From Enterobacter sp. 638 (GTDB lineage: Bacteria > Pseudomonadota > Gammaproteobacteria > Enterobacterales > Enterobacteriaceae): a stretch of 64,000 nt of DNA. The notes under the pieces were generated by a model. It was not told where the DNA came from. It searched no databases and saw nothing but the letters and a program-made list of their open reading frames with translations. A program made the position numbers and the translations under genes. Shown in pieces: positions 1 to 64,000 of the stretch (position 1 is the first letter of the stretch; each line of letters starts with the position of its first letter). Location: NCBI RefSeq assembly GCF_000016325.1, contig NC_009436.1, positions 2,604,001 through 2,668,000 of the forward strand, read 5' to 3'.

Positions 1-598
1 CCACGTTCAAGACCACCTGCGTTTTATCGACGCAGCCGCCCGTCAACAGTGCCATTTACTGGTTTTCCCGGAACTCTCATTGACGGGCCCGGCAAATGAC
101 AGCGGTATTTTGGCCGCCCCGCCCAGTGAGCACGATTTGGCTCCCGTCGTTCGCGCCGCTCACACTCTCAACATTACGGTGATCGCCGGGTTAACGCTCG
201 ATATCAAGGGCACTCGCCAGAAAGGGCTTGCGCTGTTTTCCCCTAAAATGGCCAGACCGTTGTGCTATCGACAGGGCACCGGTGCGTGCCTGTCTGCAGA
301 CGATCCGCACCTGCTCATCGTCGACAGCAAAACAGAACTCCCCGCTATCGATCCTCTGGCTGCATTATTCACCAGCAGTCAGGCCATCAGTGAGACGCGT
401 TGCCGCGATTCGATTAGCCGCCTGCAACGTTTCGCCCATAGATACGCTATCGCCGTCCTGATGGCGAATGCTCACGGGAACAGCGCGCTGTGGGATGCAA
501 GTGGGCAATTAATTGTTCGCGCGGATAAAGGCGAACTCTTATTAACGGGTTCCTGGGGTAAGCAGGGTTGGCAAGGTGATATCATTCCATTACGCTAA
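1..598 (+). CDS. yobB: Nitrilase/carbon-nitrogen hydrolase-like protein, 5' partial
   Basis: The reading frame is open from base 2, so the true start lies before the window; about 198 residues are present. The fold is that of the C-N hydrolase family: FPELSLTG carries the usual catalytic Glu, QKGLALFSP is near the expected Lys, and a C-terminal ANAHGNSALWDASG segment matches the family's late strands. The place where a nitrilase normally has its nucleophile Cys reads LLIVDSKTELP, with no Cys, so activity is doubtful. Position directly before exoX and ptrB matches E. coli yobB. An internal ATG is not needed because the frame continues upstream through conserved sequence. The substrate is unknown. 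Confidence 0.75.
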   Translation, partial: HVQDHLRFIDAAARQQCHLLVFPELSLTGPANDSGILAAPPSEHDLAPVVRAAHTLNITVIAGLTLDIKGTRQKGLALFSPKMARPLCYRQGTGACLSADDPHLLIVDSKTELPAIDPLAALFTSSQAISETRCRDSISRLQRFAHRYAIAVLMANAHGNSALWDASGQLIVRADKGELLLTGSWGKQGWQGDIIPLR

Positions 599-622
599 AC
601 GTTTTAAGGCCAGGAGCGAGCC

Positions 623-1285
623 ATGCTGCGTGTCATCGATACTGAAACCTGCGATCTGCAGGGCGGGATTGTCGAGGTCGCGTCTGTTGACGTCATCAAC
701 GGACAGATAGTTAACCCGATGAGCCATCTGGTTCGTCCCGATCGCCCTATCAGCCCTCAGGCGATGGCGATTCACCGCATAACAGAATCGATGGTGGCCG
801 ATAAACCGTGGATTGAAGAGGTGATTCCGAACTACTACGGCAGCACATGGTATGTCGCGCATAACGCGAGTTTTGATCGCCGCGTATTGCCTGAAATGCC
901 CGGGGAATGGATCTGCACGATGAAGCTGGCGCGGCGCTTATGGCCGGGGATTAAATACAGCAATATGGCGTTGTATAAATCCCGCAAGCTGAACGTCAAA
1001 ACGCCGGAAGGTCTCCATCACCACCGCGCGCTGTATGATTGCTATATTACGGCAGCGTTGCTCATTGATATCATGAATAACTCGGGATGGACGCCGGATG
1101 ATATGGCGACCATCACCGGCCGCCCTGCGCTGTTGACGACCTTTACCTTTGGTAAATATCGCGGGAAAGCGGTGTCTGAAGTGGCCGATCGCGATCCGGG
1201 TTATTTGCGCTGGTTATACAACAACCTCGACCGCATGAGCCCGGAGCTGCGCCTGACGCTGCGCCATTATCTGGACGAGGCCTGA
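623..1285 (+). CDS. exoX: Exodeoxyribonuclease X (DEDDh 3'-5' exonuclease)
   Basis: This 220-residue protein is a DnaQ-superfamily 3'-5' exonuclease acting on single- and double-stranded DNA, with a role in mismatch repair and UV repair in E. coli. The DEDDh metal ligands are visible: D6 and E8 in IDTET, D85 in HNASFD, and H134 with D139 in HRALYD. A C-terminal extension follows the catalytic domain, as in E. coli ExoX (220 aa). AGGAG sits about 8 bases before the ATG. The 3' end overlaps the convergent ptrB end by 19 bases. Confidence 0.95.
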
Positions 1286-3342
1286 TCGGCTGAATGGCCT
1301 TGCAGCGTCCCCTGTGCAAGGCCAATGATAAAGGCAAATTCCAGCGCCACCCCTTCATACGATTTAAAGCGGCCAGATTTACCGCCGTGCCCGGAGTCCA
1401 TATCCGTGCAAAGCAGCAGTAAATTATCGTCCGTTTTTAATTCACGCAGTTTCGCCACCCATTTTGCCGGCTCCCAGTATTGCACCTGAGAATCATGCAG
1501 GCCTGTCGTCACCAGCATATGAGGATAGGCTTTGGGCTCCACGTTATCGTACGGGCTGTATTCCTTCATGTAGCGATAATAGGTTTCATCCTGCGGATTA
1601 CCCCATTCCTCAAATTCACCGGTAGTTAAGGGGATCGATTCATCCAGCATGGTGGTCACCACGTCGACGAAAGGCACCTGCGCAACAATGCCCTTGAATC
1701 GTTCCGGGCGCTGGTTGATGACTGCTCCCATGAGCATTCCGCCTGCGCTGCCGCCCATACCAAAGCACAGGTCAGGATCGCCGTAGCCTTTCGCGATCAG
1801 ATCGTCGCAAACGTCGAGATAGTCGTTAAAGGTATTTTTCTTCTTCAGGAACTTGCCGTCTTCATACCAGTAATGTCCCAACTCCCCGCCGCCGCGGATG
1901 TGCGCAATCGCATACACAAATCCCCGGTCGAGCAGGCTCAGTCGGCTGCTACTGAAATCCGCATCCATACTGGACCCGTACGAGCCGTAGCCGTAAACCA
2001 GCAGCGGATTTTTGCCTTTGCGGAAATGATCTTTGTGATAGACCAATGATACCGGCACTTCTACGCCGTCCCGAGCCGTCACCCACAGGTGTTCGCTACG
2101 GTAATGGCTGGCGTCAAAGCCGGTGACTTCCGCCTGTTTGATCACCTTCCGCTGTCCGGTATCCATATCCAGTTCAAATAGCGTATCCGGTGTGGTCATT
2201 GAGGAATAGCCGTAGCGTAGCCGCGAAGATTCCGGTTCGGGATTATGACCAATCCACGTCACGTAGGCCGGATCGTCAAAGGCAATACCCACGACTTCAC
2301 GCGTTTTACGGTTAATTTGACGAATACTGGTCAGCCCGCGCTGGCGCTCTTCCACCACCAGCCAGTCGGTGAACAGGGTAAATCCTTCCAGCATGACCTG
2401 ATCGCGAGCCGGGATCAGCACTTCCCATTTGCGTTCATCACGCACTTTGGTTTTATACAGGCCGAAGTTTTTGCCTTCACGGTTAGAGCGCAGATAAAAA
2501 GAGTGCTGGAAGTGATCGAGACTGTATTCATGGTCTTTTCGACGCGGCAAAAAACAGAGCGGCTGGGCATCCGGCAGTTCGGCGTCCAGCAGCAGCACTT
2601 CCGTGGTAGTCGCACTGCCCAGCGAGATAATCACATAGTGCTTTGAGGTGGTTTTATGCAGGCTGACGTAAAACGTCTCGTCTTTTTCTTCATACACCAG
2701 CTCGTCGTTATCCGACGAAGTACCCACCGTGTGGCGCCACACCTGATAAGGCAGTAACGTCAGCGCATGCTTTTTAATGTAATAGACCGTTTCTGAATCG
2801 TTCGCCCAGACGAAAGCAGACGAGACGTTATCGAGCATTTCCGGATACCAGTTTCCGGTCTCCAGATTGCGAAATCGCAGACCATACTGCCGCCGCGAAA
2901 GATAATCCTCGGCCAGCGCCATAATGGTGTTGTCAGGCGAAATGCCCATCCCACCGAGCGTGTAGAATTCGCTGTGTGCGGCACGCTGATTGGCATCAAG
3001 CAGTATTTCCCAGTCGTCCCACTCGGCGCTTAATACCGACTGGCGCTGATAGATGGCGTATTCGTTGCCCGATTCGTAGATGTGGCGATAGCGGTAACCG
3101 TTTCGGGTCCAGGGCGCAGAGATATCGCGCTGCGGTTCGCGCGCGACCATTTCCGCCAACAGGTGATCCTGCAACGCCTGCTGAGAAGACATGACCTGAC
3201 GGCCATAGTCATTTTCCTGGTGAAGGTAGTCAAGCACCTCTGGCTGCGAGCGTGAATCGTCCCGCAGCCAGTAGTAATTATCGATGCGCGTGTCACCGTG
3301 AACGGTGAGCGCTTTTGGAATGCGTCGGGCTTTTGGCAGCAT
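1267..3342 (-). CDS. ptrB: Oligopeptidase B (protease II)
   Basis: A 691-residue cytoplasmic serine peptidase of the prolyl oligopeptidase family (S9A), cleaving small peptides after Arg and Lys. An N-terminal beta-propeller (about residues 1-410) gates access to a C-terminal alpha/beta-hydrolase domain. The catalytic triad is clear: S532 in GGSAGG, D617 in GLHDSQ, and H652 in DSGHGG. Length is close to E. coli PtrB (686 aa); the few extra residues are at the C terminus. It is divergent from nothing and convergent with exoX, and it follows yebE on the same strand after 87 bases. Confidence 0.96.
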
Positions 3343-3429
3343 GTCAGTCTTTCTTTTATGTTTTACACCCTATAAGGGTGGCAAAACACACGCATGATGC
3401 AAGCGAAACGTGACACCCGCAGGCAAAAT

Positions 3430-4080
3430 TTAGCCCGGCAATGCCTGTTTTTGCGCCTGAATATCCTTTTCAATGCCTTCGCGAACATCCTGCGGAATTT
3501 TGAGCGCGTCGCCCAGCGCATTCAGATAGCTGCGTTCCATAAAGTGATCGATGTCAATAGCCGCACAGCTGAGGAAATACAGCTCAAGCGCTTCTTCTTC
3601 ATTCTTCACACTCTGCGCCAGACGCGCGGGATCCAGCGGTTGTTCAATCGCCTGGGCTACCAACGCTCTGCCCTGCTCCTCCACGCCCGCTTCCTGCATC
3701 TGCTGTTCAATGGCGGTGCGCTCCTGGTCGTCAATGTGTCCGTCGCTTTTAGCAGCAAAGACCAGCGCCAGAATTAACCGCTCGGTGCGCACATCAATTG
3801 GCGAAGTGTGTTGCCCAAACTGGGGTTCGCCTTGATGAGCCGTTCGGACTTTATCCTTGTACTTATTCCAGAGCACCGTTCCGGCGATGGCTCCTCCACC
3901 GGCTAACAGCGCGCCGGTGCCGTACTTGGCCAACAGCTTTCGCGAGGATTTATTCGCCACCAATAAGCCAGCCAGACCGCCCAGTGCCCCCGGCACCAGC
4001 AGCTTGCTCAGCCCCTGCTCGCCGGATGATGACGCCTTTTGACCTAACATCGACTGCAATTGATTTAACCAGCCTGACAT
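3430..4080 (-). CDS. yebE: DUF533 (TerB-like) inner-membrane-associated protein YebE
   Basis: A DUF533 protein of 216 residues. Near residues 30-70 a Gly/Ala-rich stretch ([14 protein letters not shown]) could insert in or associate with the membrane; the C-terminal half is the acidic helical TerB-like domain seen in tellurite-resistance-associated proteins. The biochemical role is unknown; in E. coli yebE responds to envelope stress (established elsewhere, not visible here). I start at the ATG at 4080, preceded by GGGGAAG, giving MSGWLNQLQ as in E. coli. An in-frame GTG at 4092 would add four residues. E. coli has yebF and yebG next; here they are absent. Confidence 0.88.
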
Positions 4081-4207
4081 ATTCTTCCCCACTTATCCGT
4101 TCACAATTATCACAGCCTAAGCGAGGTGATGTCAGGAAATGTCTGTCCGTGCTAAAGAAGCGCAAATTTCCCAACCCAGCATCATTCCCTTTCCCTGGTG
4201 AAGACAC

Positions 4208-4223
4208 ACGCAAACGTTTTCGT
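4208..4223 (+). promoter_or_regulatory. PurR operator upstream of purT
   Basis: ACGCAAACGTTTTCGT matches the 16-bp PurR consensus (ACGCAAACGTTTNCNT) fully. It sits 34 bases before the purT ATG and overlaps the spacer of a plausible sigma-70 promoter with -10 TATACT at 4225-4230. This implies repression of purT by PurR with hypoxanthine or guanine, as known for the pur regulon. Confidence 0.9.
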
Positions 4224-4256
4224 ATATACTGCGCGCAACTTTTTCAGGGGGATTTT

Positions 4257-5435
4257 ATGACTTGTTTAGGAACTGCGCTGCGTCCGGCAGCCACGCGCGT
4301 CATGCTGTTAGGTTCGGGCGAACTGGGAAAAGAAGTGGCGATTGAATGCCAGCGTCTGGGCATCGAAGTGATCGCTGTAGATCGTTATGCCGATGCCCCG
4401 GCCATGCACGTGGCACACCGGTCGTACGTTATCAATATGCTGGATGGCAATGCCCTTCGCGCACTGATCGAACGCGAAAATCCTGACTATGTCGTGCCGG
4501 AAATCGAAGCCATCGCGACCGATACCTTGCTGTCACTGGAAGCGGAAGGCCAGCGCATCGTGCCTTGCGCGCGCGCCGCGAAGCTGACCATGAACCGTGA
4601 AGGCATACGTCGTCTCGCGGCGGAAGAGTTGGCAATCCCGACGTCAAGCTACCGTTTCGCCGATGGCAAAGCCGATTTCCTGCTGGCCGTTGAAGAGATT
4701 GGTTACCCGTGCATCATTAAGCCGGTAATGAGTTCCTCGGGTAAAGGACAGAGCTTTATTCGCGATGAAAGCGCGCTGGATAAAGCCTGGGACTATGCCC
4801 AACAGGGTGGACGTGCGGGTGCCGGACGCGTCATCGTTGAGGGCGTGGTGAAATTTGATTTTGAAATCACCCTGCTCACAGTGAGCGCGGTTGACGGCGT
4901 GCATTTCTGCGACCCGATTGGGCATCGTCAGGAAGACGGCGATTACCGTGAATCCTGGCAGCCACAAAAAATGAGCGCTCTGGCGCTTGAGCGCGCACAG
5001 GAGATCGCCCGTAAAGTGGTCATCGCCCTGGGCGGTTTCGGCCTGTTTGGCGTTGAACTGTTTGTGTGTGGCGACGACGTCATTTTCAGCGAAGTGTCCC
5101 CTCGCCCGCACGATACCGGCATGGTCACGCTGATATCTCAGGATCTTTCAGAGTTTGCCCTGCATGTGCGCGCATTCCTGGGCTTGCCTGTGGGCGGAAT
5201 TCGTCAGTATGGCCCTGCGGCCTCCGCCGTGATCCTCCCGAAACTCACCAGTCAAAATGTGATGTTTGATCGCGTAGAATCAGCTGTGGGGGCGGGTCTG
5301 CAAGTGCGTTTATTTGGCAAACCGGAAATCGACGGTTCGCGTCGTCTGGGTGTGACGTTAGCGGTAGCGGATAGCGTGGAAGAGGCCGTGACGAGAGCGA
5401 AAAAAGCCAGTGCGAGTGTGAACGTCAGAGGATAA
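4257..5435 (+). CDS. purT: Formate-dependent phosphoribosylglycinamide formyltransferase 2
   Basis: PurT makes formyl-GAR from GAR, formate and ATP in de novo purine synthesis, an alternative to the folate-dependent PurN. The protein is an ATP-grasp enzyme of 392 residues, identical in length to E. coli PurT. The N-terminal GSGELGKE at residues 19-26 is the preATP-grasp motif. The open frame extends far upstream, but that part is low quality; the ATG at 4257 is preceded by AGGGGG and gives [10 protein letters not shown] as in E. coli. A PurR operator lies just upstream and a strong terminator just downstream. Confidence 0.96.
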
Positions 5436-5437
5436 AC

Positions 5438-5462
5438 AAAACGGGCCGTTTGGCCCGTTTTT
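5438..5462. terminator. Bidirectional terminator between purT and eda
   Basis: A stem ACGGGCC/GGCCCGT with a GTTT loop is flanked by an A-run on the left and a T-run on the right. It can end purT on the plus strand and eda on the minus strand. Confidence 0.9.
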
Positions 5463-5469
5463 GATGGTC

Positions 5470-6111
5470 TTACTGTTTCGCGCCTTCGACTGCTTCGCGC
5501 GCCAGTTTGGTGATGCGATCCCAGTCGCCCGCTTCCAGCGCATCCGCCGGAACCAGCCAGGAACCACCGATACACAGCACGCTTTTCAGCGCCAGGTAGT
5601 CGCGGTAGTTTGCTGGTGAGATACCACCAGTTGGGCAGAAACGCACCTGAGAGAATGGGCCTGCAATCGCTTGCAGCGCTTTAGTGCCGCCATTCGCTTC
5701 AGCCGGGAAGAATTTGAACTCTTTCAGACCGTAGTCCATACCCAGCATCAGTTCGGAAACCGTGCTGATCCCTGGAATCAACGGGATAGAACCTTCGGTT
5801 GCCGCTTTCAGCAGTGGCTCAGTCAGGCCAGGGCTGATGGCAAACTGTGCGCCTGCTTCAGTCACTTCAGCCAATTGCTGCGGATTCAGAACGGTACCAG
5901 CACCGATAATGGCATCAGGTACTTCTTTCGCAATGGCACGGATTGCATCCATCGCACATGGCGTACGCAGCGTCACTTCCAGAACACGAACCCCACCTGC
6001 AACCAGCGCTTTCGCCATCGGAACGGCGTGCTCCAGTTTATTCACCACGATAACCGGCACTACAGGGCCCGTTGTCAGGATTGCTTCCGCACTTGTTTTC
6101 CAGTTTTTCAT
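5470..6111 (-). CDS. eda: KHG/KDPG aldolase (Entner-Doudoroff)
   Basis: Eda splits 2-keto-3-deoxy-6-phosphogluconate into pyruvate and glyceraldehyde 3-phosphate, and also acts on 4-hydroxy-2-oxoglutarate. It is a class I aldolase with a TIM-barrel fold. The Schiff-base lysine is K133 in EFKFFPAE and the general base is E45 in LEVTLRT. Length of 213 residues equals E. coli Eda. It follows edd by 39 bases on the same strand and is surely cotranscribed with it. The operon also feeds uronate breakdown, which fits the rhamnogalacturonide genes found elsewhere in the window. Confidence 0.97.
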
Positions 6112-6150
6112 CAGTGTTTTTCTCTCGCCAGATCGATAATTCTTGTCGTC

Positions 6151-7962
6151 TTAAAACGTAATACAGGTCGCACCCTGTTCAGCGCCGGAAAGTTTCTCGC
6201 GCAGCGCACTGAACATTTCGCGCCCTGTTCCCACACGCGACGCGCTCAGGTCAGGAATATGCGGCTTACGGGCTTCAAGTTCGGCTTCATCCACCAGCAG
6301 GGTCAATTCGCCTGTCTGGCCATTGACGCGGATGATGTCGCCATCGCGGACTTTCGCCAGCAACCCGCCATCATAGGCTTCGGGAGTGACGTGAATCGCT
6401 GATGGCACTTTACCTGATGCGCCAGAGAGTCGTCCATCGGTGACCAACGCAATTTTGAAACAGCGGTCCAATAATACACCAAGTGGCGGCATAAGTTTAT
6501 GTAATTCTGGCATGCCGTTCGCTTTTGGTCCCTGATGACGCACCACCACCACGCAGTCTTTGTTTAACAGTCCGGCTTCGAAAGCCGGTAATACGTCATG
6601 CTGACTTTCGAAAATAATGGCCGGCGCTTCAACCACCTGGTTTTCAACCGGCACTGCAGAGGTTTTCATGACCGCGCGGCCGAGGTTCCCGCTCAGCACT
6701 TTGGTGCCGCCATGACGGGAGAACGGTTTGTCAAACGTCGCAATAACGGTTTCATCAAGAGGCTCACGCGCACCGTCGCGCCAGTCCAGTTCGCCGTTGT
6801 TCAGCCACGGTTCCATGGTGTAGCGCTGCAGGCCAAAGCCCGCCACAGTGTTAACGTCTTCGTGCAGCAGACCGCCTTTAAGCAACTCGCGGATCAGAAC
6901 CGGTACGCCGCCTGCCGCCTGGAAATGGTTGATGTCAGCCGGGCCGTTCGGGTAGAGACGTGCCATCAGCGGAACCACATCGGAAAGCTCAGAGAAGTCA
7001 TCCCAGTTAATCAGAATGCCTGCCGCGCGTGCCATCGCCACCAGGTGCATGGTGTGGTTCGTTGAGCCGCCCGTCGCCAGCAACGCGACGATACCGTTTA
7101 CCACCACTTTTTCATCGACCATTTTGCCGAGCGGCATCCACTCGTTTCCATTGCCGGTCAAGCGTGTGACCTGACGCGCTGCTGCTTCAGTCAGCGCCTG
7201 GCGCAGCGGAGCATCCGGTTGAATGAACGACGAACCCGGCAACTGCATGCCCATGAATTCAACGACCATCTGATTGGTGTTGGCCGTGCCATAGAACGTA
7301 CAGGTACCCGGTGCGTGATAAGAGGCCGCTTCTGCTTCAAGCAGGGCAATACGATCGGCTTTGCCCTCGGCATAAAGCTGACGAATGCGCACTTTTTCTT
7401 TGTTCGGCAGGCCGCTCGCCATCGGGCCAGAGGGGACGAAAATAGCGGGTAAATGACCGAATGAGAGCGCGGCCATCGCCAGACCTGGGACGATTTTATC
7501 GCACACGCCAAGGTATAACGCGCCGTCAAACATGTTGTGGGACAAACCGACCGCGGCTGACATAGCGATAATTTCGCGACTCAGCAATGACAGCTCCATG
7601 CCGTCCTGGCCCTGCGTCACGCCATCGCACATCGCCGGAACGCCGCCTGCGACTTGTCCGACTGCGTTGGCACTGTGCAGCGCTTTACGGATGATTTCTG
7701 GATAGTGTTCGTAGGGCTGATGCGCGGAGAGCATGTCGTTGTAGGAGGTGATAATCGCAATATTGTTACGCAGCATGCTTTTCAGCGACGCTTTATCTTC
7801 TGGCTGACAGGCAGCAAACCCGTGGGCCAGATTACCGCAGGCCAGCTGGGAGCGATGGACGGTGTCGGTTTTGGCCTGCTGGATGCGGGCGAGATAGGCA
7901 GAACGTGTCTTTTTCGAGCGTTCGATAATACGCTGCGTTACCCGTAACATTGCTGGATTCAT
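6151..7962 (-). CDS. edd: 6-phosphogluconate dehydratase
   Basis: Edd dehydrates 6-phosphogluconate to KDPG, the first committed step of the Entner-Doudoroff pathway. It belongs to the IlvD/Edd [4Fe-4S] dehydratase family; the conserved CDGVTQGQ and GVCDKIVPG segments carry cluster cysteines, and GRLSGASG is the family signature near the C terminus. Length of 603 residues matches E. coli. GAGGAG lies seven bases before the ATG. The upstream gap to zwf contains a GntR operator, so gluconate should induce the edd-eda operon. Confidence 0.97.
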
Positions 7963-8082
7963 AAAGGCTCCTCAAATTTATCTGTCCGTGCTCATGGTTA
8001 ACAAGGTGACGCGCATGTATTAACAAGGCTGAAACGCTTGTGGTCAGGAGCTCAGGGGCAAAATCTCTGAGGCCAGTGTAAT

Positions 8083-8118
8083 AAAAAAAGCTCCGCGGGT
8101 GAATCCACACGGAGCTTA
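8083..8118 (-). terminator. Terminator-like hairpin downstream of zwf
   Basis: Read on the minus strand, AAGCTCCG pairs with CGGAGCTT and is followed by a T-run. It lies 78 bases past the zwf stop and 121 bases before the edd start. It is also downstream of the GntR operator, so an edd transcript starting at that operator would have to cross it. Confidence 0.8.
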
Positions 8119-8154
8119 AATGCTTAAAAATTGTGCCACAATCTGTGTTAGATC

Positions 8155-8170
8155 ATGTTACCGGTAAAAT
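8155..8170. promoter_or_regulatory. GntR operator upstream of edd-eda
   Basis: ATGTTACCGGTAAAAT matches the enterobacterial GntR palindrome (ATGTTACCGGTAACAT) with one mismatch. GntR represses edd and the gluconate genes until gluconate is present. It lies between the zwf stop and the edd start. I could not place a clear promoter beside it. Confidence 0.75.
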
Positions 8171-8195
8171 AACCCCTTAGGATTATCAGCCGGCT

Positions 8196-9671
8196 CTACT
8201 CAAACTCGTTCCAGGAGCGGCCATCACGGGTGATCATCGCGACAGACGCAACGGGTCCCCAGGTGCCTGCCTGATACGGTTTAGGCGCATCCTGATCGGC
8301 AGCCCACGCTTCTGTGATGGAGTCGACCCATTTCCAGGCTTCTTCAACTTCATCGCGACGCACAAACAGCGCCTGAATACCACGCATGGTTTCCAGCAGC
8401 AGACGCTCGTAAGCATCGGCAAGGTGCGTTTCATTGAAGGTTTCGGAGTAGCTCAGATCCAGTTTGGTGGTCTGCAGGTTGTGCTTGTGATCCAGACCTG
8501 GCACTTTGTTCAGAACCTGAATATCGACACCTTCGTCAGGCTGCAGTCGAATGGTCAGTTTGTTCTGCGGCAGTTCTTGCCAGGACTCTTTGAACAAATT
8601 CAGCTCTGGATTTTTGAAATACACCACGACTTCGGAACATTTCGTCGGCAGGCGTTTCCCGGTGCGCAGATAGAACGGAACACCCGCCCAGCGCCAGTTA
8701 TCAATATCCACACGGATAGCGACAAAGGTCTCGGTGTTGCTGGACTTATTCGCGCCCTCTTCTTCCAGATAGCCCGGTACTTTTTTACCCTGTGCAAAGC
8801 CCGCTGTGTACTGGCCACGGACGGTTTTCTCACGGACATTCGTGCGATCGATACGGCGCAGAGACTTCAGAACTTTCACTTTCTCGTCACGAATGTTATC
8901 CGCAGACAGGTCCGACGGCGGCGACATTGCAATCATGCACAGGATTTGCAGAAGGTGGTTCTGGATCATATCGCGCATCTGGCCAGCCTGGTCGAAATAG
9001 CCCCAGCGCCCTTCGATGCCCACTTCTTCGGCCACGGTGATTTCGACGTGATCGATAGTGCGGTTATCCCAGTTATTGGCAAACAGGGAGTTAGCAAAAC
9101 GCAGCGCCAGCAGGTTCAGCACCGTCTCTTTACCGAGATAGTGGTCGATACGATAGACCTGACACTCTTCGAAATATTCGCCCACCTGATCGTTGATTTC
9201 GCGTGAAGTCGCCAGCGAGGTACCCAGCGGTTTTTCCATCACGACGCGCGCAGGTTTTGCGTTCAGTTTCGCTTCCCCCAGACCTTTGCAGATCGCGCCA
9301 AACGTGCTTGGCGGCATGGCGAAGTAGTTGATGGTTACGCGGTTTTCCTGGTCAAGCATCTTACCGAGGCGTCCGAACGCGGTGGTATCGTTGACATCCA
9401 GGTTGCAGAAATCAAGACGTTTGCTCAGCGCATCCCATAAACTTTCATCGATTTTCTCTTTCATGAACGTTTCGATCGCTTCACGCACCACTTTGGTGTA
9501 GGCGTCTTTATCCCAGTCAGCGCGACCCACACCCAGGATGCGAGTTTCCGGGTGGATCTGGCCTGCTTTTTCCAGTTGATACAGGGAAGGCAGCAATTTT
9601 CGGCGTGCAAGATCGCCCTTCGCGCCGAAAATGACCAGGTCACATGCCTGGGCTGTTTGCGTTACCGCCAT
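8196..9671 (-). CDS. zwf: Glucose-6-phosphate 1-dehydrogenase
   Basis: Zwf oxidises glucose 6-phosphate to 6-phosphogluconolactone with NADP, feeding both the oxidative pentose phosphate pathway and, through edd and eda, the Entner-Doudoroff route. The N-terminal Rossmann motif is [10 protein letters not shown] (about residues 16-25) and the substrate and catalytic signature is RIDHYLGKE. At 491 residues it matches E. coli. The upstream region carries a HexR site and a Mar/Sox/Rob box, so both sugar flux and redox stress should control it. Confidence 0.97.
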
Positions 9672-9718
9672 GTCATTCTCCTCAGTTGGATCCCCTGGTG
9701 CTTATGCCAGGATATCGT

Positions 9719-9733
9719 TGTAATTTTATTACA
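9719..9733. promoter_or_regulatory. HexR operator in the zwf leader
   Basis: TGTAATTTTATTACA fits the HexR consensus (TGTARTTWWATTACA) completely. It lies just downstream of the zwf -10 and 48 bases before the zwf ATG, a position that blocks transcription. HexR is encoded divergently next door and is released by KDPG, so the pathway product would induce zwf. Confidence 0.88.
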
Positions 9734-9737
9734 ATGC

Positions 9738-9793
9738 ACTGTACTGCTTTTACGTCATTCCCGAAACCATTTGCGCTTATCCTCACGTGCGAT
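9738..9793 (-). promoter_or_regulatory. zwf promoter with Mar/Sox/Rob box
   Basis: On the minus strand TACAGT (9738-9743) is the -10 hexamer, as in E. coli zwf. Further upstream, at 9774-9793, the minus strand reads ATCGCACGTGAGGATAAGCG, which fits the MarA/SoxS/Rob box (AYnGCAC then a degenerate RYYAAAY half) and aligns with the known E. coli zwf soxbox. Superoxide and antibiotic stress regulators would thus raise NADPH supply. No good -35 is seen, which is normal for a class II activated promoter. Confidence 0.7.
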
Positions 9794-10029
9794 AACGCGT
9801 TTTTTCGCTGTTTATCCGTTTCAGTTAGGGGAATCACGATGAAACCGTTGAATCTTTGTTCGACCTGATTTTTGCCAAAACTCGACAGCGATCAAGTAAT
9901 GAAAAAAAACAACAACTTTTAATGTCGTTCATTAGCCCTCGACAAGGCCGGAGGGGTATATTCTTCCTCATTAGAATCACGATTTCTTCTATTAATGAAA
10001 TCGCTTCCACACGTGAGCGCCTTGTCATA

Positions 10030-10899
10030 ATGAACATGCTGGAAAAAATCCAGTTTCAACTGGAACACCTTAGCAAATCCGAGCGAAAAGTGGCTGAAGT
10101 TATTCTCGCCTCCCCTGCTCAGGCCATTCATTCAAGCATCGCTACGCTGGCACAAGAATCCGGTGTGAGCGAGCCCACCGTTAACCGCTTTTGCCGCAGT
10201 CTGGAGACACGCGGTTTTCCCGATTTTAAACTGCATCTGGCGCAAAGTCTGGCAAACGGCACGCCTTATGTAAATCGCAATGTCGATGAAGATGACAGCG
10301 TTGAAGCCTACACCGGTAAAATTTTCGAATCGGCGATGGCAACGCTCGATCACGTTCGCCAGTCGCTGGACAGAACGTCAATCAATCGCGCCGTGGATTT
10401 GCTCACCCAGGCGAAAAAGATTGCCTTCTTTGGTCTTGGCTCATCCGCCGCGGTCGCGCATGATGCGATGAACAAATTTTTCCGTTTTAACGTGCCGGTT
10501 ATCTATTCCGATGACATCGTGCTGCAACGCATGAGCTGTATGAATTGCGATGAGGATGATGTGGTCGTGCTAATCTCGCACACGGGGCGGACCAAAAGTC
10601 TTGTCGAACTGGCGCAGCTAGCGCGTGAAAACGATGCCATGGTCATCGCAATCACCACCGCTGGCACTCCACTGGCGCGAGAAGCCACCTTAGCCATTAC
10701 GCTTGACGTACCAGAAGATACGGATATTTACATGCCTATGGTGTCTAGGCTGGCGCAGTTAACCGTCATTGATGTACTGGCAACCGGTTTTACGCTGCGT
10801 CGTGGAGCAAAATTCCGAGATAACTTGAAGCGGGTCAAAGAAGCGCTTAAGGAATCGCGTTTTGATAAAGAGTTGCTCATTAAGGGCGATGTACCCTAA
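10030..10899 (+). CDS. hexR: Transcriptional regulator HexR (RpiR family)
   Basis: HexR is a DNA-binding repressor of glucose catabolism genes. It has an N-terminal RpiR-type helix-turn-helix (about residues 1-77, with VSEPTVNRFCRS as recognition region) and a C-terminal SIS sugar-phosphate domain (about 125-265) that binds KDPG. The ATG at 10030 gives MNMLEKIQ and 289 residues, the E. coli length; the upstream in-frame extension of 58 residues is not family-like. It faces zwf, whose leader carries a perfect HexR site. Confidence 0.95.
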   Translation: MNMLEKIQFQLEHLSKSERKVAEVILASPAQAIHSSIATLAQESGVSEPTVNRFCRSLETRGFPDFKLHLAQSLANGTPYVNRNVDEDDSVEAYTGKIFESAMATLDHVRQSLDRTSINRAVDLLTQAKKIAFFGLGSSAAVAHDAMNKFFRFNVPVIYSDDIVLQRMSCMNCDEDDVVVLISHTGRTKSLVELAQLARENDAMVIAITTAGTPLAREATLAITLDVPEDTDIYMPMVSRLAQLTVIDVLATGFTLRRGAKFRDNLKRVKEALKESRFDKELLIKGDVP

Positions 10900-11005
10900 A
10901 TGATGTTATAAGGTTGTTACTTTTTTCGGTATTCGGTAAGTTTCTACACAGCGCCGAATCAATGTTCACGCAACACCAAAGTTGTTTCAGTCAACGGAGT
11001 ATTAC

Positions 11006-12448
11006 ATGTCCAGAAGGCTTCGCAGAACCAAGATCGTTACCACCTTAGGTCCGGCTACCGACCGCGATAATAATCTCGAGAAAATTATTGCCGCAGGCGC
11101 CAACGTGGTACGCATGAACTTCTCTCACGGTACACCTGAAGACCACAAATTACGTGCAGACAAAGTCCGTGAGATCGCGGCTAAACTGGGGCGTCACGTG
11201 GCTATCCTCGGCGACCTGCAGGGTCCGAAGATCCGCGTGTCGACATTTAAAGAAGGCAAAGTTTTCCTCAATATCGGCGACAAGTTCCTCTTAGATGCCA
11301 ACCTGGGTAAAGGTGAAGGCGATAAAGAGAGAGTCGGCATTGACTACAAAGGTCTGCCCGCTGACGTTGTGCCCGGCGATATCCTGCTGCTTGATGATGG
11401 TCGCGTACAGCTGAAAGTGCTGGAAGTTCAGGGCATGAAAGTGTTCACCGAAGTCACCGTGGGTGGCCCGCTGTCGAACAATAAAGGCATCAACAAACTG
11501 GGTGGCGGTCTGTCCGCAGAAGCGCTGACCGAGAAAGATAAAGCCGATATCATCACTGCCGCGCAGATCGGCGTCGACTATCTGGCCGTCTCCTTCCCGC
11601 GCTGCGGCGAAGATCTGAATTATGCTCGTCGTCTGGCGCGCGATGCAGGCTGCGATGCAAAAATCGTCGCGAAAGTCGAACGTGCAGAAGCCGTTTGCAG
11701 CCAGGACGCCATGGATGATGTGATTCTGGCCTCCGACGTGGTGATGGTCGCTCGTGGCGATCTGGGTGTCGAAATTGGCGATCCAGAACTGGTAGGTATT
11801 CAGAAAGCGCTTATTCGCCGCGCGCGTCAGCTTAACCGCTCGGTGATCACCGCGACTCAGATGATGGAGTCAATGATTACCAATCCGATGCCAACGCGTG
11901 CAGAAGTCATGGACGTGGCAAACGCCGTGCTGGATGGGACGGATGCCGTCATGCTGTCGGCAGAAACCGCAGCGGGTCAATACCCTGCTGAAACCGTTGC
12001 TGCTATGGCGCGCGTGTGCCTGGGCGCTGAGAAGATCCCAAGCATTAACGTGTCTAAGCACCGCCTGGATATTCAGTTCGACAATGTGGAAGAAGCGATT
12101 TCCATGTCCGCGATGTACGCGGCAAACCATCTGAAAGGCGTAACCGCCATCATTACCATGACGGAATCAGGCCGTACCGCGCTGATGACGTCACGTATCA
12201 GCTCTGGTCTGCCTATCTTTGCCATGTCCCGCCATGAGCGCACGCTGAACCTGACGACGCTGTACCGTGGCGTCACGCCAGTGTACTTCGACAGCACCAG
12301 TGAAGGCGTTGCGGCTGCTAACGATGCTGTTAACTTGCTGCGAGACAAAGGCTATCTGGTGTCTGGCGATATCGTTATCGTGACCCAGGGCGACGTGATG
12401 AGCACCATCGGCTCAACGAACACCACACGTGTCATGACCGTCGAGTAA
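11006..12448 (+). CDS. pykA: Pyruvate kinase II
   Basis: PykA converts phosphoenolpyruvate and ADP to pyruvate and ATP, the last step of glycolysis; the PykA isozyme is AMP-activated in E. coli. The domains A, B and C of the family are present, with the Mg/PEP-binding KVERAEA and the [10 protein letters not shown] signature. Length is 480 residues, as in E. coli. I start at the ATG at 11006 (MSRRLRRTK), preceded by CGGAG, rather than at an in-frame codon eight residues earlier. A strong terminator follows. Confidence 0.96.
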
Positions 12449-12468
12449 ATGCGTTAGCTGTCGTGTAT

Positions 12469-12502
12469 AAAAAATCCCCCGTTTGCGGGGGATTTTTTAT
12501 TT
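12469..12502. terminator. Bidirectional terminator between pykA and lpxM
   Basis: AATCCCCC pairs with GGGGGATT around a short GTTTGC loop, with A-run before and T-run after. It serves pykA on the plus strand and overlaps the lpxM stop region on the minus strand. Confidence 0.9.
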
Positions 12503-13468
12503 CTTCGGATATAACTCTTTACGCCGGTAAGGTTCTTTTTCGCCCGGCTTACGCGTTTTCAATAGCTTGAGGATCCAGGTGTATTGTTCTAGATGCGGTC
12601 CCACCAGAATCTCGACCTCTTCATTCATGCGACGCGCAATCGTGTGATCATCTGCGGTGAGCAAATCATCCATAGGTGGGCGGACTTCAATAGTCAATCG
12701 ATGGGTTTTCCCGTTGTAGATAGGGAACAGCGGTACGACGCGTGCGCCACACACTTTCATCAAACGGCCTATCGCGGGCAGCGTCGCTTTGTAGGTAGCA
12801 AAGAAATCAACAAACTCGCTATGTTCAGGGCCATGATCCTGGTCCGGCAAATAGTAACCCCAATACCCCTGACGAATAGATTTGATAAAGGGTTTAATGC
12901 CATCGTTACGCGCATGCAAGCGCCCACCAAAGCGGCGACGAACGGTGTTCCAGACGTAATCGAAAATCTTGTTGCCCTGGTTATGGAACATCGCCGCTAT
13001 TTTCTGGCCCTGCGATGCCATTAACATGGCGGGAATATCCACGCCCCAGCCGTGCGGCACCAGAAAAATCACTTTCTCATCGTTGCGACGCATCTCGTCG
13101 ATGATTTCCAGTCCTTTCCAGTCGACCCGATTCATCACTTTTTTGGGCCCACGTAACGCCAGTTCACCCATCATTGCCATTGCCTGCGGTGCGGTCGTGA
13201 ACATGTCATCGATAATCGCTTCGCGCTCGGCGTCGGTTTTTTCCGGAAAACAGTAGTAAAGGTTAATTTGCGCACGGCGACGGGCACTTTTACCGAATCG
13301 ACCAGCAAGTAAACCCATTTTACCGAGCACAGGGTCACGCACAGCCGCGGGAAGTAAGGCTATACCTGCAAAGGCATAAACACCAAGCCAGGCGCCCCAG
13401 TGGCGTGGATGGCGAAACGATTTCTCAAACTCGGGAATGTATTCAATATTGTTTTTTTGGGTTTCCAT
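12497..13468 (-). CDS. lpxM: Lipid A biosynthesis myristoyltransferase
   Basis: LpxM (MsbB) adds the secondary myristate to Kdo2-lipid A at the inner membrane, completing hexa-acylation. The HX4D catalytic motif is H139 to D144 (HGWGVD). A hydrophobic N-terminal anchor occupies about residues 24-42. Length of 323 residues is identical to E. coli. It lies next to mepM on the same strand, but a terminator in between suggests separate transcripts. Confidence 0.96.
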   Translation of the reverse strand: METQKNNIEYIPEFEKSFRHPRHWGAWLGVYAFAGIALLPAAVRDPVLGKMGLLAGRFGKSARRRAQINLYYCFPEKTDAEREAIIDDMFTTAPQAMAMMGELALRGPKKVMNRVDWKGLEIIDEMRRNDEKVIFLVPHGWGVDIPAMLMASQGQKIAAMFHNQGNKIFDYVWNTVRRRFGGRLHARNDGIKPFIKSIRQGYWGYYLPDQDHGPEHSEFVDFFATYKATLPAIGRLMKVCGARVVPLFPIYNGKTHRLTIEVRPPMDDLLTADDHTIARRMNEEVEILVGPHLEQYTWILKLLKTRKPGEKEPYRRKELYPKK

Positions 13469-13542
13469 GCTGGTTCCAGGGTCTGGTGACGCACAAAATT
13501 ATAATGAGGTAGTTTAGCGAGGCAGGCTCAAAGGCACAAAAG

Positions 13543-13573
13543 AAAAAGCCGGCGCATGTTCGCACCGGCTTTC
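13543..13573 (-). terminator. mepM terminator
   Basis: On the minus strand AAAGCCGG pairs with CCGGCTTT and is followed by a T-rich run. It lies 15 bases past the mepM stop. Confidence 0.85.
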
Positions 13574-13587
13574 TAAATGCAAGAGAA

Positions 13588-14907
13588 CTAATCGAAACGC
13601 AGTTGCGGCATCACTTCTTTCACCTGCGCCAGGTAATCGCTGCGATCTTTACCGGTCAGCCCTTCGGTACGCGGCAATTTAGCCGTCAACGGGTTAACCG
13701 CCTGCTGGTTTATCCACACTTCATAGTGCAGATGTGGACCCGTTGAACGTCCGGTGTTGCCTGAAAGCGCAATGCGATCACCACGTTTCACCTTCTGGCC
13801 CGGCTGAACCAGCAGTTTACGCAGGTGCATATAGCGGGTGGTGTAGGTACGACCGTGACGAACGGCAACGTAATACCCTGCAGCGCCACTGCGTTTTGCA
13901 ATCACCACTTCACCATCACCCACAGAGAGCACTGGCGTACCTTGCGGCATCGCGAAGTCAACACCACGGTGTGGCGCGACGCGCCCGGTTACCGGGTTCA
14001 GACGACGTGGATTAAAGTTGGAGGAAATACGGAACTGCTTTGACGTTGGGAAGCGCAGGAAGCCTTTCGCCAGCCCGGTCCCGTTACGGTCGTAGAACTT
14101 GCCGTCTTCTGCGCGAATCGCGTAATAATCTTTACCTTCAGATCGTAAACGCACGCCCATCAGTTGGCTCTGCTCGCGCTTGCCGTCCAGCATTTCGCGG
14201 GACATCAAAATAGAAAACTCGTCGCCTTTTTTGAGCTTACGGAAATCCATCTGCCACTGCATCGCTTTGATGACGGAGCTGATTTCACCACTGGTTAAAC
14301 CGGCGTCACGAGCGCTGGCCACAAAACTGCCGCCAACGGTGCCTTTCAGCACGTTGTTAACCCAGTCGCCCTGCTGCATTTCGCTGGTCATTTTGAAACC
14401 GTTTCCAGCACGATCGTAGGTTCGGGTTTCGCGGCGGGAGACTTCCCAGGTCAGGCGCTGTAAATCGCCGTCATTAGTCAGCGTCCAGGAAAGCTGTTGA
14501 CCAATTTTCAGGTTACGTAATTCTTTATCTGAGGCAGCAAGCTGGCTGATATCGCCCATCTCAATGCCGTACTGATTCAATACGCTGCTGAGTGTATCCC
14601 CTGTCGAAACGACGTATTCGTGGATACCGGCTTCATTTGCAGTTTTGTCATCCAGTTCATCCTGAGGGATAGCTTCATCTTCCTGCGGAGCTTGATCGAT
14701 TGGCTCACTGGCTTCAGGTAGCAACGAACGGATTTCATTCTTTTCCAGCTCGATGGTTTTGACGATAGGGGCTGAATGCGGGTGGTACACATAGGGCCGC
14801 CAGACGGCGACCGCTAAAGTGAGAACTGTAAGAGACCCCAGCATAACGCGGTGGGGTCTAGGCAGATTGTTAAATGCCAGGGCGACAGAGCGGGCTATCT
14901 GTTGCAC
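13588..14907 (-). CDS. mepM: Murein DD-endopeptidase MepM
   Basis: MepM cuts D-Ala-mDAP crosslinks in peptidoglycan to allow sacculus growth. It has an N-terminal transmembrane anchor (about residues 20-37), a LysM domain (about 96-145) and a C-terminal M23 peptidase domain. The zinc ligands are H313 and D317 in HRGVD and H394 in HLHYEVW, with H392 as catalytic partner. Length of 439 residues is one short of E. coli. It is adjacent to znuA on the same strand, 15 bases downstream of it. Confidence 0.95.
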   Translation of the reverse strand: MQQIARSVALAFNNLPRPHRVMLGSLTVLTLAVAVWRPYVYHPHSAPIVKTIELEKNEIRSLLPEASEPIDQAPQEDEAIPQDELDDKTANEAGIHEYVVSTGDTLSSVLNQYGIEMGDISQLAASDKELRNLKIGQQLSWTLTNDGDLQRLTWEVSRRETRTYDRAGNGFKMTSEMQQGDWVNNVLKGTVGGSFVASARDAGLTSGEISSVIKAMQWQMDFRKLKKGDEFSILMSREMLDGKREQSQLMGVRLRSEGKDYYAIRAEDGKFYDRNGTGLAKGFLRFPTSKQFRISSNFNPRRLNPVTGRVAPHRGVDFAMPQGTPVLSVGDGEVVIAKRSGAAGYYVAVRHGRTYTTRYMHLRKLLVQPGQKVKRGDRIALSGNTGRSTGPHLHYEVWINQQAVNPLTAKLPRTEGLTGKDRSDYLAQVKEVMPQLRFD

Positions 14908-14922
14908 GTATTCACTTCCTCG

Positions 14923-15867
14923 TTAATCTCCTTTCAGGCAGCTTGAATACTGGTTCGCCAATTGGCTGAGAAACTGCGAGTAGCTCGTTTTGCTCAACGT
15001 AATATTGGTTCCAAGCGGGTCCAGGGTTCCCATGCGCACGGAAGTTCCCCTGGCCACGGCTTCAACGACCGCTGGCCTGAACTGTGGCTCAGCAAAAACG
15101 CATGTCGCCTTTTGCTCAACCAACTGTGTTCTTATTTCATGTAAACGCTGCGCACCAGGCTGGATTTCCGGGTTGACGGTGAAATGCCCCAGCGGGGTCA
15201 GACCGTAGTGTTTTTCATAGTAGCCATAAGCATCATGAAAAACGAAATACCCTTTTCCTTTCAATGGTGCGAGCTCGTTACCTACCTGCTTATCGGTTGC
15301 GGCTAATTGTGCCTCAAAATCCTTCAGGTTGGCGTCTAGTTTGGCTCGACTTTGCGGCATAAGTTCCACTAATTTATCGTGGATTGCAACCGCTGAGAGC
15401 CGCGCTATCTCTGGAGAGAGCCAAAGATGCATGTTGTACTCGCCATGATGGTGATGGTCGTCACCTTTTTCACCTTGGCCGTGGTCGTGCCCTTCGTCAT
15501 GATCGTCGTCATCTGACCCTTTCATGAGCAACGGTTTCACACCGGCAAGTTCAGCGATAGTGACCTTTTTCTGCGCAGGTGTCTGGCTAGCGGATTTCTG
15601 CATGAACGCTTCCATCTCTGGACCAATCCACACCACTAAGTCCGCGTTCTGTAAGCGTTTTGCATCAGATGGACGCAGTGAATAGTCATGTTCTGACGCA
15701 CCGTCAGGCAGCAATACTTGCGTTTCAGTGACGCCATCGGCGATGGCAGAAGCGATGAATCCCAGCGGTTTAAGCGAAGCGACAACGGCGGCGTTAACAT
15801 CTTGTGCTGTGGAGCCCAAAAGGGCAGCGGATAATGCTGCGAAAAGAAGCGTATTTTTATGTAACAT
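14923..15867 (-). CDS. znuA: Zinc ABC transporter periplasmic binding protein
   Basis: ZnuA is the high-affinity periplasmic zinc receptor of ZnuABC. It begins with a signal peptide (about residues 1-29) and has the family's His/Asp-rich loop near residues 118-142 (a run of HD, HH and DD), followed by conserved His ligands in MHLWLSPE and [10 protein letters not shown] start at the ATG at 15867, giving MLHKNTLLF and 314 residues, close to the E. coli length of 310; a longer in-frame extension crosses the Zur site and is not credible. Confidence 0.95.
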
Positions 15868-15900
15868 AATGCAACTTATGATCGTAATGAATGAGTTGGA

Positions 15901-15915
15901 TGTGATATTATAACA
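15901..15915. promoter_or_regulatory. Zur operator between znuA and znuCB
   Basis: TGTGATATTATAACA matches the Zur palindrome core (TGTTATANTATAACA) with one mismatch. It sits in the 77-base divergent gap, so one site can shut off both znuA and znuCB when zinc is plentiful. Confidence 0.85.
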
Positions 15916-15944
15916 TTCGATGACTTCTGCAAGCTTAAATTGAC

Positions 15945-16700
15945 ATGATGAATTTAGTTTCTCTCGAAAATATCTCGGTCTCATTCGGTCAGCGCCGCGT
16001 CCTTTCTGACGTGTCCCTGAATCTGAAACCGGGCAAAATATTGACGTTGCTCGGCCCCAATGGTGCAGGTAAATCGACGCTGGTTCGCGTGGTTCTTGGT
16101 CTGGTAGCACCTGACACGGGTGTGATCAAGCGCGACGAAAAACTGCGAATTGGCTACGTCCCGCAAAAGTTACACCTGGACTCTACCCTGCCGCTGACCG
16201 TGAGTCGTTTTCTGCGACTGCGCCCCGGTACGCGTAAAGCCGATATTCTCCCTGCGCTAAAGCGCGTTCAGGCAGGCCATCTGATTGAAGCCCCCTTGCA
16301 GAAACTCTCGGGTGGCGAGACGCAGCGCGTATTACTGGCGCGAGCGTTGCTAAGCCAACCGCAGCTTCTGGTGCTCGATGAACCGACTCAAGGCGTGGAT
16401 GTTAACGGCCAGGTTGCGCTGTACGACTTAATTGACCAACTCCGTCGCGAGCTGGATTGCGCCGTGCTGATGGTTTCGCACGATCTGCATTTGGTGATGG
16501 CGAAAACCGACGAAGTGCTCTGCCTGAACCATCACATCTGTTGTTCAGGTACGCCTGAAGTCGTATCCATGCATCCAGAATTCATTTCGATGTTTGGCTC
16601 CCGCGGCGCCGAACAACTTGGGATTTATCGCCACAACCATAATCATCGCCATGATTTACAGGGACGGATTGTCCTGCGTCGGGGAAATGGACACTCATGA
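15945..16700 (+). CDS. znuC: Zinc ABC transporter ATP-binding protein
   Basis: ZnuC is the ATPase of the zinc importer. Walker A is GPNGAGKST (about residues 38-46), the ABC signature is LSGGETQ, Walker B is LLVLDEPT, and the switch His is in MVSHDLH. A His-rich tail (HNHNHRHD) near the C terminus is typical of ZnuC. Length of 251 residues equals E. coli. It overlaps znuB by four bases (ATGA), showing translational coupling. Confidence 0.96.
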
Positions 16701-17482
16701 TTGAATTGTTATTACCCGGCTGGCTTGCCGGGATTATGCTCGCCTGCGCGGCGGGACCGCTGGGTTCATTTGTCGTCTGGCGTCGAATGTCCTATTTCGG
16801 CGATACGCTGGCACATGCTTCACTGTTAGGCGTGGCATTTGGTTTACTGCTGGATGTGAATCCATTCTATGCGGTCATTGCCGTCACGTTGATGCTGGCC
16901 GCGGGTCTGGTGTGGCTCGAAAAACGCCCTCACCTCGCAGTCGATACCCTGTTGGGTATTATGGCGCACAGCGCGTTGTCTCTTGGCCTGGTGGTGGTGA
17001 GCCTGATGTCGAACATTCGTGTCGATTTGATGGCTTATCTGTTTGGCGATTTGTTGGCGGTGACACCAGAAGATCTGATCTTTATCGCGATTGGCGTTGT
17101 GATTGTGCTGGGGATTTTGCTGTGGCAGTGGCGCAATTTGCTCGCCATGACCGTCAGCGAGGATTTGGCCTTTGTCGATGGCGTTAAGCTTCAGCGCGTG
17201 AAGCTGTTGCTGATGCTGGTGACAGCGCTGACAATTGGCGTCGCAATGAAATTTGTCGGCGCACTGATTATCACGTCATTACTGATTATTCCGGCCGCGA
17301 CGGCACGTCGTTTTGCTCGCACACCAGAGCAAATGGCGGGAGTCGCCGTGGTTATCGGCATGATTGCGGTAACGGGTGGATTAACATTCTCGGCGTTTTA
17401 CGATACGCCTGCTGGCCCGTCGGTGGTGCTCTGCGCCGCGCTGATGTTTATCTTCAGCATGATGAAAAAGCCCGCCAGTTGA
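16697..17482 (+). CDS. znuB: Zinc ABC transporter permease
   Basis: ZnuB is the membrane channel subunit of the zinc importer, an ABC-3 family permease with about seven to eight hydrophobic helices across 261 residues. The start overlaps the znuC stop. Together with znuA across the Zur site it forms the complete ZnuABC system. Confidence 0.95.
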
Positions 17483-17488
17483 GGTGAA

Positions 17489-17512
17489 TACCCTCTCCCA
17501 CCGGAGAGGGTA
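17489..17512. repeat. Intergenic hairpin between znuB and ruvB
   Basis: TACCCTCTCC and GGAGAGGGTA form a perfect 10-bp stem around CACC. An A-run follows on the plus strand, so there is no T-tail for either gene and it is not a standard terminator. Similar CCCTCTCC/GGAGAGGG hairpins recur between enterobacterial genes, which is recalled knowledge and not tested here. Confidence 0.6.
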
Positions 17513-17520
17513 AAAAAATG

Positions 17521-18534
<1,014 letters not shown>

Positions 18535-18539
18535 TTACC

Positions 18540-19151
18540 TCACAATGCAGCGCGGAGCGCTTCACGAATCAGGGTTTCGCTGTTAGCGTCGGGTTTGGCG
18601 ATTTTACTCACCATACGGCTGGCTTCCTGAGGCTTATAGCCCAATGCAACCAGCGCAGCCACCGCTTCTTGCTCCGCATCGTCTGACGTTGGGCCGTTCG
18701 GAGACGTCAACACCAGATCGGCGGCTGGCGTGAACAGATCGCCATGCAAGCCTTTAAATCGGTCTTTCATTTCGACAATCAGTCGCTCGGCGGTTTTTTT
18801 GCCAATGCCTGGCAGTTTAATCAATGCAGCGGGATCTTCACGCTCAACGGCATTCACAAACTGGTGCGCAGACATGCCGGACAAAATAGCCAGCGCGAGT
18901 TTCGGTCCAACGCCGTTGGTTTTAATCAGCTCACGGAACAGCATGCGTTCCTGCTTGTTGTTGAACCCATACAGCAGCTGCGCATCTTCACGCACCACAA
19001 ATTGGGTGAAGATGATGGCTTCTTTGCCCGCGTCCGGAAGTTCATAGAAACAGGTCATCGGCATATGGACTTCATACCCCACGCCTCCTGTTTCAAGCAG
19101 GACTAACGGGGGTTGTTTTTCAAGAATAATGCCTCTGAGTCTGCCAATCAC
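18540..19151 (-). CDS. ruvA: Holliday junction branch migration complex subunit RuvA
   Basis: RuvA is the tetrameric Holliday-junction binding protein that loads RuvB. It has an N-terminal OB fold ([12 protein letters not shown]), two helix-hairpin-helix motifs (including [12 protein letters not shown]) and a C-terminal domain III that contacts RuvB. Length is 203 residues, as in E. coli. It is the first gene of ruvAB. The E. coli gene yebB, which lies between ruvC and ruvA, is missing; only a short gap with a LexA site remains. Confidence 0.97.
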
Positions 19152-19193
19152 ATGACGCTCCTGCGTAAAGGGCTAAAGATTTACCGCCATCAT

Positions 19194-19222
19194 AAAAAAA
19201 GGCTGGATGTTTATCCAGCCTG
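19194..19222 (-). terminator. ruvC terminator
   Basis: On the minus strand GGCTGGAT pairs with ATCCAGCC and is followed by seven T. It lies just past the ruvC stop at 19231. The same bases form the LexA box of ruvAB. Confidence 0.85.
19203..19218. promoter_or_regulatory. LexA (SOS) box upstream of ruvAB
   Basis: CTGGATGTTTATCCAG has the LexA form CTG-N10-CAG and differs at two central positions from the E. coli ruvA box as I recall it. It lies 52 bases before the ruvA start, so ruvAB should be DNA-damage inducible. It is contained within the ruvC terminator stem. Confidence 0.82.
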
Positions 19223-19230
19223 ATTTGTGA

Positions 19231-19752
19231 TTATCGTAACCGACCTCGCGCCAGACTGAGCCGAGACTCACTCATTTGCATGGAGTTTTGGGTTACGTGA
19301 CAGTGCGTTATCGCAATGGCCAGCGCATCCGCGGCATCCGCTTGCGGATTTGCCTGTAGTTTAAGCAAGGTGCGCACCATGTGCTGCACCTGGCTTTTAG
19401 CAGCACCGCCAGTACCTACCACGGTCTGCTTGACCTGACGCGCCGCATATTCGAACACGGGCAAGTCCTGGTTGACTGCCGCAACGATCGCGACCCCGCG
19501 AGCCTGGCCCAATTTCAGTGCTGAATCGGCATTTTTCGCCATAAACACCTGCTCGATGGCGAAGAAGTCGGGCTGAAACTGGGTGATGATTTCCGACACA
19601 CCCGCGTAAATCAACTTGAGACGCGAGGGTAAATCATCAACTTTGGTGCGAATGCACCCGCTGCCAAGATAGGTTAACTGACGCCCGACCTGGCGAATAA
19701 CGCCATAACCGGTGATGCGTGAGCCGGGGTCAATCCCGAGGATAATCGACAT
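19231..19752 (-). CDS. ruvC: Crossover junction endodeoxyribonuclease RuvC
   Basis: RuvC is the dimeric resolvase that cleaves Holliday junctions. The acidic catalytic residues appear in GIDPG near the N terminus, in AIEQVF, and in [11 protein letters not shown] near the C terminus. I choose the ATG at 19752 (173 residues, the E. coli length), which lies seven bases after GGAG; a GTG one codon earlier is possible. It follows yebC on the same strand and ends at its own terminator. Confidence 0.96.
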
Positions 19753-19786
19753 CACGCATCTCCTGTAAGGGGTTCAGAGGCTCTCA

Positions 19787-20527
19787 TCAGAGAGTCGCTG
19801 CAACCTCATCAGAAATTTCACCGTTATGGTAAACTTCCTGCACGTCATCGCAGTCTTCGAGCATGTCGATCAGACGCAGCAGTTTTGGCGCGGTTTCCGC
19901 ATCCATGTCCGCTTTGGTTGATGGAATCATGGACACTTCCGCGTTATCTGCTTTCAGACCCATAGCAGCCAGTGCATCACGCACAGCGCCCATCTCTTCC
20001 CACGCGGTGTAGACATCAATCGCGCCGTCATCAAAGGTCACAACGTCTTCAGCACCGGCTTCAAGCGCGGCTTCCATAATCGCATCTTCATCGCCCGCAT
20101 CGAAAGAGATAACCCCTTTCTTGCTGAACAGATAGGCTACGGAACCGTCAGTGCCCAGGTTACCACCGGTTTTGGTGAAGGCATGACGCACTTCGGCAAC
20201 GGTACGGTTACGGTTGTCAGACAAACACTCGACCATAACCGCTGTACCGCCAGGACCGTAACCTTCATAAATGATGGTTTCCATATTCGCGTCGTCATCG
20301 CCGCCCACGCCACGCGCGATGGCGCGGTTCAGGGTGTCACGCGTCATGTTGTTCGCCAGCGCTTTGTCGATAGCCGCGCGCAGACGTGGGTTGGAACCCG
20401 CATCACCGCCGCCCAGACGCGCTGCTGTCACCAGCTCACGAATGATCTTTGTGAAAATTTTACCGCGCTTGGCATCCTGTGCCGCTTTGCGGTGCTTTGT
20501 GTTGGCCCACTTACTATGACCTGCCAT
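19787..20527 (-). CDS. yebC: YebC/TACO1 family protein
   Basis: A 246-residue member of the universal YebC/TACO1 family. The N terminus [14 protein letters not shown] is diagnostic. Family members are described as transcription regulators or as factors that help ribosomes through proline-rich stretches; which applies here cannot be told from sequence. Length matches E. coli. It precedes ruvC with a 34-base gap and follows an ERIC-like repeat that separates it from nudB. Confidence 0.95.
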
Positions 20528-20559
20528 AAAAAGTTCTCCAAAATTATCCTTCGCCTTTC

Positions 20560-20668
20560 AACTTCCAGATGCGTTGGCTGCGCCTGCTTAAGCCCGTCAC
20601 TTACTGAAGTAAGCGCCTGGCGATTAATGGCTTTACCGCCTTGCCGGAAACGAAAATGCTCGGAAATT
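20560..20668. repeat. Degenerate ERIC (IRU) element
   Basis: The gap between nudB and yebC contains the ERIC core order: CGTTGGCTGCG, then GTCACTTACT, then AGTAAGCGCCTGG, then GCCGCC-like sequence. The centre CTTACT/AGTAAG forms a stem, as in ERIC. Several positions differ from consensus, so it is an old copy. Confidence 0.7.
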
Positions 20669-21110
20669 AATTAACATTAATTACAAATTCTTCAATCGCC
20701 TGCCGATTGCTCCACGACTTGGTGAGCGCTGCGGCCTCTGTCGCATCAACCCAGCGGTAGGTCAAATGTTCCGTGAACACAATTTCCCGTTCGTGGGGCA
20801 GCGCAAGACAGAACCATGATTCCGTATTACGCTGAATTCCCGGCGCATAGCGATGACGTAAATGGCTAAAAATTTCAAACTCCACCGTGCGCTGGCAGTT
20901 CATCAAGGTCAGTTGCTCGTCGGCAACATCAATCAGGACCTCTTCCTTTACTTCGCGCGCGGCGGCCTGCAGCGCGGTTTCTCCCTCTTCCAGACTGCCG
21001 GTTACCGACTGCCAGAAATCAGGATCGTCGCGCCGCTGCAACATCAGCACCCGTCTGGTGTCGGCTGCAAAAATGACGACTAACACCGAAACGGGACGCT
21101 TAAAGGCCAT
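20667..21110 (-). CDS. nudB: Dihydroneopterin triphosphate pyrophosphatase (Nudix)
   Basis: NudB removes pyrophosphate from dihydroneopterin triphosphate in folate synthesis. The Nudix box is complete at residues 38-60: G at the start, then REVKEE as the REUXEE metal-binding core. Length is 147 residues against 150 in E. coli, the difference being at the N terminus. It begins two bases after the aspS stop and is probably in the aspS operon. Confidence 0.93.
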   Translation of the reverse strand: MAFKRPVSVLVVIFAADTRRVLMLQRRDDPDFWQSVTGSLEEGETALQAAAREVKEEVLIDVADEQLTLMNCQRTVEFEIFSHLRHRYAPGIQRNTESWFCLALPHEREIVFTEHLTYRWVDATEAAALTKSWSNRQAIEEFVINVN

Positions 21111-21111
21111 A

Positions 21112-22884
21112 TCAGTTTTTCTCTTCCTTCTTCACCACGTCGATACCCAGCTCAGCTAAAGATGCCGGGTTAGCGAAACTTGGCGCTTCGGTCATCAGAC
21201 ACGCAGCGGCAGTGGTTTTCGGGAAGGCGATAACGTCACGGATGTTATCGGTGCCGGTCAGCAGCATGGTCAGACGATCCAGACCAAACGCCAGACCCGC
21301 GTGTGGCGGAGTACCGTACTTCAGCGCATCCAGCAGGAAGCCAAACTTCTCGCGCTGCTCTTGCTCATTGATACCCAGAATGCCAAACACGGTCTGCTGC
21401 ATTTCACCGCTGTGAATACGCACTGAACCGCCGCCGACTTCATAGCCGTTAATAACCATATCGTAGGCGTTAGCAATCGCAGTTTCTGGCGCAGCTTTCA
21501 GCTCGTCGGCATTCATGTCTTTCGCGGAGGTGAACGGGTGGTGCATTGCGGTCAAGCCGCCTTCACCGTCGTCTTCAAACATTGGGAAGTCGATAACCCA
21601 CAGCGGCGCCCATTTGGCTTCGTCGGTCAGGCTCAGGTCTTTACCCAGCTTGAGACGCAGCGCACCGAGTGCATCCGCAACCACTTTTTTGTTATCCGCG
21701 CCGAAGAAGATCATATCGCCGTCCTGTGCGCCCGTGCGCTCAAGAATGGACTCAACGATTTCTGCGTTCAGGAATTTAGCAACCGGGCTGGTAATGCCCT
21801 CAATGCCTTTCGCACGTTCGGTGACTTTAATATACGCCAGCCCTTTCGCGCCGTAGATCTTCACGAAATTGCCGTAGTCGTCAATTTGTTTACGGCTCAA
21901 GCTTGCGCCGCCAGGAACGCGCAGTGCAGCCACACGGCCTTTCGCATCGTTAGCCGGGCCGGAGAAGACCGCAAACTCAACCGCTTTGAGCAGGTCAGCA
22001 ACGTCCACCAGCTCCATCGGGTTGCGCAGATCCGGTTTATCAGAACCGTAACGACGTTCCGCTTCAGCAAAGGTCATGATCGGGAAATCGCCCAGATCCA
22101 CACCTTTAACATCCAGCCACAGGCTGCGAACCAGCGCTTCCATCAGCTCACGCACTTGCGGCGCGGTCATGAAGGAGGTTTCGACGTCGATCTGGGTAAA
22201 TTCAGGCTGACGGTCTGCGCGCAAGTCTTCATCACGGAAGCATTTTACAATCTGATAGTAGCGATCGAAGCCAGACATCATCAGCAACTGTTTAAACAGC
22301 TGAGGAGACTGTGGCAATGCGTAGAATTTGCCTTTATGAACGCGTGAAGGGACCAGATAATCGCGCGCGCCTTCTGGCGTGGCTTTGGTCAGCATCGGGG
22401 TTTCGATATCCAGGAAACCGTGATCGTCCATAAAGCGGCGCACCAGGCTGGTGATCTTGGCGCGCGTTTTCAGGCGTTGAGCCATTTCCGGACGACGCAG
22501 ATCCAGATAACGGAATTTCAGACGCGCTTCTTCGGTATTGACGTGGTTGGAGTCAAGCGGCAGCGATTCTGAACGGTTGATGATGGTCAGATCGGACGCG
22601 AGCACTTCGATTTCACCGGTTGCCATGTCCGCATTGATATTTTTTTCGTCACGCGCACGCACGGTGCCGGTAACCTGGATGCAGAACTCATTACGCAGTT
22701 CGGAGGCCAGTTTTAACGCCTCTGCACGATCCGGATCGAAGAACACCTGAACGATGCCTTCACGATCGCGTAAATCGATGAAGATTAGGCTACCAAGGTC
22801 ACGACGACGGTTGACCCAACCACACAGGGTCACCTGCTGTCCGACGTGGGACTGACGTAACTGCCCGCAATATTCTGTACGCAT
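21112..22884 (-). CDS. aspS: Aspartate--tRNA ligase
   Basis: AspS charges tRNA-Asp. It is a class II synthetase of bacterial type: an N-terminal OB anticodon-binding domain (to about residue 105), the catalytic core with motif 2 ([16 protein letters not shown]), a GAD insertion domain, and motif 3 near the C terminus (GLAFGLDRL). Length of 590 residues is that of E. coli. It heads a minus-strand run into nudB. Confidence 0.97.
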
Positions 22885-23148
22885 GAGATATCCCTTAATT
22901 TAGCCGCAGGCTAAATGTCGCCTGTTTTACAGGCTACTATGTCGCAGCTTTCTGTATGTCACTAATGGGTGAAAAAAGGCGGCTATTATACTGGAAATTC
23001 CGCCGTACGATAAGAGAGAAGCGCGCCAGACGCGCGATTGCTGCACTCTTATTGCGCATTCTCACAAAAATTAACAAAATTATCCGATCTTCAACAGGCT
23101 TTCTCGTCGTAAGGTGTTACCTAAGCTAATTATTTGACTGGAGTTAAC

Positions 23149-23715
23149 ATGTTCACACTGGATGCTACCAAAACCGCGCTTGTGGTGATTGATTTACAGG
23201 AAGGCATTTTGCCCTTCGCCGGAGGCCCTCATGCGGCGGCGGACGTCGTCAGCCGCAGTGCGCGACTCGCTGAGAAGTGCCGCGAAACCGGTTCACCCGT
23301 GGTGATGGTGCGTGTGGGCTGGTCTGCGGATTTTGCCGAAGCGCTGAAGCAACCTGTCGATGCGCAGACCCCAGGTCAGGCGCTGCCGGGCAACTGGTGG
23401 GATTACCCGCTCGCGCTGGGCAAGCAAGATAGCGATATCGAAGTCACTAAGCGCCAGTGGGGCGCGTTCTACGGCACTGATCTAGAGCTGCAACTACGCC
23501 GTCGCGGGATCGACACCATTATTCTGTGCGGCATCGCCACGAACATCGGTGTGGAATCCACCGCACGAAACGCCTGGGAGATGGGCTTTAATCTGGTGAT
23601 CGCCGAAGACGCCTGCAGCGCAGCCGCGACTGACCAACATATGGGCAGCATGACAAATATCTTCCCGCGTATCGGTCGCGTGCGCACAACGGAAGAGATT
23701 TTAAGCGCGTTATGA
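23149..23715 (+). CDS. yecD: Isochorismatase-family cysteine hydrolase YecD
   Basis: A 188-residue cysteine hydrolase of the isochorismatase/nicotinamidase superfamily. The catalytic triad is visible: Asp in VVIDLQ, Lys in VTKRQWGAF, and Cys in [13 protein letters not shown]. The substrate is not known. I start at the ATG at 23149, after TGGAG, which gives the E. coli length; five more residues are open upstream. The stop overlaps the yecE start by four bases. Confidence 0.93.
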
Positions 23716-24530
23716 TTTATCTGGGCCTCCCGCAATGGTCGCACCCTAAATGGGTGCGCCTTGGCATTACTAGCCTCGAAGAGTATGCCCGACATTTTAA
23801 TTGCGTCGAGGGCAACACCACGCTGTACGCACTTCCGAGAGCAGAAATTGTTGAACGCTGGCGCGAGCAAACGACCGATGATTTTCGCTTTTGCTTTAAA
23901 TTTCCGGCGACAATTTCTCACAACGCCGCGCTGCGAAACTGCGGTGATCTTACGCAGGAATTCCTGGAACGAATGTCACCGCTGGCAAATCGAATCGGAC
24001 AGTACTGGCTGCAACTGCCCGCCACCTTTAGTCCGCGAGATTTACCTGCGCTGTGGCAATTTCTCGATGCCCTGCCCCGCGACTTTAGCTATGGCGTTGA
24101 AGTTCGGCACCCGGAGTTTTTCGCGAAAGGCGACGCTGAAAAAGCGTTGAATCGTGGCTTACACGAACGCGGCGTCAATCGCGTGATTTTGGATAGCCGT
24201 CCAGTGCACAGTGCTATTCCTCATAATGAAGCCATTATTGAGGCCCAGCGCAAAAAGCCGAAAGTGCCGGTTCACGCGATTGTCACCGCCAACAACCCGA
24301 TGGTCAGGTTTATCGGCAGCGATAACATGCAGCAAAATCGCGATATGTTTGGCGTCTGGCTACAAACGTTGCCGAAATGGGAACAGACCACTACTCCGTA
24401 TCTTTTCTTGCATACACCGGACATTGCTCAGGCCCCTGAACTGGTCGAAGCTCTTTGGCAAGCCTTGCAGGCTGCCGCTCCGTCTCTCGGCCCCGCCCCC
24501 GCCATCCCACAACAATCTTCTCTTTTCTGA
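23712..24530 (+). CDS. yecE: DUF72 family protein YecE
   Basis: A 272-residue DUF72 protein, predicted TIM-barrel fold. The N terminus [13 protein letters not shown] and the segments FKFPATISH and EVRHPEFF are typical. No function is established. It is translationally coupled to yecD through an ATGA overlap, and length equals E. coli YecE. Confidence 0.92.
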
Positions 24531-24581
24531 AATCAGCCCCTATCATAGAAGTGCCATCTGCCAAAACAACAGGGAGTTTGT

Positions 24582-26726
<2,145 letters not shown>

Positions 26727-26756
26727 AAAACAGTATCGGTTGCAGGAAAAAACGAT

Positions 26757-26790
26757 AAAAAAAGGCCCCTGTTGAAATTGCAGGGGCCTG
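26757..26790 (-). terminator. cutC terminator
   Basis: On the minus strand GGCCCCTG pairs with CAGGGGCC and is followed by a long T-run. It is 56 bases past the cutC stop and may also limit cmoB transcription from the other side, although the plus strand lacks a T-tail. Confidence 0.85.
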
Positions 26791-26845
26791 GTACAAGCAA
26801 GCATCATATTGGGCAAGATGATGCGCGGTAAAAATCGGTACGTTG

Positions 26846-27589
26846 CTACACGTGATGACGCTCAATTATCGATTTCATTACCGCAACCGACTCTCCCTCT
26901 ACGCCATAGCGGGAATACTCATCCGCTTCGGCATCCGTCGACATTGACAATCCTGTATTGCGATAACGCATGGGTGAAGGCGTCCATTTGCCTGCAGAGC
27001 TGTGAAGCTCCTCAACCCCGGCGTTGATAAAGATTTCCAGATTGCTGGCACGGACACCCGCGCCTGCCATGATTATTGGAACACCTGATTGCGCTTTAAG
27101 TTCCGTAATTAATTTTATTCCTTTTTCAGCAGACGATTCCTGCCCTGACGTCAGGATACGTGCCACTCCTAATTCCGCCAACTTATCAAACGCTTGACGC
27201 GGATTTCGGCACATATCAAACGCACGATGAAAGGTGACCGCCATCCCTTTCGCGGCCGTCATAACCTGCCGCATACGCGGCATATCGACATTGCCATCTT
27301 CATCCAGCAGGCCAAGCACCAGCCCCGGGAACCCAAGATCGTGAACCATCGCGATGTCTTCCAGCATGGCGTCAAATTCACCCGCTGAATAGAAAAAGTC
27401 ACCGCCACGAGGGCGAATAATCGGGTGTACCGGGATTGTCACGGTCTGGCGAACCGATTTCAGCACGCCGTATGACGGCGTTAACCCGCCCTCTTTTGGC
27501 GCCGCACATAATTCAATGCGATCGGCTCCGTACTGTTGCGCCGTTACCGCACATTCCGCGCTGTAACAACAGATCTCCAAAAGCGCCAA
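26846..27589 (-). CDS. cutC: CutC family protein
   Basis: A 247-residue TIM-barrel protein of the CutC family, historically tied to copper tolerance, though the E. coli phenotype was later attributed to a neighbouring sRNA target effect. The N terminus [11 protein letters not shown] and the [13 protein letters not shown] motif are diagnostic. It is a single-gene unit, with its own terminator, next to yecM on the same strand. Confidence 0.93.
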
Positions 27590-27676
27590 GGCATCCTCCT
27601 TAAAATTGACGTTAACGTACCATCATGCCACGCCGCAAAACGACGGACGTCGCGTGAGTTCACAAACTTATGCGCG

Positions 27677-28237
27677 CTATGCCTCACTCGCGACGATTTG
27701 CTCAAGGGTCCACGGGTGAAATTTCACGGTCACCCTGCCGTCCGTCACCGCTAGCGTCGGATTAGGCAATCGTTCGCGAGCCCCTTTTGGTGAACTGGTT
27801 TTGACAAAGATACCCGGCTTGCTTAAACCTTCATCTGACAATAGGGCCAGAGCGCGGGCGTTCAGAGTGTCGGGGTCGCCCGGCAACACAATTTCAATAT
27901 GCTCCCAGCCCTCAATCGGATAACGTTTTTCGCCCGGCCACGGCAATTCCACAACGCTAAACTGCCAGTGCGCAACGCACACAGGTTCACGAAGCTTAAA
28001 CAAACAAATAGGACGACCGTTAATTTCGGTTTCAGACAACAGTTCGCCGCACTGTTCAAACCCACGACGCCAGCGCTCCGCCGTCGCATTTTGATGGCAG
28101 CGAAGAGAAATGTGATCCGCGTCGAGGGGGGCAATATCCAGCCCAAGCTGAGTGGCAAGTTCTGTGAACGCTTGAGTGAAACGCGGAAGATCTGCGGAAA
28201 TATCATGCAGTTCATCAATGGATTGCCAGTTCGTCAT
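27677..28237 (-). CDS. yecM: VOC-superfamily protein YecM
   Basis: A 186-residue protein of the YecM family, structurally related to vicinal-oxygen-chelate enzymes with metal-site-like His and Glu residues (DHISLRCH, EHIEIVLPG). No enzyme activity is established. It faces argS across a 239-base gap and precedes cutC on the minus strand. Length agrees with E. coli (188 aa). Confidence 0.9.
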   Translation of the reverse strand: MTNWQSIDELHDISADLPRFTQAFTELATQLGLDIAPLDADHISLRCHQNATAERWRRGFEQCGELLSETEINGRPICLFKLREPVCVAHWQFSVVELPWPGEKRYPIEGWEHIEIVLPGDPDTLNARALALLSDEGLSKPGIFVKTSSPKGARERLPNPTLAVTDGRVTVKFHPWTLEQIVASEA

Positions 28238-28476
28238 CAGAAGGTCTCTTATCGTGTCGCAAAGCCGCTAATTTACTCTGTTGGCTCCCGTCAACCAACC
28301 GCAGTTTTGAGGATTTTACCGTTGCATGCTTATGCACTCTTTCATCGCCTGTTTTCTGCACGATCCTGAGGCGGTGCAATGCTGACGCCAGGTGCCATTT
28401 GCAGTATACTCCCGCCCTAAATTCTTAAACTGGCGCGGGTTGTCGCTCATCCGCTTCAAAAAGGTAAGGTATCCAG

Positions 28477-30210
28477 GTGAATATTCAGGCTCTTCTCTCC
28501 GAAAAAGTCAGTCAGGCACTGATTGCCGCAGGTGCGCCTGCGGATTGCGAACCACAGGTTCGTCAGTCAGCAAAAGTACAGTTTGGCGACTATCAGGCCA
28601 ATGGCGTGATGGCAGTGGCTAAAAAACTGGGCATGCCGCCGCGACAACTCGCTGAGCTGGTGCTGACTCATCTGGATCTCAATGGCATCGCCAATAAGGT
28701 TGAGATTGCAGGCCCTGGCTTCATCAACATTTTCCTGGATCCTGCCTTCCTGGCAAGCCACGTTGACGCTGCGCTGAAGTCCGAACGTCTGGGCGTTGCT
28801 CAGCCGAAGGCCGAAACGATTGTGGTTGATTACTCGGCCCCCAACGTGGCGAAAGAGATGCACGTCGGTCACCTGCGTTCCACTATTATCGGTGATGCCG
28901 CTGTCCGCACGCTGGAATTCCTCGGCCATAAAGTGATTCGCGCTAACCACGTGGGTGACTGGGGTACGCAGTTCGGCATGCTGATCGCGTTCCTTGAGAA
29001 ACAGCAGCAGGAAAATGCCGGTGAAATGGCGCTGGCTGACCTCGAAGGTTTTTACCGCGAAGCGAAAAAACATTACGACGAAGACGCAGCTTTCGCCGAA
29101 CGCGCGCGCAGCTACGTTGTAAAACTGCAGGGCGGCGACGAATACTTCCGCGAAATGTGGCGCAAGCTGGTTGACATCACCATGTCCCAGAACCAGCTCG
29201 CGTATAACCGTCTGAACGTCACGCTGACCCGTGACGACGTGATGGGTGAGAGCCTGTACAACCCAATGCTACCGGGTATCGTGGCCGATCTGAAAGCCAA
29301 AAAACTGGCGGTAGAGAGCGAAGGGGCAACAGTTGTTTTCCTTGATGAGTATAAAAACAAGGAAGGCGAACCGATGGGCGTGATCATCCAGAAAAAGGAT
29401 GGCGGCTATCTGTACACCACCACGGATATCGCGTGCGCGAAATACCGTTACGAAACGCTGCATGCCGATCGCGTGCTGTATTACATCGATTCCCGTCAGC
29501 ATCAGCACCTGATGCAGGCCTGGACTATCGTGCGTAAAGCCGGTTATGTGCCGGAATCCGTTCCGCTGGAACACCACATGTTTGGCATGATGCTGGGTAA
29601 AGACGGCAAGCCGTTCAAAACCCGCGCGGGTGGCACGGTAAAACTGTCCGACCTGCTGGACGAAGCGCTGGAACGCGCACGCCGTCTGGTGGCTGAGAAG
29701 AACCCAGACATGCCTGCCGAAGAGCTGGAAAAACTGGCAAATGCAGTGGGCATTGGCGCTGTGAAATACGCGGATCTGTCCAAGAACCGTACCACTGATT
29801 ATATTTTCGACTGGGATAACATGCTGGCTTTCGAGGGCAACACTGCGCCGTACATGCAGTATGCCTACACCCGCGTGCTGTCCGTCTTCCGCAAAGCCAA
29901 TATCGATGAAAGCGCGCTGGCAAACGCCGCCGTCGTCATCACCGAAGATCGCGAAGCGCAGCTGGCTGCCCGCCTGTTGCAGTTCGAAGAAACGCTGACC
30001 GTGGTTGCCCGCGAAGGCACCCCGCATGTGATGTGTTCTTATCTGTACGATCTCGCAGGTCTGTTCTCAGGCTTCTACGAGCACTGCCCTATCCTGTCTG
30101 CCGATAATGAAGAAGCGCGCAACAGCCGCCTCAAGCTGGCGCAGCTGACGGCCAAAACGCTGAAGTTAGGTCTGGATACCCTGGGTATCGAAACCGTCGA
30201 GCGTATGTAA
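28477..30210 (+). CDS. argS: Arginine--tRNA ligase
   Basis: ArgS charges tRNA-Arg. It is a class I synthetase with the HIGH-type motif HVGHLRST near residue 130 and no canonical KMSKS, which is normal for Arg[11 protein letters not shown] is the equivalent loop. An N-terminal Add1 tRNA-binding domain and a C-terminal DALR anticodon domain are present. The start is GTG at 28477, as in E. coli, and length is 577 residues in both. Confidence 0.97.
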
Positions 30211-30218
30211 CGCAGAAA

Positions 30219-30249
30219 CAAAAAACCCGGCACATGCCGGGTTTTTTAT
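30219..30249. terminator. Bidirectional terminator between argS and rhiN-like gene
   Basis: AAACCCGGCA and TGCCGGGTTT form a perfect stem around a two-base CA loop, with A-run on the left and T-run on the right. It ends argS and the minus-strand glycoside hydrolase operon. Confidence 0.92.
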
Positions 30250-30251
30250 TA

Positions 30252-31391
30252 TCAGAAGTATTTTCGCAAATATTCCGTCAGGCACAGAATCGCCATCGCC
30301 TGTCCATAAGGCATTGATGTCCTCGGGATCTGACGGTAAAACTCCAGATTGCTTCCCATCCCCGTCCCAAACGACGTTTGTAGCAGCTCGCCCTCCGGTG
30401 AGATGTTTTTCACTATCCCACGAATTGCTCTTTCCGCCACGTCGGCGTATTCCGCACTCACATAACGCTTACGCACGGCTTTCAGTATTCCGTACGCAAA
30501 GCCTGCCGTCGCCGATGACTCCAGATACGAATTCGGATCGTCGAGCAGGGTGTGCCACAGCCCACTGTCATCCTGACACGTCACCAGCGCCGCTATTTGG
30601 GCATCTAAAACCTGTACCAGATAACGCCGTACGGCATTGTTTTCCGGCAAATCAACCAGCTCAAGGAAATCGGGAATCACGATCGTTAACCAGCTATTCC
30701 CACGCGCCCAGCGCGCCTTGGCAAAGTTGTGCTGCCCGTCGTAGTTCCAGCCGTGAAACCACAGACCGGTTTCCCTGTCCATCAGGTTCTGGACATGGAG
30801 CAAAAACTGATAAACCGACTCTTCTACGTAATCGGGACGATTCAACAATTTGCCGATTTTCGCCAGCGGCAGCACCGTCATCATCAGCGTGTCATCCCAC
30901 ATCTGCTGATGATTTTCTTCTGCCAGAGTGATGTGTTGCATCCCTCCGTGGTCTGTACGCGGCATGTCATTCATCGCCCATTCCGCCCAGGTTTGCAGCC
31001 ACGGCAGATACGTTGGGTTTTGCGTTTCTTCGTAACGGTACGCCAGCGTCAGAAAGGGTGCCATCGTGTTGACGTTTTTGGTGGTGGCGCCTTCCGCAAA
31101 GCGATCGGCAAACCAGGTGTCGATGATTTGACGCATTTCCTCGTCACCGGTCTGGCAGTAATACTGCCAGATTCCGTAAAGCCCCACGCCGTGGGTCCAC
31201 TCCCACCCCGCCCAACCTTTGGTGTCAATGACGCGCCCATCGTCCAGCCGCAGTAAAAACTCGCCGTTTTTATCATTAATATTCACCAGGTTGTGCGTCA
31301 CCTTTTGAATCAGCGATTTCAGCTCATCCCTGGCAATAAAATGCTCAGGCTGACGCAGTAACGGGCTATGTTTGACAGGCCAAACCTTCAT
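30252..31391 (-). CDS. rhiN: Unsaturated rhamnogalacturonyl hydrolase (GH105, RhiN/YteR type)
   Basis: A 379-residue GH105/GH88-like alpha/alpha-barrel enzyme, predicted to remove the terminal unsaturated galacturonate from rhamnogalacturonan disaccharides made by pectinolysis. The conserved WDD (D166, D167 in QMWDDTLMM) fits the catalytic Asp region of YteR, and WEWTHGVGLYGIWQ with HGWNYDGQ are family landmarks. There is no signal peptide, so it acts in the cytoplasm. It starts four bases after the stop of a GPH-family transporter, the same pairing as Dickeya rhiTN. The exact substrate is an inference from family and context. Confidence 0.82.
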   Translation of the reverse strand: MKVWPVKHSPLLRQPEHFIARDELKSLIQKVTHNLVNINDKNGEFLLRLDDGRVIDTKGWAGWEWTHGVGLYGIWQYYCQTGDEEMRQIIDTWFADRFAEGATTKNVNTMAPFLTLAYRYEETQNPTYLPWLQTWAEWAMNDMPRTDHGGMQHITLAEENHQQMWDDTLMMTVLPLAKIGKLLNRPDYVEESVYQFLLHVQNLMDRETGLWFHGWNYDGQHNFAKARWARGNSWLTIVIPDFLELVDLPENNAVRRYLVQVLDAQIAALVTCQDDSGLWHTLLDDPNSYLESSATAGFAYGILKAVRKRYVSAEYADVAERAIRGIVKNISPEGELLQTSFGTGMGSNLEFYRQIPRTSMPYGQAMAILCLTEYLRKYF

Positions 31392-31395
31392 TTTC

Positions 31396-32979
31396 TTATC
31401 CTCTGTGATAGGTCGAGTTTAGTACCGCGCGATCCTTCAGCGCAGGTGCAGCAGGTTTATTGCGATTCAGGTAACCGATATTGTTGTTACCCCACAGCGA
31501 TTCGAACGGCATTCCCGCCAGCATTTCGACGGTCGCGCGGGCCTGCGGCGTGGCGGTCTCAGGCATAGCCCGGCCGGACTCCCGCATTTTGGCGGTCTCT
31601 TCGCGCAGCGTGCTGTGCGTTTGCAGGTTGAGCTTGAAGCGCAACGAAACGAGGAAACCGCAGATCAGGACCAGAATGGTGCCCACACTCAGAATCATCA
31701 GAATGGTGTGGCTGACCTCTGCTGGCTGCGTTTTCTGGCCGCTCACAAAGCCAGACATCTGCATCACAATACCGACCAGCATGATGGCACCCGCCTGCGA
31801 GGCTTTGCGCGTCAGGGTCATGATGCCGGCAAAAATCCCTTCGCGACGCTGACCGGTGATCACTTCATCGACGTCCGCGATGTAGGTGTACACGTTCCAT
31901 GGAACATAGTTGATTCCGCCGCGTCCCAGGCCCGCAACGGCAGAGACCAGCAGCAACAGTGCGTACACATCGCTGAGTCCTGCGTAATAAAGCACTGCGT
32001 AGGAGATTGACGCCAGACCAAACAGGACCACGACCATACGGTATGATGGCGCAGGCCCAAAGCGGATGCACAGGGGGATCATCGCGATAACAGCGATGAA
32101 CTGGAAGATCGCCATTGTGCCCAGCAGGTTAGACGCCATCGACGCTTCCTGCATCAGCACGAAAACGACGTAATAGGTGAACACCGCGTTAAACACGTCC
32201 TGCGCAATGTACCCACCGAGGTACATGCCCAGATGCTGGCGGAAAATCTTCACGCGCAGCGTAGAGCTTAACTCAACAAACAGACGGTTAAGGCTTTGCC
32301 CAAGGTTGAGCTGTTTCTTCTCTTCTTCCGCTCTGAGCGCCGCTTCAGACCACTCTTCTCGCGGACGTTCCCAGGTAAAGAACCAAACGAAAGTCAGCAT
32401 GACGGCGCAGAGTACGGAGAACACCAGGCTTGCGTAGAAGAAAGAGACGGCGTTGTCTTTGCCAAAATGCGTCAGCAAAATACCCGGCAGGAAAGAGGCC
32501 AGAATCGCTGACATCTGCGCCATGGAGATACGTGCGCCAGAGAATTTGGTCTTCTGTTTGAAATCGTCGGTCATTTCCGGCACCAGGGTTTCATAAGGCA
32601 CCAGAATCATGGTGTAGACGATATCAAAGACCAGATAGGTCAGCAGGTAGTACCAGAATCCCATATCGCCTACCCACATCAGTGAGTAGCTGAATACGCA
32701 GGGAATACCCAGCAGGATAAAGAATTTACGACGGCCAAACCGTTTGCCGAGCCAGGTGGTACCGAAGTTATCCGTCAAAAAGCCCATCAGCGGACTGACA
32801 ACGGCATCCAGAACCCTTGCCGCAGCAAAGATGAAAGTCGCCTCAATCGGCGTGAGTCCACAGAAGGTCGTGTAAAAATACAAAAGCCAGGCAGCCGTCA
32901 GCGCGGTCGTGCCTGCGCCAAGAAAGTCGCCTGAACCATAAGCGAGGTAATTTGAGAGTCCTATTTTGCGTGTTTTCAT
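31396..32979 (-). CDS. rhiT: GPH-family rhamnogalacturonide transporter (RhiT type)
   Basis: A 527-residue secondary transporter of the glycoside-pentoside-hexuronide:cation symporter family, with about twelve hydrophobic helices; SPLMGFLTDNFGTTWLGKRFGRRK is split across the first cytoplasmic loop and holds the family's D/R/K signature. It ends with a hydrophilic tail of about 80 residues. The neighbour is a cytoplasmic rhamnogalacturonyl hydrolase, so the likely cargo is unsaturated rhamnogalacturonan oligomers. A promoter with a KdgR-like operator lies about 170 bases upstream. The block is inserted between argS and flhE, adjacent in E. coli. Confidence 0.78.
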   Translation of the reverse strand: MKTRKIGLSNYLAYGSGDFLGAGTTALTAAWLLYFYTTFCGLTPIEATFIFAAARVLDAVVSPLMGFLTDNFGTTWLGKRFGRRKFFILLGIPCVFSYSLMWVGDMGFWYYLLTYLVFDIVYTMILVPYETLVPEMTDDFKQKTKFSGARISMAQMSAILASFLPGILLTHFGKDNAVSFFYASLVFSVLCAVMLTFVWFFTWERPREEWSEAALRAEEEKKQLNLGQSLNRLFVELSSTLRVKIFRQHLGMYLGGYIAQDVFNAVFTYYVVFVLMQEASMASNLLGTMAIFQFIAVIAMIPLCIRFGPAPSYRMVVVLFGLASISYAVLYYAGLSDVYALLLLVSAVAGLGRGGINYVPWNVYTYIADVDEVITGQRREGIFAGIMTLTRKASQAGAIMLVGIVMQMSGFVSGQKTQPAEVSHTILMILSVGTILVLICGFLVSLRFKLNLQTHSTLREETAKMRESGRAMPETATPQARATVEMLAGMPFESLWGNNNIGYLNRNKPAAPALKDRAVLNSTYHRG

Positions 32980-33146
32980 TGCCGTTAACCCTTTCAGTTT
33001 TGGGAGACTCCCTGGGAAGCAAACCTCATCCGGGAGTTTTTACACGGCTACAGTAGAAGTATCGCCAAGGGGATACCTTTCTGTTTCTGCCATCGCACTG
33101 AAACAAATGGCAATAATGCAAAGAGATTAAGTACGCGTGTCACTGA

Positions 33147-33175
33147 TTTATAAAACAGCGTTTCTTTTGCATCAA
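33147..33175 (-). promoter_or_regulatory. rhiTN promoter overlapped by KdgR-like operator
   Basis: On the minus strand TTGATG (33170-33175) and TATAAA (33147-33152) are spaced by exactly 17 bases. The spacer and -10 contain a KdgR-type palindrome, on the plus strand AAAACAGCGTTTC at 33152-33164. KdgR represses pectin catabolism genes until KDG accumulates. Transcript leader to rhiT would be about 160 bases. Confidence 0.68.
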
Positions 33176-33189
33176 AAGGTTGGGTCATT

Positions 33190-33235
33190 TTTTGCGAGCC
33201 AGCCGTCAGATTCTTCCAACGGCTGGTGAAAAGGC
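33190..33235. other. Hairpin downstream of flhE
   Basis: CCAGCCGT and ACGGCTGG form an 8-bp stem with a 12-base loop between flhE and the rhiT promoter. There is no T-run on the flhE side, so intrinsic termination is unproven; it may protect the flhBAE mRNA end. Confidence 0.5.
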
Positions 33236-33241
33236 AGGCAA

Positions 33242-33634
33242 TTAGCGGTAGTTAACGATCACCTGGTTACTTTGAACTTTGAGTGCAGGAATCAAACGTC
33301 CCCCGCCCGGAACTTCCCAGACGAAACGCAGCGGTTCGATGGCGGGAACGCCATCCAGTCCGCGCGTTGTACCACTTTCTCCGTCAAGCTCGATACAGCG
33401 TGTCTGCGCACACAAACGCACGCGTAGCCCTGCGGGAGTAGGACCGATAAGTTGATAGCGCCAGGCCACCAGCGTCATCAGCCCTGAAACCGGCTCCGGT
33501 GCCGAAAGCGGTCGCGATGATGCCGAAACGCCACGGTTACTGAGCGTGATCCCAATGCTGCTCGCCTCCCATGAACCCTCTCCGGCGGCCTGCGCCACCA
33601 GCGGGAAAAGTAAAATCAAAAGCCATTTGCGCAT
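33242..33634 (-). CDS. flhE: Flagellar protein FlhE
   Basis: A 130-residue secreted protein (signal peptide about residues 1-16, ending TQAAG-like after LLFPLVAQA). In enterobacteria FlhE is periplasmic and protects the flagellar export gate against proton leakage. It has two Cys in LCAQTRC. It overlaps the flhA stop by one base and is last in flhBAE. Length matches E. coli. Confidence 0.92.
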   Translation of the reverse strand: MRKWLLILLFPLVAQAAGEGSWEASSIGITLSNRGVSASSRPLSAPEPVSGLMTLVAWRYQLIGPTPAGLRVRLCAQTRCIELDGESGTTRGLDGVPAIEPLRFVWEVPGGGRLIPALKVQSNQVIVNYR

Positions 33635-35712
33635 TATTTTCCTCCGATTGTCGCCGTCATACGGATATGGCGGTTATCCGACAGTTCCATATTCGAGAGC
33701 ACCACCAGTTGCGTCAGACTGCGGCGCAGGAAGCGTGAAAGCAGCGGACGAAGCGCGTGGTTCACTAGCAGTACCGGCGGTGCGCCGAGCATTTCCTGAC
33801 GCGAAAGCGCTTCCTGCGTTTGGGCAAGCAGTCGGTCGGCAAGGCCAGGCTCGAGGCCACCTCCGCCCTGCAATGCCTGCAGAAGCAAACGCTCAAGCGG
33901 TGTATCAAGACCGATAACCTGCACTTCTCCCGTCCCCGGGAACCACTGCTGAGTGATTGCGCGCCCTAACGCGACACGTACTACGGCGGTCAGTTCGTGC
34001 GGATCGCTTTGCAGTGGAGCATGCTCCGCCAGCGTTTCCAGAATGGTTCGCATATCGCGGATCGGGACTTTTTCTTCCAGCAGGTTTTGCAGCACTTTGT
34101 GCAGCGTGGTTAACGTCACCACACCAGGCACCAAATCTTCAGTCAGTTTTGGCATCTCTTGCGTGACGCGGTCGAGCAACTGTTGCGCTTCCTGGCGTCC
34201 AAAGAGTTCCGCCGAGAACTGACCAATAAGATGGTTAAGGTGTGTCGCAACCACGGTGCTGGCTTCAACAACCGTGTAGCCCTGGATCTGCGCCTGTTCT
34301 TTCAGCGCGCTTTCAATCCAGATCGCCGCCAGACCAAATGCCGGGTCGATAGTTTGTTCACCGGGCAGCGTTCCTGCCGCAGTGCCAGGGTTGATGGCCA
34401 GCCAGCGCCCTGGATAGGCATCACCGCTGCCAATTTCAACACCTTTCATCAGAATACGGTAGCGTGCTGGCGGCAGATCCATGTTGTCACGGATGTGCAC
34501 CACCGGCGGCAGGAAACCCATATCCTGAGCGAATTTTTTACGGATACTGCGAATGCGCCCGAGCAGTTCGCCGTCCTGCTGGAAATCAACCATCGGAATC
34601 AAACGATAGCCCACTTCCATTCCAAGGGAATCCTCAAGCTGGACGTCGTTCCAGGTTGCTTCAACCGCCTGCGTATTTTCCGGCATTTTGACAGGAGCGA
34701 CTTCGGCGGCGGGTTTGTTTTCACGCCCACGTAACCACCAGGCCAGGCCTAGCAGTGCTGCGGTGAAAAGCAGGAAGACGAAGTTTGGCATGCCAGGCAC
34801 CATACCCAGCAGGCCGAGCACAGCAGCAGAGAGCATCAGCACGTTAGGGTTGCTGAACAACTGCGTCACCATCTGCTGACCGACATCTTCATCGGTGCTT
34901 ACGCGGGTAACAATAACACCTGCCGCAGTGGAGATGACGAGGGCCGGAATCTGCGCCACAAGGCCGTCACCGATCGTTAGCAGCGTATAGCTTTCCGCTG
35001 CATGGCCCATATCCATACCGTGTTGCAGCACGCCGACCAGCAAACCGCCCACCACGTTGATCACCATGATCAGGATGCCGGCGATGGCATCACCACGAAC
35101 GAATTTACTCGCACCGTCCATGGAACCGTAGAAGTCAGCTTCCTGAGTCACATCAGAACGGCGTTTCTTCGCTTCATCTTCACCAATCAACCCGGCGTTT
35201 AGATCGGCATCGATAGCCATCTGTTTGCCTGGCATCCCGTCCAGTACAAAACGCGCGCCAACTTCCGCGATACGCCCCGCACCTTTGGTAATAACCATAA
35301 AGTTGATGATAACGAGGATCACGAACACCACGATACCGATGGCAAAGTTCCCGCCCACCAGGAAGTGGCCAAATGCTTCAACCACTTTACCCGCTGCCGC
35401 ACCGCCGGTATGTCCATCCATCAGAATGATACGTGTGGACGCGACGTTCAGCGCCAGGCGCAGTAACGTTGTGAACAGCAGAATGGTTGGGAACGCAGCA
35501 AACTCCAGCGTACGCTGGGTAAACATCGCCACCAACAGCACCATGATGGACAGAGCAATGTTGAAGGTGAAAAGCAGATCGAGGATAAATGCTGGCAACG
35601 GCAGCACCATCATCGACAGAATTAGCAGGATGAGAATCGGCCCGGCAAGGATCTGCCATTGTACCGATTTCAGGTTGCTGGGCAGGCGCAACATCGCCAC
35701 CAAATTAGCCAT
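33634..35712 (-). CDS. flhA: Flagellar type III export gate protein FlhA
   Basis: FlhA forms the nonameric export gate of the flagellar secretion apparatus. The N-terminal half has about eight transmembrane helices and the FHIPEP family core (for example GAGRIAEVGARFVLDGMPGK, cut at 20 residues here); the C-terminal half is the cytoplasmic ring that docks chaperone-substrate pairs. Length of 692 residues matches E. coli. It overlaps flhB by eight bases and flhE by one, so the three are one operon. Confidence 0.97.
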   Translation of the reverse strand: MANLVAMLRLPSNLKSVQWQILAGPILILLILSMMVLPLPAFILDLLFTFNIALSIMVLLVAMFTQRTLEFAAFPTILLFTTLLRLALNVASTRIILMDGHTGGAAAGKVVEAFGHFLVGGNFAIGIVVFVILVIINFMVITKGAGRIAEVGARFVLDGMPGKQMAIDADLNAGLIGEDEAKKRRSDVTQEADFYGSMDGASKFVRGDAIAGILIMVINVVGGLLVGVLQHGMDMGHAAESYTLLTIGDGLVAQIPALVISTAAGVIVTRVSTDEDVGQQMVTQLFSNPNVLMLSAAVLGLLGMVPGMPNFVFLLFTAALLGLAWWLRGRENKPAAEVAPVKMPENTQAVEATWNDVQLEDSLGMEVGYRLIPMVDFQQDGELLGRIRSIRKKFAQDMGFLPPVVHIRDNMDLPPARYRILMKGVEIGSGDAYPGRWLAINPGTAAGTLPGEQTIDPAFGLAAIWIESALKEQAQIQGYTVVEASTVVATHLNHLIGQFSAELFGRQEAQQLLDRVTQEMPKLTEDLVPGVVTLTTLHKVLQNLLEEKVPIRDMRTILETLAEHAPLQSDPHELTAVVRVALGRAITQQWFPGTGEVQVIGLDTPLERLLLQALQGGGGLEPGLADRLLAQTQEALSRQEMLGAPPVLLVNHALRPLLSRFLRRSLTQLVVLSNMELSDNRHIRMTATIGGK

Positions 35713-36853
35713 CAGTGTCCTTCTCGTTCAAAAAATCCAGTGCTGCAGGCACCGGAAGATTGCCAGGTTTTTCAGGTCGTTGACCGCCTGCTAAACGCCA
35801 GCGTTTCAATTGCCATACCCATGCCAGCACTTCCGCTACGGCAGCATAGAGCTGCCCCGGAATTTGCTGACCAATTTCAGCGTGACGATAAAGCGCACGC
35901 GCTAAAGGCGGTGCTTCAAGTACCGGCACGCGGTTCTCACTTCCAATTTCTCGGATGCGCAGCGCGATAAGCCCCGCCCCTTTCGCGACCACTTTTGGCG
36001 CGCTCATTTTGTTTTCGTCGTATTTTAAAGCGACAGAATAGTGCGTCGGGTTGGTAACGATAACGTCTGCCTTCGGCACATCTTCCATCATGCGGCGGCG
36101 CGCGGCGGCACGCTGCATCTGGCGGATACGCCCTTTAACATGCGGATCGCCTTCCATCTGTTTATATTCGTCGCGCAAATCCTGGCGTGACATACGCAGC
36201 TTTTTGATATGGCTATAGATCTGGAAGAACACATCAAATCCAACCATGGGGATAATACTGAGTACCACCAGTACCGCGCAGAAACCCACTAAATCCATCG
36301 CATTACGCATGGCGGTTAGCGGGGATTCACTGAGAAGGCGCATCATATCTGGCCAATGGTGCCAAAGGTAAAACCCAGCAGTGCTGCCCATCAGCGTTGA
36401 CTTAAGGATCGCCTTAAGCAACTCCGCCCCCGTTTGCGCAGAAAACATCTTTGCAATGCCCGGGAACGGGTTAAGTTTGGAGAATTTGGGTTGCAGCGAT
36501 TTCCCGCTGAATATCAGACCACCCAGCATTATTGGCGATACCAGTGCCACCAGCACGACTCCGCTGATCAAGGGTAACAACGCTATCATCGCGTTTTTAA
36601 TCAACAGGATTATCTGGCTGAGGATCAAATTTTGGTCATTGACGATACTGTGATCGAAGCGTAACCCGGCCGAGAGCATACCCGCCAGCCGGTTGGCAAA
36701 CGCGCCGCCGCCGAACCAGATGATGCATACCCCTACTATTAAAATCAGCAGGGATGTCAGCTCTCGGGATCGGGGGACTTGCCCATCCTCACGCGCTTTG
36801 TCTAATCGGTGGGGTGTGGGGGCTTCTGTTTTGTCGTCGCTATCGTCTGCCAC
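35705..36853 (-). CDS. flhB: Flagellar export switch protein FlhB
   Basis: FlhB sets export specificity, switching from rod/hook to filament substrates. Four transmembrane helices occupy the N-terminal half, followed by the autocleaving cytoplasmic domain with the NPTH motif (VTNPTHYSVAL, about residue 269). Length of 382 residues agrees with E. coli. It is first in flhBAE. In E. coli its upstream neighbour is cheZ; here a fimbrial operon of over 5 kb intervenes. Confidence 0.97.
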   Translation of the reverse strand: MADDSDDKTEAPTPHRLDKAREDGQVPRSRELTSLLILIVGVCIIWFGGGAFANRLAGMLSAGLRFDHSIVNDQNLILSQIILLIKNAMIALLPLISGVVLVALVSPIMLGGLIFSGKSLQPKFSKLNPFPGIAKMFSAQTGAELLKAILKSTLMGSTAGFYLWHHWPDMMRLLSESPLTAMRNAMDLVGFCAVLVVLSIIPMVGFDVFFQIYSHIKKLRMSRQDLRDEYKQMEGDPHVKGRIRQMQRAAARRRMMEDVPKADVIVTNPTHYSVALKYDENKMSAPKVVAKGAGLIALRIREIGSENRVPVLEAPPLARALYRHAEIGQQIPGQLYAAVAEVLAWVWQLKRWRLAGGQRPEKPGNLPVPAALDFLNEKDTDG

Positions 36854-37365
36854 TGTCTTGCTCGCTGCCCATTACGTCAGGCTTATCATGCCAGAGCCTC
36901 GGCTGACCAATGGCGGGAAAAGCTCATATAACTTGTCCTTTTTGTCCCGTTTAACGCAGTAAAGATGACGGTTGGAACGATCTATACACTCCAAATTTGG
37001 AGCGATAGTTATTATCACCACCTTTAACCCCACAGGACATATCAAATAAATACCCCCCTTACGCACACTTTTAAACATAAAAACAACAATTCCCCTGGGT
37101 TAAATTAACAATCAAAAGAAAACACTCGCCTATTTATTTCAAATAATTATACCACTTACTAAAACAATAACCTTGGATAATACAAAAGCACACATAGGAT
37201 ATATTACAGCAACCTTTAAATACCCCTTTTAAATCCTCAAGCTTTAATAAGCCTCTTTCCTGAAATAAACAAAGTTGTATACTGAGACCTGGGATGAAAT
37301 AAGTTTATATAAATCCCGATGTAAACATTCAACTACTGGATATAAATATCACGGAGCTTCAGCTT
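36854..37365. other. AT-rich intergenic region between flhB and fimbrial operon
   Basis: This 512-base gap is strikingly AT-rich from about 37060 on, unlike the GC-balanced genes on either side. It must hold the flhBAE promoter (minus) and the fimbrial promoter (plus). A TATACT at 37278-37283 is a possible fimbrial -10 with a poor -35. A 68-codon minus-strand frame here has no family look and I do not call it. No invertible-switch repeats or recombinase gene are visible. Confidence 0.55.
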
Positions 37366-37941
37366 ATGAATTTAAGGAAAAATGTCATTGCCGCCACTAT
37401 GCTGGCGATTATTTCCGGCAGCGCCTGTGCGGCTGAAACCAATGCAGGAACCATCCATTTTACTGGTCAAATTATAGAACCCAGTTGCACTATTAAAGGT
37501 GATGATGGCACCGATAGCACAGTTCCTCTCGGAACCTATCCCACCAGTTTATTTACGGCCTCGGGCGATGAGTCCACTCTTGTGCCTTTTTCAATCACCC
37601 TCGTTGATTGCCCTGTAAAAAGTGATGGTTTACCTCAGGTTCAATTAACCTTTACTGGACCCACAACGCTGACAGGTGCTACGACTTTACTGGACGTGAG
37701 CAAGATCACCACGACTGGCGATACCGCAGCAACCGGCGTTGGTATCGCAATCAGTGCCAAAGGTGAAGATGACCAACTGCTTTCGCTGGATGGTAAGGAA
37801 GGACAAATCTACATTGATCTTCCTGAAGCTAAAGAAGATCAGATTAAGTCAGATTTCAACGCAAGATATAAATCTTTCGCAGCAAAAGTAACGGCGGGTC
37901 CGGCCGATGGTGATCTTACCGTGAATATTCTTTACCGTTAA
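37366..37941 (+). CDS. Chaperone-usher fimbrial major subunit
   Basis: A 191-residue pilin-like protein with signal peptide (cut near residue 22, after SGSACA), followed by GTIHFTGQIIEPSCTI, the classic fimbrial subunit start. C41 and C82 should form the disulphide. The C-terminal tail ends DGDLTVNILYR, the expected last beta strand for donor-strand exchange. It is the first gene of a subunit-chaperone-usher-adhesin operon. A strong hairpin after the stop suggests it is made in excess of the other proteins. The order resembles yehDCBA, but I cannot assign the clade firmly. Confidence 0.85.
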   Translation: MNLRKNVIAATMLAIISGSACAAETNAGTIHFTGQIIEPSCTIKGDDGTDSTVPLGTYPTSLFTASGDESTLVPFSITLVDCPVKSDGLPQVQLTFTGPTTLTGATTLLDVSKITTTGDTAATGVGIAISAKGEDDQLLSLDGKEGQIYIDLPEAKEDQIKSDFNARYKSFAAKVTAGPADGDLTVNILYR

Positions 37942-38001
37942 TAGCGCTTCCATTATTCATAAAATAGATATTTTTATCGTTTTCTCGGGAGTTATTCCTA
38001 T

Positions 38002-38031
38002 TGATAGCCCGAAACCCCCTTCGGGCTATCA
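38002..38031. other. mRNA-stabilising or attenuating hairpin after the pilin gene
   Basis: TGATAGCCCGAA and TTCGGGCTATCA form a perfect 12-bp stem around ACCCCC. There is no T-run, so it probably pauses or protects the transcript between the pilin and chaperone genes. Confidence 0.7.
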
Positions 38032-38070
38032 CTCCCGCTGATTTAAAAATGTGATTTACAGGGAGCTTTG

Positions 38071-38757
38071 ATGCGTATTTTCGTGCTTTTTTTATTATGC
38101 ATTCCGGTAATTTCCACTTCATTTTGCCATGCAGCAGGTATACAAATTGGTCGCACAAGAATCGTTTATGAAGCGGGTAAAAAAGAGATTTCCCTTCCGC
38201 TAGTAAATAAAGACAGCATCCTTCCCTGGTTGGTGCAATCATGGACCGACACGGGTGATGGAAAAACTCGTGGTCCCTTCATTGTGACCCCCCCTTTATT
38301 CCGTCTCGACCCGGAAAAAGAGCAGAGTCTTCGTATTGCATGGAATGGAGCAGCGCTTCCAGAAAATAAAGAATCACTGTTCTACATGAACATTCGCACT
38401 ATCCCGGCAACGGCAAAGGAAGACGATCAGAAAAACGTTCTGCGCTTGATTTATAAAACGCGTCTGAAACTCTTCTGGCGCCCAGAGGGACTGAAAGGCA
38501 CTCCCAATGAGGCCTGCCAGCAACTTCGTTTCACGCGCAGTGGAAAAATGCTGACCGTGGTGAATAGCGGCGATTTCTACAGCATTTTTGACAACCTGAG
38601 ATTGGGAAACACGAAGATTGAAAGCGCCGATCAAGTCAGCCCTCAGTCAAGCGTCAGCCTCCCTGTTCCAGACGGTGCTACCGGTACAAGCGTCACCTGG
38701 CGTTGCATCACAGATTACGGTAATGCCTCAGCGCAATACACATTCAAACTGGCTTAG
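38071..38757 (+). CDS. Periplasmic pilus chaperone
   Basis: A 228-residue PapD-like chaperone. The signal peptide ends near FCHA (about residue 21), then GIQIGRTRIVYEAGKKE begins the first immunoglobulin domain. The conserved G1-strand/subunit-binding region includes the FYMNIRTIP motif. The C-terminal domain has a Cys pair (EACQQLRF and WRCITDYG). I start at the ATG at 38071, nine bases after GGGAG. It lies 129 bases after the pilin and 11 bases before the usher. Confidence 0.9.
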   Translation: MRIFVLFLLCIPVISTSFCHAAGIQIGRTRIVYEAGKKEISLPLVNKDSILPWLVQSWTDTGDGKTRGPFIVTPPLFRLDPEKEQSLRIAWNGAALPENKESLFYMNIRTIPATAKEDDQKNVLRLIYKTRLKLFWRPEGLKGTPNEACQQLRFTRSGKMLTVVNSGDFYSIFDNLRLGNTKIESADQVSPQSSVSLPVPDGATGTSVTWRCITDYGNASAQYTFKLA

Positions 38758-38768
38758 GACGAAACAAA

Positions 38769-41324
38769 ATGATTCATGGATTATGTCCTTCGCTCAGCCA
38801 TCGCCGCCTGCGCCTCAATCCCATTGTACGCTATTTAGGCGGTTTCTTGATGATGGCTTCGGCTGCGGCTCATGCTCGAGAATACCGTTTTTCACCCTCT
38901 TCACTGGAGGGTGACATGCTGATGCAACAGGATATCGACCTGTCTTTATTCTCGAAATCAAATGCCCAGTTACCCGGCGTCTACCCTTCAAGAATCAAAA
39001 TCAACGATAACCCTATCGATAATCTTGATATCACTTACCTCAGCGATAAAAATGGCGATCTCGTCGCGCAACTGACACCCGAAATGCTGCGTAAATGGGG
39101 GGTTGATATTGATAAATATCCTTCACTTTCATCACAAGTGGCGACCCGTCCCTTGGCAAAACCACTGGGAGATTACATTCCTCAGGCGGCGTCGAAACTC
39201 GATTTTTCCGTCATGACGCTGAACCTCAGCATTCCGCAAGCGGCGATTAGCAGTAACGGCAGGGATTACATTGATCCTTCACGTTGGGACGATGGAGCCC
39301 CTGTTGCCTTTGTCGATTACAGTTTTTCCGGTTCACAAAGCGAGGATGATGCGCGCAGCAAGACCACCAATCAGTACTTGAATATGCGTAGCGGCGCTAA
39401 CCTTGCGGGCTGGCGAGTGCGCAACTATTCCACCTGGAGCAAAACTGACGATGCGAACAGCTGGGATACCATTAATACCTATCTGCAACATGATATCGAT
39501 GCATTAAAGGCTCAATTTACCGGCGGTGAGAGCAGTACGCGCGGCGAGGTTTTCGATAGCCTGCAGTATCGCGGGGTCAACATTGCTTCCGATGAAGAGA
39601 TGCTGCCATACAGTCAGCGAGGTTACGCACCTACGATTCGCGGTATCGCGAGTTCAAATGCGGAAGTTTCGGTGCGTCAGAACGGCTATCTTATTTACCA
39701 GCAAAACGTCGCGCCGGGGGCCTTTGCCATTGATGACCTTTACTCTACGACCAACAGCGGCGATCTCGAAGTGACAGTAAAAGAAGCGGACGGTACTGAA
39801 CACCGCTTCACCCAACCCTATTCAAGCGTCGCCGTGATGCAACGCCCTGATCACGTTAAGTATGAACTTACCGCAGCGCGCTATCGTGCTGATAGCGGCA
39901 GCGATCAAAATCAGCCAGTCTTCGCTCAGGGCAGTCTCATCTATGGTGTGAATAACTACTTCACCGTCTTTGGTGGCCTGACCACATCACAGGACTATCA
40001 AGCAGCTAATGCTGGTAGCGGTATTGCGCTCGGCGCTTTGGGCTCCATATCTGCGGACGTCACGGTCGCTAAAGCCCAGCTCGATAATGATGAGAAAAGC
40101 ACCGGCCAGTCATATCGGCTGCTTTACTCCGGCAAAGTAGATGCGACCGACACTAACTTCACCCTGGCCAGTTATCGTTACTCAACAAGTGGCTACTACA
40201 GCTTTGCCGATGCCAACCAAAAATATGATCAGCATGAAGATGATTATCTATTTCGCTACAACAAACGTAACCGTATTCAGGCAAGCATCAGTCAAAAGAT
40301 TTACGACGTCAGCCTCTATCTTAACGGCTATCAGCAGGATTACTGGGACACCTCTCAAACGGAACGCAGCATTTCAGCCGGGCTTAACACCGTCGTGAAA
40401 AGCATCAGTTTCCATCTGGCGTACACCTATAGTGAAACTAATGACAGTGAAAATGACCAGATGGTTTCTTTCGGCTTAAGTATGCCGCTCAGTCAATGGC
40501 TTCCCCGCGCCTGGAGCAGCTATAACATAAGTAACAGTAAACACGGTTACACACGACAAAATGTGGGGGTGAATGGCACGTTGCTTGATGACGAGCGCTT
40601 AAGCTATTCACTTCAGCAGAGCCACTCAAACCATGATGGGGATGATACCAGCAGTGTTTACGGCAGTTACCGCTCGCAGTATGCCAATCTCAACGCAGGT
40701 TATTACTATGCCTCCGATAATTCCCAGCAACTCAGCTACGGTCTTAGCGGTGCAGTGGTTGCACATCCTCTGGGGGTGACGCTTGCTCAGCCATTAGGGA
40801 ATCAATTTGCCATTGTGAATGCAGGTCATGCGTCAGGCGTACGTTTCGAGAATCAACGTGGAATTCAGACTGACTGGCAAGGGAATGCCATCATTCCTTC
40901 ACTGAGCCCGTATCAGGAAAACCGCATCCGCATTGATACCACCAGCCTACCTGAGAACGTTGATACTGCCGACACTGCCGTCACCGTGATTCCTTCACGT
41001 AATGCAGGTGTGGTGGCCCGTTTTGATGCCCACGTCGGTTACCGCACACTTATCACCTTGACCCGTAACGATGGCAAAACCGTTCCATTTGGTGCAGTTG
41101 CTACTGCACGGTCACCGGTTATCAGCGGTATCGTTGACGACACAGGCACCCTCTATCTTGCCGGCATATCGGACAGCGTGCAGCTTGACGTCAAATGGGG
41201 TAATGCACCTAACCAGCATTGCACGGCCAACGTGTCGTTGGATCCGTCGCAAAATGCGATAAACCCAACAGGCATTCGCTCCGTCCGCGCAATTTGTCAG
41301 CAGGAAATGAAACATGTTAACTGA
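38769..41324 (+). CDS. Outer membrane fimbrial usher
   Basis: An 851-residue usher of the PapC/FimD type that forms the outer-membrane pore for pilus assembly. A signal peptide of about 36 residues ends in AAAHA. An N-terminal chaperone-binding domain, a 24-strand barrel with an internal plug (PYSQRGYAPTIRG is a typical marker), and C-terminal domains with a closing Cys pair (HCTANV and AICQQE) are all present. The frame is intact. It overlaps or abuts the adhesin gene. Confidence 0.93.
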   Translation: MIHGLCPSLSHRRLRLNPIVRYLGGFLMMASAAAHAREYRFSPSSLEGDMLMQQDIDLSLFSKSNAQLPGVYPSRIKINDNPIDNLDITYLSDKNGDLVAQLTPEMLRKWGVDIDKYPSLSSQVATRPLAKPLGDYIPQAASKLDFSVMTLNLSIPQAAISSNGRDYIDPSRWDDGAPVAFVDYSFSGSQSEDDARSKTTNQYLNMRSGANLAGWRVRNYSTWSKTDDANSWDTINTYLQHDIDALKAQFTGGESSTRGEVFDSLQYRGVNIASDEEMLPYSQRGYAPTIRGIASSNAEVSVRQNGYLIYQQNVAPGAFAIDDLYSTTNSGDLEVTVKEADGTEHRFTQPYSSVAVMQRPDHVKYELTAARYRADSGSDQNQPVFAQGSLIYGVNNYFTVFGGLTTSQDYQAANAGSGIALGALGSISADVTVAKAQLDNDEKSTGQSYRLLYSGKVDATDTNFTLASYRYSTSGYYSFADANQKYDQHEDDYLFRYNKRNRIQASISQKIYDVSLYLNGYQQDYWDTSQTERSISAGLNTVVKSISFHLAYTYSETNDSENDQMVSFGLSMPLSQWLPRAWSSYNISNSKHGYTRQNVGVNGTLLDDERLSYSLQQSHSNHDGDDTSSVYGSYRSQYANLNAGYYYASDNSQQLSYGLSGAVVAHPLGVTLAQPLGNQFAIVNAGHASGVRFENQRGIQTDWQGNAIIPSLSPYQENRIRIDTTSLPENVDTADTAVTVIPSRNAGVVARFDAHVGYRTLITLTRNDGKTVPFGAVATARSPVISGIVDDTGTLYLAGISDSVQLDVKWGNAPNQHCTANVSLDPSQNAINPTGIRSVRAICQQEMKHVN

Positions 41325-42465
41325 TATGAAAACCTTTTCTCGCGCCTTCATCGGTGCGCTGCTTTGTCTCGTCTTTTCGGCTTCAGCGTCCGCAGCAACG
41401 ACATTACTCAATTGTTTTGGCGCACCACAGGAATACAACATCTCCTATGACAGAGATTTAAACGCCAGCGAAAACATTACTCATCACGAAATCAATGTGG
41501 ATCATTTGGTCGGCGATGGGATGGAAATGGAGGCTAACTGCAGTTGTCCAAAAAATATCTCTGGCACCACGCCTGTACTGGAACTCACATTGGCGGGTAG
41601 CCCCCTCTCGCCAGGCGTCAGCGGGTATGGATATTTGACGGATAAAGTGGATATCGATGTCAGGGGATATACGGATGCGGTGAACTCGCCTGATGGTGGT
41701 GGATTATTCGGGCTGAATATTAATCAGTACCCAACATCACCCTCATCAATGCCTAACACGATTGAAGATATTAAAACCAAAGAAGGGACAGCCAGTGTAT
41801 GCAGTACGAGCACACGACCTTCTGACTCCACGTCAGTTAAGCGAAAATTCAAACTGAACGTGATTGGGGCAAAATTTTACATCAAAAAACCAATTATTGG
41901 CAAAGAAGCGATCCCCACTACCCTCGTCGTTCAAAACTATACCTGCCTCTATTTCGGCTCAGGAAGTTGTGATATCACCGGCGCGCAGCAGGTATCGAAT
42001 ATCTGGCTGAGTGGGTCGCTCTCAGCTCCGTTAAGTTGCACTATTAATGAGGGCAGCACGATTGAGGTCGATTTTGGCAATATCGTGAGCAAGCAATTTA
42101 ACGGAAAAAGTCGACCACCTCAGGGATACGCCCTAAAAAATGTCGATATATCTTATCATTGCGATGATAACGCCATTGGGAATAATGACAGAATTAAGCT
42201 GACGCTAACCGCCGATCAGGGAGTTGTCGATAGCAGCGACCCGCTGGTCGCGAAAATGCTTGATAAGGATGATGTAGGCGTTCGAATTTATGATGAGAAT
42301 AACCAAAATGTGGCGCTAGACGGCACATTCGAATTCCCGGTCCCGATGGACGATCAAGGAAATGGTGTGGTGCGAATCAAAGCCGCGCCCGTCAGCACTA
42401 CCGGAAAAACGCCGGAACCCGGTCAGTTTGAAGGTAACGTCACGGTAAAAATGGATTTGCGTTAA
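41314..42465 (+). CDS. Fimbrial tip adhesin (two-domain)
   Basis: A 383-residue exported protein. The signal peptide ends near SASASA. The N-terminal 200 residues have Cys pairs (LLNCFG, ANCSCPKN, TASVCS) and match no subunit fold I recognise, as expected for a receptor-binding domain. From about residue 240 the sequence is pilin-like (CTINEGSTIEVDFGNI to a final VTVKMDLR). The ATG at 41314 has AGGA seven bases upstream and overlaps the usher; an ATG at 41326, two bases after the usher stop, is the alternative. The receptor is unknown. Confidence 0.8.
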   Translation: MLTDMKTFSRAFIGALLCLVFSASASAATTLLNCFGAPQEYNISYDRDLNASENITHHEINVDHLVGDGMEMEANCSCPKNISGTTPVLELTLAGSPLSPGVSGYGYLTDKVDIDVRGYTDAVNSPDGGGLFGLNINQYPTSPSSMPNTIEDIKTKEGTASVCSTSTRPSDSTSVKRKFKLNVIGAKFYIKKPIIGKEAIPTTLVVQNYTCLYFGSGSCDITGAQQVSNIWLSGSLSAPLSCTINEGSTIEVDFGNIVSKQFNGKSRPPQGYALKNVDISYHCDDNAIGNNDRIKLTLTADQGVVDSSDPLVAKMLDKDDVGVRIYDENNQNVALDGTFEFPVPMDDQGNGVVRIKAAPVSTTGKTPEPGQFEGNVTVKMDLR

Positions 42466-42466
42466 G

Positions 42467-42500
42467 TTATACGCAGGTTGCGCAAACAACCTGCGTATAA
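42467..42500. terminator. Putative bidirectional terminator between adhesin and cheZ
   Basis: TTATACGCAGGTTG and CAACCTGCGTATAA are perfect 14-bp inverted arms around CGCAAA, starting two bases past the adhesin stop and ten bases from the cheZ stop. There is no long T-run, so strength is unsure. Confidence 0.7.
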
Positions 42501-42510
42501 ATCGCAATAA

Positions 42511-43155
42511 TTAGAACCCGAGGCTGTCCAGCAAATCGTCCACCTGATCCTGGCTGGCAACAACGCCCGCCTTGGTGGTATCGAGTTGCGGGCCATTCAA
42601 CAGGCTTTCATTCTCGCGTTTCGGACGGGATGCGGGTTCCGGCATGTTCTCCAGAAGCACCATCAGTAACTGACGTTCGATTTCCTGAATCACATCCATC
42701 ATGCGCTTGATGACCTGGCCCGTAAGGTCCTGGAAATCCTGCGCCATCATAATGTCCAACAACTGAGCATTGGTGAAGCTGGTATGATCCGGCACTTCGC
42801 CCAGATACTGACGCGTATCCGTCACCAGCTCACGTGCATCGGTCAGTTCGATTGGGTTTTCGAACCACTCGTCCCAACGTTTGCTCAGCGATTTCGCGCC
42901 TTTTTCCATCGCATCCTGGTGGGGTTGCGACGCTTCAACGCTGTTCAGCGCGCGCTCTGCTGCCTGTGCGGTCATCTGAACCACGTAGTCCAGACGATCG
43001 CGTGCATCAGGAATCGCTTCGGCGGCTTCGGCAATAGCCTGATCCAGGCCTAGTTCGCGTAAGCTGTCACGCAGCATGCGCGTCAGGCTACCAATGCGAA
43101 CAATTATGTCGTTGGGCGAAAGCGCGTCAACGGGTTTAATAGAAGATTGCATCAT
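42511..43155 (-). CDS. cheZ: Chemotaxis protein phosphatase CheZ
   Basis: CheZ dephosphorylates CheY-P and so resets motor switching. The active motif [10 protein letters not shown] supplies the catalytic Asp and Gln on a long helical hairpin, and the C-terminal helix [13 protein letters not shown] binds CheY. I start at 43155 (MMQSSIKP), giving 214 residues as in E. coli; the frame is open further upstream through cheY. It is last in the tar operon. Confidence 0.96.
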
Positions 43156-43165
43156 CACCAGCACC

Positions 43166-44617
<1,452 letters not shown>

Positions 44618-44621
<4 letters not shown>

Positions 44622-45484
44622 GCTTTTTCCTTACTCAGCGCATAAACCGTTTGTCCACGCAGGCTAAATTCGCGGGCAAGGTTGCTGAAGTTCTCCGAAT
44701 GCCCTGCAAACAACAAGCCATCCGGCTTAAGCAGCGGGGCGAAACGGCGCAAAATGTCCTGCTGCGTCGTTTTGTCAAAATAAATCATTACGTTACGACA
44801 AAAAATAGCGTCAAAAGGACCCGGCACGTTGTACTGCTTATCCAGCAGATTCACCGAGGCAAATTCAACACAATTCGCCAGTTCCTGACGCACGCGAACC
44901 AGCCCTTCATGAGGCCCGGTACCGCGCATGAAATAACGCTGTAACTGTTGAGGTGACAGCGTTTTCAGCTCTTCAAGGCGATACACACCGTTGCGTGCTT
45001 TTTCCAGCACTTCGGTATCAATATCGCTGGCATAGACTTTCCAGCGTCCAGGCGCCATTCCCAACGTATCAGCGAGCGTAATCGCCAGTGAATACGGCTC
45101 TTCACCTGTAGAAGCAGCCGCACTCCAGACACGATACTCGCCGCCGCGTTTACGCGCGTGCTCCGCCAGCACCGGGAAATGGTGACCTTCGCGGAAGAAC
45201 GCCGTCAGGTTTGTGGTCAGCGAGTTAATGAATGCCTGCCACTCTGCACTGTTCTGATTGGCCTCCAGCATGCTCAAGTAACGACCAAAGTCATCAAGCT
45301 CAAGGGTACGTAAGCGCCTGACCAGTCGGTTGTAGACCATGTCTCGCTTATGATCGGCGAGCACAATCCCAGCACGCTGGTAGATTAACTGACATATCCG
45401 ACGAAAATGCGCGTCGGACAGCGCGAGGCGCTGTGTCATTTGCAACAATAATGACGATTGGCCCGAGGGCTGTGGTGTTGTCAT
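44618..45484 (-). CDS. cheR: Chemoreceptor methyltransferase CheR
   Basis: CheR methylates glutamates on chemoreceptors using SAM. The N-terminal helical domain is followed by a class I methyltransferase core with [13 protein letters not shown] (SAM loop) and FCRNVMIYF. Its beta-subdomain is the docking site for the NWETF tail, which the neighbouring Tar carries. Length is 288 residues, E. coli 286. Confidence 0.96.
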
Positions 45485-45503
45485 GGCGCCTTCTTAATCA
45501 CTT

Positions 45504-47105
45504 TCAGGATACAACTGGCACGGTCTGCGACCGTCCGGCTTCTGCTACTTTTTCGACTTGCTCTTTCACGTTAAATACCGCAACCAGACTTGTCAGATGA
45601 TCGGCCTGATTTGCGAGCTGGTCGGTAGCGGCGGCCGCTTCTTCTACAAGCGAAGCGTTCTGTTGCGTTACCTGATCCATTTGCGCTACGGCCAGAGCGA
45701 CCTGCTCAATCCCGCGACGCTGTTCGTCAGAGGCGGATGCAATTTCGCCCATGATGTCGTTCACTCGCGTGACCGAGGTGACGATTTCCGTCATGGTGCG
45801 CGCGGCGGTATCGACGAGTCCCGATCCCTGCTGAACACGGGAAACCGACTCTTCGATCAACACTTTTATCTCTTTTGCCGCGTTCGCGCTGCGGCTAGCA
45901 AGATTACGTACTTCACCGGCGACCACGGCAAAACCACGGCCTTGCTCTCCGGCACGCGCGGCTTCGACAGCGGCGTTCAGCGCCAGAATATTGGTCTGAA
46001 ACGCAATCCCATCGATTACGCTAATAATGTCGCCAATTTTCTGCGAACTGGTGGCGATGTCCTGCATGGTGGTCGCAACGTGCGAAGCCTGATCGCCACC
46101 TTTTTTGGCGGTGTGTGCCGCTTGCTTCGCCAGGTCCGACGCCTGACGGGCGTTATCGGCGTTCTGGCTCACCGTCGCCGTTAACTCTTCCATGCTGGCC
46201 GCCGTTTGCGCCAGCGAGGCCGCCTGCTGTTCAGTACGCGAGGATAAATCGTTATTCCCCGCTGCAATTTCTGAAATACCGGTGTGCATCGCATAACTGC
46301 CCTGACGCACATCGGTCACGGTTTCACGCAGTGAACCTTGCATGGCCTTAAGGCTGGCAAAAATGGCCGAAATTTCGTTCTTGCCATACACCGAAACCGG
46401 ACGCGCCAGATTGCCTTTCGCGATGCTGTCAAAATGACTGCTGATAATCGCCAGCGGCAGTACGATCATTCTGCGCGACCAGAGCAACGAAGCCCCTGTC
46501 AACAGTGCCGCCAGGACCACCATCGTGGCAAAAATCACGCCCGACATGTGATAGCTGGTCTGACTGTCCCCACTGGCCTTTGCCACAAACTGATTAATAT
46601 CCTGCTGCCAGGCGTTAAAGCTTTTATCAAATGCCGCCTGGGAATCTTGTACCGGTGCGGTCAAGAAATCCGACAGCTGATTGTTCTCAAGCCAGGTCGC
46701 CTGATGCTCCAGATCGCTGTGCCACTGCGTATAACCCTTTTGCATCTCTGCCGTCAGCGCTTTCCCTTTTTCGCTGACCGCTTCCTGCTCGCTAAAAGCT
46801 TTAAATTGTACTTCCGCCTGCTTCAGGCTGTCGCGCGCGGTGGTCATCAGCGCCTTAATGTCATCAGGCGGATAGCTCAGCGCGGTTAATGTGCCCGCTT
46901 TGTTCAGCGCAGTGCTGGCCTGCAAAAGCACCGCGCGCGTTTGTGCGAGCGTGGAGCGTTGCTGATTACTCGTCTCAACTTCCTGTAAGTTCTGATAGCC
47001 ATCGCGAAAAGCCCAAAAAGACAACCCGTTACTGCCAACCTGCAACACACCGCAAAGGATCAGAATTAAAAACAGTGTGGTCGAGATACGAATACGATTT
47101 AACAT
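45504..47105 (-). CDS. tap: Methyl-accepting chemotaxis protein Tap (dipeptide/pyrimidine type)
   Basis: A 533-residue transmembrane chemoreceptor, equal in length to E. coli Tap and with the same ending (VPVVS, no NWETF tail). Two transmembrane helices (about residues 6-28 and 190-210) enclose a helical periplasmic domain; HAMP and the signalling hairpin follow, with the invariant [16 protein letters not shown] tip. I start at 47105, five bases after GGGAG. E. coli Tap senses dipeptides through the dipeptide-binding protein; specificity here is inferred. Lacking a pentapeptide tail it depends on Tar-type receptors for efficient adaptation. Confidence 0.92.
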
Positions 47106-47148
47106 CCACGCTCCCATCAAGCGGCAATCTGCCGCAGTTAAATTTCAG

Positions 47149-48816
47149 TCAAAATGTTTCCCAGTTTTCTTCTTTTCCATGGGCTGTCGCACGGGTGTTT
47201 TTCACCACAGCGGCAGACGTCGTCCCGGCAAAAACTGCACGCGACGTATCCGTATTGACAGGCGTAGAGGTAAGGCGGAACGCCGAGACGGCCATCTTCA
47301 GACGGCTCGCCTGGTCTTCCAGTGCAGCGGCCGCCGCAGCGGACTCCTGCACCAGCGCGGCGTTTTGTTGTGTAACGCGATCCATTTCTTGTACGGCCAG
47401 AGCGACCTGATCGATCCCCCGGCTTTGTTCATCAGACGCCGAGGCAATTTCGCCCATGATGTCCGTCACGCGAGTCACCGCGTTAACGATGTCCGTCATC
47501 GTTTCACCCGCGCTCTCAACCAGCACTGAACCGGTATTGACGCGTGAAACAGAGTCATCAATCAGAGTTTTAATTTCTTTTGCCGCATTTGCGCTGCGGC
47601 TCGCAAGGTTACGCACTTCACCCGCAACAACGGCAAACCCGCGGCCTTGTTCACCGGCACGCGCCGCTTCAACCGCTGCGTTCAGTGCCAGAATATTGGT
47701 CTGGAAGGCAATCCCATCGATCACGCTGATGATATCAGCGATTTTTTTCGAACTGCCGGTGATTTCCTGCATGGTTTTCACCACGCCATCCACCACTTTC
47801 CCGCCATGCAGCGCCGTTTCCGACGCTCTTTCCGCCAACTGGGACGCCTGACGGGCGTTATCGGCGTTTTGCTTCACGGTAGCGGTAAGCTGTTCCATGC
47901 TGGCGGCCGTCTCTTCCAGTGCGGAGGCCTGCTGTTCAGTACGGGAGGAGAGATCGTTGTTGCCCATTGCGATTTCGCTGGTACCGGTGTAAATCGCATC
48001 TGACCCCTGGCGCACATTGGCCACGGTGTCCGTCAATGAGCGCTGCATATGATCCACGCTGCTCGCCAGTTCAGTTATTTCGTTACGCCCGGAAATCGTC
48101 AGCTTTTTGGTGAGATCGCCACCGGCGATTTCACGAATGTGGCCGATGACGTTCCCCAAAGGATTCAGCAGGATATGCCGAATGCCGTACCAGACGCCGA
48201 CCAGCACAATCACCAAAGCCAACGCCAGAATCGCCATCTGCCATTTGGCAAAGCGGTAATCGTCGCGGGTTTCTGTGAGTGCCGTGAGATATTGCTGACT
48301 GCTGGCGGTGTCGTATTCTTTGAGCGCTGTCCCAAGGGCATTTTGCATTCCCTGAGTCGGCTGGGCGAAATACGCATCCGTATTGCCGCTCTCCAGGAAT
48401 TGAATCAGTTCTGCCAGCCCGGCCGCGTAGTTTTTGTATTTTTCATCAATGTTAAGGCTCGCCTGCTCCATCGCTGGCTGAGGCGTAATTTGTTTAAAAG
48501 CGTCGTAGTGTTTCGCCGAATCCGCCAGCGTGCCTCGCGCATTTTTCAGCAGGTCTGTTTTGGCGCTGCTCTGCTGATTATTGGGATCCATCATCATACG
48601 GGCGGAGGAACGGCTCAGGTTGATACGCGTTTGCAGCATCAGGTCCCAGGCCGAGGTCAGTTCACGTTGTTGCAAACGCAGATCGTTTGCGGCCGTGTAA
48701 CTCTCCTGATTTTGTTTTAAAGATGAGAAAAACAGCCCACCAGAAATAAGCTGCAAAAGTGCGAAAATGACCAGCACCATCATCAGCATTGTGACTACGC
48801 GGATACGGTTCAACAT
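47149..48816 (-). CDS. tar: Methyl-accepting chemotaxis protein Tar (aspartate type)
   Basis: A 555-residue chemoreceptor. The periplasmic segment [16 protein letters not shown] keeps the three Arg residues that hold aspartate in E. coli Tar (R64, R69, R73). HAMP (about 214-266) and the signalling domain follow, and the last five residues are NWETF, the CheR/CheB tether. It is the first gene of tar-tap-cheRBYZ, with a FliA promoter just upstream. In E. coli cheW precedes it by about 150 bases; here 8.5 kb separates them. Confidence 0.94.
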
Positions 48817-48847
48817 ACAACACCTTCTCTAAGTTTTATTAACGGTG

Positions 48848-48874
48848 TTATCGGCACGGGTAGCAGGAACTTTA
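48848..48874 (-). promoter_or_regulatory. FliA (sigma-28) promoter of tar-tap-cheRBYZ
   Basis: On the minus strand TAAAGTTC (48867-48874) and GCCGATAA (48848-48855) are separated by 11 bases. This matches the class 3 flagellar consensus TAAAGTTT-N11-GCCGATAA at 15 of 16 positions. It lies 32 bases before the tar start. Confidence 0.93.
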
Positions 48875-48900
48875 CATTTGCGAAAGGGAAAAGCGTGCGC

Positions 48901-49866
48901 TTAGAACGTGACGTCAACGATCAGGGTGTCGTTATAGGTTCCGGCAGGAGGAGTGGCCTGGTTGGTGAGGACTTTGGCGGTGTAGTTATACGTGCGTAAA
49001 AGCCCGTCAGTACTGACTTGCGACGAGGCTGCACTGGCCCAACGTTCCGTCCCGCTTCCCCCCCAGCGGTTGTTTGTTGCGCCTTTGTAAATATCGTAAC
49101 TCATGAAGTTATTTCCGCTCGCCATTCTGCGCACGCCATTGAGGGAATTGGCACCATTGTTAATGCCAATCGTGTATACGCTTCCTTTGGTGCAGGTCAC
49201 GGAGACGGCCTGAGAAATGGTCGGGAAATTTTGCACCAGCGGTGCACTGTTGAAATTGACGTTTGGCGTGGTCATCGCGCTACAGTCGTTGGTCACGTTC
49301 ATATTGAGCGTGATGCTGGTCGTCGCCGTCCCGGTTTGCGGCGTCAGACAAATCCCCACCGCACCGACTGAACAGACGTTGTAGTTAATGCTAAACGTTA
49401 AGATCACCTGATATGGCCCCGCGGTAACGTTTTGTCCGGGAACCGTGCGAAAATAGAGTGGTATATTGTATTGTTTTGCGCCCAGCAGGCTGAGCAGCGT
49501 GCTGCCGCTCCAGGTATAGGCTTTTGCGATTTGCACTTCAGTGCTGCCAGAACATCCCGTCAACCCGCATAATCGCGTTGGGATCACATCTGGAATCGCC
49601 GCGTTATCCGTGCGCTTCATGGTGGCGCGACTGTTTGCCGACACGGTTGCCGAGGTGTAATTCAGCGTCACCGAATCGTTCGTCAATAAATTCAGTACTG
49701 CATCGCAACTCACCACCAGCGTGCCCGTCGTTTCGACCTCTCCTGCCCCGCTAAGAGCAAACGAGGTGACACTCCCAAACGACGCGTTGACGGTACTCAC
49801 GTTGCATACCGCCCAACTGCCGCCTGATGTCATCAGCAGCAGGAGTAACAGCAGCAGGCGTTTCAT
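48901..49866 (-). CDS. Archaic (Csu-type) pilus tip adhesin, two spore-coat-U domains
   Basis: A 321-residue exported protein: signal peptide (LLLLLLLLMTSGGSWA), then two tandem SCPU domains, the second beginning near NDCSAMTTPNVNF and both ending in the typical GTY...DTL/VDVTF strand pattern. In Acinetobacter Csu pili the two-domain protein CsuE sits at the tip and binds hydrophobic surfaces, so the same role is inferred. The ATG overlaps the usher stop (ATGA). It is the last gene of the pilus operon, 84 bases before tar. Confidence 0.85.
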   Translation of the reverse strand: MKRLLLLLLLLMTSGGSWAVCNVSTVNASFGSVTSFALSGAGEVETTGTLVVSCDAVLNLLTNDSVTLNYTSATVSANSRATMKRTDNAAIPDVIPTRLCGLTGCSGSTEVQIAKAYTWSGSTLLSLLGAKQYNIPLYFRTVPGQNVTAGPYQVILTFSINYNVCSVGAVGICLTPQTGTATTSITLNMNVTNDCSAMTTPNVNFNSAPLVQNFPTISQAVSVTCTKGSVYTIGINNGANSLNGVRRMASGNNFMSYDIYKGATNNRWGGSGTERWASAASSQVSTDGLLRTYNYTAKVLTNQATPPAGTYNDTLIVDVTF

Positions 49867-52247
49867 GGTTTCTCCCGACAGGTCAGCGGGCCGAAGGTTT
49901 GCAATTTATGTTCAGGATTCGCGCCAACCGTTAGCGTGGCATGACAGCGCTTGCCCCCCGGCAGAAGCACCTCCAGCGGGTTCACATTATTCAAATTTTC
50001 AAGCCAGGCGATGCCGTCATACCCGACCACCGCCGTGCTGCGAGACGCGCGTCTGACCTGACTCCCTACCGGAATAGCGGCCCCATCCACATCATGAAGA
50101 ATCACGCTGGCCACTCGCTCTTGCTCCATCGGGAAATCCACCAGAAAACCGCTGTTGCGACGGATAGCGACACGGCGCTCGGTCTCTTTTAGCCGCGTAT
50201 CAGCCGGTAAATTCAGCGTATTGATACTGTAGCTAGCCGGATAATAGGCCGAGACACCGCTGATCAGCAGATAGCCGTTATTGTTCGTCTTGCCGACAGG
50301 CTGATTTTCGTAATTCACGGGCACATCGGGATGCCCGTCGGTGCTGATCACCACAAATGCGTCGTTGATTTTGTTTGCAGCGAACAGCTCGCCATCCATC
50401 AGCACAATTGAGCCCATCGCTTCGCCCCACCAGGTCATCCGGTCCTGCTCGCCGTACCCGCCGCCCTGCAGCTCGATATTGTTATTACGCCAGCCCAGCG
50501 AGGCCTGCTGATAGTTACGCGACTGGGATTGGTTCGCCCACGCCATATTCCAGCTCAACCCGCCATCCGTCGGCATGGAGTGGTTGTAGTTCACGCGCTG
50601 CGTGCTGCCCGAATCAGGCGTGTTTTCAAACGTCACCGCGGCACTGTCGCGCTCACCAATCGGGATTTGTAACGACATGGCAACCGTCCAGTCACCGCGC
50701 TGCTGATCGCGGCTGGCCGCCAGATAGAGGCTGCTACTGCCCCACAAATTACGGCTCCACGATAGGTTCAGTAGCTCGGTTTTTTGGCTGTCAAAACTCT
50801 CAACGCCAATCCACGCCGCGCCGATATTACCGAAATCACCCAGGTTAAAGGTCAGTGAATATTGGTCGGTATTCCGACTCAGGCTGGCGATGGGTTGATT
50901 TTTTTCATCATAAATTGTGGGCTGATCGTAAAGCGCCAGATTGCTGTATCCCCGATCGCGCCGCGAGTGCTGCGTGGCCAGGCTGAATGCGCTGGTGCTG
51001 TATTGATAACCCCAGTTAATTTGCCCGCCTTCTTCCCCGCGCAGGCGGCTGTGTGTGTAAGAGGAGTTGACCACTCCATAGCGTCCGAGTTTGACGATGG
51101 TCCCTGCGCCGCCCAGCGCCAGCTCTTCTGCCGCTTCGCCGTGCCCCTCAAGCGTCAGCCAGTCGGTCAGGCCGTAGCGATACGAACCACTGCCCGCCGC
51201 TGGGCCATAGTCAAAATTCTTAATGCCATAATTGCGTCGCAGGCTTCCCAGGGTCACCGCGCCGTCGCTCAGCCCCTGCTTTAACAGTTCACTGGTGACG
51301 TAAAACGGCATGGTGGTACTCACCTGACGCCCCAGCGCATCGGTGGTGATCAGCACCGCATCCCCGGCACCGTTGATATACGGCAGATTTGTCAGCGTGA
51401 ACGGACCGGGCTGTAATTGCGTCGACCCCGAGCGATAGCCGTTGATGAACAGATCGACCGATGTTGGCACGGCGGCTTCACCCGAAAATTCGGGCAGCGG
51501 CCAGGTCACCAGATCCGGGCGCAGTGAGAAGTCACGTCCATAGCTGATGCCGCCCATGCGCACGCTGCTGCTCCAGCTGACGGCATCACTGATGACATCC
51601 CCGGCGGTCCAGGTGGTGGCGTCCTCTTCGTTGGTCACCATCAGGGTAGTGTCATACCGCACGTAGCCCTCTTCCTGACCATTGTTGCCGGTAAAACTTT
51701 TGCGGGTGTAGCCCGTTGAAGAGAGGGAGCCGTTTTCGTTGAAATAGCGGAATTCATGCCACAGCGATGCCTGGCCGCCAAGGTGCTCCGTATGGTTGGT
51801 GTAGAGATCGTAATTCAGCAACGCGCCGCGGCCAAACTGTGGTGTGCTCTGCCTGGTTTGCCCGCCGAAGGGCGTTACGCGCGCGGAAATCCACTCACGG
51901 GGTACGGTGAGCAACAGACGTTGAGCGGCACTGTCATACTCCACGCGCACGTTAGCCAGCTGCGAGAGATTCACGTCCCCCGTTGGCACCTGCTCAGGCG
52001 GTAGACCGGCGCGCAAGAGATCGGCACTGGAGATAAAAAAGGTGCCATCACGCTGCGTGACAGGAACCACCAGCCCGGTGTCGTAGTGGTTTATCACCAC
52101 CGAAAGCTGAAAAACGGCTTCGTTGTTCATCGCCTGCGCATCTGGCGGGGGCGGTAAACTGTCGTCGCCAGGTGTAGCCCAGACGCTCGTCGACACGCAC
52201 AGCAGGATGATCATCGTCCGTTTCAGTTGACGGGCGCAGACTGCCAT
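49863..52247 (-). CDS. Archaic (Csu-type) pilus usher
   Basis: A 794-residue outer membrane usher with signal peptide ending in SVWA. The short N-terminal domain (AVFQLSVVINHYDTGLVVPV) and the region FINGYRSGSTQLQPGPFTL followed by GAGDAVLITTDALGRQVS are typical of CsuD/sigma-clade ushers. The frame is intact, ending with a Cys pair (RCHATL, LTCREKP). It overlaps the chaperone by 25 bases and the adhesin by four. Confidence 0.9.
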   Translation of the reverse strand: MAVCARQLKRTMIILLCVSTSVWATPGDDSLPPPPDAQAMNNEAVFQLSVVINHYDTGLVVPVTQRDGTFFISSADLLRAGLPPEQVPTGDVNLSQLANVRVEYDSAAQRLLLTVPREWISARVTPFGGQTRQSTPQFGRGALLNYDLYTNHTEHLGGQASLWHEFRYFNENGSLSSTGYTRKSFTGNNGQEEGYVRYDTTLMVTNEEDATTWTAGDVISDAVSWSSSVRMGGISYGRDFSLRPDLVTWPLPEFSGEAAVPTSVDLFINGYRSGSTQLQPGPFTLTNLPYINGAGDAVLITTDALGRQVSTTMPFYVTSELLKQGLSDGAVTLGSLRRNYGIKNFDYGPAAGSGSYRYGLTDWLTLEGHGEAAEELALGGAGTIVKLGRYGVVNSSYTHSRLRGEEGGQINWGYQYSTSAFSLATQHSRRDRGYSNLALYDQPTIYDEKNQPIASLSRNTDQYSLTFNLGDFGNIGAAWIGVESFDSQKTELLNLSWSRNLWGSSSLYLAASRDQQRGDWTVAMSLQIPIGERDSAAVTFENTPDSGSTQRVNYNHSMPTDGGLSWNMAWANQSQSRNYQQASLGWRNNNIELQGGGYGEQDRMTWWGEAMGSIVLMDGELFAANKINDAFVVISTDGHPDVPVNYENQPVGKTNNNGYLLISGVSAYYPASYSINTLNLPADTRLKETERRVAIRRNSGFLVDFPMEQERVASVILHDVDGAAIPVGSQVRRASRSTAVVGYDGIAWLENLNNVNPLEVLLPGGKRCHATLTVGANPEHKLQTFGPLTCREKP

Positions 52248-52984
52248 TGTGTATCTCTGGCATTAATTTGCGCACTGAGTTGGTGAGGTCGCTGTAACCC
52301 GGAAGGCAGCGGCCAGCTGCGGGTGCTGTGCGGTAGCACGTAACCCAATAACCCGTCGGCGACGGTGCGCTTCTGCCCTCCTTCCTGCATCGTCACGTGG
52401 CTAATTCGGACGTGAATATCCCCTTGATTTCGCACCTGCACCGCAGGTTTTCCGTCCTCCTGGATGATCCGCCAGCTCAGATTCTTCGGATCAACCAGCG
52501 CGTGATGCGCCCCTTCCTTAATGGTCGGAATACCCTGGCCATACACGAACAACGGAATGGAATAACGCATTTGGATTTTCAGGCCAATCTCGGGCTGGGA
52601 TTTGTCATTTGGCTGGGGAATTTCATCGACAATAATGCGGTAGGCTTGCTCGACACCCATCGGGACTGTGTTTTGTTTGATAAGACGAATTAACTGCTTG
52701 CCCTCTTTGCCAATAGTGACAATCGGCGGGCTGGCAACCACATCCTGCTGCGCCGAGTAGCGCTCATACCCGTTTTCCTGCTTCCATCGCACGATGCGTA
52801 CCTGCATGGTGGTAGCAGTGTTACCCTGATTCTGGATCCACAATTCCGTGGCTTTCGTGTCAGCAGAGAGCCACGGGTCAATTGGCCAGAGCAGAATCGT
52901 CGCCGCCGCGTGTGTCCTGCCCGTCATGGCTGCAAACATCACCCCTAAACTCAGTACGCCATAGCGTAAAAAAGATGCCTTCAT
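52223..52984 (-). CDS. Archaic (Csu-type) pilus chaperone
   Basis: A 253-residue PapD-like periplasmic chaperone of the sigma/archaic clade (CsuC-like). A signal peptide ends in THA; ILLWPIDPWLSADTKATELW opens the first Ig domain (20 residues shown). Basic residues for subunit carboxylate binding lie in MQVRIVRWKQ. I take the ATG at 52984, seven bases after GGAG; an in-frame TTG one codon earlier is less likely. It sits between the pilin genes and the usher. Confidence 0.88.
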   Translation of the reverse strand: MKASFLRYGVLSLGVMFAAMTGRTHAAATILLWPIDPWLSADTKATELWIQNQGNTATTMQVRIVRWKQENGYERYSAQQDVVASPPIVTIGKEGKQLIRLIKQNTVPMGVEQAYRIIVDEIPQPNDKSQPEIGLKIQMRYSIPLFVYGQGIPTIKEGAHHALVDPKNLSWRIIQEDGKPAVQVRNQGDIHVRISHVTMQEGGQKRTVADGLLGYVLPHSTRSWPLPSGLQRPHQLSAQINARDTQWQSAPVN

Positions 52985-53000
52985 CAACCTTCTCCCTGTT

Positions 53001-53549
53001 TCACCACGACAGCGTCACGGTGAGTTGATCTGAATAAGTGCCTGCGGGGCTGAATCCCGTCAAAAGCGCCACGCCAAAAAGCGGTAACGCAATATTGTTG
53101 CTGTTGGTGTAGGTCACTGGAATAGCCTGGTTGACCCCAATTTCACTATTGGCAGCTAGCGAACTGCTGCTGTAAAGCCGATACGCCACTACGTCCGTTC
53201 CACTGGCACGCTGCATCCGACGCACTGACGCGTAATGCTGGCCCCCATCAATGCTCATACTCAGCGAGACACCCGGCGTACAGGCGATAGATAACGATCC
53301 GTTGGGGACAAAACTGGTGCTCACCTGACCGGTCGCCACCCCTGAGCGCGTACCAAAATTCAGCGATCCCAATACCCCACCGGTTCCTGCCGTCACCGAG
53401 CACCCTGGCGTGATGGTCGCGGCAACCAGGAATGACTGCGTGGTAACAGCTTGCGCGAACGGAGTGCACAAAAGGCACACCGTCAGGGCAAAAAAAGCAT
53501 GCAGTTTTCCCTCTGCGAATGGTCGCAGATCTGGAATCGCTTCCGTCAT
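53001..53549 (-). CDS. Csu-type pilus subunit (spore coat U domain)
   Basis: A 182-residue exported protein with one SCPU domain. The signal peptide is within the first 35 residues (LTVCLLCTPFAQA), preceded by a polar stretch that may mean a later start. The mature part has ATITPGCSVTAG, YASVRRMQRASG and the terminal GTYSDQLTVTLSW strands. The Cys pair should be disulphide-bonded. It resembles CsuA or CsuB minor subunits. It lies 14 bases after the first pilin. Confidence 0.82.
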   Translation of the reverse strand: MTEAIPDLRPFAEGKLHAFFALTVCLLCTPFAQAVTTQSFLVAATITPGCSVTAGTGGVLGSLNFGTRSGVATGQVSTSFVPNGSLSIACTPGVSLSMSIDGGQHYASVRRMQRASGTDVVAYRLYSSSSLAANSEIGVNQAIPVTYTNSNNIALPLFGVALLTGFSPAGTYSDQLTVTLSW

Positions 53550-53563
53550 TTCCGGCGCTTGTG

Positions 53564-54133
53564 CTAGTAGGTCACGCTAACGTTAATGGTGTCGGTATAC
53601 GTGCCCGGTACGACGGTAACGCTGTTGCCGCCCCCCGTAATTCGTCCATACAAGGTGTAACTGTCGATGCCCCCTGTCGTGGATGCCACAGGGATAGGCG
53701 CGTTGTTCGCGATAATGTTATTGAACCCGCTGTCACTGAAGAGACTGTAGGCGACGCCCTGAGCGGTATTGGAGGTGTTCACTAGATACCGCGCTGGCGT
53801 GCCAGGCGTGCCGACGACAGTGCCCGGTGCCGTGGAGTTGGTATTGCCGGTGATCGCGACCGTATAACTGGCCGTTGTACATTGGATCGTAAAGGTGTTC
53901 CCGCCGCTGGCACCGGCGAGCTGGGTCGTTAGGGTCGAAAATGTGGCGGGATGTGTGCCAAAGTCCAGACTACCGAAGTTAATGCCGTTTTGTGTCGGTG
54001 AGCCGTTGATCAGGCAACCATTGGTCAATGTTAACGTTGCACCAATGGTCCCGTTGCTGGTGACTGCCCCGGCATTTTGCGCCGCCAGGGCCAATAATCC
54101 ACCCGTACATATCAGAAGGAGTTTACTTTTCAT
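53564..54133 (-). CDS. Csu-type pilus major subunit (spore coat U domain)
   Basis: A 189-residue SCPU pilin, first gene of the operon. A signal peptide (about residues 1-23, ending QNAGA) precedes TLTLTNGCLINGS, a Gly/Thr-rich middle, and the terminal GTYTDTINVSVTY strand. GGAGG lies seven bases before the ATG. The position and composition fit the CsuA/B major rod subunit. A 433-base divergent gap separates it from the symporter gene. Confidence 0.85.
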   Translation of the reverse strand: MKSKLLLICTGGLLALAAQNAGAVTSNGTIGATLTLTNGCLINGSPTQNGINFGSLDFGTHPATFSTLTTQLAGASGGNTFTIQCTTASYTVAITGNTNSTAPGTVVGTPGTPARYLVNTSNTAQGVAYSLFSDSGFNNIIANNAPIPVASTTGGIDSYTLYGRITGGGNSVTVVPGTYTDTINVSVTY

Positions 54134-54565
54134 TTACTGCCCTCCAGAAAATGCAGCCTTCGCTTTTCGTATTTTATTGATAACACTCAATCTGTTAGCA
54201 CCGCTTAACATTTCTGATGAGCAGTTATTGAGAATTTAGTTTACGGATGAGGGTTCAACCACCTACCTATTTTTATCTACGACGAATGCCTGATTTACGG
54301 TTTATTTCATTAAAAAACAATATGTTACATTAATTATCAAGCGGTTAAATCCTCTGAATTTAAAGATATATTCATTATTCTGTGACGCAGGTCACAATAT
54401 ATCGATCTCGCAAGAGCAACTAAAATAATAAATCTTAAAAATTAGTTGTATGCAGGGTCGCTTTACTTCAATTTATGTGATGAATATTTAGATGCGCTGA
54501 AATTAAAAAATTATATGACTCAGCGTGCGGCAAACACTTCATTGCATAACAGAGGATCTTTTTTC
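54134..54565. other. Divergent regulatory region: Csu-type pilus / symporter
   Basis: This AT-rich gap carries promoters for the pilus operon (minus) and the symporter (plus). The one clear element is a perfect CRP site at 54381-54396. The right end is open in frame with the symporter, and TTG or ATG codons at 54446 and 54515 are alternative starts. Confidence 0.6.
54381..54396. promoter_or_regulatory. CRP site upstream of symporter
   Basis: TGTGACGCAGGTCACA is a perfect TGTGA-N6-TCACA palindrome. It is about 185 bases before the chosen symporter start and 248 before the first pilin, so it could act on either or both. Confidence 0.88.
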
Positions 54566-55825
54566 GTGGCAAGTGCAAACAAACTCACGCTCTTCATCGT
54601 GATTTTCATGCTGGCGGGTATTCTTTCAGGGGCAGCGATTCATGAGTACGCATCGGCCAGCGCCATCGCGGCCTGGGCGGACAACATCACACTCCTCACC
54701 GATATTTTTCTCCGTCTTATTAAAATGGTTATCGCGCCTCTGGTTTTCAGCACCCTGACCGTGGGGATCATGAGACTCGGCGAAACCTCAACCATTGGGC
54801 GCGTTGGCGGCAAAGCGATGGTGTGGTTTATCAGCTCCTCCGTGCTCTCCATTCTGGTGGGGTTATTCATCGTTACGCTCGAACAGCCGGGCAGCGGCCT
54901 GAACCTGGCGATCCCCGCTGAGTCTGTCGATACGGGGCTGGCTGTCAGCGGGATGTCGCTAAAAGCGTTCCTGTCGCACACCATCCCTACCAGCATTGCC
55001 GGGGCGATGGCCAATAACGAAATCCTGCAAATTGTCGTGTTTTCGATGTTCTTCGGGATTGGTGGCGCGTCCCTGGGCGAGAAATTCAACGCCCCGCTAG
55101 TTGCCGCACTCGATGTGGTTTCCCATATCATGCTGAAAGTCACGGGCTATGTGATGTACGTTGCGCCGCTGGCCATTTTCGCCGCCATTTCATCGGTCAT
55201 CGCTACGCAGGGTCTGGGGATTCTGCTGAACTACGCGTCGTTTATTGGCGGGTATTATGTTGCCATTCTCCTCACCTGCCTGGTGCTGCTGGCGGTGGGA
55301 TATATGGTGCTGAAGAAAGAGGTTTTCCGCCTGGTCAGCATGCTGAAAGATCCGGTGCTGGTTGCCTTTACCACCAGCAGCTCTGAGGCGGCTTATCCAA
55401 AAACGCTGGAACAGCTCACGCGCTTCGGCTGCTCGCGCAATATCGTCTCCTTTGTTCTGCCGATCGGATATTCCTTTAATCTGGTGGGCTCAATGGTGTA
55501 TTGCTCGTTTGCGTCGATGTTTATCGCCCAGGCGTACAATATTCAGCTGAGTTTCGCTGAAGTCACCGTTCTGATGCTGACCCTGATGCTGGCGTCAAAA
55601 GGCATTGCCGGCGTTCCGCGTTCTGCGCTGGTGGTGTTGGCCGCCACCATCCCGAGTTTCCATATTCCGGTTGCCGGGATTTTGCTACTGATGGGAATCG
55701 ATCACTTCCTGGATATGGGTCGTTCGGCGATTAATGTGCTGGGGAATGGGATTGCGACTGCGATGCTGGCGCAGAATGAGGGGTTGCTGGAGGAGGTGCC
55801 GGAGCTTTTGGAGCAGGAAGCGTAA
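54566..55825 (+). CDS. Dicarboxylate/amino acid:cation symporter (DAACS)
   Basis: A transporter of about 419 residues in the DctA/GltP family, inner membrane. The family landmarks are present: serine-rich reentrant loop FTTSSSEAAYPKTL, the NLVGSMVYCSF helix in place of the common NxDGT-type segment, and MLASKGIAGVPRSALV. Substrate could be a C4-dicarboxylate or an acidic amino acid; sequence alone does not decide. I choose a GTG at 54566 with AGAGGA nine bases upstream; an ATG at 54515 would add 17 polar residues. It converges on nothing known and is followed by the IS481 element. Confidence 0.82.
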   Translation: MASANKLTLFIVIFMLAGILSGAAIHEYASASAIAAWADNITLLTDIFLRLIKMVIAPLVFSTLTVGIMRLGETSTIGRVGGKAMVWFISSSVLSILVGLFIVTLEQPGSGLNLAIPAESVDTGLAVSGMSLKAFLSHTIPTSIAGAMANNEILQIVVFSMFFGIGGASLGEKFNAPLVAALDVVSHIMLKVTGYVMYVAPLAIFAAISSVIATQGLGILLNYASFIGGYYVAILLTCLVLLAVGYMVLKKEVFRLVSMLKDPVLVAFTTSSSEAAYPKTLEQLTRFGCSRNIVSFVLPIGYSFNLVGSMVYCSFASMFIAQAYNIQLSFAEVTVLMLTLMLASKGIAGVPRSALVVLAATIPSFHIPVAGILLLMGIDHFLDMGRSAINVLGNGIATAMLAQNEGLLEEVPELLEQEA

Positions 55826-55935
55826 TCTGGCGTTTTTCGCCAATCCTTTGGCGTAACCGTGGAAAAATTCCGTTCACTCACGTTTCTCAGTGACCTTTCA
55901 TACCCACTGCGGTGAACGTGTAAAGGGGGCTATCG

Positions 55936-57234
55936 TGTATGAACCGGTCACATGGGTAACACTTTAAACCGGGCACATGGGTAACAGGTTATAACGGTAC
56001 GGTAAACAGCTGACGGAGGTTTGCCGTGCCCTGGACTGAGACTGTTACCATGCAACGTTTGCAGTTTGTCGCGACCTGCCTTGAAGGCAACCTTCCCGTT
56101 GCCGAGGTATGCCGCCGCTTTAATATCAGCCGTAAGACCGGTTACAAGTGGCTGGCCCGTTTTTCACCGGATGATACCGCCTCCCTGGCTGACCGCTCCC
56201 GGGCACGCCATCACCAGAACTCAACCCCTGAACCCATGGTGCAGCTGTTGCTGGACACTAAACAGCAGCACCCGCTATGGGGTCCGGACAAAATCAGGCA
56301 GCGACTGCTTAACCTGAATATCACCGGCGTGCCTGCGGCCAGTACGATTGGAGAGCTGTTTCGGGTTCACGGGCTGGTTAAAAAGCGTCGGCCTCCGGCT
56401 TTTAAATCCACACGACCTCATGAACTACATACTGTCGCCCACCCCAATGATGTCTGGAGTGCCGATTTCAAGGGTAAATTTACTCATACCGGCGGGCGCT
56501 GGTGTCACCCTTTTACGCTGACCGACAACTGCAGCAGGATAGTGCTGGCGTGCGATGCCACCTATATGCCTGACGGCCGGTTTGTCATTCCCTGCCTTGA
56601 ACGGGTATTCCGGGAATGCGGTATGCCACAGGTGCTGCGTACGGATAACGGACCGCCGTTTGCCGGTGCTGGCCTGTGGGGGCTGAGCCAGATGTCCATC
56701 TGGCTGATTAAATGTGGTGTCCTGCCGGAACGTATCCGGCCGGGTAAGCCCACAGAGAACGGGCGGCATGAGCGGATGCACCGGACTCTGAAGGATGCAC
56801 TAAAGCGACATACAAAGTTCACGTCCCTGGAAGAGCAGCAGGCCTGGCTGGATGCCTGGCGCAGTGAGTTTAATGACATACGCCCCCACAAGGCGCTGGG
56901 CGGAAAAACACCCGGCTCGGTCTGGTATCCGTCAGAGCGCATCTTTACCGGCCCACTGAAGGCAATGCCGGTACCGGATGATGCACGGACATTACGCGTC
57001 TCAGTAAAAGGTGATTTATGCTTTAACAGCACCCGGATATTTTTATCGGAGGCGCTGAGGGGGGAATGGATATGGATGAAGCAGGTCGAAGAAGATCTGG
57101 ATGAGATAGGTTTTGGTGAGTTGATACTGGCCCGGTACGACAGACGAAATCATCGTATAATCCGGGCCGATTAAGTCAAAAAGTGTTACCTATGTGACCG
57201 GTCAGATCTGTAACCCATGTGACCGGTTCATACA
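55936..57234 (+). mobile_element. IS481-family insertion sequence
   Basis: The element is about 1.3 kb. Tips read TGTATGAACCGGTCACATGG on both ends in inverted orientation. Each end carries two copies of a 19-bp motif like TGTTACCCATGTGACCGGT (left copies near 55943 and 55967, right near 57184 and 57210), typical transposase-binding repeats. The one transposase gene is intact. Exact borders are uncertain because inverted similarity continues outward and no direct target duplication is evident. Confidence 0.85.
56026..57174 (+). CDS. IS481-family transposase
   Basis: A 382-residue DDE transposase. An N-terminal helix-turn-helix (about residues 20-45, VAEVCRRFNISRKTGYKWL) recognises the ends; the integrase core (rve) contains D147 (WSADFKG), D207 (LRTDNGPPF) and E244 (PTENGRHER), with 36 residues between the last two. 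All three are intact, so the element may be active. The start is GTG at 56026, seven bases after GGAGG; an ATG at residue 9 is the alternative. Confidence 0.93.
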   Translation: MPWTETVTMQRLQFVATCLEGNLPVAEVCRRFNISRKTGYKWLARFSPDDTASLADRSRARHHQNSTPEPMVQLLLDTKQQHPLWGPDKIRQRLLNLNITGVPAASTIGELFRVHGLVKKRRPPAFKSTRPHELHTVAHPNDVWSADFKGKFTHTGGRWCHPFTLTDNCSRIVLACDATYMPDGRFVIPCLERVFRECGMPQVLRTDNGPPFAGAGLWGLSQMSIWLIKCGVLPERIRPGKPTENGRHERMHRTLKDALKRHTKFTSLEEQQAWLDAWRSEFNDIRPHKALGGKTPGSVWYPSERIFTGPLKAMPVPDDARTLRVSVKGDLCFNSTRIFLSEALRGEWIWMKQVEEDLDEIGFGELILARYDRRNHRIIRAD

Positions 57235-57363
57235 CGATAGCCCCCCCTTAACACGTTCACCGCAGCGAATCTGAAAGGTGGTGATGAATCCTTAGCGAAC
57301 GGAACCATTCCACCTGTACAACATAGAATTCCCCCCTGCGATGAGGGGAACGGACCGCAGAGT

Positions 57364-57867
57364 TTACGCTACGTGATTCGCTGCGATATCCAGCAATGCC
57401 ATCTCATCGCTGTTCAACAGCTTCTCGATGTTCACCAGAATCAGCATACGGTCACCGAGCGCACCCAGGCCAGTCAGGTATTCGGTCGACAGCGTGACGG
57501 CAAACTCTGGTGCCGGGCGAATCTGGTCTGCGGCCAGGGACAGCACATCAGAAACACCGTCAACCACAATACCCACGACGCGTTGACCCAGGTTCAGGAC
57601 GATCACCACGGTATTCTCGTTGTACTCCACGTCGCCCTGGCTGAACTTCACGCGCAGATCGACGATAGGGACAATGACACCACGCAGGTTAGTCACACCT
57701 TTGATAAACGCAGGCGTGTTGGCAATGCGAGTCACCTGATCGTAGCCGCGAATCTCCTGCACTTTAAGAATATCGATGCCGTATTCTTCATCGCCTAAAG
57801 TGAAAACCAGAAATTCTTGCCCTGATGGCTCGCCTGCCAGTTTCGTTACATTACTCATACCGGTCAT
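57364..57867 (-). CDS. cheW: Chemotaxis coupling protein CheW
   Basis: CheW links chemoreceptors to the kinase CheA. It is a 167-residue SH3-like double beta-barrel protein with the conserved [16 protein letters not shown] core. Length equals E. coli. It follows cheA by 20 bases. In E. coli tar comes next; here the IS481 element begins 51 bases after the stop, counting its outer inverted arm. Confidence 0.97.
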
Positions 57868-57887
57868 GTTTTTACCTTCTTTACTAA

Positions 57888-59918
57888 TCAGGCGGCTGTG
57901 TACGCCACACGTTGTTCACGATTTAATCCCTGAAGCGCCGACACATCGACGATCAGTGCGACGCTGCCATCGCCAAGGATGGTTGCAGCTGAAATTCCCG
58001 GCACTTTGCGGTAGTTGCTTTCGAGGTTTTTCACCACGACCTGGTGCTGACCAATTAACTGATCGACCAGCAGCGCATAGCGACGGCCTGCACTTTGCAG
58101 AATCACCACGATACCCTGAGTGGCTTCGGTTTTCGCACCGTCAACCTCAAACACTTTCCACAGTTCCACTAGCGGCAGGTATTCGCCACGCACTTCAAGT
58201 ACGCGCTCACCACCGGCCAGCGGATGCAAATCTTCATCACTCGGCTGCAAGGATTCCATGACCGCATTCAGCGGCAGGATAAACACTTCACCGGCCACTT
58301 TCACCGACATACCGTCGAGGATAGCCAGCGTCAGCGGCAGCAGGATACGAATCGTCGTGCCTGAACCTTGCTTGGATTTGATTTCAACGTGACCACCCAT
58401 TTCCTGAATGTTACGTTTCACCACGTCCATACCCACGCCACGCCCCGAAACGTCAGTGACCTGCTCGGCGGTTGAGAAGCCCGGCGCAAAGATCAGCATG
58501 CCCACTTCTTCGTCGGTCATGTTTTCGTTAACGGCCATCCCCTGCGACATGGCTTTCGCAAGGATACGTTCACGATTCAGACCCGCACCGTCATCAATCA
58601 CTTCGATGCAAATGTTGCCGCCCTGATGTTCAGCAGACAGCGTCAGGTTACCGATTGGGGATTTACCCGCCGCAATACGGTTTTCCGGTGATTCAATGCC
58701 GTGGTCAAGACTGTTACGCACAAGGTGCGTTAACGGATCGATAATGCGTTCAATCAGGCTCTTATCCAGCTCAGTAGAGCTCCCGATTTGTGTCAGGTCG
58801 ATTTGCTTACCCAGCTTGCTAGCCAGATCGCGAACCAGACGCGGGAAGCGGCTGAACACATATTCCATCGGCATCATACGGATGGACATCACCGATTCCT
58901 GCAGATCGCGGGCGTTACGTTGTAACTGACCCATGCTGGTAATCAAATCACCATGCGTCACCGGGTCCAGTTCGTTAGAACGCTGTGCCAGCATAGACTG
59001 GGTGATCACCAATTCGCCTACCAGGTTGATCAGCTGATCAACCTTTTCTACCGCGACGCGGATACTGGTCGATTCACTTGAGCGGGCTGCAGGTTTTTCG
59101 CGCTCAGCACGATTCGGTGCCGCAGCATCATTTGGCACCGCTTTCAGGGCCGTCGTAGGTGCAACAACCGCAGGTGCCGTGAATTCAGGTTCTTCGTCGA
59201 CTTCAACTGGTGCTTCAACGGCGGCAGATTCCGTTTCGAAAGCGATCTGATCGGCCTCGATAACGAAGCAGAGAACCGCCACGATATCATCCTGACCGAT
59301 ACCACCGTCGATGGTGGCTGCCAGGCTGTCTTTGCCTTTCACCACGTTGCTCAGCGTCGCCAAATTACCCAGCTCTTCTTCAAGCAAATTGACTTCGCTT
59401 TCTTTCAGACGAGAGAGCACGACACGGAGTTTGTCTTCAGCGACGGGAGCAACCGCGTCGTCTGACGCCAGAGCACCCACGACGCTCAATTTTGCCGCGC
59501 TTACGGCTGGCGTCGCCGCCTGGCCTTTCGCTTCCAGCGCTAACTGACGCAGCGCGTTGCAGATATATTCAAAGCTGGCAGCATCCGGCTCTGACGAGCT
59601 TTTATAGGCATCAAGCTGTTCCTGCATAATATCTTTGGTTTCCAAAAACAGGTTAATAATGTCGGTGTTGAGCTGCATCTCACCGCGACGCGCCTCATCC
59701 AGCAGGTTTTCCATTAAATGGGTAGTTTCCTGCAAAATGGTAAAACCAAAGGTTCCGGCGCCACCTTTAATAGAATGTGCCGCACGGAATATGGCATTCA
59801 GCTGTTCTGAATCCGGGGCCTCAGGCACCAAATTCAGGAGATGCTGCTCCATATCAGCCAACAACTCGTCGGCTTCATCAAAAAACGTCTGGTAAAAATC
59901 GCTAATATCCATGCTCAC
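57888..59918 (-). CDS. cheA: Chemotaxis sensor kinase CheA
   Basis: CheA is the histidine kinase of the chemotaxis array. P1 carries the phospho-His H48 ([12 protein letters not shown]); P2 binds CheY and CheB and is longer and more Ala/Val/Glu-rich than in E. coli, explaining 676 residues against 654; P3 dimerises; P4 holds the N, G1 and G2 ATP boxes ([29 protein letters not shown]); P5 is the CheW-like receptor-coupling domain. It follows motB by four bases. Confidence 0.97.
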
Positions 59919-59922
59919 GCTA

Positions 59923-60852
59923 TCACCTCGGATTGGCTTGTGGCGATGTTGGAACGGCAGCCGAAGGAACTGCCCCTGGCTGTTTTAAATCGTCCAGTGA
60001 CTCATTCTGACTGTCGGCGTTTTCGTGCAGAATGCTCTGCTCCGCCTGCTGATTGAGTACCAAAAGACTAATACGACGGTTAACGGCATCCTCCGGCCCG
60101 CGGTCGGTCACACGCATACTGGATGACATGCCGACTACGCGCAGAACTTTGCCATCATCAAGCCCACCTGCCACCAGCTCGCGACGCGAGGCGTTGGCAC
60201 GATCGGCTGAAAGTTCCCAGTTGCTGTACCCCTTCTCACCATTGGCATACTGGAAATCATCCGTATGGCCCGAAAGGCTGATGTGGTTAGGAATACCGTT
60301 CAAAACAGGCGCAATACCGCGCAAAATATCGCGCATGTAATACTCAACTTCCGCGCTGCCTGTTTTGAACATTGGGCGGTTCTGGCTATCAATAATCTGG
60401 ATGCGTAACCCTTCCTGCACCAGATCGATTTTCAAATGTGGACGCAGCGCGCGCAGTTTCGGGTCGGCCTCGATCAACTGGTCAAGGTCACCACGCAGCT
60501 TTTTCAGACGCGCTTGTTCCATACGCTTCTTCAGCTCGTCAATGTTTGGCTCTTTTTTGACTTCACCCTTCTGTTGGGTGAAATCATCGCCGCCACCCGG
60601 AATCGGGCTTTCACTGTTAGAGATTCGCGGCCCACCCGTGATGGCTGTCGCCAGCGGGGTTCTGAAATACTCCGCAATCTGAATCAGCTCCTTGGGGCTT
60701 GAGATTGATACCAGCCACATCACAAGGAAGAACGCCATCATCGCGGTCATAAAGTCCGCATACGCGATTTTCCACGAGCCATGGGAACCGTGCCCGTGGC
60801 CTTTGTGCTTGCGCTTTTTGACTATGACGATGGGATGGGACTGGTTTTTCAT
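59923..60852 (-). CDS. motB: Flagellar motor stator protein MotB
   Basis: MotB pairs with MotA to form the proton-driven stator. A single N-terminal transmembrane helix contains the essential proton-carrying Asp, D33 in [12 protein letters not shown]. The C-terminal OmpA-like domain (FKTGSAEVE onward, SLSGHTDDF) anchors in peptidoglycan. Length of 309 residues is similar to E. coli (308). It overlaps motA by four bases. Confidence 0.97.
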
Positions 60853-61736
60853 GCGTCCTCAGTCGTCGTCTGTTGGTTTGGGTTTTTCACCGCACGAACA
60901 TGTTCTTCAAGCTCGATAAACGATGGACGCTCGCTGGAGTACAGGGTTTTACGCCCAAATTCCACCGCAATTGGCGGTGCGTAGCCGTTCAGGTTCGACA
61001 GCAAGGTGATTTTCACGCACTGCATCATTTTGGTTGTTTCTGCGCTCTTCTGACGTAACACACTCGACAGCGGAGAGATAAAACCATACGCCAGAAGAAT
61101 ACCGACGAACGTTCCCACCATCGCGTGAGCAATCAGTGCACCCAACTCCGCTGCCGGACGGTCTGCTGACGCCAGGGCATGTACCACACCCATGACCGCC
61201 GCAACGATACCGAATGCTGGTAAGGAGTCGCCGACCATCGCCAGCGCTGCGGCCGGCACTTCGGACTCGCTCTCGTGGGTTTCGATCTCTTCGTCCATCA
61301 GCGCTTCGATTTCGAAGGTATTCATGTTGCCGCTGATGATGAGACGCAAGTAGTCGACAATGAAATCCAGCATCATCGCATCAGCGAGAATACGCGGATA
61401 ACTGGCGAAAATTTCGCTCTCTTTTGGGTTCTCAATATCCCTTTCCAGCGAGAACATACCCTGCTGACGCGACTTCGCCATCAGGCGATAAAGCAGCGCG
61501 AGCAGATCCATGTACATGCTTTTGGTGTATTTCGAACGACGAAACAGTAACGGGAGCGCCTTAAGCGTGCCCTTAATGGATTTTCCGTTGTTGCCAACGA
61601 TGAATGCACCTATGCCTGCGCCGCCGATAATAATCAGCTCAGCGGGTTGATAGAGTGCTCCAAGGTGTCCGCCGGTCATCATGTAACCGCCGAAAACTGT
61701 ACCGAGAACTACCAGGTAACCTAATACGATAAGCAC
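60849..61736 (-). CDS. motA: Flagellar motor stator protein MotA
   Basis: MotA has four transmembrane helices and a large cytoplasmic loop whose charged residues (the R and E around [13 protein letters not shown]) press on FliG. Length of 295 residues equals E. coli. The start is GTG at 61736, as in E. coli. It is the first gene of motAB-cheAW. I did not find a clear FliA promoter in the 123 bases before it. Confidence 0.96.
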
Positions 61737-61803
61737 GACATCATCCTTCAGCTAGTGACTATGGCAGGATGCGCAGTTCGAATGATTAACCGGAATGCGG
61801 GGT

Positions 61804-61838
61804 AAAAAAAAGCAGCGGTAATTTCTTACCGCTGCTGG
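61804..61838 (-). terminator. flhDC terminator
   Basis: On the minus strand AGCAGCGGTAA pairs with TTACCGCTGCT around GAAA, followed by a long T-run. It lies 22 bases past the flhC stop and separates flhDC from motA. Confidence 0.92.
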
Positions 61839-61859
61839 AATCTTGCCCCTACGTTCGGG

Positions 61860-62438
61860 TTAAACAGCTTGTTCGATCTGTTCATCCAGCAGTTGTGGAT
61901 TACTATCGGCAGATTGCGGGGAAAGTTTACGTCTTTTTACCGCACGTGATGGCGGTTGGCATAAACTGCAGGCAAAGCTACCTACAGGCTGATGAGCGTG
62001 GGTGATAAAGTTGCCGTCACAGCAGTTACAGCGCGACAATTGCAACAGGCCGCTTTCAACAAAGCGCACCAAAGTCCAGGCTCGGGTCAGCGCAAGCAAC
62101 GGGCCTTCTTCAGGCTGCGGACATTGCTCAAGATAAAGTTTGTAAGCTTTGATAACGGCGTCTACGCCAGTGCATAAACCCGTTTTGAGAAGATATTGCC
62201 AGGCATTGCAAAACATCGACGCATGGATGTTTTGCTCCCAGGTCATAAACCAGTCGGTTGAAAATGGCAGCATGCCTTTTGGCGGTGGGCTGCCACGTAA
62301 TTCTTTGTACAACTTGATAAGGCGACCGCGGCTCAATTGAGTTTCGCTTTCCAGCATTTGCAAGCGGGCACCCAGCGTGATCAGTTCCATTGCCAACTGA
62401 ATGTCGCGAGCTTCCTGAACAATGCTTTTTTCGCTCAT
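61860..62438 (-). CDS. flhC: Flagellar master regulator subunit FlhC
   Basis: FlhC joins FlhD in the FlhD4C2 activator of class 2 flagellar genes. The zinc site is complete: C137, C140, C157 and C160 (CNCCDGN and ACSLC). Length of 192 residues equals E. coli. It follows flhD by two bases and ends at a strong terminator. Confidence 0.97.
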
Positions 62439-62440
62439 CG

Positions 62441-62791
62441 TTAAGCCCTTTTCTTCCGGGCCACTTCGTCAGTTTGGCTGACTTCAGTGAGGAGACGAGT
62501 CGAAAGCAGAATACCGGTATGGATCTGTTGCAGATCGTCAACGCGAGAATCTTGAGTCAGACGCGTAATGGTCTGGTGACTGTCGAAACGGAACTGGCAA
62601 ACCAGTTGATTAGTTTCCGCCAGTTTAACCATCTGCGGAAGCGTTAAACCACCCAATGTTGTCGCCATTTCTTCACTAATACCGAGGCGGAACATCGCGG
62701 AAGGTTTGTCCTGACTAATCAAACGCTGTGCGAGTAATAAGTATGACAAATTAATGTCATAGACGTGTTTCAACATTTCGGATGTGTGCAT
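62441..62791 (-). CDS. flhD: Flagellar master regulator subunit FlhD
   Basis: FlhD is the all-helical partner of FlhC in the flagellar master activator. I choose the ATG at 62791 ([17 protein letters not shown], 116 residues), matching the usual E. coli form; an ATG three codons upstream (MGKMHTS) is possible, and neither has a strong ribosome-binding site, which suits a gene under post-transcriptional control. It is first in flhDC. Confidence 0.95.
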
Positions 62792-63066
62792 TTTTCCCAT
62801 CCACAATAACCAACTATAATTTTTATGCGGATAAACCGCATCCCGTGATGTCGCCGGGAAAACCCCCGGTAAAAAAATAAAGTAAAGGCTAAATGCATAG
62901 TTGTATTAAGGGTCATGCTGAGTAAAACGCGCAGTGCTGTAAATGTTACATTCTGTTTACACGCTTTATCGATTCTTACAAATAACTAAGATTTTTCCTA
63001 ATTGCGGCAACTCTACTCGTCAGGTTTGAGACATACAATCCAGCCCCGCCAAGAATTTAAAAAAAG

Positions 63067-63082
63067 TGTGACCTAGATCACA
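63067..63082. promoter_or_regulatory. CRP site upstream of flhDC
   Basis: TGTGACCTAGATCACA is a perfect CRP palindrome about 276 bases before the flhD start. cAMP-CRP activation of flhDC is established in E. coli and Salmonella, so motility should be under catabolite control here. Confidence 0.9.
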
Positions 63083-63351
63083 AAAATTAGCCAGATAAAT
63101 CTGCAAATCCATCAGTATGACTTGTTGATTGAATAAAAAACGCTCAAACACCACTCTTTTCTATTCTCTCTGAACGAATAGTCATGCATAAGTATTAACA
63201 ATAAGGATACAAACGGCATGCGGCTGGCTCACTGCCGGTCTGAGCGGACGCAAGATCATTTCTACCTTAGAAACAGAATAATTATTTACCTTAAATACAA
63301 TAAGTTAACTTAAATCACACCGTTATTAATTGCTACCCGTTATCATACATT

Positions 63352-63368
63352 ACCTGTTAATAACAGGT
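63352..63368. promoter_or_regulatory. Perfect 17-base palindrome upstream of uspC
   Basis: ACCTGTTA-A-TAACAGGT is fully symmetrical and about 217 bases before uspC. It looks like an operator rather than a terminator (no T-run). I do not recognise the regulator. Confidence 0.4.
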
Positions 63369-63584
63369 TAAAATTATTAAACAGAGCATTATTTTATTTG
63401 TATGGTTTACGTTAAGTGCTTTATTTACGGCAGCAACCCACGTTATGCCACTATTCGTTTTATAAGAATAATTAATGAATAATTATGATAAGCATCACAC
63501 GAGTGTCGTATTGCCCTCTTGCGAAGTGCGCTAAATCGCGGTAATGGTGATTAATATCGTGGGCTTAACTATAAGGAGTGCGTA

Positions 63585-64000
63585 ATGAGTTACTCCCATA
63601 TTTTGGTTTCTGTCGCTGTCTCGCCCGAAAGCCATCTCCTCGTTGCACGTGCCGTATCTATTGCTCGTCCCCTCAATGCCCGAGTCAGTTTTATCACCCT
63701 CGCCTCTGAGCCCGAAATGTATAATCAACTGGCCGCACCGATGCTGGAAAACATACGGGGACTCTTGCAGGAAGAGACGCAGCACTTTCTTCAGGAGCTG
63801 GAAGATAAAGCCCATTACCCGGTCGAGCGGACCTTTATTGCGACGGGTGAGCTGAACGAACATATTCTGGATGTGTGTCGCAAACAGAACATCGATCTGG
63901 TGATTTGTGGGAACCACAACCACAGCTTTTTCTCACGCGCGGCGTGCTCTGCAAAGGCAATTGTCAGTTCAAGCCAGGTGGATGTGCTGCTGGTGCCCCT
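63585..64000 (+). CDS. uspC: Universal stress protein C, 3' partial
   Basis: UspC is a UspA-family protein linked to stress adaptation and motility in E. coli. The first 138 codons are present (MSYSHILVSVAVSPES to VDVLLVPL) and the gene runs off the window a few residues short of its usual 142. ICGNHNHSFFSR lies where other UspA members have their nucleotide-binding glycine loop. AGGAG lies nine bases before the ATG. The order flhD-uspC is as in E. coli. Confidence 0.92.
   Translation, partial: MSYSHILVSVAVSPESHLLVARAVSIARPLNARVSFITLASEPEMYNQLAAPMLENIRGLLQEETQHFLQELEDKAHYPVERTFIATGELNEHILDVCRKQNIDLVICGNHNHSFFSRAACSAKAIVSSSQVDVLLVP

Follow-up and report, generated by a model that had tools for sequence, protein, structure and literature searches.

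The archaic chaperone-usher pilus Csu of Acinetobacter baumannii is encoded by an operon of six genes, csuA/B-A-B-C-D-E, and the tip adhesins of Csu-type pili bind surfaces through hydrophobic finger loops. In Escherichia coli, the chemotaxis model, the mocha and meche operons meet at a junction of about 0.15 kb, with a sigma-28 box before tar (locus L073) and without pilus, symporter or traces of them. For Enterobacter sp. 638, the genome paper lists a csuEDCAB arrangement and, in its account of that cluster, takes the flanking "integrase" as later acquisition (PMC2869309).

We analyzed a 64-kb stretch of the strain 638 genome (the window), in which the same two operons, with the same sigma-28 box before tar, lie apart. 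According to window open reading frames and profiles, both chemotaxis operons are intact, and the block at 48817-57363 is the gap between motA-motB-cheA-cheW and tar-tap-cheRBYZ. The features are:

37366..42465, plus strand: second pilus operon, of the classical chaperone-usher kind, between flhB and cheZ (context, outside the block)
47149..48816, minus strand: tar, aspartate-type chemoreceptor, heading tar-tap-cheRBYZ (NCBIfam MCP II, 1047 bits, cut-off 900)
48848..48874, minus strand: sigma-28 box of tar, TAAAGTT-N12-GCCGATAA, beginning 26 bp past the pilus stop codon
48901-54133, minus strand: pilus operon, 5 genes, whole
48901..49866, minus strand: CsuE-type tip adhesin with two SCPU stretches (CsuE 6fjy, 3.5e-24)
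49863..52247, minus strand: outer-membrane usher (Usher 6.1e-35; PapC_C)
52223..52987, minus strand: periplasmic chaperone, CsuC-like (CsuC 3.1e-37)
53001..53549, minus strand: pilus subunit B, SCPU domain (profile match)
53564..54133, minus strand: pilus subunit A, SCPU domain, likely rod subunit (8cio, CsuA/B)
54381..54396, plus strand: CRP-type box TGTGA-N6-TCACA, between symporter and pilus
54446..55825, plus strand: DAACS symporter, predicted aspartate/glutamate type (PF00375, SDF, 333 bits, cut-off 27.9)
55936..57235, plus strand: IS481-type element, 1300 bp, with terminal inverted repeats
56026-57174, plus strand: IS481-type transposase
57364..57867, minus strand: cheW, final gene of motA-motB-cheA-cheW (NCBIfam cheW, 346 bits, cut-off 260)
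63067..63082, plus strand: second perfect CRP-type box, upstream of flhDC

The first-pass annotation had placed a Csu-type pilus operon, a DAACS symporter and an IS481-type element between tar and cheW, and all three were confirmed at the coordinates above; it was equally right that both chemotaxis units are intact, as cheW and tar are full and score above the NCBIfam cut-offs. Its wording that the block splits the chemotaxis operons holds in that the block sits between them, but neither operon is itself broken. The E. coli gap that it gave, about 150 bp, agrees with the 133-134 bp measured in L073 and L078, as gap lengths are about 15 bp too short throughout our junction survey because the start came from a longer tap query; size classes are insensitive to this. 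An assembly artefact was ruled out because 24 named records carry pilus and symporter at the same junction with the IS absent. The block is composed of three layers differing in age rather than of a single insertion.

The csuEDCAB cluster of the genome paper is this same locus. With the Csu operon of A. baumannii it shares SCPU subunits, a CsuC-like chaperone, an usher and a two-domain CsuE-like tip; it differs in having five genes instead of six, in being embedded between chemotaxis operons and in its CRP-type box. PF05229 (SCPU) scores above cut-off in subunit A, subunit B and the tip. More specifically, residues 108-321 of the tip match CsuE at 3.5e-24, while residues 1-107 have no sequence alignment to CsuE, and the tip model (pLDDT 79.6, pTM 0.58) finds its best fold match in 6fjy with a TM of just 0.40. 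We predict that the pilus forms an adhesive fibre of the Csu type; by homology, chaperone and usher would export the SCPU-domain subunits plus a surface-sticking CsuE-like tip.

The symporter belongs to the same family as the GltPh-type aspartate transporters (PDB 9bgz, 3v8g, 1xfh), with an E value of 3.4e-68 to 9bgz, and retains the GID..LDMGR stretch of GltPh (3v8g), whereas the NMDG of GltPh-type chains is replaced by NLVG. Against the DctA and GltP models of NCBIfam it stays below cut-off. Its predicted substrate is aspartate or glutamate, the kind of ligand that Tar senses.

The junction was then compared, as the first-pass annotation had proposed, across relatives in two sets of loci: a named set of 80, the closest cheW matches (73 scorable), and an evenly drawn set of 130 (129 genomes plus the window; 120 scorable). 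The sets overlap, and class counts were kept separate and never summed; both were pooled for the tree (193 loci), for 27 junctions and for the flhC-motA and sigma-28 counts, in which some genomes are counted twice because of the overlap. The pilus stands at the junction in 45 of the 73 scorable named loci and in 29/120 scorable evenly drawn loci, a locus counting as pilus-bearing when half of the usher matched at 45% or more; L040, in which the usher match covers only half and which counts by this rule, and G183, with a stop within the usher, were left uncorrected. The first-pass annotation had regarded separation of cheW and tar by unrelated genes in most relatives as speaking against its reading. 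Such separation was found in part: the pilus, the symporter or both lie at the junction in 61/73 scorable named loci, so that separation is not peculiar to this genome. Almost every scorable locus from Enterobacter, Lelliottia and Leclercia has the block (in L080 only the symporter is there), and its distribution becomes patchy only more widely. L057, whose record bears the title Escherichia sp. ESNIH1, carries the pilus, yet its place in the tree is with Pseudescherichia.

An identical position across many genera points to an old, kept arrangement, and the tie between pilus and junction as old and kept is supported by the tree comparison and the usher positions given below. We hold it probable that pilus operon and symporter took up their place between the two chemotaxis operons in an ancestor of the core Enterobacteriaceae and that E. 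coli and other lines lost them afterwards; the same reading includes CRP-type control of the pilus, read-through into tar and a separate, recent IS. Settlement in this ancestor appears most likely because many genera share pilus and symporter at the exact junction. The strain 638 arrangement was already in print; what is reversed here is its reading, old and shared rather than acquired later as in that account of the cluster (PMC2869309).

CRP recognizes the consensus TGTGA-N6-TCACA, and cAMP-CRP controls flhDC. The 64-kb window contains two perfect CRP-type boxes, the pair listed above (chance 0.05, dinucleotide shuffles). With 0-1 mismatch, the box precedes the pilus in 58/60 distinct upstream regions, mostly about 262 nt (198-365) upstream of the start codon, against 17/1200 shuffles (mononucleotide), 2/71 empty junctions, 0/59 usher interiors and 0 or 1 of 60 to 183 other upstream regions, the flhC-motA and empty-junction controls being shorter than the 450-bp test regions. 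All CRP counts use distinct regions only and exclude loci with subunit A less than 65% identical. The box is kept in 29 of the 30 pilus upstream regions without symporter, and at most one mismatch separates it from consensus before flhD in 161/170 distinct upstream regions. It may serve the symporter too, because loci with the symporter but without this pilus also retain one (16/28 at up to 2 mismatches, vs shuffles 22/140). cAMP-CRP is the likely controller of the pilus, acting through this upstream box, because the box is conserved and of the same kind as that before flhDC; it would tie the pilus to the same signal thought to control swimming, a concrete, family-wide link between the swimming regulator and a sticking organelle.

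No recognisable sigma-28 promoter serves the pilus. Sigma-28 control was rejected for the pilus (sigma-28-like site before 3/77 loci, vs shuffles 9/385) and for the symporter (before 0/64 loci). RNA-seq of strain 638 on sucrose reported lower expression of motility genes and higher expression of most pili genes, the main text printing no value for this pilus cluster (PMC4301647). Plain co-expression of pilus and motility, for which the first-pass annotation had proposed a co-regulation test, is not supported by either observation. Opposite control of swimming and sticking would fit the published RNA-seq (PMC4301647).

At the other end of the operon, no terminator-like site was found between tip and tar in 70/72 loci; for comparison, such a site follows cheW in 53 of 72. 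Since no recognisable terminator separates them, pilus transcription is predicted to read through into tar. The tar-tap-cheRBYZ operon keeps a promoter of its own, its sigma-28 box being of a kind that precedes the first MCP in 182 of the 193 pooled loci, and would additionally receive read-through while the pilus is on. These elements could form an old swim-or-stick switch, in which cAMP-CRP would act oppositely at the flhDC and pilus boxes, pilus transcription would continue into tar-tap-cheRBYZ and attached cells would thereby retain the chemosensory array with flagella off, E. coli having lost this with the pilus; we put this forward as a speculative reading that is probably not correct as a whole.

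That the site tolerates insertion, another suggestion of the first-pass annotation, was borne out, as kilobase inserts of several kinds occur at the cheW-tar junction in different lineages. Unrelated cargo includes a porin (L063), a Fic protein (L165), MFS genes (L210, L212), an ABC transporter (L187), an Rhs/VgrG island (L001) and a lipase-like gene with immunity-type genes (L154). The junction might then be merely insertion-tolerant, and inertia might keep the pilus in place without any link in function to motility, as would also suit the chance-level sigma-28 sites before the pilus and the many lines of the pilus clade that are without it. We consider this somewhat unlikely. Between flhC and motA, in the same cluster, no insert was seen: of 210 pooled loci, 192 yielded both genes, and in each of these the gap is 58-199 bp. 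Close orthologues of the pilus were found nowhere but here: with up to 4 candidates scored per genome in 246 genomes, 30/30 unbroken usher matches of 60-100% identity, that of the window included, adjoin cheR, whereas ushers at 58% identity or less sit elsewhere (in G195 the usher is divided over two contigs, one piece next to cheR). Unrelated adhesins also arrived at the junction, namely a classical pilus (L188/L190), a divergent archaic pilus (L166) and an autotransporter (L036/L042), and the CRP-type box upstream of the pilus is conserved.

Old settlement followed by losses was weighed against a tree of 193 loci built from CheA, MotB and MotA (17/210 were left off, each without full CheA, MotA or MotB). 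With identical rows counted once (69 reduced to 55), the distance correlation between pilus tree and CheA-MotB-MotA tree is 0.911 over 55 loci, with 0/2000 permutations as high. All 73 pilus carriers, including L002, which is ended by its contig before the usher and was taken as a carrier from its subunit and chaperone genes, fall within one clade of 124 of the 186 scored tips; the other 62 tips are without pilus. Deletion traces remain in 9/27 emptied or reduced junctions (pooled) inside this clade vs 0/63 outside. The usher was not found in an E. coli collection of 5,426 genomes (blastn, down to about 65-70% identity), and loss in Escherichia is inferred from the tree, because none of its six loci keeps a pilus trace. 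The short cheW-tar spacing in E. coli most likely reflects a loss, and hence a derived state, because of the shared site, the agreeing trees and the traces in 9 of the 27 junctions; in many Enterobacteriaceae a Csu-type pilus still occupies this position.

The pilus might instead have been gained several times, by homologous recombination across the conserved che genes on either side, and not once long ago with later losses. This would be cheaper in part: under unordered parsimony the pilus requires 15 changes and the symporter 9, against a single gain plus 18 or 12 losses, so that some regain by recombination is possible. Of the strong pilus splits, 26/38 are shared with the chemotaxis tree and 3 conflict, these among Enterobacter-type loci, and in L166 the pilus seems to have been exchanged for a divergent one, with the box retained along with the ATATATT motif behind it. 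As a general account, repeated gain is improbable given the agreeing splits and the deletion traces.

The transposase of the IS481-type element scores 25.1 against a cut-off of 22.2 for LZ_Tnp_IS481 and 207.9 against 224 for transpos_IS481. The ends carry inverted TGT...ACA with just 2-3 identical bases at the junctions, and target duplication is hard to judge because the targets are palindromes. This genome has 5 near-identical full copies, 4 of them elsewhere than the junction; among 39 other genomes compared only partial matches near 70% appear, in 3, and megablast did not find the IS in 72,556 plasmid records. We take the element to be an independent insertion of recent date into a palindromic repeat; it carries none of the other genes, and in our reading it corresponds to the "int" in the published account of the cluster (PMC2869309). 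Acquisition of the pilus via the IS was rejected, as pilus and symporter occur IS-free and the IS is multicopy with its own ends; a recent genomic island was rejected as well, the block being present in close relatives and the trees agreeing.

The published strain 638 reading of the csu block as a recent horizontal acquisition via the neighbouring integrase (PMC2869309), with which the flanking IS481-type transposase and the usher GC (up to about 0.60, vs 0.51-0.56 in the flanking chemotaxis genes) would agree, is highly improbable and already contradicted by the distribution, as many genera have pilus and symporter at the same site without the IS, pilus and chemotaxis trees agree, and the 1300-bp IS, with its own ends and four further full copies, has no transposase match in the 80 named loci or inside the junction of the 129 evenly drawn ones. 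Within the block, only the IS is recent, and a neighbouring IS is not proof of recent acquisition.

The interval between cheZ and flhB, which in the window holds the second, classical pilus operon, was surveyed as well, 37 of 40 genomes and 19/80 named loci being scorable.

The junction block ends exactly at the tar start and the cheW stop, and contains the following genes:

48817-57363 (within), minus strand: two SCPU-domain subunits, a CsuC-like chaperone, an usher and a CsuE-like tip
48817-57363 (within), plus strand: a DAACS symporter and an IS481-type transposase

The genes named by the first-pass annotation are indeed found between cheW and tar, and the flanking chemotaxis genes are complete, with cheW, tar and tap reaching NCBIfam cut-offs. 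The block was also said to split the chemotaxis operons; this part does not hold, as it lies between two operons, motA-motB-cheA-cheW and tar-tap-cheRBYZ, neither of which is split. The tip, modelled with AlphaFold from 27 sequences, reached a pLDDT of 79.6; the best solved match of the model was CsuE (6fjy), at a modest TM-score of 0.40. The arrangement in strain 638 is already in print (PMC2869309). Our literature search found no paper on the cheW-tar junction across the family, nor on the CRP-type box described below, and the terms 'fimbria' and 'chaperone-usher' were not found in the available portion of PMC7526173.

We compared the junction in two overlapping sets of loci. The named set consisted of 80 cheW loci, the best 80 of 430 found. 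For the family set, 246 genomes were drawn from the GTDB family, of which 135 had a CheR match; cheR-to-cheW regions were fetched from 129, excluding the genome of the window itself and five others whose CheR was partial or in pieces, and the window was added for scoring (130 in total).

Content of the cheW-tar junction (named set, 73 scorable; family set with window, 120 scorable)
Pilus and symporter: 24; 8
Pilus: 21; 21
Symporter: 16; 13
Gap of 400 bp or less: 9; 64
Gap of 400-1000 bp: 2; 6
Other insert above 1 kb: 1; 8

The first-pass annotation took shared presence at this site as the sign of an old, kept arrangement and presence in one strain as that of recent transfer. The block is not special to one strain: pilus and/or symporter occur in 61/73 named loci, and their distribution becomes patchy only across the wider clade. 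In a CheA-MotB-MotA tree of 193 of the 210 pooled loci, all 73 pilus carriers fall within one clade of 124/186 scored tips (62 outside, without pilus), and all 60 symporter carriers within one of 129/187 (58 outside, without symporter). Because the symporter extends deeper in the tree than the pilus (loci L158, L159 and L235), it probably came first.

The pilus has probably descended largely with its surroundings. Pilus and chemotaxis trees of 55 distinct loci correlate (r 0.911) and share 26 of 38 strong splits; the 3 in conflict all lie among Enterobacter-type loci, one of which (L009) is recorded as Lelliottia. Ushers in the 246 genomes were surveyed with at most 4 candidates scored per genome and positions read against the CheR table. 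All 30 unbroken matches of at least 60% identity adjoin cheR, the window's included; in genome G195 the usher is divided between two contigs, one piece adjoining cheR. Weaker matches are located elsewhere, away from cheR. Five genomes in the usher table without a CheR match had ushers at 38-39% identity only, a count to be read knowing that many genomes lacking CheR are tiny. Within the clade, 9/27 junctions without pilus and symporter by our rule still carry a fragment of the tip, subunit A or symporter gene, and two of these, probably one genome twice, retain the whole subunit A gene; outside it, 0/63 junctions held such remnants (one search skipped loci with less than 30 bp after trimming). 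None was found in the six Escherichia-clade loci, and for this reason we only infer pilus loss there. If each was gained only once, 18 losses of the pilus and 12 of the symporter are required. Under free parsimony the counts are lower, 15 and 9 changes, so that some regain may have occurred.

A CRP-type box (TGTGA-N6-TCACA) lies ahead of subunit A, mostly about 262 nt upstream (range 198-365). With up to 2 mismatches it was present in 60/60 distinct upstream regions (shuffles 62/300), and with up to 1 in 58/60 (shuffles 17/1200). Controls at up to 1 mismatch gave 0/59 for the usher interior, 0/169 for flhC-motA and 2/71 for junctions without pilus or symporter; upstream regions of usher, chaperone, tip, cheA and cheW gave 1/61, 0/60, 0/61, 0/178 and 0/183. 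Pilus loci lacking the symporter have the box in 29/30 cases. Symporter loci without a pilus of the window type have it in 16/28 at up to 2 mismatches (shuffles 22/140), so the box may serve both genes. In E. coli, flhDC is CRP-activated. Among the surveyed loci, the box was present in 161/170 distinct flhD upstream regions at up to 1 mismatch. The window's only two perfect boxes are at pilus/symporter and ahead of flhDC (0.05 expected from dinucleotide shuffles). Since up to 1 mismatch gives 3 boxes against 2.0 expected, a single box is no proof, and the argument is one of conservation.

Upstream of the first MCP gene, a sigma-28 box is present in 182/193 loci; it begins 20-82 bp past the tip stop in 71/74 pilus loci (in the window, 26 bp past the tip stop and 31 nt ahead of the tar ATG). 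Terminator-like hairpins occur between tip and tar in 2/72 loci and after cheW in 53/72. Sigma-28 control was rejected for the pilus (box ahead of subunit A in 3/77 loci, shuffles 9/385) and for the symporter (0/64). The linkage of swimming and sticking proposed earlier, in its plain form of co-expression, is counted against, though not decisively, by published RNA-seq of strain 638: on sucrose versus lactate, the flagellar and chemotaxis clusters were down and most pili genes up at 12 h (PMC4301647). Ent638_2458-2462, the csu cluster, is listed there among the pili, the main text giving no value for it. Opposite control of pilus and motility would fit these data, which are not decisive.

The other earlier proposal, a site tolerant of insertion, is borne out by varied cargo at cheW-tar, while flhC-motA gaps measured 58-199 bp in 192/192 loci with both genes found (of 210). 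Unrelated adhesins (classical pilus, divergent archaic pilus, autotransporter) arrived there separately, and cargo without adhesive role comprises a porin, lipase-like and immunity-type genes, Fic, MFS, an ABC transporter and Rhs/VgrG. Examples are:

L188:2795-7738, and L190: classical pilus of four genes; both genomes fall outside the core clade
L036:10858-14352 and L042:10858-14625: autotransporter-like gene (1164-1255 aa) between cheW and symporter, two Citrobacter records
L166:9923-14541: divergent archaic pilus (usher 33% identical) at the place of the usual one
L001:11327-20260: Rhs/VgrG-type island filling the 10 kb sampled after cheW, close Lelliottia relative
L154:4915-8946: lipase-like gene and two Tli4-type immunity genes between cheW and pilus

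L190 and L042 were identified by likeness and L036 by Pfam scan. The L188/L190 pilus is an independent arrival of an adhesin. In L166 the pilus cassette has apparently been exchanged while the promoter region ahead of it, with a CRP-type box and an ATATATT motif, was kept. By eye, L032 holds an apparently shortened autotransporter remnant.

Between cheZ and flhB, 17/56 scored loci have a gap of more than 1 kb, which in 9 of them contains a classical pilus resembling the window's. The four scanned among the other 8 carry a peptidase in L254, an HD-domain gene each in L267 and L284, and both an ABC transporter and an HD-domain gene in L283. With inserts at cheZ-flhB and cheW-tar, both ends of the tar-tap-cheRBYZ (meche) operon therefore accept them. 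In the window, this operon is flanked by two unrelated pili, the second being the classical chaperone-usher operon at 37366-42465, between flhB and cheZ. PMC2869309 lists it for strain 638.

The symporter matches aspartate transporters (9bgz, 3.4e-68). In GltPh, the Asp and Arg of the GID..LDMGR stretch bind aspartate. The symporter keeps this stretch as it stands in GltPh (3v8g), whereas the NMDG of the GltPh-type chains is NLVG; judged from sequence, the substrate is likely aspartate or glutamate. The symporter shares a block adjoining the aspartate receptor gene, a proximity that may be chance.

The IS481-type element (55936-57235) is flanked on both sides by gene ends and interrupts no gene. 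The genome has five full 1300-bp copies, this one and four further, plus one partial on contig 1. By eye, all five lie at palindrome centres, four in palindromic repeats with the common flank GTTCCGTTCAC-N-GTGAACG...TTAAGGGGGC and the fifth in a terminator-like hairpin, suggesting that the element may target hairpins. Among 40 genomes including the window's own, three others had matches, which covered part of the element only and ran at about 70% along most of their length. At the gathering threshold, Rfam gave a single match in the window:

26757-27071: MicL small RNA
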